IMG/VR virus record: IMGVR_UViG_3300025141_006434
Span: 1 to 31,440 of that record
Length of the DNA stretch: 31,440 bases
Source: a virus
Reading direction: 5' to 3' (one strand)
A program made the position numbers and the translations under genes. Numbering within the stretch: the first letter of the stretch is position 1; each line of letters starts with the position of its first letter. The notes under the pieces were generated by a model. It saw only the letters and a program-made list of their open reading frames with translations. It did not search any database and was not told the DNA's origin. Below, in pieces: positions 1-31,440 of this stretch.

Positions 1-159
1 GGCGTTAAAGAGTTTGGTGGTAGAAAGATGACTGATTATGAAAAGCGGAAGGCAGATGAAGCAAGAGCAATGGTAGTTCGAGATGCAGCGCAAAGTATGT
101 CTGAAGAGCAAAAGAAAGCAGTAATTGAAAGAGCTGGCACAAAGCAGGATAGTTTGTAG
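1..159 (+). CDS. C-terminal end of an unknown protein (5'-partial)
   Basis: Frame 1 is open from the first base of the window to a TAG at 157-159 and gives 52 residues of a charged, Lys/Glu/Ala-rich, probably helical tail. The stop overlaps by one base the GTG start of the dUTPase, which shows that the two genes are translated in tandem. No domain can be recognised in the visible part, so no function is proposed. The start lies outside the window. Confidence 0.7.
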   Translation, partial: GVKEFGGRKMTDYEKRKADEARAMVVRDAAQSMSEEQKKAVIERAGTKQDSL

Positions 160-602
160 TGGTTCAAGTTAGAATTTTAAACAATTCGAACAATCCCACT
201 CCAGAGTATAAAACGGAAGGGGCTGCAGGGTTTGATATTGCCTCTAGCGAGACAATTTTTATTTCTGCGCAGGGTTCTGTACTCGTAAGTACTGGGATTC
301 ATGTGATTATTCCAGAAGGGTATGAGGGGCAATTAAGGTTGAGAAGTTCTATGTATAAAAAACCTTTTGTGATGCCTAATGCCCCTGGAACTATCGATAG
401 TGACTATAGAGGAGAGATTAAAATTCCTCTTCGCAATCTAAATTCTCTTTGTCCGGAGACGATTGTGAAGGGTGAGAGGATTGCCCAAATAGTAATTCAA
501 AAACTTCCGCAGGTTGATATTGAGGAAGTCTCTGAAGACGCCTTTTTTGGTAAGACTACTGAACGAGGTTTGAAAGGTTTTGGAAGTACTGGGCAGAATT
601 AA
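159..602 (+). CDS. dut: dUTPase (deoxyuridine 5'-triphosphate nucleotidohydrolase)
   Basis: The product hydrolyses dUTP to dUMP and pyrophosphate, keeping uracil out of phage DNA and supplying dUMP for thymidylate synthesis. All five trimeric dUTPase motifs are visible in its 147 residues: AAGFDIAS (22-29), LRSS (61-64), the uracil-binding NAPGTIDSDYRGEIK (74-88), GERIAQIVI (105-113) and the C-terminal Gly-rich RGLKGFGSTG (136-145). The length is typical of the family. The start is GTG at 159, overlapping the preceding stop by one base; no strong Shine-Dalgarno is seen, so translational coupling is likely. The helicase gene follows after 22 bp. The family call is very secure. Confidence 0.96.
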   Translation: MVQVRILNNSNNPTPEYKTEGAAGFDIASSETIFISAQGSVLVSTGIHVIIPEGYEGQLRLRSSMYKKPFVMPNAPGTIDSDYRGEIKIPLRNLNSLCPETIVKGERIAQIVIQKLPQVDIEEVSEDAFFGKTTERGLKGFGSTGQN

Positions 603-612
603 ACACCTTCGA

Positions 613-620
613 CTATTATA
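613..620 (+). promoter_or_regulatory. CTATTATA promoter-like element before the helicase gene
   Basis: CTATTATA is followed by four bases (AGGT) and then the ATG at 625. Read as a -10 element (TATTAT), it would start transcription at or next to the ATG and give a leaderless mRNA. The same arrangement precedes the genes at 13479, 22330 and 23853. No -35 hexamer is apparent. The role as a promoter is inferred from this recurrence. Confidence 0.5.
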
Positions 621-624
621 AGGT

Positions 625-1902
625 ATGGCGTACGAGTTTTCAGAAAATATTCAGAGAGGTATATTATATCTTTCTAAATCTTCACAGAACTTTTTAGTGC
701 AGGTTTTGCCTATGGTAAAGTCTGAGTACTTTGAGTTCCCTTCTCATCAGAAATTCTACAAGGTTATCAGGGGTCATTATGAGAAGTACAATAGACTACC
801 TGGAGATGATGTTCTTATAGAACAGGTTAAAGAGAAGAAATCTTCCAACGAACTTCTCTCAGATTACAAAGAAGAGCTATCGTGCATCAATTCTTTAGAT
901 ACCAGCGCCCTATCAAGTGAGGATTACTATCTTGATTTGGTTGAAGAGTTTGCTAAAGAACAGTCTCTGAAGGATGCAATTTTAAATTCTGTAGAACATT
1001 TGAAGAAGAAGAATTTTGGGGCTATATCAGAAGAAGTACGCCAAGCATTACTTGTTGGGCGTCAACAGGATTTGGGAGTGGATTACTTTAATGACATCGC
1101 TGACCGTTGGGAACGACTGATTAGCGAGAAAACTTCCAATGATTTTCGTACGCCATTTGCCTCTTTAAATGAGGCGCTGGACGGCGGTTTGGCACGTAAG
1201 GAATTAGCGATGGTGGTAGCACCACCGGGGGTAGGCAAATCTCTGTTTCTTGCAAACCAAGCCGCTCGTTCAGTTTTAGATGGCAAGAATGTTTTGTATG
1301 TTTCTTTGGAAATGTCCGAGGATAAAGTAGCTCAGAGGCTGGACAGTATTTTTACGAGGATTAAGCAAGTAGAATTGCAGCACAGGGTGGAAACTCTGGA
1401 AGAGCGGTTAGGTACAATTGCTGAAAGTGTAGAATCTCTGGGTGGATTACATATCAAAGAGTTTCCTACCAAAAGGCAGACCGTAAATGGATTACGGGCG
1501 TATCTTAACCAGTTACGAAATTATAAAAACTTTAAGCCTGACGTAATCGTTATTGATTATTTGGAGCTGCTAGGTACTGATGAGAGTATGCCAGAATATC
1601 AGGCTCAAGAGCGTCTAGCTCAGGAGTTACGAGGTATGTCTACAGAGTACAATCTTTTAGTTTGGACTGCTACACAAACTAATCGAGAAGGAAAAAAAGT
1701 AGATATCATTACAGATTCAGAGCTTGCCGACTCTTATGGTAAAATGAGAGTTTGTGATTTAGTATTCAGTATTAATCAAACCGAAAATGAGTTTGATGAA
1801 GGTAAGGCGAGATTGTATCTTATGAAATCACGAAATGGTCGAGCTCGTTTCATCATCCCTGCAAGGATTGATTACTCCAGACTAGTTGTGACGCAAGAAT
1901 AA
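625..1902 (+). CDS. Replicative DNA helicase, DnaB/T4 gp41-type
   Basis: This 425-residue protein is a hexameric RecA-fold helicase that would unwind the replication fork ahead of the phage polymerase. The N-terminal ~150 residues match a DnaB-type primase-interacting region in size. The C-terminal core shows Walker A APPGVGKS (199-206), the catalytic-Glu segment SLEMSE (227-232), Walker B VIVIDYLEL (307-315), and KSRNGR near 401-406 at the usual arginine-finger position. The length fits phage helicases (about 420-480). The ATG at 625 is four bases after CTATTATA, so the message may be leaderless. The stop overlaps the next start (TAATG). No primase domain is fused. Confidence 0.93.
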   Translation: MAYEFSENIQRGILYLSKSSQNFLVQVLPMVKSEYFEFPSHQKFYKVIRGHYEKYNRLPGDDVLIEQVKEKKSSNELLSDYKEELSCINSLDTSALSSEDYYLDLVEEFAKEQSLKDAILNSVEHLKKKNFGAISEEVRQALLVGRQQDLGVDYFNDIADRWERLISEKTSNDFRTPFASLNEALDGGLARKELAMVVAPPGVGKSLFLANQAARSVLDGKNVLYVSLEMSEDKVAQRLDSIFTRIKQVELQHRVETLEERLGTIAESVESLGGLHIKEFPTKRQTVNGLRAYLNQLRNYKNFKPDVIVIDYLELLGTDESMPEYQAQERLAQELRGMSTEYNLLVWTATQTNREGKKVDIITDSELADSYGKMRVCDLVFSINQTENEFDEGKARLYLMKSRNGRARFIIPARIDYSRLVVTQE

Positions 1903-2255
1903 TGGTTACTAGTAAAAAAGCAACAAGGGAACTACCGGTACATCCTATGGAGGTTCATGTAGGGTTTAAGACTTTTAAAATTCAACAAAAAAGTTTGGAT
2001 AAGGATAGTTTGTATGGGTGCGTAGAGTTTCACAAAGCTTTGATTACAATAGACCCTAATCAGAGTATTGTAGATTACAAAGGAACTCTTTTACATGAGA
2101 TTTGTCATGTAGGTCTTGATTTATTTGGGCTAGGAGATGACGATGAGATGCCTCAGATTGGAAATGAGTATCTCACTACTGTAACATCCAATATGATGCA
2201 GATGTTGCATGGATTGAACAAAGAATTATTTGCTTTCCTTTTTGACGATGAGTGA
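1902..2255 (+). CDS. Small HExxH metallopeptidase-like protein
   Basis: The 117-residue product carries LLHEICHVGLD around residues 64-74. HEICH matches the zinc-binding HExxH signature, and an acidic stretch plus NEYLTTVTSN follows, where a third ligand (Glu) could lie. This resembles the single-domain minigluzincin or ImmA/SprT-like proteins common in phages, but no substrate can be inferred. The ATG overlaps the helicase stop by one base, so the gene is co-translated with the replication module. A non-catalytic zinc-binding role is possible. Confidence is high that it is a gene and moderate for the metallopeptidase fold. Confidence 0.65.
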   Translation: MVTSKKATRELPVHPMEVHVGFKTFKIQQKSLDKDSLYGCVEFHKALITIDPNQSIVDYKGTLLHEICHVGLDLFGLGDDDEMPQIGNEYLTTVTSNMMQMLHGLNKELFAFLFDDE

Positions 2256-2694
2256 AATTACTAAAATTTACGATACGTTAGAGGATAAGTACATCGAGAT
2301 TACTAAAAATTATTTGGAAGTATCTGAGCACAGTATGGATTCAGCGTTAGAGCGACATACCGGTGTTTTTGCTTTTTTTGGGGCTGTTTTGGCGTATGCC
2401 AAAAGACAGTTGGATTTAAGAGAGATTGGGTTAGAATTTTGGATGTCCAAAGCTATAGAAACTCGTCGTGAAGAGCTTAAATCCCAAGGTGGAAAAGTGA
2501 CTGAGTCTGCACTAAATAACTATATTAAAAGTGTGCCTAGTGTAAAGGAAAAGAAAGAAGAAGTTTCCTTAGCTCAGCATAAATATAACCTAGCGAAGAA
2601 TATCGTTTCTTCGTTAGACCACCAAAAAGACATGCTAGTGCAGATGTCCGCAAATAAACGGGCAGAGGCAAAAATGGTGTCTGATTTAGGATAA
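2248..2694 (+). CDS. Coiled-coil protein, possibly UvsY-like recombination mediator
   Basis: The start chosen is the ATG at 2248, which overlaps the preceding gene by 8 bp; an upstream in-frame TTG at 2230 is less likely. The 148-residue product is mostly helical and charged, with no membrane segment. The C-terminal half (about 75-140) is a Lys/Glu/Gln-rich coiled coil that resembles in size and layout the T4 UvsY class of recombination mediators, which load UvsX onto ssDNA coated with gp32. Its place between helicase and gp32-like genes, in a phage that also has a RecA-like protein, fits that role. This is inference from size and context; no diagnostic motif is seen. Confidence 0.4.
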   Translation: MSEITKIYDTLEDKYIEITKNYLEVSEHSMDSALERHTGVFAFFGAVLAYAKRQLDLREIGLEFWMSKAIETRREELKSQGGKVTESALNNYIKSVPSVKEKKEEVSLAQHKYNLAKNIVSSLDHQKDMLVQMSANKRAEAKMVSDLG

Positions 2695-2703
2695 AATAAA
2701 ACT

Positions 2704-2928
2704 ATGAATAAATTACTTTTGCTTTTTGTTGCTGCCACTCTTGGTAGCTGTTCGACAATGGAATCGGCGGTGGGAGCTGTCGATGGGGCTGTTAGGTCTG
2801 TTCCACTGGTTGGCGATGTGTATGGCGTTGGCTCTGATGTTGTTGGCAGTGTGTATGACACTGGCAAGGACGTTGTAGATGGTGCTGTTGATATGGTTAT
2901 GCCCGATGGGGAAGAATCTGATAGCTAA
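2704..2928 (+). CDS. Small glycine-zipper lipoprotein
   Basis: The 74-residue product begins with a lipoprotein signal: MNK, a hydrophobic stretch, and the lipobox LGSC with Cys at 16. The mature part is only ~58 residues and is built of Gly-x3-Gly-type spacings (VGAVDGAV, VGDVYGVGSDVVG) followed by an acidic tail. It should be lipid-anchored to a membrane, probably the outer membrane of a Gram-negative host. Small phage lipoproteins serve as outer-membrane spanins or superinfection-exclusion factors; nothing here decides between them. It is the last gene before the terminator at 2964. The upstream GGATAAAATAA also precedes the gene at 15670. Confidence 0.75.
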   Translation: MNKLLLLFVAATLGSCSTMESAVGAVDGAVRSVPLVGDVYGVGSDVVGSVYDTGKDVVDGAVDMVMPDGEESDS

Positions 2929-2963
2929 GAATAAAAATTATTCTGACCAGGTTAACCTATTAA

Positions 2964-2996
2964 GTTCAGGCTTTTTAAAAGAGCCTGAACTTTTTT
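2964..2996 (+). terminator. Rho-independent terminator after the dut-helicase operon
   Basis: A 9-bp perfect stem, GTTCAGGCT paired with AGCCTGAAC, can be extended inward by T/A pairs and is followed by six T's. It lies 36 bp after the lipoprotein stop and before the gp32-like gene's promoter element, so it ends the first operon. Confidence 0.88.
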
Positions 2997-3016
2997 CAAT
3001 TAATGTGTGCTTTGGG

Positions 3017-3024
3017 CTATTATA
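3017..3024 (+). promoter_or_regulatory. CTATTATA promoter-like element upstream of the ssDNA-binding protein gene
   Basis: CTATTATA lies just after a terminator and 40 bp before the ATG at 3065, so this message would have a short leader. The leader contains GGGAATTTTCCC, a small dyad, but no strong Shine-Dalgarno. gp32-type proteins often repress their own translation by binding the leader; that is knowledge of the family and has not been shown for this gene. Confidence 0.5.
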
Positions 3025-3064
3025 GAGCAAGGGAATTTTCCCTACAAAATAGAAAAATAGAATT

Positions 3065-3796
3065 ATGGTTGATATTAACGCACTGCGACAAAAGTATGAG
3101 GAGATTAACAAAAAGCCTGGTGGCAACGCTGATTTTTTGGATAAGTTTCTCATGATGGATGAAGGTACTACCAACGTCCGAATTCTTCCTTGGAAGAATG
3201 ACACTGATGGCTTTTATGCTGAGAGTGGTATTCATCGTATTAATGATACGAATTATCACTGCCCTCGTGTAAAAGGTGACCCATGCCCTTTGTGTGATTT
3301 GAATCACAGATTGTGGCAAACTAAAAATGATGCAAATATTGAGATTGCTAGAGAAATTAAAGCTCGTAAACGGTACTATATGAATGTTGTTGACCGTCGA
3401 GATGGAAAAGTTAAGATTCTCTCTATGGGCATTAAATTGTTTTCCAAAATTTTGGATGCATTTCTTGACGAAGATTTTGGTGACTTGACCGATGTACACA
3501 ACGGTTGGGATTTTAAAATTGTAAAGGAAAAAAGTGGACCTTGGCCTTCGTTTGATAAGTCTGCACCTCGTCCTAAGTCTTCCCCTGCGGGTACTGACGC
3601 CGAGATTGCAACCTGGATGGACGAAATTCATGATATTCACGGTCTTGTAAAAGTTGCTGAGTATGAAACTTTGAAGAATCTTGCGATGCAAATCACTGGA
3701 ACACCTTCACAGGAAGCTTCTACTACAACTGAGGAGACCACCGATGACGGTGACGAGGATTATCTCTCTCATCTGAAAAATATTCAGAGTAATTGA
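3065..3796 (+). CDS. Single-stranded DNA-binding protein, T4 gp32-type
   Basis: The product coats ssDNA during replication and recombination. Its 243 residues follow the gp32 plan. There is a short basic N-terminus (ALRQKYEEINKK) that would mediate cooperativity. The central OB-fold carries the zinc-ribbon cluster H65-C66-...-C74-x2-C77 (HCPRVKGDPCPLC), and aromatic/basic segments such as RKRYYMNVVDRR (about 101-112) follow. The strongly acidic C-terminal tail (about 217-243, TTEETTDDGDEDY) would recruit partner proteins. T4 gp32 is somewhat longer (~300). The gene is monocistronic: CTATTATA and a terminator lie upstream and another terminator lies downstream. It probably works with the helicase, the RecA-like protein and the UvsY-like protein. 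Confidence 0.88.
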   Translation: MVDINALRQKYEEINKKPGGNADFLDKFLMMDEGTTNVRILPWKNDTDGFYAESGIHRINDTNYHCPRVKGDPCPLCDLNHRLWQTKNDANIEIAREIKARKRYYMNVVDRRDGKVKILSMGIKLFSKILDAFLDEDFGDLTDVHNGWDFKIVKEKSGPWPSFDKSAPRPKSSPAGTDAEIATWMDEIHDIHGLVKVAEYETLKNLAMQITGTPSQEASTTTEETTDDGDEDYLSHLKNIQSN

Positions 3797-3823
3797 GAAT
3801 AATTTAATTAACGTTCTTTTATA

Positions 3824-3852
3824 GGGGAAGAGGTAAAACTCTTCCCCTTTTT
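3824..3852 (+). terminator. Rho-independent terminator abutting the glycan operon
   Basis: A 9-bp perfect stem, GGGGAAGAG with CTCTTCCCC, has a 6-base loop (GTAAAA) and a run of five T's. It ends two bases before the ATG at 3855. It should terminate transcription of the gp32-like gene. The only Shine-Dalgarno-like purines for the next gene are inside this stem, so read-through RNA would sequester them. Confidence 0.85.
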
Positions 3853-3854
3853 AT

Positions 3855-5069
3855 ATGAATAAGAAAAAAATAAAGATTTTGGCGGTGCCAGCAAACACAG
3901 GTGGGTGCGCATATTACAGGATTATCATGCCGATGGAGAAGTTGGCAGAAAAATTCCCGGACGATGTAGAAGTAAGATTTAATGAAAATCCGCTAGGTCT
4001 ACAGCGCATAGCAGAGGAAGACGGTAGAGAGAGGATTTCCCCACCGCCCGAAGATTTCGAAACAACAGATTTAGATTGGTGTGATGTTATGTTTACACAA
4101 AATATTTCTAATTGGGGGGGACCGTATACCATGAACTTAATACGCACAGCGAAGGAGAAAGGAAAGTTTGTTCATTATGATACAGATGATTTACTTACAA
4201 ATTTGTATAAAGGTCACAGGTTGTATGATGTGTATCGCGACCAAAAACTTTCGGAGCTTACACAATGGTTTTATCACCATGCGGACCTTGTTACAGTAAC
4301 GCAGAGAAAGTTTGCGGAGAGAATCTCCCCTTTCTGCCAAAATACGTTGGCTGTAGTACGAAATGCAGTGGATTATGACCTGGAGTGTTGGAATTTAACA
4401 AAGACACCAACACCCAAAAAGCTTTGCAGAATGGGGTGGGTAGGTGGAATTCACCACGAAGAGGATGTTAAAGAATTCAGAAGCGTAGCTATGGGTGTGA
4501 ATGCCAAGGTTGGGCATGAGCGAGTCCACTGGGGATTTTATGGAAGACCTCCTCTGGGTCCTGAAGAAGAAAGGGATTGGCAGCAAGATGTTTGGGATAA
4601 CTATGAAAAGTACATGACACGAGGAGTGCACCCCAGACACAAAAACTTTGATGTTTTCAATGCTATGCCAGGAAACCAATATGGTGCTATGTTTACTCGT
4701 TTTGACGTTGCAATTGCCCCACTTCAGTATAATGAGTTTAATGATTCGAAATCAGAAATTAAAGTTATGGAAGCAGGGAGATACGGTCTTCCACTGGTCG
4801 CTTCTGATGTTGGGTGTTATTCTGACGTTATTATTAATGGGGAAACTGGATATTTGGTTTCGAGAGACAATCCAAGGAGTGAATGGATTAAAGTTTTAAC
4901 AAAGGTATCAAAGGATAAAAAGCATCGTGAGGAAATGGGAAGGAATCTTAAACAAATAACAGACGAAGCTTACGATATTAATAAAATTGTTGGGGGTAGG
5001 TTTGAATTGTATCGGGACTTACTTAATCTCCGCAGGCAAGTTAGAGAACATGAGCATCAAAATAGTTAG
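3855..5069 (+). CDS. Glycosyltransferase, GT-B fold, family 1/4-like
   Basis: This 404-residue protein would transfer a sugar from an activated nucleotide donor to a glycan acceptor in the cytoplasm. The N-terminal Rossmann-like half starts with KIKILAVPANTGGCAYYRI, with HYDTDDLL at ~107-114. The C-terminal donor-binding half contains KSEIKVMEAGRYGLPLVAS (299-317) and then DVGCYSDVI and GETGYLV, the usual GT4 pattern in which the acidic residues E301 and E306 contact the donor. There is no signal peptide or membrane span. It is the first gene of the glycan operon, and its stop overlaps the next start by 20 bp. The donor and acceptor sugars cannot be read from sequence. Confidence 0.85.
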   Translation: MNKKKIKILAVPANTGGCAYYRIIMPMEKLAEKFPDDVEVRFNENPLGLQRIAEEDGRERISPPPEDFETTDLDWCDVMFTQNISNWGGPYTMNLIRTAKEKGKFVHYDTDDLLTNLYKGHRLYDVYRDQKLSELTQWFYHHADLVTVTQRKFAERISPFCQNTLAVVRNAVDYDLECWNLTKTPTPKKLCRMGWVGGIHHEEDVKEFRSVAMGVNAKVGHERVHWGFYGRPPLGPEEERDWQQDVWDNYEKYMTRGVHPRHKNFDVFNAMPGNQYGAMFTRFDVAIAPLQYNEFNDSKSEIKVMEAGRYGLPLVASDVGCYSDVIINGETGYLVSRDNPRSEWIKVLTKVSKDKKHREEMGRNLKQITDEAYDINKIVGGRFELYRDLLNLRRQVREHEHQNS

Positions 5070-5823
5070 TGCTTGGTCAGCTCCTGGAGGCTCCACGGTT
5101 GCACATATAAATTTGTGTAATTTACTGAATGAGAGTGGATACGATTGCACTTTTTATGGTCCTCATGGATGGCAGGAACATCACTGTCAAGGAGCTTCTA
5201 TTGATAATTTTAAAGTTAATGAGGGTGACCATGTTATAGCTCATTTTTTAGAAATGGGTAGTCGACCTAAAACAGCTAGCAAGATTATTCTGTCGTGTCA
5301 CGAAACAAATCTGTTTCCCTTAAAGGGGAAGAAGAAATTTTGGGATGATATACAATTTGTGTCAGAATCTCAAAAGGAGTGGCACGGACTAGACGGTGTG
5401 GTTATTCCAAACGTCATAACCCCGCTAGAAAATCATGGTGGCTCACCTGGAGTTGCTGGAGTGATTGGGAGTGTGGATTCTCACAAGCAGACTCACATGT
5501 CTATTTCTAGGGCTCTATCGGCGGGATATAAAAAGGTTCTGGTATATGGACTAATTACTGACCAGGAATATTATATGCGCAGAGTTAGACCCTTGGAAGG
5601 GAAGAGAGTTTTACTATTGGGACATTTAGATGATAAACAAAAAATGTACGATTCTGTGGAAGAAGTCTTTCATAGTTCGAAGAGGGAGACCTTTAATTTT
5701 GTAAAGTTTGAGTGTGAGAAGGCTGGTATAAAGTACAACGGATTAGATTCAACTCTGTCATCCGCAGAGATAAAAACAGATGAGGAAATTTTAGAGCAAT
5801 GGAAAACCCTTCTAGGGATATAA
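5050..5823 (+). CDS. Putative glycosyltransferase-like protein
   Basis: The start is taken at ATG 5050 (MSIKIVSAWS); the longer in-frame opening from 4987 lies inside the preceding gene. The 257-residue product begins with a beta strand and the motif SAPGGSTVAHINLCNLL, a Gly-rich turn followed by a helix, as in the first Rossmann half of GT-B enzymes. Its middle part (about 135-150, DGVVIPNVITP, then GVIGSVDSHKQ) resembles the hinge and second domain. No catalytic motif is unambiguous. Position between two clear glycosyltransferases, with 20-25 bp overlaps on both sides, supports a glycan role. Other nucleotide-sugar-binding functions are possible. Confidence 0.55.
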   Translation: MSIKIVSAWSAPGGSTVAHINLCNLLNESGYDCTFYGPHGWQEHHCQGASIDNFKVNEGDHVIAHFLEMGSRPKTASKIILSCHETNLFPLKGKKKFWDDIQFVSESQKEWHGLDGVVIPNVITPLENHGGSPGVAGVIGSVDSHKQTHMSISRALSAGYKKVLVYGLITDQEYYMRRVRPLEGKRVLLLGHLDDKQKMYDSVEEVFHSSKRETFNFVKFECEKAGIKYNGLDSTLSSAEIKTDEEILEQWKTLLGI

Positions 5824-6572
5824 CAGTAATTCTAAATCTTTATAGGCGAGAGCACTATTTGGATGAGCAGATTCAGGCACTTCGAGAGCAGACTGTAAAA
5901 CCAGACGAAATTTGGCTTTGGCAGAATGGAGACGCACGGAACGTATCTTTCTCACCAGAGAAATATGATTTAGACAAGGTCTTTTCAAACGAGTTTAATT
6001 GGAAATATTATGGACGTTTTGCGGCTGCGTTATTGTGTGATACTGAGTATGTTGCTATGTTTGATGACGATACAATTCCAGGGAGTAAGTGGCTTGAAAA
6101 TTGCCGGAATTGTATGGAAAATGGGTGTGAAGGAATTCTTGGTGGTGCTGGAGTACAATTGAATTCCCCCTATTACGTTGACCATAAAAGAGTTGGTTGG
6201 AATGGAGAACCTCCAAATGAAGAGGTTGAAGAGGTTGATTTAGTGGGACATGCATGGTTCTTTAAACGGGATTGGCTGAAGTACCTATGGAGTGAAAGAC
6301 CTTTTTTGTGGGACAACGGAGAGGACATTCAGTTTTCTTACCTTGCGAAAACTTTAGGTGGTATAAAAACTTTTGTACCTCCTCACCCAAAGAATGACAT
6401 GGACCTCCACAGTTCAGTGAAGGGCTGGAAGTATGGTACTGATGATAAGGCGAGTTCAAATGGAAGTTTAATGCCAATTGGATTATTTTACCATCAGCGT
6501 GACATGTGTGTAAGGCATGGACTTGACAATGGATGGGAGACTGTAAATGATATTGCTAAGTTACGGGACTAG
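5799..6572 (+). CDS. Glycosyltransferase, GT-A fold, family 2-like
   Basis: This 257-residue protein starts with the family-2 pattern DITVILNLYRREHYLDEQIQALREQTVKP, a strand and then the helix that binds the nucleotide. It carries the metal-binding DxD motif as FDDDT (88-92), preceded by TEYVAM. Around 150-186, VGHAWFFKRDW and LWDNGEDIQFSY match the acceptor-side ED motif, with E and D of GED as candidate catalytic base residues. No membrane anchor is present. It overlaps its neighbours by about 25 bp on each side. A single sugar transfer step in the cytoplasm is likely; the sugar is unknown. Confidence 0.8.
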   Translation: MENPSRDITVILNLYRREHYLDEQIQALREQTVKPDEIWLWQNGDARNVSFSPEKYDLDKVFSNEFNWKYYGRFAAALLCDTEYVAMFDDDTIPGSKWLENCRNCMENGCEGILGGAGVQLNSPYYVDHKRVGWNGEPPNEEVEEVDLVGHAWFFKRDWLKYLWSERPFLWDNGEDIQFSYLAKTLGGIKTFVPPHPKNDMDLHSSVKGWKYGTDDKASSNGSLMPIGLFYHQRDMCVRHGLDNGWETVNDIAKLRD

Positions 6573-7551
6573 ACCAGAGTGGATTAAATTAAAGCCAGTG
6601 TTGGAGAAATTAAAAGTTCCACATAAAGTTGTGTTCACTGGACAGCATGAAGATATTTCTGTAGGGACATACGATGAAAGGCTAATTTTTCCGGATTGTG
6701 AGAATAGACTTGATTCTGCATTTGCAGCTGTAGCCCAATCGGAGGGTATCTTCGATGACGTTAAATACGTTCTGGTTCAAGGAGATACGGCATCGGCGTT
6801 GGCTGTGGCAATGGCAGCCTATCATCGCAAAATAAAGATTGTGCATCTAGAAGCTGGGTTACGTTCTTATAATTTTGAGCATCCTTACCCAGAAGAGTTC
6901 TACCGCAAAACTATTACGAGCATTGCATATGCTCACGTGTGTCCTACTTTATACAATGCCAAGAACATAGAAAAAGAACGAGGTCGTGCAGGTGATGAGG
7001 AAATGCAGATTTTTGTTACAGGTAACACAGTTTGTGACAACCTTACGAGTTTAAAACCTGAGTACGGGGATGAAGTGTTAGTTACGTTACACAGAAGAGA
7101 GAACCATGATTCATTAGGGGAGTGGTTTACAGCGTTGGATGTTATCGCAGAGGCGAATCCCGACATAACTTTCACGCTACCTTTACATCCAAATCCAAAT
7201 GTACAAAAACACAAGGATGCTTTAAAGAGTGTTAATGTTGTAGAGCCGATTCCGTACGATGAGTTTATAGAGCGACTAAGTAAGTGTAAGTTTGTAATCT
7301 CTGATAGTGGGGGAATCCAGGAGGAGTCAGCATTTTTGCGAAAAAAATGTATTGTTTGTCGTAAATATACTGAACGAACTGAAGGGTTAGGTGTATTTGG
7401 AAGGCTTTGCGCTACCCCAGACGCGTTGCCTTTTATGTTTGAGAGCGTTAATAGAGACTATGAAGTTGGGGAAGTAGCCTGCCCATATGGAGATGGAGAT
7501 TCTTCGAGCAGGGTTGCACAAGTATTGGAGATGTTAAATGAAGACTTTTGA
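6547..7551 (+). CDS. wecB: UDP-N-acetylglucosamine 2-epimerase
   Basis: The enzyme interconverts UDP-GlcNAc and UDP-ManNAc, supplying N-acetylmannosamine for glycans. Family signatures run in order: GTRPEWIKLKPV (7-18), the active-site HLEAGLRS (100-107), VTGNTVCDNL (157-166), LHRRENH (181-187), the UDP-binding SDSGGIQEE (252-260) and RKYTERTEG (272-280). At 334 residues it is somewhat shorter than the usual ~370. The ATG at 6547 has GGGAG seven bases upstream and lies 26 bp inside the preceding gene. In bacteria WecB feeds enterobacterial common antigen and capsules; here it sits between glycosyltransferase genes. The family call is secure. Confidence 0.92.
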   Translation: MILLSYGTRPEWIKLKPVLEKLKVPHKVVFTGQHEDISVGTYDERLIFPDCENRLDSAFAAVAQSEGIFDDVKYVLVQGDTASALAVAMAAYHRKIKIVHLEAGLRSYNFEHPYPEEFYRKTITSIAYAHVCPTLYNAKNIEKERGRAGDEEMQIFVTGNTVCDNLTSLKPEYGDEVLVTLHRRENHDSLGEWFTALDVIAEANPDITFTLPLHPNPNVQKHKDALKSVNVVEPIPYDEFIERLSKCKFVISDSGGIQEESAFLRKKCIVCRKYTERTEGLGVFGRLCATPDALPFMFESVNRDYEVGEVACPYGDGDSSSRVAQVLEMLNEDF

Positions 7552-8332
7552 TTTAGAATTTAATAAGTTTAGAAATATGCTGGAAGAGGAGAGGAATTTT
7601 GCGTTTACTAGATTTTCAGACGGAGAATTGTTCATTATGCAAAATAAGGAGGTGGAGTTGGCAGAGCAACACTTCGTAACAGGGGATATTACAGGACACG
7701 GCATTTATCCCCCTGAAGAGCAAAAACATTTTATCCCGGAGGAGCACCAGTTTTATAGAAATAAGCTGATTGAAGCGTTTCAGTTTCAACATAAGAATTA
7801 TTTCGTGGGGCTCAGTGGGAGAAAGGATGTTGGAGATGAAGCGTTTGAGTGGCAGCTGGCTCTACGAGGGTCCAAGGATGAGGCCAACCTAACGTTCGCT
7901 AACGTGTTTATTAATAACAACTACCGAAGGTATCTTAGAGAGATTCTTCCTCTGATTGATAACCGGGAGATTCTTATGATTGTTAATAAGGGGGCTGACC
8001 TGGGAAATTTACCTTTTCACTGTAAAGAGGCTTTTCGTATAGGGTCCAACTGTATGATTGATGATTATGACATGGTAGACAAGGTTAAAGATTTCATTGA
8101 ATATGAGGGGATTGAGAATCATATTATTTTGTGTGGGGCAGCGTCTCTAAGCAATTATATTATACACCAGTGTTTTGAGGCGAATCCTCGCAACACGTTT
8201 CTTGATATAGGAAGCACTTTAAATCCTCTTATGGGTCCAGAGATGGAGGGGTGGAAGCACACTAGAGGGTATTTGACGCATTACTGGTTGGACAGTGGCA
8301 GCCCCTACGGTACACAGATTGATGAGTGGTAA
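7538..8332 (+). CDS. GT-D fold (DUF1792-like) glycosyltransferase
   Basis: The 264-residue product carries FTRFSDGELFIM at about 24-35. RFSDGE matches the DxE metal/nucleotide-binding signature of the GT-D fold glycosyltransferases (DUF1792), first described in streptococcal serine-rich-repeat adhesin glycosylation. The C-terminal segment, with HIILCGAASLSNYII and then TFLDIGSTLNPL, resembles the second half of that fold, where a Gly-rich strand is followed by a D-I-G motif. GGAG lies seven bases before the ATG. Overlap with both neighbours places it inside the glycan operon. Its likely job is a single hexose addition; the donor is unknown. Confidence 0.6.
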   Translation: MKTFDLEFNKFRNMLEEERNFAFTRFSDGELFIMQNKEVELAEQHFVTGDITGHGIYPPEEQKHFIPEEHQFYRNKLIEAFQFQHKNYFVGLSGRKDVGDEAFEWQLALRGSKDEANLTFANVFINNNYRRYLREILPLIDNREILMIVNKGADLGNLPFHCKEAFRIGSNCMIDDYDMVDKVKDFIEYEGIENHIILCGAASLSNYIIHQCFEANPRNTFLDIGSTLNPLMGPEMEGWKHTRGYLTHYWLDSGSPYGTQIDEW

Positions 8333-8720
8333 ATTTTTTCCTTTGATAAAATTTGAGAAAAATTCTTTGATTTGGTGGGAGGAAATACGTAAGTTGAGGA
8401 ATCTGGAGGAAGTTCAGTCTGGGTTTATAACCTCTGCCGAAATCTCTAGGCAGGAACAAGAGGAGTATATGAGAGAGCACGAGGATAAATTTTTTGTTGC
8501 TACTTACAATAATTCTTTTGTTGGCTATATTGGTGTTATAGAGGATGATATTAGATTTTGTGTACATCCAAGTTGTCAAGGAAAAGGTGTGGGGACATTC
8601 CTGCTGATGAATATTTTAAAATATTTCCCAAATGCGGAAGGACGGGTAAAAAAATCTAATTTTGCTAGCATTAAGTGCTTTAACAATAGTGGAGTACCTT
8701 ACACTCTAATCGATGACTAA
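8322..8720 (+). CDS. GNAT family N-acetyltransferase
   Basis: The start is taken at ATG 8322 (MSGKFF), overlapping the previous stop; an in-frame GTG at 8295 would add nine residues. The 132-residue product ends in a GNAT core: the strands FFVATYNNSFVGYIGVI, DIRFCVHPSCQGKGVGTFLL with the acetyl-CoA-binding Q-x-G-x-G-x-G loop, then a helix and the closing strands. It would move an acetyl group from acetyl-CoA to an amine. The next gene encodes a sugar-aminotransferase family protein, so the natural guess is acetylation of an amino sugar, as WecD does. Peptide or small-molecule substrates are not excluded. Confidence 0.75.
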   Translation: MSGKFFPLIKFEKNSLIWWEEIRKLRNLEEVQSGFITSAEISRQEQEEYMREHEDKFFVATYNNSFVGYIGVIEDDIRFCVHPSCQGKGVGTFLLMNILKYFPNAEGRVKKSNFASIKCFNNSGVPYTLIDD

Positions 8721-9336
8721 GAAAATTTTGCATAACCCATACTCCGTTGTTCGGATGTTTGAAGAAGAAGTTGCGGCATATACCGGAGCTCCTTACGCTG
8801 TCTCTGTAGACAGCTGTACTAACGCGCTTTTTCTTGGTTGTAAGTATTTGGGCGTTGAGGATGTTAACATTCCAAAGCATACTTACCTTTCTGTGCCTAT
8901 GTCCATCATACACGCGGGAGGAAACGTTATTTTCGATGATAGAGAGTGGTCTGGAGCCTATCAGTTGGAACCGTACCCAATTTGGGATGCTGCTAAACGG
9001 CTAACTTCTAACATGTACAAACCAGGGACATTTATGTGTCTTTCGTTTCATATTAAGAAGACGTTAGCCATTGGGAAAGGTGGTATGATTCTTACTGATA
9101 ATTTAGAAGCTGTTGAGTGGTTTAAGAAGGCGCGATACGAAGGGCGTAGTGAGAAAAGTTATCATGAAGATGAGATTGATATGCTTGGCTGGAATATGTA
9201 CATGACCCCACAACAAGCATCCCATGGATTAGCTCTGATGCAAAACTATCCAGAGCACGTAGAAGATTTGGGTGAAAACAATGGATACAAAGATTTGAGT
9301 AATCTCCCGGTTTTTAAGGAGTGTAAAATAAAATGA
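8713..9336 (+). CDS. Shortened DegT/DnrJ/EryC1/StrS-family aminotransferase-like protein
   Basis: PLP-dependent enzymes of this family aminate keto-sugars on nucleotide carriers. The 207-residue product keeps the core landmarks: VSVDSCTNALFLG (phosphate-binding loop), IPKHTYLSVPMSIIHAGG, and SFHIKKTLAIGKGGMILTDN, where a Lys of the HIKK pair is the expected PLP Schiff-base residue. MTPQQASHGLAL, which begins the C-terminal domain, is followed by a stop. Family members are normally 360-400 residues, so most of the small domain is absent. Only ~50 bp separate it from the next gene, so there is no frameshifted remainder. Whether the short form is active is unknown. It lies directly after a GNAT gene. 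Confidence 0.75.
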   Translation: MTKKILHNPYSVVRMFEEEVAAYTGAPYAVSVDSCTNALFLGCKYLGVEDVNIPKHTYLSVPMSIIHAGGNVIFDDREWSGAYQLEPYPIWDAAKRLTSNMYKPGTFMCLSFHIKKTLAIGKGGMILTDNLEAVEWFKKARYEGRSEKSYHEDEIDMLGWNMYMTPQQASHGLALMQNYPEHVEDLGENNGYKDLSNLPVFKECKIK

Positions 9337-9387
9337 ATGAACTAACTGGAACATGGCCACAGTACAAGTAATTTTTATAGCAAAGAA

Positions 9388-10197
9388 ATGAAAATAGCAG
9401 TATGTTTGCACGGATATTTCAATAACCGAATTGACCCTCAAGCTGGGGATAACGGTTTTGAATACATCAAAGAGAATATCGTTAAAGATAACGAGGTTGA
9501 TTTCTTTATTCATAGTTGGGAGCCTGAGATGGAATCCCATATTAAAGGTTTGTATAACCCAGTCTCAGCTACATTTGAATCTCAGATAGATTTTAGTGAT
9601 AAGGTTAATGATGCTTATTTCGATGAAGGCTTTCAAAGAGAATCAACGATGTATGCTAACTGTAAACCACACAACACTCTCAGTTTTTTATACTCACGTG
9701 CTAAGTCCATAGAGCTGATGAAAAGTAACGGTGAGTATGATTGTGTCGTTGTCTGCAGGTTTGATTTAGGTCAGCGAGGAAAAGAGTGTGCGCACATGTT
9801 TAAGTATAACGTGGCTGAAATAAGGTTTGATGAGGATGCGGATATGAGTAAATTGCACAGTTCTATGTGGGACCAATTAAATGCTGGGTACGCCGACCAA
9901 TGGTTCTACTCCAGCCAGGAGAATATAGAAATGTTAGCAACCGCTTACGATAAAGCTTTAGACTATTTAACTCCTGGAAGTGAGTATGAAAAAGCTCTTA
10001 CCGAAGGTTGGCCTGATAGCCAGCATTTTAATGTTCATTCTCCCACAGACCCAAGGCAGTTTACCAATGAATTTTTTAAATCTAATAAATCTAGTAAGTT
10101 GATGACTTACCCTAAGTGGCGATGCGTTGATAATCATTTGTTTTATAAGTGGTTTTGTATCGACACTGGACTTTATGAAGTCTCGGAGTTTGTATAA
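9388..10197 (+). CDS. Putative glycosyltransferase-like protein (unassigned family)
   Basis: The 269-residue product opens with a short strand and a Gly turn (MKIAVCLHGYFNNR). In the middle it has LYSRAKSIELMKSNGEYDCVVVCRFDLG, in which a helix leads into a strand ending in R-F-D; this pattern recurs in sugar-transferase-like proteins of phages and large DNA viruses, where the acidic residue plays the DxD role. No signal peptide or membrane span is present. The ATG at 9388 follows a 51-bp gap containing TTTTTATAGCAAAGAA, and the stop overlaps the next gene (TAATG). Assignment rests on the weak motif and operon context. Confidence 0.5.
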   Translation: MKIAVCLHGYFNNRIDPQAGDNGFEYIKENIVKDNEVDFFIHSWEPEMESHIKGLYNPVSATFESQIDFSDKVNDAYFDEGFQRESTMYANCKPHNTLSFLYSRAKSIELMKSNGEYDCVVVCRFDLGQRGKECAHMFKYNVAEIRFDEDADMSKLHSSMWDQLNAGYADQWFYSSQENIEMLATAYDKALDYLTPGSEYEKALTEGWPDSQHFNVHSPTDPRQFTNEFFKSNKSSKLMTYPKWRCVDNHLFYKWFCIDTGLYEVSEFV

Positions 10198-10925
10198 TGA
10201 AAGGAATAGGATTTGTAATGTATTCCCACTCAGATTATTCTGACGTGTGGGAAATCTTTTTTAGGCAGACAGAAAAATACCTCCCTGAGGGCTGTACTAA
10301 GTATATCATAACGGATAAGGAACTTGATATAATCCCTGAAGATTATGAAGTTCTCCTCTACGATGATAGTCTCCCATACCAAAAAAGAATTGGAAACGCT
10401 CTTATGCATGTAGAGGAAGAGCTCTGTATCTTTCAGCATGAGGATATGTTTTTGTACGGCAAGGTTGATGAGAAGAAAATACTAGATTACGCTAGTGTTC
10501 TTATGGGTGGTACCTCTGATTTAGATTTTATTAAATTGATTAAAGGTGGAGAGTACAGAGATATTCCAAAGCTTCCTCACACTGACCTTTTTCATATCCC
10601 ATATGATTCCGAGTATGTTTTTGCTATTCAGCCCACGCTGTGGAAGACTCCTAAGTTGATAGAAATTTATCAGGCATGTGAAGGTGATAGTATTTGGGAT
10701 TTTGAGGTTAAAGGGTCTCAGTGGTGTAGGGACAGACAAATTGTTGGCGCATACTCTTACCGAGGTGAACCTCAACGAGGCTCTATGCATTGGGATTCTA
10801 AAACATTTCCTTATGTTGCTACTGCTATTGTTAAAGGTAAGTGGAATCTAGCAGAATATAAACGAGAGCTTGGAATGATTCTTAGTTCCTATAAAGTTGA
10901 TTTAAGTGTGAGAGGTACATGTTGA
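10197..10925 (+). CDS. Putative glycosyltransferase-like protein
   Basis: This 242-residue cytoplasmic protein begins with a strand and ser/asp-rich turn (GIGFVMYSHSDYSDVW). It has TKYIITDKEL, and then a region ending in ELCIFQHEDMFLYG (about 76-89), in which an acidic pair follows a hydrophobic strand as in GT-A DxD sites. Trp/Tyr-rich segments such as WDFEVKGSQW follow. It starts one base inside the previous stop with GGAG eight bases upstream, and its end overlaps the PPK2 gene by 7 bp. No family can be named with certainty; a sugar transferase is the best guess from context. Confidence 0.45.
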   Translation: MKGIGFVMYSHSDYSDVWEIFFRQTEKYLPEGCTKYIITDKELDIIPEDYEVLLYDDSLPYQKRIGNALMHVEEELCIFQHEDMFLYGKVDEKKILDYASVLMGGTSDLDFIKLIKGGEYRDIPKLPHTDLFHIPYDSEYVFAIQPTLWKTPKLIEIYQACEGDSIWDFEVKGSQWCRDRQIVGAYSYRGEPQRGSMHWDSKTFPYVATAIVKGKWNLAEYKRELGMILSSYKVDLSVRGTC

Positions 10926-11770
10926 ATGTGGACCCCATCACCTTTAATCTGCCTGAGTACGAGGACTTGTCGGGTAAGAAGTACAGAAAGGAAAAGTATA
11001 GGCTTCAGGTAGAATTATTAAAGCTGCAGGAGCATGTTTTAAAAACCAAGACTAGAGTACTTATAATTTTTGAGGGGAGAGATGCTGCAGGAAAAGGCTC
11101 TACCATTAAAAGATTTGTAGAGCACCTCATGCCTAAAGCCACTAATGTGGTGGAACTCGGTATTCCCACCCCACAACAAAGTAAGAATTGGTTTAAAACT
11201 TGGGAAAAAAAGATTCCCAAGTACGGGGACATTACATTTTTCGACAGGAGCTGGTACTCCAGGGCTGTTATCCAACCAGTAATGGGATACTGTTCAGATG
11301 CTCAGTATAAGTACTTTATAAACAAGGTTAATTTATGGGAGAAGTCCTTGTGTGAAGATGGAAAGACTATGATTGTAAAATTCTATCTGTCTATCTCCCC
11401 CGAAAGGCAACTGGAAAGACTAAAATCTAGAGCTAATGACCGTTTGAAGTATTGGAAGTTGTCCTCTAACGATTGGAAAGCATTTAAGAAATTAAAACTA
11501 ATTTCTTCTTACACGGCTAGAATGTTTAAAAAAACTTCAACGCAGTGGGCACCTTGGGTAGTGATTAATAGTGATAATCGCCAGATTGCACGTCTTAATG
11601 CTATGAGATATTTACTAAGTACGATGGATTACAGCGGCAAGAAAGAACTTAAGAAGAAAAAATGGACGAACCCAGTTTCTGAGTCTATTATTATAGAGGG
11701 GATTACTTTCGATGGTTTGTCTGATGAGCAGTATAATTTACTCTACGATTTGAAACATAAAGGGGGTTAA
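10919..11770 (+). CDS. ppk2: Polyphosphate kinase 2 (PPK2 family)
   Basis: PPK2 enzymes move phosphate between polyphosphate and nucleotides. Most bacterial members use polyP to phosphorylate NDP or NMP. The 283-residue product shows Walker A GRDAAGKG (53-60, inside FEGRDAAGKGSTIKRF), Walker B FFDRSWYSRAVIQPVMG (107-123) and the lid segment RLKSRANDRLKYWKLSSNDW (167-186), with the conserved K-x-W-K-L-S. Length equals single-domain PPK2s. It lies between glycosyltransferase and sugar-phosphate enzyme genes, so regenerating nucleotides for nucleotide-sugar synthesis or for DNA precursors is plausible. Subclass and direction cannot be read by eye. The family call is very secure. Confidence 0.92.
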   Translation: MLNVDPITFNLPEYEDLSGKKYRKEKYRLQVELLKLQEHVLKTKTRVLIIFEGRDAAGKGSTIKRFVEHLMPKATNVVELGIPTPQQSKNWFKTWEKKIPKYGDITFFDRSWYSRAVIQPVMGYCSDAQYKYFINKVNLWEKSLCEDGKTMIVKFYLSISPERQLERLKSRANDRLKYWKLSSNDWKAFKKLKLISSYTARMFKKTSTQWAPWVVINSDNRQIARLNAMRYLLSTMDYSGKKELKKKKWTNPVSESIIIEGITFDGLSDEQYNLLYDLKHKGG

Positions 11771-11776
11771 TGTGCA

Positions 11777-12391
11777 ATGAATACAAAATTAGTTCTATTT
11801 GATTTAGATGGTGTTTTGGTAAACGCTTGCGACTGGCATTATGAAGCTTTAAACTTAGCTTTAAAAGAGATTGCTGGAACTGAGATTAATCGCAAAGAGC
11901 ATGAAGAAACTTTCAATGGTTTACCGACGTTAACGAAGTTGGACCAACTTATAAAATTAGGTCGTGTGAATGCTTCTGATAAGAATAAAATCTCTGAACG
12001 AAAGCAGGAACTCACTAGAGATGTTCTTGTAGAAAGGTGTAAGTTGGACCCCGAAAAAATGCGAGTTATGTCTTGGCTTAAGGACAGGAATGTAACTACT
12101 ATGTGCGTGACCAACAGTATTAGAGATTCAGCAGAAATCATGCTTGTTAAGTCTGGTATCAGGGAGTTTTTGTCGGGAGTTGTTAGTAATGAAGACATTG
12201 CAAACCCAAAGCCTAATTCGGAAGGGTACGTTACCGCTATGGCACGTGCGGGAGTTATTCCTAGGGATACTGTTATAGTTGAGGACTCTCCAAAAGGTAT
12301 CCAAGCTGCTTCCGGCTTGGGTGCGACCGTCATTGAAGTGGGTAACGCTGATGACGTCACTGTAGAACTTATGAGAGATAGAATAAAATGA
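11777..12391 (+). CDS. HAD-superfamily hydrolase, beta-phosphoglucomutase-like
   Basis: The 204-residue product has the four HAD motifs: FDLDGVL (8-14) with the nucleophile Asp and the acid/base Asp, CVTNS, a Lys in NPKPNSEGY, and VEDSPKGIQAA. A helical cap sits between motifs I and II, as in the beta-phosphoglucomutase/phosphatase branch. It probably dephosphorylates or isomerises a sugar phosphate. The next gene is a sugar nucleotidyltransferase (4-bp ATGA overlap) and the one after is a GDPD-like protein, which suggests one small pathway. GGGGG lies ten bases before the ATG. Confidence 0.85.
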   Translation: MNTKLVLFDLDGVLVNACDWHYEALNLALKEIAGTEINRKEHEETFNGLPTLTKLDQLIKLGRVNASDKNKISERKQELTRDVLVERCKLDPEKMRVMSWLKDRNVTTMCVTNSIRDSAEIMLVKSGIREFLSGVVSNEDIANPKPNSEGYVTAMARAGVIPRDTVIVEDSPKGIQAASGLGATVIEVGNADDVTVELMRDRIK

Positions 12392-13083
12392 CTGTATTAA
12401 TTCCAATGGCGGGAGCAGGTTCCCGATTTGAAAAAGCTGGCTACACATTTCCAAAGCCTTTAATCGAGGTCGAGGGTAAACCTATGATTCAGGTAGTTGT
12501 AGATAACCTCAATCTTAAGAATCAAAAGCATGTGTACATTGTGCAAAAAGAACACTATGACCGATTTGCGTTAAATTATTTGCTTCCACTAATCACTCCC
12601 GATTGTGAGATTGTTCAAGTGGAGAATGTTACGGAGGGCGCGGCTTGTACTACGTTATTAGCTAAAGAACACATCAATAATGATGAACCTCTAATTATAG
12701 CCAACTCTGACCAGTTTGTGGAGTGGGGTATTAGTGTTCCAGACGGAGTCCCATTTGATGCAGCAATATACACTTTTAAAGCTACTCACCCAAAATGGAG
12801 TTTCGCTAAGGTGGGTGATAATGGGTATGTAGAAGAGGTTGCTGAAAAGAAGCCTATTAGTAATACTGCTACTGTAGGTGTATACTACTGGAAGAAAGGT
12901 TCCGACTATGTTCGTTTTGCTGAACAAATGATTGAGAAGGATGTTCGGGTTAACAATGAGTTTTATGTGTGTCCCGTATTCAATGAAGCTATTGGGGCTG
13001 GTAAAAAAGTTATTACGGTGGACGTTAATAGAATGTGGGGTATGGGAACTCCTGAAGATTTGAAAGTATTCCTAGACCGATGA
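12388..13083 (+). CDS. Sugar nucleotidyltransferase (NTP_transferase family)
   Basis: The 231-residue protein starts with the nucleotide-binding signature MTVLIPMAGAGSRFEKAGY followed by FPKPLIEVEGKPMI, in which the Lys of PKP would contact the nucleotide phosphate. NSDQF near 111-115 supplies the metal-binding Asp, and the end, MWGMGTPEDLKVFLDR, is typical of the sugar-1-phosphate nucleotidyltransferase core without a C-terminal acyltransferase domain. It would activate a sugar-1-phosphate or polyol phosphate as an NDP derivative. It overlaps the HAD gene and the GDPD gene by 4 bp each, so the three are probably translated as a unit. The specific sugar and nucleotide are not determined. Confidence 0.85.
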   Translation: MTVLIPMAGAGSRFEKAGYTFPKPLIEVEGKPMIQVVVDNLNLKNQKHVYIVQKEHYDRFALNYLLPLITPDCEIVQVENVTEGAACTTLLAKEHINNDEPLIIANSDQFVEWGISVPDGVPFDAAIYTFKATHPKWSFAKVGDNGYVEEVAEKKPISNTATVGVYYWKKGSDYVRFAEQMIEKDVRVNNEFYVCPVFNEAIGAGKKVITVDVNRMWGMGTPEDLKVFLDR

Positions 13084-13475
13084 TTAAGATTGCTCACAGG
13101 GGTAATACAAAAGGGAAAACTGACCGAGAGAATAGTCCTACTTACATACAAGAGTCTTTGCAGCTAGGTTTTGATGTGGAAGTTGACGCTTGGTATGTGG
13201 AGGAATCAGACTCGTATTTTTTAGGTCATGATGCTCCACAGTTTCAAGTTGATTTAGATTTTTTAATGGCCGAAGGGCTGTGGGTTCATTGTAAACATTT
13301 AAAGTGCTTCCAGTCTCTCCTGAAAGTTCCTGAGATAAACTGCTTCATGCACGATGAGGAGTCCTGGAAGAACGGAACTCCCGCAGTTACATCTCATCAA
13401 TACCTCTGGAGTTATCCGGAAGTTTACACTTTCGATGGAAAGATTTATGGAATATGTGGGGACGCACTATTATAG
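13080..13475 (+). CDS. Short glycerophosphodiester phosphodiesterase-like (GDPD) protein
   Basis: The 131-residue product has the opening IAHRGNTKG with catalytic H6-R7, E17 in RENSP, FDVEVDAW with E34 and D36, and LGHDAP with H50. These are the GDPD metal and catalytic positions. Classical GDPDs are ~250 residues, so this is a compact form covering roughly the first half of the TIM barrel. Similar mini-GDPDs are known from phages and giant viruses next to nucleotidyltransferases. It may act on a phosphodiester-linked sugar or polyol rather than on lipid. It ends three bases before the recombinase ATG and contains that gene's CTATTATA element. Confidence 0.7.
   Translation: MIKIAHRGNTKGKTDRENSPTYIQESLQLGFDVEVDAWYVEESDSYFLGHDAPQFQVDLDFLMAEGLWVHCKHLKCFQSLLKVPEINCFMHDEESWKNGTPAVTSHQYLWSYPEVYTFDGKIYGICGDALL
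13467..13474 (+). promoter_or_regulatory. CTATTATA promoter-like element before the recombinase gene
   Basis: CTATTATA, four bases (GGTT), then ATG at 13479: the same spacing as at 613, 22318 and 23841. The element overlaps the last codons and stop of the GDPD gene, so an internal leaderless promoter would let the recombinase be expressed independently of the glycan operon. Promoter function is inferred. Confidence 0.5.
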
Positions 13476-13478
13476 GTT

Positions 13479-14450
13479 ATGAGTATTTTTAACGACATCT
13501 GTAAAGAGTTGGATGGAGCAACTTTGCTCTCAGAGGAAACTCCAACATATGGTTTTGTGGATTCTGGGTCCAAGGCTCTTAATAAAATTATTTCCGGGGA
13601 TTATAACGGAGGCTATCCGATTGGTTCTATTACGGAGATTTACGGGGAGAGCAGTACAGCAAAAACTGTGTTCTTAACCCATGCGTTTATCGGAGCACAG
13701 AATAAGGGGTTTTACACAGTCATGGTTGATAATGAACATGCGTACTCCCCTTCTTTCGCAGAAAAGTTGGGTATTGATTCGGAAAAGCTTATTTACTTGA
13801 AGCCAGAGACAATCGAGGATTGTTTTGAGTCTATAGAAAAGAGTATTTTAGCCATCCGAAAGAAGGACTCTGAAACTCCTATTATGATTGGGTATGATTC
13901 TATTGGAGTTTCTCCTACTCGCAAGGAGATGGAAGAGGAGTTTGGAAAGAACTCCGAGATGGGAGGTGCCTTGAGAGCTAAGGTGGCTGGTCAATGTTTG
14001 AGACGTATTAACCCTATGCTTAGAAAATATAAGGCTGGGCTTATTATTGTTAATCAAGTGAGAAGTAAGGTTGGTGTTATGTTTGGAGACCCGCGCACAA
14101 GGGCTGGAGGGGGGAAAGCTCTTCTCTACTATTGTGGTACTTCAATAGAGACCGCTTCAGGTAAGAATGATGCTTTGTTCGATGAGAGAAAGAATCCACT
14201 AGGAATTACTGGAAATATGAAAACTGTAAAAAATAAAATTACCAAGCCGCATCAGACTTGTGAGTTTAAGTTATTGTATGACGAAGGTCTGGTTAGAAAT
14301 TTTGGACTGACGTCGCAGTATGTGAAGGAAGGTAAGGTTACCGTACCTACGAAAGGTTGGTATTCTCTTAACGGAAAGACCAAGCATCGTTCGGCTGATA
14401 TGGATAATATTATTGGGGAGAGTTTCAAGGATGCGACTGCTACCTCTTAA
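13479..14450 (+). CDS. RecA/UvsX-family recombinase
   Basis: The product would form filaments on ssDNA and catalyse strand exchange for repair and recombination-dependent replication. Within 323 residues the RecA landmarks are in order: TEIYGESSTAKT (Walker A, 52-63), MVDNEHAYSP with the likely catalytic E86, IMIGYDSIG (Walker B, 135-143), LIIVNQVRSKVG (188-199), and the Gly-rich DNA-binding loop around RTRAGGGKALLYY (206-218). The P-loop has Ala61 where the usual Gly precedes the Lys; T4 UvsX also departs from the classical sequence there. Length lies between UvsX (~390) and short archaeal forms. It starts four bases after CTATTATA, so the message may be leaderless. Confidence 0.88.
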   Translation: MSIFNDICKELDGATLLSEETPTYGFVDSGSKALNKIISGDYNGGYPIGSITEIYGESSTAKTVFLTHAFIGAQNKGFYTVMVDNEHAYSPSFAEKLGIDSEKLIYLKPETIEDCFESIEKSILAIRKKDSETPIMIGYDSIGVSPTRKEMEEEFGKNSEMGGALRAKVAGQCLRRINPMLRKYKAGLIIVNQVRSKVGVMFGDPRTRAGGGKALLYYCGTSIETASGKNDALFDERKNPLGITGNMKTVKNKITKPHQTCEFKLLYDEGLVRNFGLTSQYVKEGKVTVPTKGWYSLNGKTKHRSADMDNIIGESFKDATATS

Positions 14451-14898
14451 TAAATTCGCAGATTCTAGAGGTTGGAGCATAAATGATATTTATGCGTCGG
14501 CTAAGATGTGTTTACGAAATCTTGATGCGGAGACCTATCAGGAGTGTAAAAGTCCTTTTGATTGGCAAATTAACTATTCTTTGTTGTATCCTGGTGTTGT
14601 TAAAGCTTGGCACAGACATGAGAATCAGGATGATTTCTTTTGTGTTCTAAATGGTATGGCACAGGTTGGAGTATACACAGATGAGAATGGTCCTGAAAAG
14701 TTTTTCATTGGTGAGCATAATCCAGCTATAGTTCATATTAAAGCAGGAGAGTGGCACGGCTTAACCTGCGTAGGCAATCAACCTTGTGGGTTGTTGTATT
14801 TTGTAACCAATGAATACAACCCTAGAAACCCAGATGAGGAGCGGGCTGGACCTTTTGAATTCGTTGAAAAGAGTTGGTGGCTTCCGGAGAATAAGTGA
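14431..14898 (+). CDS. RmlC-like cupin (dTDP-4-dehydrorhamnose 3,5-epimerase-related)
   Basis: The start is ATG 14431, with GGAGAG eight bases upstream and a 20-bp overlap with the recombinase gene. The 155-residue product is a beta-rich cupin. FADSRGW near the N-terminus and YPGVVKAWHRHENQDDFFCVLNGMAQVGVYTD (placed about 51-82) follow the RmlC order, in which a Gly-V-x-x-x-H segment and a later Gln/Asp-rich strand line the active site. HNPAIVHIKAGEWHGL matches the second cupin motif. RmlC converts dTDP-4-keto-6-deoxyglucose to the rhamnose precursor. rmlA, rmlB and rmlD homologues lie 4 kb downstream. The unusual WHRHENQDD may mean a related epimerase or isomerase. Confidence 0.7.
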   Translation: MRLLPLNKFADSRGWSINDIYASAKMCLRNLDAETYQECKSPFDWQINYSLLYPGVVKAWHRHENQDDFFCVLNGMAQVGVYTDENGPEKFFIGEHNPAIVHIKAGEWHGLTCVGNQPCGLLYFVTNEYNPRNPDEERAGPFEFVEKSWWLPENK

Positions 14899-15245
14899 TG
14901 GACTTCATTGCTGTTATAATAGGTTCCTTATTTGCAACTGCGTTTTTTTCAGGGTTAGCTATTATTGTGTATTTGGCTGTTGCTGATATTTTCGGCAGGG
15001 CAGTTCGGTTCGCTGAGGTAGTTGGTTTCAAATCTGGCCCACATAATTCTGCGTCTTGGTCGTCATATAAATTCTCGGAGCTTCCGAAGGTGCCGAAGGA
15101 GAAGAAGCCTAAGAAACCTCCTAAAGGTCGACCCAAGGAGCGTTCTTTGGTCGCAGAAGCTACGGAGTACAGTGAGGAGGCTATGCGTGAGGCGGAGAGG
15201 CTTTACAAGGAGATTGACGCTGATTTCCGAAAGAATTGGACCTAG
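14898..15245 (+). CDS. Small single-pass membrane protein with Lys/Pro-rich cytoplasmic tail
   Basis: The ATG at 14898 overlaps the previous stop (TGATG). The 115-residue product has one strongly hydrophobic segment at about 4-30 (FIAVIIGSLFATAFFSGLAIIVYLAV), a Lys/Pro-rich linker (PKVPKEKKPKKPPKGRPKE) and an acidic helical C-terminus. The topology is probably N-out with the charged tail in the cytoplasm. No family is recognised. A small membrane protein of this shape could be a lysis accessory or a membrane anchor, but nothing decides this. Confidence 0.65.
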   Translation: MDFIAVIIGSLFATAFFSGLAIIVYLAVADIFGRAVRFAEVVGFKSGPHNSASWSSYKFSELPKVPKEKKPKKPPKGRPKERSLVAEATEYSEEAMREAERLYKEIDADFRKNWT

Positions 15246-15254
15246 ATACTACGT

Positions 15255-15662
15255 ATGGAAGATAACACTAAAATTACTCCCCCGTCTGAACTTTTAACAT
15301 TCTTAGACACGTACGTTGAGAAGAGTATGGTAGAAGAAGGTAAGAAATTTGCCATGTGGAAACGCGCTCATCCTGAGAAGGAAGGTCGTATTGATGCTAA
15401 GAAATCTAAAATTAAGAAGTTCCCCACTATTGGAGCTGCGCTGGCTGTCTCTAATTATGGTCAGGTTTTTACAACCCCTCAGTCTGATAGAATTTACGTT
15501 ATAACTAAAGGTACTTGGGGAAAGAAGTCTCAAAATAAGGTTGTTAAAGGCTTTACAGCTGACACACCTTTCAGTAAGATTAAAGGTTATTCCGACCGCA
15601 CCAAAACTAAGCATGCTGGTTCTCAGCCATCTGCTGATATGAAAACTAAACAAAAAGGATAA
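15255..15662 (+). CDS. Unknown basic protein
   Basis: The 135-residue product is not recognised. It is rich in Lys (about one residue in five) with a predicted high pI, an N-terminal acidic helix (SELLTFLDTYVEKSMVEEGK), a central strand-rich part (VFTTPQSDRIYVITKGTWG) and a low-complexity basic tail (KHAGSQPSADMKTKQKG). It has no Cys cluster and no signal peptide. It lies 9 bp after the membrane-protein gene and 7 bp before another Lys-rich gene. Nucleic-acid binding is possible because of its charge only. Confidence 0.6.
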   Translation: MEDNTKITPPSELLTFLDTYVEKSMVEEGKKFAMWKRAHPEKEGRIDAKKSKIKKFPTIGAALAVSNYGQVFTTPQSDRIYVITKGTWGKKSQNKVVKGFTADTPFSKIKGYSDRTKTKHAGSQPSADMKTKQKG

Positions 15663-15669
15663 AATAATT

Positions 15670-15867
15670 ATGCCCATAAACCCTCGCTCCAAAAGATTCG
15701 CTCGTGCTCGTAAAGTAGGTCACCCTTTAGAAGGTGATTCTATTGCTGAGAACATGGTTGAGTTCGCAGACCATCCTGATGTGAACAGTACTCCAGAGGT
15801 TCTTAAAGCCGCTGGTAAGAAGGTTCCTAAGAAGAAGGCTGCTCCTAAAAAGAAAAAGAAAAGTTAG
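15670..15867 (+). CDS. Small protein with histone H1-like lysine-rich tail
   Basis: The 65-residue product begins with basic MPINPRSKRFARARKVG, has a short acidic middle (EGDSIAENMVEFADHPD) and ends in a Lys/Ala/Pro tail (AAGKKVPKKKAAPKKKKKS) like that of histone H1 or bacterial Hc1-type proteins. It should bind nucleic acid or polyanion non-specifically. The sequence upstream, GGATAAAATAA then TTATG, resembles the one before the lipoprotein gene at 2704. Candidate roles are DNA condensation in the virion or RNA binding; neither is shown. Confidence 0.6.
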   Translation: MPINPRSKRFARARKVGHPLEGDSIAENMVEFADHPDVNSTPEVLKAAGKKVPKKKAAPKKKKKS

Positions 15868-15891
15868 AATCGATAAAGTCAAAGAAGTCAA

Positions 15892-16236
15892 ATGGTTACC
15901 ACGTACATTCCTAAGAGAAACTTTTTCGCACCAACAAAAATTCAGTCAATTGCTAAAGGCTTATTAAAAGACTGTGAAGTTGATAGACTTCGCGCCCTGG
16001 ATACCTATACGTACTTTAAAGGTATGGTGGATACTAATCCGGAGGATGATAAGTCAAAGAGTGAAATGGTGAAGTCTCTAGAACTGTCCATGTCTGCTAA
16101 CGACAAAAAAGTCAAAATCTTAGACATGATGGTTAAACTGACCGCACAAGAACTGCGTCAAAAGGGGTCTACGAATAAGACAGAAGATATTTCATTCGAA
16201 TCATTAAAACCTTCTGTCTTAGGTAAGTCAAAATGA
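15892..16236 (+). CDS. Unknown helical protein preceding the Clp-like ATPase
   Basis: The 114-residue product is not recognised. It is charged and mainly helical, with KIQSIAKGLLKDCEVDRLRALDTYTYFKGMVD, a Lys/Asp-rich loop, and a second long helix (SANDKKVKILDMMVKLTAQELRQKG). The ATG follows two tandem copies of AAGTCAAA, and the stop overlaps the Clp-like gene by 4 bp (ATGA), so the two are co-translated. An adaptor role for the ATPase is conceivable from position alone. Confidence 0.6.
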   Translation: MVTTYIPKRNFFAPTKIQSIAKGLLKDCEVDRLRALDTYTYFKGMVDTNPEDDKSKSEMVKSLELSMSANDKKVKILDMMVKLTAQELRQKGSTNKTEDISFESLKPSVLGKSK

Positions 16237-17480
16237 ATAAAAATTATTTTATTGTTTATAACCAGCATATAGATTCATTCGTAAAAGTCAAAAGGTGTGA
16301 TGTCGCAGACATCGAGAACATTTTTACAACTTTGGATGACCATGTTGAATTATCTACTTTCCGTTCTGAGGATTTTGTCTCGTATGTCGTTGCTAGAGTT
16401 ATATGTAACTACGACAGGCTGGAGAGGAGATATTCTGACTTTTCAAACTTAAATGAGGCACTTTATGAAAGTGTTTCTGAAGTTTACCCGATGTTGTCCG
16501 TTGAATCCGCTTGCCATCATTATAATGCGTTTTCTGAAAAAGAGGAAAAAGAACCTACTGAAGATTTTGTGCCTTTGACTCTTTCCGAGATACGAGGAGT
16601 TCGGAAGAAGATTAAGAATAATCTTATTGGTCAAGACGAAGCGGTATCGTCAGTCATCAACTCGTTAAAGCTACAAAACTCAGGTTTTGACCCATTTACC
16701 TCTTTGTTTTTCATCGGTCCAACTGGTGTAGGTAAAACTGAGTTAGCACGACAGTTGGCAAAACATTACCTTGGAGGTGAAAGCCGTTTGTTAAAGTTAA
16801 ATTGTGCGGAATACGCAAACCCACACGAATACGCCAAACTGGTTGGTAGTCCCCCTGGATATATTGGATTCGGAGAGAAAGGCATCTTAACCCAAAAAGC
16901 AGATGAGTCAAGTAGGTGGGTTATCCTGTTTGATGAAATAGAAAAGGCTAGTAGTAAGCTACATAATCTCCTTCTAGGGTTTCTGGACGATGGTGTGATT
17001 ACTGACAACCAGGGACAAGAGTTAAATTTTAAGGATTCTATCATCATTTTTACAAGTAATGTCGGAATACACGAAAATGTGGGTAAAAAACAAGTAGGTT
17101 TTGAGAAAAGTCAAAAGACTTACGCAGAAAGTAAAGAGGATATAACTGATGCGTTCAAGAACGAATTTTCTCCAGAGTTTATCAACAGGATTGACCACAC
17201 CGTGTATTTTAATGAGTTGTCGGTTAAGGATGCTGAAAAGATTACCAGGCTTCAGTTGCGGCAGTTACCTATAAAAATAACCCCTAGATTAGTCAAGTAT
17301 GTTGTGAAGGGTGGGTATTCTTCTGAGTATGGGGCGAGAAATATAAAAAGGTTTATTAAAACCAATATTACTCTGAAACTGGCGGATGAAATACTTTCTG
17401 ATGCTACTAAATATAGTATATTCAAGCCTGTTTTCTCCAAAGATGGCTGCTTCACCGTAGAAGGTGTTTCCTCAATATGA
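16233..17480 (+). CDS. Single-ring Clp/Hsp100 AAA+ unfoldase (ClpC D2-like)
   Basis: The 415-residue product is an AAA+ protein-unfolding ATPase equivalent to the second (D2) ring of ClpA/B/C, preceded by ~120 residues of unrecognised N-domain. Motifs: LIGQDEAV (131-138), Walker A GPTGVGKT (162-169), substrate-gripping pore loop GSPPGYIGF (205-213), Walker B VILFDEIEK (230-238), sensor 1 TSNVG (274-278), EFINRID with Arg finger (315-321) and sensor 2 GAR (367-369). After sensor 1 it has KKQVGFEKS with VGF at 288-290, the position where ClpA has IGL and ClpC has VGF to dock on ClpP; ClpB lacks it. It may therefore deliver proteins to host ClpP. Confidence 0.88.
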   Translation: MNKNYFIVYNQHIDSFVKVKRCDVADIENIFTTLDDHVELSTFRSEDFVSYVVARVICNYDRLERRYSDFSNLNEALYESVSEVYPMLSVESACHHYNAFSEKEEKEPTEDFVPLTLSEIRGVRKKIKNNLIGQDEAVSSVINSLKLQNSGFDPFTSLFFIGPTGVGKTELARQLAKHYLGGESRLLKLNCAEYANPHEYAKLVGSPPGYIGFGEKGILTQKADESSRWVILFDEIEKASSKLHNLLLGFLDDGVITDNQGQELNFKDSIIIFTSNVGIHENVGKKQVGFEKSQKTYAESKEDITDAFKNEFSPEFINRIDHTVYFNELSVKDAEKITRLQLRQLPIKITPRLVKYVVKGGYSSEYGARNIKRFIKTNITLKLADEILSDATKYSIFKPVFSKDGCFTVEGVSSI

Positions 17481-17743
17481 CTTCAACAAAGCCCCGAATA
17501 GGAATGTCTAATCTGCTCACGCTGGCAGTATGTCTCCTTTCTGTTGGAATTGCCTATGGGCAAGCAAATGCTAAAATTGACTTATTAGAGAGAAGGGTAG
17601 CCGAATATGAGTCTGAGATGTTGCCTCTGTTACATGAAGTAAAAGAGGATGTTTACAATATTAGAGTTCAGCAAGCAAAAATAAGCACCGATATTGAGTG
17701 GATGAAAAATAATCCCGTAAGTTCTTCTACACAAGGAAGTTAG
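17477..17743 (+). CDS. Small membrane-anchored coiled-coil protein
   Basis: The 88-residue product has one hydrophobic segment at about 11-28 (SNLLTLAVCLLSVGIAYG) followed by a coiled coil with heptad-like spacing (KIDLLERRVAEYESEMLPLLHEVKEDVYNI). The hydrophobic part could be a signal peptide or an N-in anchor with the coiled coil in the periplasm. That architecture fits an inner-membrane spanin, but it is shorter than Rz proteins (~150), and no endolysin or holin is visible nearby. It overlaps the Clp-like gene by 4 bp. Confidence 0.65.
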   Translation: MTSTKPRIGMSNLLTLAVCLLSVGIAYGQANAKIDLLERRVAEYESEMLPLLHEVKEDVYNIRVQQAKISTDIEWMKNNPVSSSTQGS

Positions 17744-17767
17744 GACATAAAAAATTTAGGGGTATTA

Positions 17768-17802
17768 TTGTCAGTTTTTTGATTCGAGAGCTATAATATA
17801 AT
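17768..17802 (+). promoter_or_regulatory. Sigma70-type promoter for the gene at 17856
   Basis: TTGTCA at 17768-17773 is separated by 18 bp from TATAAT at 17792-17797, which overlaps a second TATAAT at 17797-17802. A GC-rich GGGG...CCCC dyad follows in the leader, then GAGG eight bases before the ATG. This is a host-type promoter, unlike the CTATTATA elements. Confidence 0.75.
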
Positions 17803-17855
17803 GTAGAGGGGCGTTTCCCCCTCATTCTCTCAAAAAAAATACGAGGTAAAGCATT

Positions 17856-18143
17856 ATGGCTAAAAATTACTCAACTCCGCTGAAAGAGCGGAAATTCGAT
17901 TACTCTAACGGTTCGGACAAAACTCCACGAGTTTTGATTACGCATCAAAATCAGCACTACCTTCGGGGCTTCAACATCCATTATCTCTCCCCTTCCCAAA
18001 TTGGCACCTTGCGCCGTGAGTGGAAGCGAATTGAGAATATGCCTTGGAAGATGTCCACAAAGGAACGAGTTTTGATGGAGCGAGTCAGTAAAAACATTGG
18101 TGGCTCTTTCCGCAAATACGCAGTCGCTAACATTAGTGGCTGA
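17856..18143 (+). CDS. Unknown small basic protein with its own promoter and terminator
   Basis: The 95-residue product is strongly basic and not recognised. It has an extended N-terminus (STPLKERKFDYSNGSDK), a segment RVLITHQNQHYLRGFNIHYLSPSQ that looks like two strands with a Gly turn and the phrase N-I-H-Y-L, and a helical C-terminus rich in Arg/Lys (LRREWKRIE, STKERVLMERVSK). It is monocistronic: a sigma70-type promoter and GAGG Shine-Dalgarno lie before it and a strong terminator after it. That arrangement suggests high early expression, as for host-takeover or abundant nucleic-acid-binding proteins. Confidence 0.75.
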   Translation: MAKNYSTPLKERKFDYSNGSDKTPRVLITHQNQHYLRGFNIHYLSPSQIGTLRREWKRIENMPWKMSTKERVLMERVSKNIGGSFRKYAVANISG

Positions 18144-18201
18144 TATTTTGTTCTTTCGTAAAGATATTTAATAAAAAAAAATATAGCTGATTTGATTTAT
18201 G

Positions 18202-18234
18202 CCCCAAGTCTTTTAGACTTGGGGTTATTTTTTT
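18202..18234 (+). terminator. Rho-independent terminator after the small basic gene
   Basis: A 10-bp perfect stem, CCCCAAGTCT with AGACTTGGGG, closes a 3-base loop and is followed by TTATTTTTTT. It separates the monocistronic gene at 17856 from the rml genes. Confidence 0.9.
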
Positions 18235-18255
18235 GCCTATTTACATAAAGTTTTT

Positions 18256-18263
18256 CTATTATA
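18256..18263 (+). promoter_or_regulatory. CTATTATA promoter-like element before rmlA
   Basis: CTATTATA lies 22 bp after the terminator and 15 bases before the ATG at 18279. The intervening sequence contains AGGA nine bases from the ATG, so this transcript would have a short leader with a Shine-Dalgarno, unlike the leaderless cases. Confidence 0.5.
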
Positions 18264-18278
18264 CATCGTAGGAAAACT

Positions 18279-19007
18279 ATGAAAGGTATTATTCTCGCTG
18301 GAGGTCTTGGAACACGATTAAGACCATTAACTTACGCTACAAATAAACACTTGCTTCCTGTTTATGACGAGCCAATGGTGTATTATCCAATTTCCACCTT
18401 GGTAAACGCAGGTGTTAAAGACATTCTTATTGTTACTGGAGGGCAACACGCTGGAGACTTTATAAAAGTGTTGCGTAATGGTGAAGACTTTGGACTTTCA
18501 GGATTAAATTACGCTTACCAGGAAGGAGAAGGAGGTATTGCTGATGCGCTGGCTATGGCGGAAAGTTTTGTGGGGGATGATTCATGCGTCGTTGTTCTTG
18601 GGGACAACATTATTGCTGACGACATTACGAATGTGGTTCATGGTTTTGGAGATGTGGGAGGGGCTTCTATTTTTACTAAAGAAGTTACTGACCCCGAAAG
18701 GTTCGGAGTAGTAGATTATGGTGAAACTGGATTGGGGGATATTGAAGATATTATTGAAAAGCCTGAGTTTCCCCCGTCCAACGATGCGGTTATTGGATTG
18801 TATATGTATGATAACACGGTTTTCAATCGCATCCGCAACTTGAAACCCTCAACTAGAGGAGAATTAGAAGTTACAGATTTGAATAGAAGTTACCTTCAAG
18901 ATGGTTTGCTTTCTGTTCATAAAATACATGGAACTTGGTTAGACTGCGGAACGCCCAAGGCTTTAGCAGAGGCAACTCGTATTATGTTAGAAGATGAAGA
19001 AGCATAA
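18279..19007 (+). CDS. rmlA: Glucose-1-phosphate thymidylyltransferase (short form)
   Basis: The enzyme joins dTTP and glucose-1-phosphate to give dTDP-glucose, the first step to dTDP-rhamnose and dTDP-amino sugars. The 242-residue product has the nucleotide-binding signature LAGGLGTRLRPLTY (6-19) and NKHLLPVYDEPMVYYPI with the conserved Lys. It also has YQEGEGGIADAL, VVLGDNII with the metal-binding Asp, FGVVDYG, EKPEFPPSNDAVIGLYMYD and GTWLDCGTP. It belongs to the ~240-residue form without the C-terminal extension of E. coli RmlA (~290). It overlaps rmlB by 14 bp and follows a CTATTATA element. Confidence 0.93.
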   Translation: MKGIILAGGLGTRLRPLTYATNKHLLPVYDEPMVYYPISTLVNAGVKDILIVTGGQHAGDFIKVLRNGEDFGLSGLNYAYQEGEGGIADALAMAESFVGDDSCVVVLGDNIIADDITNVVHGFGDVGGASIFTKEVTDPERFGVVDYGETGLGDIEDIIEKPEFPPSNDAVIGLYMYDNTVFNRIRNLKPSTRGELEVTDLNRSYLQDGLLSVHKIHGTWLDCGTPKALAEATRIMLEDEEA

Positions 19008-19965
19008 AGAAAAAATTGTTATCACAGGGGGTTATGGATTCATTGGCTCTCGTTTTGTTAAGTGGGTATATGAAAATACTGACTTTGAAATCTTGGTTAT
19101 AGACAAGATAACCTACGCTGGGGATTATACTCGCATTGCTGATAATATCAAATGTGATGATACACGGTTTAAGTTCTTGAAAAAGGATATTTGTGATGTT
19201 ACAACTAGAGATGTTCGCAGGGCAAAGTATATTGTAAATTTCGCCGCTGAGAGTCATGTAGATAACTCTATTTCTAATGGAAGACCTTTCATGAGAAGTA
19301 ATGTGGAAGGAGTCTTCAACCTGTTAGAAGCGGTTAGAAGTGTTCCAGAACTCACCAAGTTTATACAAATTTCTACTGACGAAGTTTATGGGGACATGAA
19401 AGATTATAGAGAGGGTAATCACCGAGCAAATGAATCTTATCCTTTGAAGCCTAGTTCTTATTATTCTGCTTCAAAAGCCTCTGCGGATATGCTGGTCATG
19501 TCCTGTGCCAGGACTTTTGGGATAAACTATGTCATCACGAGAAGTTGTAATAACTTTGGTGAGGGACAACACCCTGAAAAGTTTTTACCTAAGATGTTTT
19601 CTAATATTGAAAATGGTTTACCTGTTCCTATCTATGGGGATGGTGGACAACTTCGTGAGTGGATACACACAGATGATAACTGTGAAATAATTGGAGAACT
19701 TATGCTTTCTGCGGCAAAAAATGAGGTTTACAATATAGGCTCTGGGTATCACTATAAGAATATCAAGGTCGTAGATTATGTTGGCAAAATCTTAGAAAAA
19801 GATGTTGAGTATAACCATGTTGAAGACAGGTTAGGACATGATAGAGAGTATAATCTTGATTGTGGTAAAGTAGAGAAGTTCTTGGGGGAGAAGGTTTTTC
19901 TTTCCCTCGAAGGATTCCTAAAAGATGAAGTTAATAGGCTCAAGGATACTGCTGACGGGAGGTAG
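18994..19965 (+). CDS. rmlB: dTDP-glucose 4,6-dehydratase
   Basis: The enzyme converts dTDP-glucose to dTDP-4-keto-6-deoxyglucose using bound NAD+. The 323-residue short-chain dehydrogenase-fold protein has the dinucleotide loop GGYGFIGSRF (12-21), FAAESHVDNSI (83-93), the dehydratase-specific T128-D129-E130 in STDEVYGD and the catalytic Y157-SAS-K161. TRSCNNFGEGQHPEKFLPK, which shapes the sugar pocket, and the distal REWIHTDDN follow. Length is close to bacterial RmlB (~350). It overlaps rmlA and rmlD, so the three are translated together. The intermediate could go to rhamnose (RmlC/D) or to amino sugars (DegT). Confidence 0.94.
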   Translation: MKKHKEKIVITGGYGFIGSRFVKWVYENTDFEILVIDKITYAGDYTRIADNIKCDDTRFKFLKKDICDVTTRDVRRAKYIVNFAAESHVDNSISNGRPFMRSNVEGVFNLLEAVRSVPELTKFIQISTDEVYGDMKDYREGNHRANESYPLKPSSYYSASKASADMLVMSCARTFGINYVITRSCNNFGEGQHPEKFLPKMFSNIENGLPVPIYGDGGQLREWIHTDDNCEIIGELMLSAAKNEVYNIGSGYHYKNIKVVDYVGKILEKDVEYNHVEDRLGHDREYNLDCGKVEKFLGEKVFLSLEGFLKDEVNRLKDTADGR

Positions 19966-20614
19966 TGGTCGTTTAGGTAAACACCTAATACCGTTAATAG
20001 CAAATATGGAAGGCGTTGAGCTGTCTACTCCTTCCTCAAAAGATTTGGATGTTCGGTCAAACGAGTATCCAAATTGGCTTATGGCTTGGCATCCCCAAGT
20101 AATAATCCATGCTGGAGCGTATACAAATGTTCCCGCTGCGAATACTGAGCCAGAAAGAAACTTGGTTCACGAGATTAACACCGTTGGGGCAAAAAACATT
20201 AGGGATTATGCTAACACGGTTGGGGCAAAAGTAGTTTATATTTCTACTGACTATGCTGAAAATCCTGATGAGAAAAATTGGTATACTACTACCAAACTCG
20301 CTGGTGAGAAATACGGACACATGGTTATTCGCACATCTTTCAAAGATAGAGGAACCTGGGGAGAAAATGCCTTAAAGAAGGTATTTCATCCAGTCTACAC
20401 AAATGCTGATTGGACAGATGTTATCGCAGCAAAAATTGTGGCTGCCATAGAAAAGTTTGATACGGGTATTATCCGTGTTGGGACAGAACCAAAAACACTT
20501 TTGGACTTGGCTAGTCAGGAATATCCAGAAGTTGAATCTATACCTGTTGAGGAGGCTGATAAGTTATTAGGCTATGATTATCCTAGAGATTGTAGGATGA
20601 ATCTGTCTATATAA
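19925..20614 (+). CDS. rmlD: dTDP-4-dehydrorhamnose reductase (RmlD-like, short)
   Basis: RmlD makes dTDP-L-rhamnose by NAD(P)H-dependent reduction. The 229-residue product has GGSGRLGKHL (12-21), HAGAYTNVPAAN (62-73, matching the conserved N-A-A-A-Y-T segment), STDY (107-110) and the catalytic Y120-TTT-K124. A sugar-pocket part (RTSFKDRGTWG) and a short C-terminal end follow. Typical RmlD is ~290 residues, so the substrate domain is trimmed. It overlaps rmlB by 41 bp. With rmlA, rmlB and the RmlC-like cupin at 14431 the window encodes a complete set for dTDP-rhamnose. Confidence 0.85.
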   Translation: MKLIGSRILLTGGSGRLGKHLIPLIANMEGVELSTPSSKDLDVRSNEYPNWLMAWHPQVIIHAGAYTNVPAANTEPERNLVHEINTVGAKNIRDYANTVGAKVVYISTDYAENPDEKNWYTTTKLAGEKYGHMVIRTSFKDRGTWGENALKKVFHPVYTNADWTDVIAAKIVAAIEKFDTGIIRVGTEPKTLLDLASQEYPEVESIPVEEADKLLGYDYPRDCRMNLSI

Positions 20615-20627
20615 GGGGAGGAATATT

Positions 20628-20993
20628 ATGTCATTAACTATTGGAGACAATTACATTCATAACGCAGATAGCACAAGTCCCGCTATTGAGCGTGAACACA
20701 AAACACTTTTTACGGCTTGTAGTGCTATCAGCCACATCGATGCTTCAGCCACTATTCTTGCTGGAGTATCAGGAAAAAGATATCGTATATGGGGGATTAC
20801 TGGAGGCACAGAAGATTTAGACGGCGACGGTGGAATACACCTTCATGGAGTTACTTCCGATAACCTTATTATTTCTACAGGAAGCCCAGTAAACATTTCT
20901 CTTCCCATGCCTGTTGAATTGGCAGATGGAGAGGGTTTAACGCTGTCTGCTGATGGGATTGGGAATGTAACTATTTACTATACCGTAGTGTAA
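20628..20993 (+). CDS. Unknown beta-rich protein, probable virion component
   Basis: The 121-residue product is not recognised. It is Gly/Thr/Ser-rich with short strands (SGKRYRIWGITGG, DNLIISTGSPVNISLP, GIGNVTIYYTVV) and few Lys, like small tail or capsid-decoration proteins. It has the strongest Shine-Dalgarno in the region, AGGGGAGG about eight bases before the ATG, which implies high expression. Two further beta-rich genes follow after 4 and 7 bp. Confidence 0.65.
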   Translation: MSLTIGDNYIHNADSTSPAIEREHKTLFTACSAISHIDASATILAGVSGKRYRIWGITGGTEDLDGDGGIHLHGVTSDNLIISTGSPVNISLPMPVELADGEGLTLSADGIGNVTIYYTVV

Positions 20994-20997
20994 ATAG

Positions 20998-21564
20998 ATG
21001 CCTATTTTTCTTGGAGATAAGTTTTCGGGACAAAATCGTGGACAACCTGTATTTCAAAGGGAATATGGGGATTTAGAGGTTTATTCTTTTAGGTGGAATG
21101 TGGTAGGTTCTGGATGGAGCAACCAAAAGGTTACAATGGCTTTCTCCTCTACCAACTTGTCTCAAAATGGTTTGGGACCCACTAAGCCACCAATAGATGC
21201 TTCTCACGACCTTTATATCTGGGGATGGGATATTCAGTTGTATAGCAGATATACAGGAGTAGGGACAGGTCAGACAGAAACTAACACTTTTAGACTGTTC
21301 GATGGTTCACCAATAGATGATACTCGTCCTGACGCGTCGGGTGTTCCGCTTCTCACTTTAGATACTATATTCTCAAGGAGTGTTAATGATTTTTCTGTGG
21401 CTCATAGCGCCCATGATTTTCCTAGTCCTATAAAAATAAGGAGAAGAACAGACGGAGAAGCAACCATCTTTTTTCAGGTTGAGAGAGGAACTGCGCAGAA
21501 TATAGTAGGATTAAATGTTGAGTTGTATGTTATGGCTGTTCCCAATGGAACGGTGGATGCCTAG
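20998..21564 (+). CDS. Unknown beta-rich protein, probable tail or fibre component
   Basis: The 188-residue product is not recognised. It is rich in aromatic and polar residues arranged in short strands (DLYIWGWDIQLYSRYTG, ATIFFQVERGTAQNIVGLNVELYVMAV) with Gly/Thr loops, as in jelly-roll or carbohydrate-contacting virion proteins. It has no signal peptide or Cys. It starts 4 bp after the previous stop in TAAATAGATG, without a Shine-Dalgarno. The virion role is inferred from composition and context. Confidence 0.6.
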   Translation: MPIFLGDKFSGQNRGQPVFQREYGDLEVYSFRWNVVGSGWSNQKVTMAFSSTNLSQNGLGPTKPPIDASHDLYIWGWDIQLYSRYTGVGTGQTETNTFRLFDGSPIDDTRPDASGVPLLTLDTIFSRSVNDFSVAHSAHDFPSPIKIRRRTDGEATIFFQVERGTAQNIVGLNVELYVMAVPNGTVDA

Positions 21565-21571
21565 ATAAGAT

Positions 21572-22315
21572 ATGTCTTATTCAGGTATTACAGTTTCGGG
21601 GTATGATTCAGCATTTAAGGTAGATGCTGTTCAAATGTCTGATGGTGATGCTCGCCAAATACTTGCTATTGGAACAGGAACCTCTGCGTTAGAAGAAGGT
21701 GTTGCCAATCTTGCCCATGTTGAAGGTAGTTCTATATTTGTTAAAGACACTCAGTTATCGAGTGTAACACAAATAGTAGACCCAAGGAATAAGAGCAAAG
21801 CACAAGCCGTATCGGGAGTGGTGGGAGTTTCTGGAACTGCGAGTGAATCACGAAGTAAAGCAATGGCAGTTTCTGGTGTTGTCGGCGTGTCTGGAATCAC
21901 TACTGGAGTTGTCGGTGTATCTGGTTCTCCGAGTGCTACTATTTCTAATGTTACTCACTCAGTATCCTCAACAAGTGTTTCCTTGTCGGCTACTGGAGAT
22001 GCTCCTCTAGTTCAAACTTTAATTCCTGCTCCTGGAGCGGGAAAATCTATTATGGTTCACGCTATTTCGATTGCGGGCTGGGGAACTGGTGCTACTTCGT
22101 ATGGGTTTACCAAAGTGTATTTTGGCACGGCTTCGGATGCCACCACAGTCCACAGAGGTGTTATTGTCGGAAGTAATGGAGTTACGGTAAACAACACTTG
22201 TCTACCCTTCCCATTGAAGTGTGGAACTAATGCGGCTGTCTCAGTAGAAGTTACCGAACAAGATACTCATATTCTACTCACGGTAACAATTTATCATTCA
22301 GAAATTACCTTGTAA
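21572..22315 (+). CDS. Repeat-containing probable virion fibre or decoration protein
   Basis: The 247-residue product is Ser/Gly/Val/Thr-rich and almost free of Arg and Trp. Its middle holds three copies of a short repeat: SGVVGVSG at 81-88, SGVVGVSG at 101-108 and TGVVGVSG at 111-118, the first two preceded by SKAxAV. The C-terminal ~110 residues look like a compact beta domain (TLIPAPGAGKSIMVHAISIAGWG to the end, LLTVTIYHSEITL). This fits a trimeric fibre with a repetitive shaft and a globular head. A PGAGKS segment at ~154-159 resembles a P-loop but lacks the rest of any ATPase. No attachment chaperone is visible. Confidence 0.65.
   Translation: MSYSGITVSGYDSAFKVDAVQMSDGDARQILAIGTGTSALEEGVANLAHVEGSSIFVKDTQLSSVTQIVDPRNKSKAQAVSGVVGVSGTASESRSKAMAVSGVVGVSGITTGVVGVSGSPSATISNVTHSVSSTSVSLSATGDAPLVQTLIPAPGAGKSIMVHAISIAGWGTGATSYGFTKVYFGTASDATTVHRGVIVGSNGVTVNNTCLPFPLKCGTNAAVSVEVTEQDTHILLTVTIYHSEITL
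21810..21926 (+). repeat. Degenerate in-frame repeat encoding SGVVGVSG units
   Basis: Three copies of a ~24-bp unit encode S/T-G-V-V-G-V-S-G. The codons differ among copies (for example gtggtggga, gttgtcggc, gttgtcggt), so selection acts on the protein repeat rather than on recent DNA duplication. Confidence 0.75.
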
Positions 22316-22317
22316 GA

Positions 22318-22325
22318 CTATTATA
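22318..22325 (+). promoter_or_regulatory. CTATTATA promoter-like element before the glutamine synthetase gene
   Basis: CTATTATA, four bases (TGGC), then ATG at 22330. It lies in the 14-bp gap after the fibre gene. The spacing is identical to that at 613, 13467 and 23841, and there is no Shine-Dalgarno between it and the ATG. Confidence 0.5.
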
Positions 22326-22329
22326 TGGC

Positions 22330-23340
22330 ATGACAGTTTGTGCTGAATATGTATGGTTAGATGGAACTGATGGTATGCCTCAGTTGAGAAGCAAAACGAA
22401 AGTTATTGCTGGTGAAGTTAAAGAGTTTCCTGTGTGGAGTTTTGATGGTGGAAGCACTAATCAAGGCACTCTAAAAGATTCGGATAGGGTTCTGGTTCCT
22501 GTAAGGTCATATAAAGACCCATTTCGGGGGGAACAGGGATTTATCATTCTATGTGAAGTTTGTGATGTAAAGCGAAAAAAACTTGTGCCACATAAGACGA
22601 ACACTAGAAAAGCATTAGATACGAAAATGGCTAGTGATTGGCATAAAGAGGAACCTTGGTTTGGGTTTGAGCAGGAGTATACCTTTATGAACCTTCACAC
22701 AGGCAACCCTGTTGCGTGGAGGGGGGAGAAACCACCCAAGCCACAAGGAGATTACTACTGTGGTGTTGGTGCTGATAATGCGATTGGTAGAAATATTGCT
22801 GAAGAGCATCTAAACCGCTGTTTGTTTGCTGGTGTTGAATTGGCAGGAATTAACGCTGAGGTTATGGCAGGTCAATGGGAATTTCAAATAGGAGCTTGCG
22901 ACCCTCTTAAAGCCTGTGATGATTTATGGATGTCTAGGTATATTCTTGGTCGGGTAGTTGAGAGAAATGGTATTGGAGTTTCTTACAGTCCTAAGCCAGC
23001 AAAAGGAGATTGGAATGGTGCTGGTTGCCACACTAACTTTTCCACTAGGGGTATGAGAGCGGATTATGGGGACATTATGGATGCTGTTGATTCATTAAGT
23101 AATTCGCATAAGAAATTTATTGAAGTGTGCGGAGAAGGCACGGAAGACCGTCTGACGGGAGACTGTGAAACTTCTGACATGAAAACTTTTTCTCATGGAG
23201 TCTCTGATAGAGGGGCAAGTGTTCGTATCCCTTGGCAAGTTCAGAAGGACAAAAAAGGTTATTTGGAAGACCGTAGACCAAGTGCCAATATAGACCCTTA
23301 TAAAGTTTGCTTTGAAATGTTAGATACTGTTATAGGCTAA
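22330..23340 (+). CDS. glnII: Glutamine synthetase, type II (GSII, eukaryote/GlnII-type)
   Basis: The enzyme makes glutamine from glutamate, ammonia and ATP. The 336-residue protein has the GSII signatures in order: WSFDGGST (36-43), VPVRSYKDPFRG (56-67), FGFEQEY with metal-binding Glu residues (111-117), NAEVMAGQWEFQIG (175-188), the ATP-binding NGAGCHTNFS (229-238), RGASVRIP with the substrate Arg (294-301) and EDRRPSANIDPY (313-324). Length fits GSII (~350), not GSI (~470) or GSIII (~700). No regulatory insertion or adenylylation Tyr loop is seen. It follows virion genes and precedes a tRNA. Glutamine supply for nucleotide and amino-sugar synthesis is a likely benefit to the phage. Confidence 0.94.
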   Translation: MTVCAEYVWLDGTDGMPQLRSKTKVIAGEVKEFPVWSFDGGSTNQGTLKDSDRVLVPVRSYKDPFRGEQGFIILCEVCDVKRKKLVPHKTNTRKALDTKMASDWHKEEPWFGFEQEYTFMNLHTGNPVAWRGEKPPKPQGDYYCGVGADNAIGRNIAEEHLNRCLFAGVELAGINAEVMAGQWEFQIGACDPLKACDDLWMSRYILGRVVERNGIGVSYSPKPAKGDWNGAGCHTNFSTRGMRADYGDIMDAVDSLSNSHKKFIEVCGEGTEDRLTGDCETSDMKTFSHGVSDRGASVRIPWQVQKDKKGYLEDRRPSANIDPYKVCFEMLDTVIG

Positions 23341-23343
23341 TTG

Positions 23344-23417
23344 GGGGGTGTAACTCAGTTGGTAAGAGTGGAGGTCTTATATGCCTCTGGTCGTAGGTTC
23401 AAGTCCTGCCACCCCTA
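23344..23417 (+). tRNA. tRNA-Ile, anticodon UAU (TAT)
   Basis: A 74-nt cloverleaf can be drawn: acceptor GGGGGTG with CACCCCT (one G-U), D stem ACTC/GAGT with loop AGTTGGTAA, anticodon stem GAGGT/GCCTC with loop CTTATAT, variable loop TGGTC, T stem GTAGG/CCTGC with loop TTCAAGT, discriminator A. U33 precedes the anticodon TAT, which reads AUA. The next bases are CCG, so the CCA end must be added by an enzyme. Most bacteria read AUA with a lysidine-modified CAU tRNA, so a UAU isoacceptor is unusual. AUA is frequent in this window. Confidence 0.9.
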
Positions 23418-23425
23418 CCGCATAA

Positions 23426-23432
23426 CTATATA
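23426..23432 (+). promoter_or_regulatory. CTATATA element, variant of the leaderless-type promoter
   Basis: CTATATA begins 12 bases before the A of the ATG at 23438, the same offset as CTATTATA in the four leaderless-type cases. It lies between the tRNA-Ile gene and the secreted-protein gene, and no Shine-Dalgarno is present. Confidence 0.4.
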
Positions 23433-23437
23433 AAAAT

Positions 23438-23794
23438 ATGAAACTCCTCTCTCTCGCACTCGCTTTCATAACTTTATTTTCCGTTACCATTGACGATACA
23501 AAAATTCGATACGGGGCTAAGTCTCGCTTTGATGAAACTAAGAATCATGTGATAGGGGTAGTAGACAGTAAACAGGTTTATAGGCACACACGGGCTTATA
23601 AAAAAATTATAGGAGAGAAGGTTGAAAAAGGTTCCGCTAGGTATTCTCAGTTAATGCTTAAAGCTACTCGTCAGTATAAGGAAGTATTAGAAGTAGTAGC
23701 CAAAGATAAAAAATGCGTTCTAATAGTGGAAATAGGTGGTGTTTCTGGGTATCCTACCATAGAAGTAACTAAAATTTGTGTTGAACATTTATAA
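23438..23794 (+). CDS. Secreted Skp/OmpH-like small protein
   Basis: The 118-residue product has an N-terminal signal-like segment (MKLLSLALAFITLFSVT). The mature part follows the OmpH/Skp order: a strand with IGVVDSKQVY, a long charged helix (HTRAYKKIIGEKVEKGSARYSQLMLKATRQYKEVLEVVAKD), and a returning strand VLIVEIGG, with EVTKICVEHL at the end like the family's D-I-T-x-x-V-I-x-x-L. Skp is a periplasmic holdase of ~160 residues; here the helical arm is shorter. It would act in the periplasm. The similarity is by eye and may reflect shared secondary structure only. Confidence 0.5.
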   Translation: MKLLSLALAFITLFSVTIDDTKIRYGAKSRFDETKNHVIGVVDSKQVYRHTRAYKKIIGEKVEKGSARYSQLMLKATRQYKEVLEVVAKDKKCVLIVEIGGVSGYPTIEVTKICVEHL

Positions 23795-23840
23795 TGTGTC
23801 TGAGTCTGTAAAATTTATGTAATCTTTTTAACATCTGTTT

Positions 23841-23848
23841 CTATTATA
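23841..23848 (+). promoter_or_regulatory. CTATTATA promoter-like element before the zinc-ribbon miniprotein
   Basis: CTATTATA, four bases (GGTC), then GTG at 23853. It is the fourth exact instance of the leaderless-type spacing, and here it points to a GTG start that would otherwise be missed. Confidence 0.5.
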
Positions 23849-23852
23849 GGTC

Positions 23853-24023
23853 GTGGGGTTAGAAAGGGAAACCGAGCATTATGAATGGCACGGAGTGAAG
23901 TGCGGTGATTGTGCTGAGAGACACACTATTAAAATAAAAAAGGCGACTCTCTCTAATTCCCACCTTTTTACCAAGGAAGGAGTTTACATTTGTGAACGCT
24001 GTAAAAAGAAAGCAAACAATTAA
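23853..24023 (+). CDS. Zinc-ribbon miniprotein (56 residues)
   Basis: This short gene starts at GTG 23853, exactly four bases after CTATTATA, and ends at TAA 24021-24023. The 56-residue product has two knuckles, CGDC (17-20) and CERC (47-50), separated by a basic, strand-forming stretch (RHTIKIKKATLSNSHLFTKEGVYI), which is a treble-clef or zinc-ribbon layout. It could bind nucleic acid or a protein partner. It is followed after 6 bp by the gene at 24030. Support comes from the paired Cys motif, the position of the start and the filling of an otherwise empty gap. Confidence 0.7.
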   Translation: MGLERETEHYEWHGVKCGDCAERHTIKIKKATLSNSHLFTKEGVYICERCKKKANN

Positions 24024-24029
24024 GATAAG

Positions 24030-24233
24030 ATGAATAACACGCTTGAAGATATTAAGACTGTGCTTGCCGCTAAAGAGATTGTAGAATCTCATCGCCGTGC
24101 GCAGACCCAAGAAGATAACCAATCTATCGTATCAAATCTCACCCAGACAGAAAAACAACTTGACTGGGTAGTTGATAGATTAAAATTAAAGCACTTTGAT
24201 GAAACACATGGTGTGTGTGAGGAAGGTGTGTAA
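24030..24233 (+). CDS. Unknown small helical protein
   Basis: The 67-residue product is not recognised. It is acidic and helical (LEDIKTVLAAKEIVESHRRAQ, QTEKQLDWVVDRLKLKHFDE), with one Cys near the end. The start lies in TAAGATAAGATG; a similar ATAAGATG precedes the gene at 30897. It fills the gap between the zinc-ribbon gene and the tRNA-Arg gene. Confidence 0.6.
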   Translation: MNNTLEDIKTVLAAKEIVESHRRAQTQEDNQSIVSNLTQTEKQLDWVVDRLKLKHFDETHGVCEEGV

Positions 24234-24250
24234 AAGTCAAAAGAGTATTC

Positions 24251-24327
24251 GTGGGTGTAGTTCAGTTGGATAGAACAACGGACTTCTAATCCGTAGGTCG
24301 AGGGTTCAAGCCCTTCCGCCCACACCA
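24251..24327 (+). tRNA. tRNA-Arg, anticodon UCU (TCT)
   Basis: A 77-nt cloverleaf includes an encoded CCA: acceptor GTGGGTG/CGCCCAC (one U-G), D stem GTTC/GAAC with loop AGTTGGATA, anticodon stem ACGGA/TCCGT with loop CTTCTAA, variable loop AGGTC, T stem GAGGG/CCTTC (one G-U-type pair) with loop TTCAAGC, discriminator A, then CCA. The anticodon TCT reads AGA, a codon common in this window and rare in many hosts. tRNA-Arg(UCU) is among the most frequent phage tRNAs. Confidence 0.95.
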
Positions 24328-24349
24328 CCCACCAAAGGAGAAAAGTCAA

Positions 24350-24694
24350 ATGAACAATAACGAACAAGAAAATAAAATCCCACAGTTGTATATGCTAGTT
24401 GCCGAAGATAAGGAAACTGGTTCTCGTAGGAACATCTCTGTGTATAGGACAGTCAAAGATGCTGAAGTTATATGCGAGGCATATAAAAATAATTCTTTCC
24501 CTAAAGGCAAAGGTGTTCATCTATATGAAGGTGAGATTTTAGGCATTGAGGAAGTATCAAGAGAGAATACATTTGGACTGCGTATGCCATCGTGGGAACA
24601 AGATATGGCTAGAATCCAGGAGCAACTGGAAAGTCTTATGGAAGGTTTGAAGGAGGGTGAAGAAGAAACTGCTTCGACAGAACCTGACGAGTAA
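24350..24694 (+). CDS. Unknown acidic protein
   Basis: The 114-residue product is not recognised. It has a strand-helix opening (LYMLVAEDKETGSRRNISVYRTVKDAEVICEAYKNN), then GEILGIEEVSREN, and a strongly acidic C-terminal helix (MARIQEQLESLMEGLKEGEEETASTEPDE). AAAGGAG lies nine bases before the ATG, with AAGTCAAA between. It is the last gene before the strong terminator at 24739. The acidic tail recalls DNA-mimic or gp32-type partner-binding tails, without further evidence. Confidence 0.65.
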   Translation: MNNNEQENKIPQLYMLVAEDKETGSRRNISVYRTVKDAEVICEAYKNNSFPKGKGVHLYEGEILGIEEVSRENTFGLRMPSWEQDMARIQEQLESLMEGLKEGEEETASTEPDE

Positions 24695-24738
24695 ATCTGC
24701 GATTCAGCCCCCCGCCTGCCATTTTGGCAGTATCATAT

Positions 24739-24786
24739 AAAAGTATTATTCTCCTAACACGGCGAATAATACTTTTTATTTTTTGT
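24739..24786 (+). terminator. Strong Rho-independent terminator
   Basis: A 13-bp perfect stem (AAAAGTATTATTC with GAATAATACTTTT) has a 12-base loop and is followed by TTATTTTTTG. The A-run on the 5' side means it could also work on the opposite strand. It insulates the downstream operon from upstream transcription. Confidence 0.9.
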
Positions 24787-24806
24787 CTATAATTACAAGT
24801 TTATGC

Positions 24807-24835
24807 TTGACTTGTGTTTTGATTTCTGGTATAAT
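24807..24835 (+). promoter_or_regulatory. Near-consensus sigma70 promoter of the early-type operon
   Basis: TTGACT (24807-24812), a 17-bp spacer, and a perfect TATAAT (24830-24835) with an upstream TGG that makes an extended -10. This is the best host-type promoter in the window and should be active without phage proteins. Confidence 0.9.
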
Positions 24836-24903
24836 GTTACCTCGGAAAAGGGACTCTACCTTTTCGCCTACTTCACTCCGAAAATAATCACAAAAAACTT
24901 TTC

Positions 24904-25725
24904 ATGTTTGTTATTGACGAAACTAAAAAAGCCATGCTACAAACCCTGGTCGAGTCAGGTAAAAACTGTCTCGTAACAGGTGCGACTGGTGCTGGTAAAA
25001 CTACTCTCTGTTTCCATCTCGCTGAGGAGATGGGAATGACTCCTGTTGTTATCAACTGTGGAGGAACACAAGATGCTCGTTCTTCCCTGTTTGGATATTT
25101 CTCATTAAAAGATGGGAATACCCTGTTTGAGAAAGCAGATTTCCTAAAAGCACTTTCTACACCCAACACACTCATTATTCTTGATGAGTTGAGTCGGGCT
25201 TCTGATGATGCTTATAATCTCCTTTTCCCTATCTTGGATTTCCGTAGAGATGTTCGTGTGGATGAGTTAGAGGGAGATGATAAGGTTATTTCCATTGACC
25301 CCTCAGTAAGATTCATTGCTACTGCCAACATTGGTATCGAGTATTCTTCTACTAGAAGTATTGACCGAGCTTTACAGGATAGATTCATTTCTTTTAATCT
25401 CCCTTACCTGGCTGGTAAAGATTTGAAAAAGTATATTCGTTCTATTCACGGTTCTGAGGTGGCAAAGGAGTCTGGCACTCTGCTGAAACTTTATGATTAT
25501 TCTCATAAGATGTTTGGTCAGGGTAAGATTTCTACTCGCATCTCTACAAGAGCGGTTTTGGATGTTATCCCCCTCACTACTAAATTTAAGTTGGGTGAGG
25601 TATTGGATTATGTTGTCCTTTCTATTTTTGAACAGGACAGTAGCAGTATTGTAAATGATGCGAATATTCTTCGTGAGTTTGCTGATTCACTTGGAGTTTA
25701 TGCCAAAACTGAAGAAAATGGATAA
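24904..25725 (+). CDS. AAA+ ATPase, MoxR/CobS-like
   Basis: The 273-residue product is a MoxR-branch AAA+ ATPase, a class that remodels partner complexes with VWA-domain proteins. Walker A is GATGAGKTT (26-34) and Walker B LIILDELSRAS (90-100), with the inserted strand region DARSSLFGYFSLKDG after alpha-2 as in CobS/MoxR. Sensor 1 is ATANIG (139-144), and the Arg finger lies in DRALQDRF (154-161). The next genes encode a metallopeptidase-like protein and a VWA protein, matching the usual partners. CobS-like genes are known in marine myoviruses. It is the first gene after the sigma70 promoter. Confidence 0.85.
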   Translation: MFVIDETKKAMLQTLVESGKNCLVTGATGAGKTTLCFHLAEEMGMTPVVINCGGTQDARSSLFGYFSLKDGNTLFEKADFLKALSTPNTLIILDELSRASDDAYNLLFPILDFRRDVRVDELEGDDKVISIDPSVRFIATANIGIEYSSTRSIDRALQDRFISFNLPYLAGKDLKKYIRSIHGSEVAKESGTLLKLYDYSHKMFGQGKISTRISTRAVLDVIPLTTKFKLGEVLDYVVLSIFEQDSSSIVNDANILREFADSLGVYAKTEENG

Positions 25726-26950
25726 TAACGAGTTTCAACTGGACGATAGCGTTCCTGTCGATGCTGAGTTGATGGAGGCATGGTTGGGTGGGCATAAAAT
25801 TTCTTTATGCTCCAAAACCTTACACGACATCAAAAAACTCATTGAGCATTACAAGGATATTATTACCCCTACTGAGAATGTTGTGGTAGAGTTTCCTACG
25901 GACGAAAACATGACTCCGTGTGCCTCGGTTGATAAAAAAGTAGTCTACATTCCAACTTCATTGCTTGAGGCAGGGGAAGTAGATGATACTATTGGGGCGA
26001 TGATTCACGAACTTAGGCATATTGAAATGTCTGATAGTGAGCGTCAAACATGGGCAACTTGTTTTGGGACTGTGCGTAAGGCATTGGATACTCTTTTTAT
26101 TAAGAGGGACGATGGTGGATACGAGAGTATTCACGATATTATTTTTGGAAGTGGAGACATTTCTTTTAATGATATGATGGATACGACGGTAGTAAAACCT
26201 AATGTTGCGTTTTTGCGTCAGGCGTGTAAAGATGTTGCTTTTCTCCTTAACGCTGTTGAGGATGTCCGTATCGACTCTCTTACCCAACCCAACTTGAAAA
26301 AGTATATCACTAAAGGTGATGAAAAAGCATGGGTGGATTTTGAGAAGGAGTATAATAGAGGCACACTCAGCGAGGATACTCTTTTGAATCTCTGTTACCG
26401 TTTGTTGTTTCACCACAAAGGATTCTTATCCGATAATACTATTGAAAAGATGTTTGGGGATACTAGCTTCATATTAAGAAGTGAACCTTCTGACTATACT
26501 CCAGTAGTGTTAAAGGAATTTTCTGATGTTATCCGAACTCATTTGGAAGATATGTGGAAGAATTTTCCTGAACATGAGAAACAACTTATGCTAACTGATT
26601 CCGATGACCCCACCGAGTTATATGTAAATGGTCTTAAAACTGATTCTGAATCCGTTGAAGGGCAAATAATTGACGGTAACTTGAGGATTAAGGGCAGAGT
26701 TGGTATGGATACTAATGCTCTTGAGTGGGAAGATAAAGAAGTTGGACGGACTGTAACTGCGCCATTAAAAGAACAAGGGGGGCAGATTCTCCGAGGTCTT
26801 TGTGATAATAGAAAAAAGCCCAAGATTGTGAACCAGTCCTTAAAGAATGAGATTGACGCTTACGATAACATTCAAATCTACTACACCGAAGAAGATTTCG
26901 GTCGTAATAAAAAAACAGAATACGGTTGCGTAGTTTACGATGCCGTCTAA
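25718..26950 (+). CDS. Metallopeptidase-like protein of the CobT/DUF2201_N type
   Basis: The start is taken at ATG 25718, in the recurrent junction GAAGAAAATG; ATG 25700 and earlier starts lie inside the preceding gene. In the 410-residue product IGAMIHELRHIEMSD places H97-E98-x-x-H101, an HExxH zinc site. LLNAVEDVRIDSL (E181) resembles the E-D-x-R-[IV] helix that supplies the third ligand in the putative metallopeptidase domain found N-terminal to VWA domains (DUF2201_N) and in CobT. The rest is charged with no membrane span. Here peptidase-like and VWA parts are separate proteins, the VWA being two genes downstream. Confidence 0.75.
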   Translation: MDNNEFQLDDSVPVDAELMEAWLGGHKISLCSKTLHDIKKLIEHYKDIITPTENVVVEFPTDENMTPCASVDKKVVYIPTSLLEAGEVDDTIGAMIHELRHIEMSDSERQTWATCFGTVRKALDTLFIKRDDGGYESIHDIIFGSGDISFNDMMDTTVVKPNVAFLRQACKDVAFLLNAVEDVRIDSLTQPNLKKYITKGDEKAWVDFEKEYNRGTLSEDTLLNLCYRLLFHHKGFLSDNTIEKMFGDTSFILRSEPSDYTPVVLKEFSDVIRTHLEDMWKNFPEHEKQLMLTDSDDPTELYVNGLKTDSESVEGQIIDGNLRIKGRVGMDTNALEWEDKEVGRTVTAPLKEQGGQILRGLCDNRKKPKIVNQSLKNEIDAYDNIQIYYTEEDFGRNKKTEYGCVVYDAV

Positions 26951-27707
26951 CCCGAACATAGTAATAATAAACAGAGTAATAAAACAGAAAATGACTTTTA
27001 ATCATAAAAAAATTGACCACCCCTTAGTTAATATGGACAAAATGCCCAAAGAAGCATTAGCACAGATTACTGAGGAATCTTTAGAATCCTTCTCGGAAAT
27101 GTGGGATGAGTATCACACACTTCAGAAAGAAGATGTTACAACTGCTATGGATATTGCTAATCGTATAAATGATGATTGTAAAACTTTATTTGGTTCGTAT
27201 AGCAAACAGCATAAGTATATGGAGCGCAACTTGCGCGGGCGGGAAGATGTAGTTTCTATTCATGGAGGGACTATTCCTAGTAAGGAAGCCGTAACCAATG
27301 CGGTAACCGAAGCAAAAAAGAGTGTTGATATTACCAACCTTCACGCTGGTAATACTGGTGGGAGTGTTGATGATATTACTATGGAACAACAAAATAAGGC
27401 TATTGCTTTCTTGTTGTCGAATAAATATGTTTTTGGCATAGACTTTACTGCGTATAACGCACATGAGATTGCTGTATCCCTAGCCTTTGATAAGGCAATC
27501 CAGTTAGGTGATGATATTGAATTTGAAAGGGAAGCTACCCCATCCTTCTCCGAGTGTGAGGGGTGTGAAACGAAAAAGATTTCCTTTGTGCCTAAAGATT
27601 ATCTTCAAAATAAGACAATTACCTGTTCTTGTTGTTGCCTTCAATATAACGCAAAACTCGTGTTTGATGGTTCATCCGTAAAAGTAATGATTTCTGGTGG
27701 AGAGTGA
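26940..27707 (+). CDS. Unknown protein with C-terminal zinc-ribbon, in the CobS/CobT-like cassette
   Basis: The 255-residue product overlaps the metallopeptidase gene by 11 bp and the VWA gene by 1 bp. ATG 26991 is an alternative start. The body is helical and charged (MPKEALAQITEESLESFSEMWDEYHTLQKED and on), then comes a hydrophobic patch (AIAFLLSNKYVFGIDF). The C-terminus carries CEGC and, 27-30 residues on, CSCCC, a four-Cys zinc-ribbon layout with strands between. No family is recognised. Its place between metallopeptidase-like and VWA genes suggests it is a structural or adaptor subunit of the same complex. Confidence 0.65.
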   Translation: MPSNPNIVIINRVIKQKMTFNHKKIDHPLVNMDKMPKEALAQITEESLESFSEMWDEYHTLQKEDVTTAMDIANRINDDCKTLFGSYSKQHKYMERNLRGREDVVSIHGGTIPSKEAVTNAVTEAKKSVDITNLHAGNTGGSVDDITMEQQNKAIAFLLSNKYVFGIDFTAYNAHEIAVSLAFDKAIQLGDDIEFEREATPSFSECEGCETKKISFVPKDYLQNKTITCSCCCLQYNAKLVFDGSSVKVMISGGE

Positions 27708-28612
27708 TGATGGGGAATAAGTATTCTTTCTCCGTAGAGGAGATGTTCAGTCGAGAAGAAGATTCAGAGTTACTTGCGTATAGGGACGATTTGTTTAATA
27801 AGTTTAATCGCAACATGAGGCTTCTTATGGAAAGTAAGAAGCCTCGCAAGCAACACTCCCATAAGGGTAGGTTAGATACTCGTAAGGTATACCAATACCC
27901 TTTTAACGATTCTATCTTTCAAAAATCTCTAAGCCAACCTACTTCTAACACCACAGTTATTATGCTTATTGACGGTAGTGGTAGTATGGAGGCTAGGGGC
28001 GGTTATAATAGCAAGTTTACCCGAATGGATGTGTGTAATGCTGTTTGCTCTGCTTTCGCTAAGTCTGTTAAGACTGTTATCAACGATGAGTTGAAAGTTG
28101 AGGTATTCGTGAAATCTAGCCCCTCTCTTTATTCGGAGGGTGGGGCTGTAAAAGGTGATTTTGTAACCTTGACCAGAGTTTTCTCAAATGTTAAAGCACA
28201 GTCCGTGTCCAAATACGATAGACTACTGAATCTCAAACCTGTTTCTCCAGTAAAAGTTGGAAGCCATTGTGTTGGAAGTTATACTTCTGAGTTTTCTGTG
28301 CTTCCTGGTTTGTTTAGGTGGATGCGTAAAAACATTACAACTAAGAATACTGTCTTTTTCAACCTAACAGATGGGGAGGCATATGCTTCTTTAGGCACGA
28401 ATGGAACCAAATTTCTTAATGCTGATAATGCTTACATGAGGACAAAATATCTTCGTGGTGAGAATGAGATGACCATGATTATTGGAGAACCAGAATCTCA
28501 CCGTAAGTCGTGGGTTCCTGTGTATGGAGATAACTTGGTCATGGCTGAGGGTAATTTTGAAGCGGATATGTTCCGTGTGTTAATGAAACTAATGGATACA
28601 AGTTATGAATAA
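27707..28612 (+). CDS. VWA-domain protein, CobT-like
   Basis: The 301-residue product has the metal-ion-dependent adhesion site VIMLIDGSGSM (84-94), with D89, S91 and S93. After ~130 residues VFFNLTDGEAY follows as the third MIDAS Asp motif (T-D-G). An N-terminal basic helix and KGRLDTRKVYQYPFND precede it, a lead-in like that of CobT VWA domains. VWA proteins with MoxR/CobS ATPases form metal-chelatase or protein-maturation complexes. GGAG lies four bases before ATG 27707 and seven before ATG 27710; either may be used. It overlaps its neighbours. Confidence 0.82.
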   Translation: MMGNKYSFSVEEMFSREEDSELLAYRDDLFNKFNRNMRLLMESKKPRKQHSHKGRLDTRKVYQYPFNDSIFQKSLSQPTSNTTVIMLIDGSGSMEARGGYNSKFTRMDVCNAVCSAFAKSVKTVINDELKVEVFVKSSPSLYSEGGAVKGDFVTLTRVFSNVKAQSVSKYDRLLNLKPVSPVKVGSHCVGSYTSEFSVLPGLFRWMRKNITTKNTVFFNLTDGEAYASLGTNGTKFLNADNAYMRTKYLRGENEMTMIIGEPESHRKSWVPVYGDNLVMAEGNFEADMFRVLMKLMDTSYE

Positions 28613-29162
28613 TCAAGAGTGGGAAACCGTTAGAAAAAAATATGGGAAGTTGATGTATATGATTTGCCATAGAATCGGTGGGGATAAAGTTACTAATGAT
28701 ATTGAAGATTCTTACCAGGAGTTGTGTATTTCTGCTATGGATGCCGTTCGCACTTTCTCTAAGAAAAGTGGTAGAGAGTTTGGAGACTACTTCTCCACAA
28801 TAGAGTTTGATAAATACATTAAGACTTGCCTATGGAATAAAAAGAATAGTCTTGGTATCAAAATCCAAAAGAAAAAGCCTATAAACAATACCATGAGTTT
28901 TGTCCCCGAACTTGTTAGTGAGGAGGAGACTTATGAAGGAAGTGGAATCCCCGTAGATGTTAGTGGTTTCGCTGATGTAGAGTTAGATGAGGAGAGCCGC
29001 CTCATTGTAGAAAAGATTTTACAAGACGGAAAGATAATAAAGCCAAATGGTAAAATCAACATAAATCGCCTAGTCCGTGAGACAGGCAAATCCAAGCCAA
29101 GAATCAAATACTTAATCGAAAGATTAGAACACTTTTACCAGGATTACGAAGAAAATGAGTAA
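28605..29162 (+). CDS. Sigma-factor-like transcription protein
   Basis: The 185-residue product resembles a sigma70-family factor reduced to region 2 and a C-terminal HTH. At about 13-80, YGKLMYMICHRIGG, DIEDSYQELCISAMDAVRTFSKKSG and EFDKYIKTCLWNKKNS follow the region 2.1-2.4 plan (the D-L-x-Q-E-G core-binding helix, then the aromatic/basic -10-recognition helix). At 151-176 INRLVRETGKSKPRIKYLIERL is a plausible helix-turn-helix. The length matches T4 gp55 (185), but similarity to gp55 is only general. It would bind host RNA polymerase core. The operon is under a sigma70 promoter, and CTATTATA elements are candidate targets. Confidence 0.6.
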   Translation: MNNQEWETVRKKYGKLMYMICHRIGGDKVTNDIEDSYQELCISAMDAVRTFSKKSGREFGDYFSTIEFDKYIKTCLWNKKNSLGIKIQKKKPINNTMSFVPELVSEEETYEGSGIPVDVSGFADVELDEESRLIVEKILQDGKIIKPNGKININRLVRETGKSKPRIKYLIERLEHFYQDYEENE

Positions 29163-29907
29163 GTTTAGAACCAAAAATAAGATTAGTGTAGGAGGGAAAC
29201 TCCCAACTACTTCCGTTGTCGGTGTTATCACCAATATCGCAAAAGATTTATCAACATATACTGGGCAATACACATTTGGAAAGCAGTTTGAGACTTTTAC
29301 TACCGATGAGCAAAGAAAGTGTGATGATGCTTTTCTGGATTGGAAAAATAAAGTTGAAGAGTTCCCCACCTATCGAGAAAATCAAGATGTGGTTGTTTCC
29401 TTCGTTGATAGTAAACTCGAAAGGGTTAAGCTTGTCGAAGATTCAAGTAAGTTTGGTATTGTGATTTCTGCTGGTTATTTGGCTGGGTTGGTAAAGCGAT
29501 TTGCTTCCCTTAATAGTGCCAGTTCCACCCCGAACAAGGCGTGTCCTGCTTCTTGTTTGAAATGTTTAGATTTAGTCCATTTTATTAGGGAGAGTGGGGT
29601 TGATGTGTATGAAACTACTTGTAGTGCTGACCATTGGGTCAAAATTAAAGAGTGTTCGAGAACTGGCTATTATTACAGAAGTAATGCTGATTCTCAGGCA
29701 TATACAAAAAAAGAAATTTCTCCTTGGTTATCCTCACGGTATGAGCCAACTACTTGGTATACTATCGTGGCGAGGAACTATCAAGACTACTACGGGCAAA
29801 CTGAGATGGGGTATTTTACAGATAATATCGAGCATTACAAGGGGCGACCTTGCCCAACTCTAGTCGTTCTCTCTGAGTGTGCGTATATGGAGTCTCAAAT
29901 ATGGTAA
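29155..29907 (+). CDS. Unknown protein with a Cys-rich motif
   Basis: The 250-residue product is not recognised. The start ATG 29155 lies in GAAGAAAATG, the operon's recurrent junction. It has a basic N-terminus (SKFRTKNKISVGGKLP), a mixed alpha/beta middle, CPASCLKCLDLVHFIRESG with three Cys at about 133-140 that could bind a metal with C154 or C166, and a Tyr/Trp-rich C-terminal half (SPWLSSRYEPTTWYTIVARNYQDYYGQ). It follows the sigma-like gene with an 8-bp overlap. Confidence 0.6.
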   Translation: MSKFRTKNKISVGGKLPTTSVVGVITNIAKDLSTYTGQYTFGKQFETFTTDEQRKCDDAFLDWKNKVEEFPTYRENQDVVVSFVDSKLERVKLVEDSSKFGIVISAGYLAGLVKRFASLNSASSTPNKACPASCLKCLDLVHFIRESGVDVYETTCSADHWVKIKECSRTGYYYRSNADSQAYTKKEISPWLSSRYEPTTWYTIVARNYQDYYGQTEMGYFTDNIEHYKGRPCPTLVVLSECAYMESQIW

Positions 29908-30203
29908 AGGTTCAGCCAATACCCGAACAACTTTGGGGTGCGCTAGGAGTGGTGTGTAACTATTTGGATTTTGCTCAAACGGTTACAGGTCGCTGGAATC
30001 CAACATTAACTGATGCTATTGCGTTGGTGAAGGAATATCAGGCTTGCCATCGTGCCGATGGGGGAGTTTCACAAAGAGGTGAGATTCCCCAAGCATGGAA
30101 CAAAGAAACCGTCTTTACGCCCTACCGTGAGGTGAGGTGTAAAGAAAAGTGTAGTAACCAACTGCTGTTGCCTTTTGGGGATGAAGAAAATGACACACCA
30201 TAA
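29901..30203 (+). CDS. Unknown small protein
   Basis: The start is taken at ATG 29901, overlapping the previous stop as ATGGTAA. The 100-residue product is not recognised. It has a hydrophobic helix (EQLWGALGVVCNYLDFAQTV), a Trp/Arg turn, a second helix (LTDAIALVKEYQACHRADGG) and a C-terminal part with CKEKC. It ends in the D-E-E-N coding junction that contains the next start. Confidence 0.6.
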   Translation: MVKVQPIPEQLWGALGVVCNYLDFAQTVTGRWNPTLTDAIALVKEYQACHRADGGVSQRGEIPQAWNKETVFTPYREVRCKEKCSNQLLLPFGDEENDTP

Positions 30204-30489
30204 AGCCATTCCCCCTCTCCATAAGATAGGAAAAGGTTATCAAGTAATGATTACTTCTAATTACCCTTGGTATAAAAATAACAAGGATGAGCAAGTATGG
30301 ATGCCCTATATGAACGGTTATGGATGTTCTTACTCTATATTGGGATTTGCCATCAACAAAGCAAAAACCTTTGTGAGTTCTTACCGAAAAACCTTCTCCG
30401 CGCATGGCAACGCAAAGGCTTACGCTTATGTGTTAGAGCAATCCTCAAACGAAATTATGTGGAAGTCCTGGGATGAAGAAAATGTTTGA
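30190..30489 (+). CDS. Unknown small protein
   Basis: ATG 30190 is chosen because it sits in GGGATGAAGAAAATG, with GGGG nine bases upstream; ATG 30181 is an alternative. The 99-residue product is basic and aromatic-rich (KGYQVMITSNYPWYKNNKDEQVWMPYMNGYGCSYS), with a helix (FAINKAKTFVSSYRKTFSAHGNAKAYAYVLEQS). No family is recognised. Its 3' end repeats the same junction sequence for the following gene. Confidence 0.55.
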   Translation: MTHHKAIPPLHKIGKGYQVMITSNYPWYKNNKDEQVWMPYMNGYGCSYSILGFAINKAKTFVSSYRKTFSAHGNAKAYAYVLEQSSNEIMWKSWDEENV

Positions 30490-30880
30490 TAATAAGTATA
30501 ACATTGTAAAGAGCGCAACCATAAAGATATTTGGTAAATACCAACCTAATGATTTGGAGATTCTTATCGCAGTATCGAGACTTAGACCAGAATACAAAGA
30601 GTTTGTCGCTGACATAATATTTGAATCCACAGACAAAGAAACTTGGCATGACAAGATGTTATCAGAAGATGTTGATGTTATTGCTAATATCGGTATCCTC
30701 TCATTTGCTCTTAGGGTGTTGCTCCAAGAGGGAAGAAGCATTCTGGATTTAACCAAGATTATAGATTTGGGCGATTATAAAAATCGCTTTCAGAGATTGG
30801 TAAAAGAGATTCTTATGGAAAACGAAGGAGTAGATGTTCCAACTTCCAATGAACTTTCCGAGTGGTTTGCGGAAAAATAG
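30482..30880 (+). CDS. Unknown helical protein
   Basis: ATG 30482 lies in GGGATGAAGAAAATG, the same junction as at 30190; ATG 30473 is an alternative. The 132-residue product is helical throughout (NDLEILIAVSRLRPEYKEFVADIIFES, VIANIGILSFALRVLLQEGRSILDLTKIIDLG) with no Cys or membrane span. It is not recognised. A 16-bp gap follows before the next gene. Confidence 0.6.
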   Translation: MFDNKYNIVKSATIKIFGKYQPNDLEILIAVSRLRPEYKEFVADIIFESTDKETWHDKMLSEDVDVIANIGILSFALRVLLQEGRSILDLTKIIDLGDYKNRFQRLVKEILMENEGVDVPTSNELSEWFAEK

Positions 30881-30896
30881 TCTTTTATACAATAAG

Positions 30897-31124
30897 ATGA
30901 AGTATGTCGTAACCAAGAAAGTTGTAGCCAAAGAATTTTGGTTTGTAGAAGCTAATTCGGAAGAAGAAGCATTGTTGAAAGTAAGCACAGGGGGAGGTAG
31001 AACTGCCTCTGTAAATTTGGAGTTTGAAGGATACTTACCACAAACTCTTTGGACAGTAAAAAGTATAACAGAAGAAAAAGGAGAAGAAGATGACGGAAGA
31101 AGAAGCACTTTGCTTTGCGATTGA
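30897..31124 (+). CDS. Unknown small protein
   Basis: The start is ATG 30897 in AATAAGATG; the longer frame from 30834 lies in the preceding gene. The 75-residue product begins with strands (KYVVTKKVVAKEFWFVEANSEEEALLKVSTG), a layout seen in many small phage proteins, and ends in an acidic/basic tail. Its last 35 bp overlap the next gene, whose Shine-Dalgarno lies inside it. Confidence 0.55.
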   Translation: MKYVVTKKVVAKEFWFVEANSEEEALLKVSTGGGRTASVNLEFEGYLPQTLWTVKSITEEKGEEDDGRRSTLLCD

Positions 31125-31242
31125 CCTGATTGAAGAAATCATAGATGATTGTGCCACCGATGAAGGTGATGTAGACTTGAGAGCAGAATCTATTGAATGT
31201 GTAAAAACCCTAACCGTTATGGTTGAGGAGGGAACAGTATGA
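31090..31242 (+). CDS. Unknown acidic miniprotein (50 residues)
   Basis: This short gene has AAAGGAG six bases before ATG 31090 and ends with TGA overlapping the next ATG (ATGA). The 50-residue product is very acidic and helical (EEEALCFAIDLIEEIIDDCATDEGD, VEEGTV). The strong Shine-Dalgarno and the 4-bp overlap with the following lipoprotein gene support it as real. No function is recognised; its charge could allow DNA mimicry. Confidence 0.6.
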   Translation: MTEEEALCFAIDLIEEIIDDCATDEGDVDLRAESIECVKTLTVMVEEGTV

Positions 31243-31440
31243 GTTTGATTAGATTATTTGAGGTAGGTTGTGAGAAATACTTTAATACTATGGCGTTCGT
31301 TAGAACAGTTATTTGTATTATTTTTCTTATTTTTTCGCTGTGTAGTTGTAGCACTAATAAAGAAACAACATCAGCAGACCATATAGATTGTTTTGTAACA
31401 CCAGAAGGTAACAGAAGTTATTGGTGTTTCGACCATGAAG
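31239..31440 (+). CDS. Lipoprotein (3'-partial, cut by window end)
   Basis: The frame is open from ATG 31239 to the window end. From the internal ATG at 31290 it reads as a lipoprotein signal: MAFVRT, a hydrophobic core VICIIFLIFSL, and the lipobox LCSC before STNK. ATG 31290 may be the true start, since a signal peptide usually begins near the N-terminus; the upstream ATG overlaps the previous gene as ATGA. The mature part visible has two further Cys. It should be membrane-anchored; an early-operon lipoprotein could act in superinfection exclusion. Confidence 0.65.
   Translation, partial: MSLIRLFEVGCEKYFNTMAFVRTVICIIFLIFSLCSCSTNKETTSADHIDCFVTPEGNRSYWCFDHE

Follow-up and report, generated by a model that had tools for sequence, protein, structure and literature searches.

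A sigma-like protein from a host-promoter operon as candidate reader of a leaderless -10 box in an uncultured lineage of the T4 superfamily

Phage sigma cascades, gp55 and leaderless -10 promoters are each already known, separately. The sigma factor gp55 of phage T4 requires only a -10-like element, and in SPO1 the host sigma factor is followed by gp28 for middle and then by gp33/34 for late transcription. Gene 45 is core to the T4 family (PMC2988020). Cyanomyoviruses have neither motA nor asiA, and their transcription is believed to rely instead on early and late promoters that overlap (PMC2984593). In bacteria, leaderless promoters are generally marked by a -10 hexamer (TANNNT) ∼11-12 bp upstream of the start codon (PMC3160421).

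The window, that is, the whole stretch of DNA analyzed, is a 31,440-base IMG/VR virus record (Table 1). It encodes P0001, whose open reading frame of 185 amino acids contains both motifs quoted in a preliminary description of this DNA (EDSYQEL at residues 34-40 and EFDKYIKTCLW at 67-77). Residues 11-66 match the Pfam Sigma70_r2 profile (26.4 bits against a cut-off (GA) of 24, E 6e-6), as do 25 of 50 relatives, which bears out the sigma-like protein with a region-2-like core that the description had proposed. An AlphaFold2 model calculated from the 50-sequence alignment contains confident helices at residues 3-24, 33-55 and 66-83 and a C-terminal helical domain (129-184), with a disordered linker between the domains (pLDDT 82.6, pTM 0.46). 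Sigma chains account for nearly all of the top 30 Foldseek matches of this model in the PDB, the best having an E of 0.11 and none falling below 0.001, and the best viral match in BFVD is a Bacillus phage Bobb sigma factor (probability 1.00, E 0.017). The flexible connection between the two domains, reflected in the pTM, keeps whole-model TM-scores low. P0001 is thus very probably a sigma factor.

The description had also assigned a C-terminal helix-turn-helix to the protein. A helical domain is modeled at this position, and it looks like a winged helix, not like sigma region 4. Its best superposition is with Lrp/AsnC-type winged helices (7fby, 2.0 Å over 50 columns), and Pfam returns a weak HTH_24 match (E 0.056). 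No Pfam match to Sigma70_r4 (region 4, the -35-binding helix-turn-helix) was found in P0001 or its relatives; region 4 is also absent from gp55-type sigmas, so its absence narrows the subtype of P0001 and excludes no sigma. Comparison of the P0001 family with gp55 of HTVC008M gave an hhalign probability of 0.4, i.e. no detectable profile similarity.

Searches with P0001 alone (tblastn against INPHARED, a peptide-pattern scan, phmmer against the PDB) returned no homologue, and P0001 together with two diverged relatives matched no INPHARED phage, so that synteny via cobS and uvsX was needed to reach relatives. Synteny and then a profile located 90 IMG/VR loci with P0001 relatives; twenty records were analyzed, in large part or whole. 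The family is uncultured and mostly marine. Its members encode T4-type gp17, gp18, gp20, gp21 and gp23 (phmmer E 1e-20 or better) and also gp13, uvsW, gp46/47 and gp32, with gp32 and UvsX/RecA present in the window, and by this gene content the lineage is a member of the T4 superfamily. The DNA polymerase is of family A (PolA) in 10 of 10 relatives tested and of family B (PolB) in 0 of 10. No gp45 clamp was found in 10 records with relatives using PF02916, a model that finds HTVC008M itself weakly (E 0.002), and phmmer with gp45 queries gave no match among the relatives. G001-G005 and G013-G017 combine T4-type virion genes with a DNA polymerase of family A, and neither gp43 nor gp45 could be detected in them. 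One P0001 relative lies in a record labeled Prochlorococcus sp. AG-409-P03 (QCKN01000003.1; 130,604 bases, a single-cell genome), so a cyanobacterium may be the host of at least one family member, or the two may simply have been sorted together.

The gene for P0001 follows directly on that of a VWA/CobT-like protein, which has a CobT-like homologue in HTVC008M (E 7e-5). The operon had been described as starting at a host-type sigma70 promoter, and this we confirm: the element upstream of cobS, with its TG before the -10, is the best sigma70 match of the region, and a counterpart (TTGA(C/T)-N16-18-TATAAT, at most 250 nt before cobS) is found in 13 of 16 loci of relatives. The conserved form is TTGAC-N17-TGGTATAAT. 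We infer that P0001 is expressed early, from this promoter.

Table 1. Features of the window; M and late-type boxes are described in the text.
Feature	Position	Strand	Remarks
M box CTATTATA	613..620	+	4 nt before ATG 625, DnaB-like helicase
M box CTATTATA	3017..3024	+	40 nt before gp32-like SSB gene (3065)
M box CTATTATA	13467..13474	+	4 nt before ATG 13479, uvsX (UvsX/RecA)
M box CTATTATA	18256..18263	+	15 nt before rmlA-like nucleotidyltransferase gene (18279)
M box CTATTATA	22318..22325	+	4 nt before ATG 22330, glutamine synthetase
Candidate late-type box CTATATAA	23426..23433	+	4 nt before ATG 23438 (118-aa ORF); single site, weak
M box CTATTATA	23841..23848	+	4 nt before GTG 23853, 56-aa ORF
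Operon promoter, host sigma70-type	24807..24835	+	TTGACT-N17-TATAAT, extended -10 (TGG); 11/12 match
cobS-like AAA ATPase, operon gene 1	24904..25725	+	Pfam AAA_5, PHROG 249 CobS-like
Operon gene between cobS-like and VWA genes	25655..26950	+	Position, overlap; no Pfam/PHROG match
Operon gene	26940..27707	+	ORF, overlapping frames
VWA/CobT-like protein, directly 5' of sigma gene	27704..28612	+	PHROG 459, E 4e-9
P0001, sigma-like protein	28605..29162	+	Region-2 domain (3-83), disordered linker, C-terminal winged-helix domain (129-184)

By their translations, glycosyltransferase, nucleotidyltransferase, aminotransferase-like and sugar-dehydratase-like genes occupy 3855-13475 and 18279-20614 of the window (profiled for the gene at 18279). 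The phage glutamine synthetase-like gene extends over 22330-23340, and two tRNA genes, for Ile(TAT) and Arg(TCT), at 23344-23419 and 24251-24327 read A/T-rich codons.

CTATTATA, which had been proposed to mark replication, recombination and metabolic genes, occurs 9 times in the window where 1.4 occurrences are expected (0 of 100 shuffles reach 9), and CTATNATA-N4-RTG occurs 4 times where 0.16 are expected. It is one form of the M box CTATNATA, a conserved signal CTAT(N)ATA. Six of the nine copies lie on the coding strand, and the remaining three, intragenic and on the minus strand, look like chance. Among the relatives, whose loci are related to one another so that counts are not independent events, an M box is located 2-9 nt before the start of uvsX in 54 of 62 loci (42 at exactly 4 nt), of a gp55-like gene in 52 of 60 (38 at exactly 4 nt), of rmlA in 14 of 20 and of the helicase gene in 20 of 43, and it is found at 0 of 110 structural genes (gp13, gp17, gp18, gp20, gp21, gp23). 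The box is kept while the flanking sequence diverges, and its distances to the start codon show a sharp maximum of 26 sites at 4 nt, over a background of 2. A de novo EM motif search recovered the M box and an L-like motif (see below); EM motifs 1, 3 and 4 were set aside as low-complexity or coding signal in appearance. The association with replication, recombination and some metabolic genes is thus real and conserved. A conserved protein of 168-178 amino acids is also encoded behind an M box, in G005 (L090:5515-6021) and, judging by similar N-termini, in G001, G002, G008, G009 and G010; the G005 copy, near the gp55-like gene, is a PDDEXK_15 putative phage endonuclease.

The M box hexamer is a sigma70-like -10 (TATAAT or TATTAT), preceded by a conserved C at -13 and followed by a conserved A at -6; the flanking G is weakly conserved (0.46). 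No -35 element could be detected at 110 unique M sites (mean TTGACA match 2.75, against 2.49 in the control). Given the position of the box close to start codons and the lack of a -35, leaderless mRNAs are to be expected. In both G007 and G012, the box reads CTTTWATA (CTTTAATA/CTTTTATA) at 10 of 12 sites and has lost A-11, the base on which sigma70 depends most, and the early promoters of both records are still TATAAT. We considered CTTTAATA as a separate promoter class and rejected this, since it is the form that the M box takes in one lineage.

The best explanation for these boxes, and one that we regard as reasonably probable, is that P0001 reads CTATNATA. We infer this from the early placement of its gene, its co-occurrence with the box, the drift of the box away from the sigma70 -10 and a single box switch. 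Regarding co-occurrence, HTVC008M, which has gp55 and in which we found no P0001 relative, shows no excess of leaderless M boxes (2 of 58, compared with 88 of 521 in the family and 10 of 521 at a control distance). Regarding the switch, the P0001 tree joins G007 and G012 as sisters, which the uvsX tree does not, and the uvsX relatives of G007 and of G012 on contigs with other P0001 types retain the A box. Agreement of the switch with the sigma tree, and not with that of uvsX, is suggestive; with only one such event, it points to P0001 as the reader and is no proof. An apparent covariation of K86 with box position 3 (A to T) was dropped, as L153 combines N86 with an A box.

Because the M box holds a sigma70-like -10, host sigma70 could in principle read it as a leaderless -10, alone or with a phage activator, and P0001 would then act otherwise, either by binding core enzyme for host shut-off or at late genes. 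The presence of TATAAT or TATTAT inside the box speaks for this alternative, as does the fact that TANNNT ∼12 bp before the start is the bacterial leaderless signal (PMC3160421), but we consider it unlikely. Unlike the phage's own sigma70 promoters, M sites have neither a -35 nor an apparent TG extension, and the base preceding the early -10s is usually G or T where C precedes the M hexamer. Conservation of this C and of A at -6, and the loss of A-11 in one lineage that keeps TATAAT at its early promoters, are likewise difficult to reconcile with sigma70. Finally, the gene sets behind the two kinds of promoter are nearly exclusive: an early sigma70-type promoter is found at 0 of 186 uvsX, helicase, rmlA, ssb and gs loci, and an M box precedes cobS in 0 of 16.

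The genomes of P0001 relatives also encode a gp55-like protein of 115-136 amino acids. It aligns with HTVC008M gp55 at an hhalign probability of 83.6 (E 8e-6), and its structure as predicted by AlphaFold corresponds to T4 gp55 (7d7c_F; probability 1.00, TM 0.65/0.63, E 0.088); the match to the PHROG late sigma is weak. On the same profile comparison (0.4, against 83.6 for the short paralogue), P0001 itself is not a member of the T4 gp55 family. All records of at least ∼65 kb with a P0001 relative also contain the gp55-like gene; as a fragment, the window is too short to show one. Both sigma genes occur in the 130.6-kb relative G014/L153/L285, which corresponds to QCKN01000003.1. One in-frame stop (TGA, TAA or TAG) lies in the matched stretch of sigma genes of either family at G018:38380-38727, G016:52765-53118, G037:22617-23171 and G045:24470-24829 and may be the natural gene end.

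A second box, the L box CTA(A/T)ATAAT (CTATATAA/CTAAATAA), is located 3-9 nt before some structural genes and is distinct from the M box. The core structural genes that carry it are few, namely gp13 in G008, G009 and G010 and gp17 in G003, G004 and G011, and a few of the other genes behind L boxes are structural by annotation or position. Among the genes behind L boxes, an HNH endonuclease and a tail protein were the only ones to which PHROGs gave a name, and the main grounds for a late class are therefore gp13, gp17 and position. A search with the HTVC008M protein found no gp33 homologue.

The gp55-like factor might itself read both M and L boxes, with P0001 in an accessory role, as coactivator or anti-sigma. 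Each of the two boxes is a -10-like, A/T-rich element without a -35, and T4 gp55 likewise needs only a -10-like element. We judge this improbable to a greater degree than a reading by host sigma70. The gp55-like gene itself lies behind an M box, with a sigma70 promoter in only 2 of 60 cases, and so needs an earlier reader (the gp55 gene of HTVC008M is preceded by its own sigma70 promoter); moreover, M and L boxes serve different genes, and the M box is changed in G007 and G012 where their few L boxes are unchanged. It is very unlikely that CTATNATA is no promoter and serves, close to start codons, for repressor binding or processing: CTATWATAG is nearly palindromic in the sequences, but the palindrome is not maintained given the weakly conserved flanking G, it is lost in the variants CTATCATA, CTATGATA and CTTTAATA, and a distance of ∼11 bp from the start codon fits the -10 of leaderless genes.

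With P0001 as the preferred reader of the M box, the two-stage cascade of the preliminary description has to be extended. The cascade is probably three-stage with two phage sigmas, since in the relatives a second, gp55-like sigma gene lies behind a CTATNATA box and a different box, CTA(A/T)ATAAT, is found at some structural genes. Host RNA polymerase with sigma70 would transcribe the cobS operon first. P0001 would then bind the core enzyme and open CTATNATA promoters without a -35 contact, initiation at or adjoining the ATG yielding leaderless mRNAs. The gp55-like factor, as one product of these middle promoters, would switch the polymerase to CTA(A/T)ATAAT late promoters and thereby to the virion genes. 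The winged helix of P0001 may replace a coactivator or -35 contact, which is the weakest part of the proposal. In its full form, this model states that an early-made dedicated sigma has replaced sigma70-based middle control and drives leaderless CTATNATA mRNAs, including that of the gp55-type sigma, and that, with PolA and no gp45 found, late transcription proceeds without clamp-dependent activation; we see the chances of this broader statement as evenly balanced.

Among known systems, P0001 resembles T4 gp55, a phage sigma that reads TATAAATA promoters, in its small size, its region-2 core, the lack of a recognizable region 4 and promoters without a -35. It differs from gp55 by its C-terminal winged helix, its early operon and a box located on replication genes. 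The protein whose model fits T4 gp55 is the gp55-like paralogue, and TAAATA is common to the box presumed for this paralogue, CTAAATAAT, and the T4 late TATAAATA; T4 late transcription uses the gp45 clamp, whereas none was found in the P0001 relatives. T4 middle transcription (MotA/AsiA with sigma70) likewise serves uvsX, helicase and SSB genes, but what we propose here is a sigma-like protein in addition to sigma70, with a -10 box of its own. The order of host sigma, phage middle sigma and phage late factor follows the same logic as the SPO1-type cascade (gp28 middle, gp33/34 late), and the likeness is one of cascade logic in phages of unrelated lineages: the P0001 lineage has T4-type virion genes, -10-only leaderless promoters and a gp55-like late factor. 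The M box shares with bacterial leaderless genes a -10 hexamer ∼11-12 bp before the start codon (PMC3160421), and differs from their signal in having a conserved C ahead of the hexamer and a conserved A behind it, in tolerating the loss of A-11 and in being restricted to one gene class. The open-access literature searched contained no T4-superfamily lineage in which a dedicated middle sigma is combined with the lack of a detected gp45 clamp. If the proposal is true, two sigmas and leaderless mRNAs set the timing of gene expression in a widespread, uncultured branch of the T4 superfamily, and late transcription of the gp55 type does not require the replication clamp in every case.
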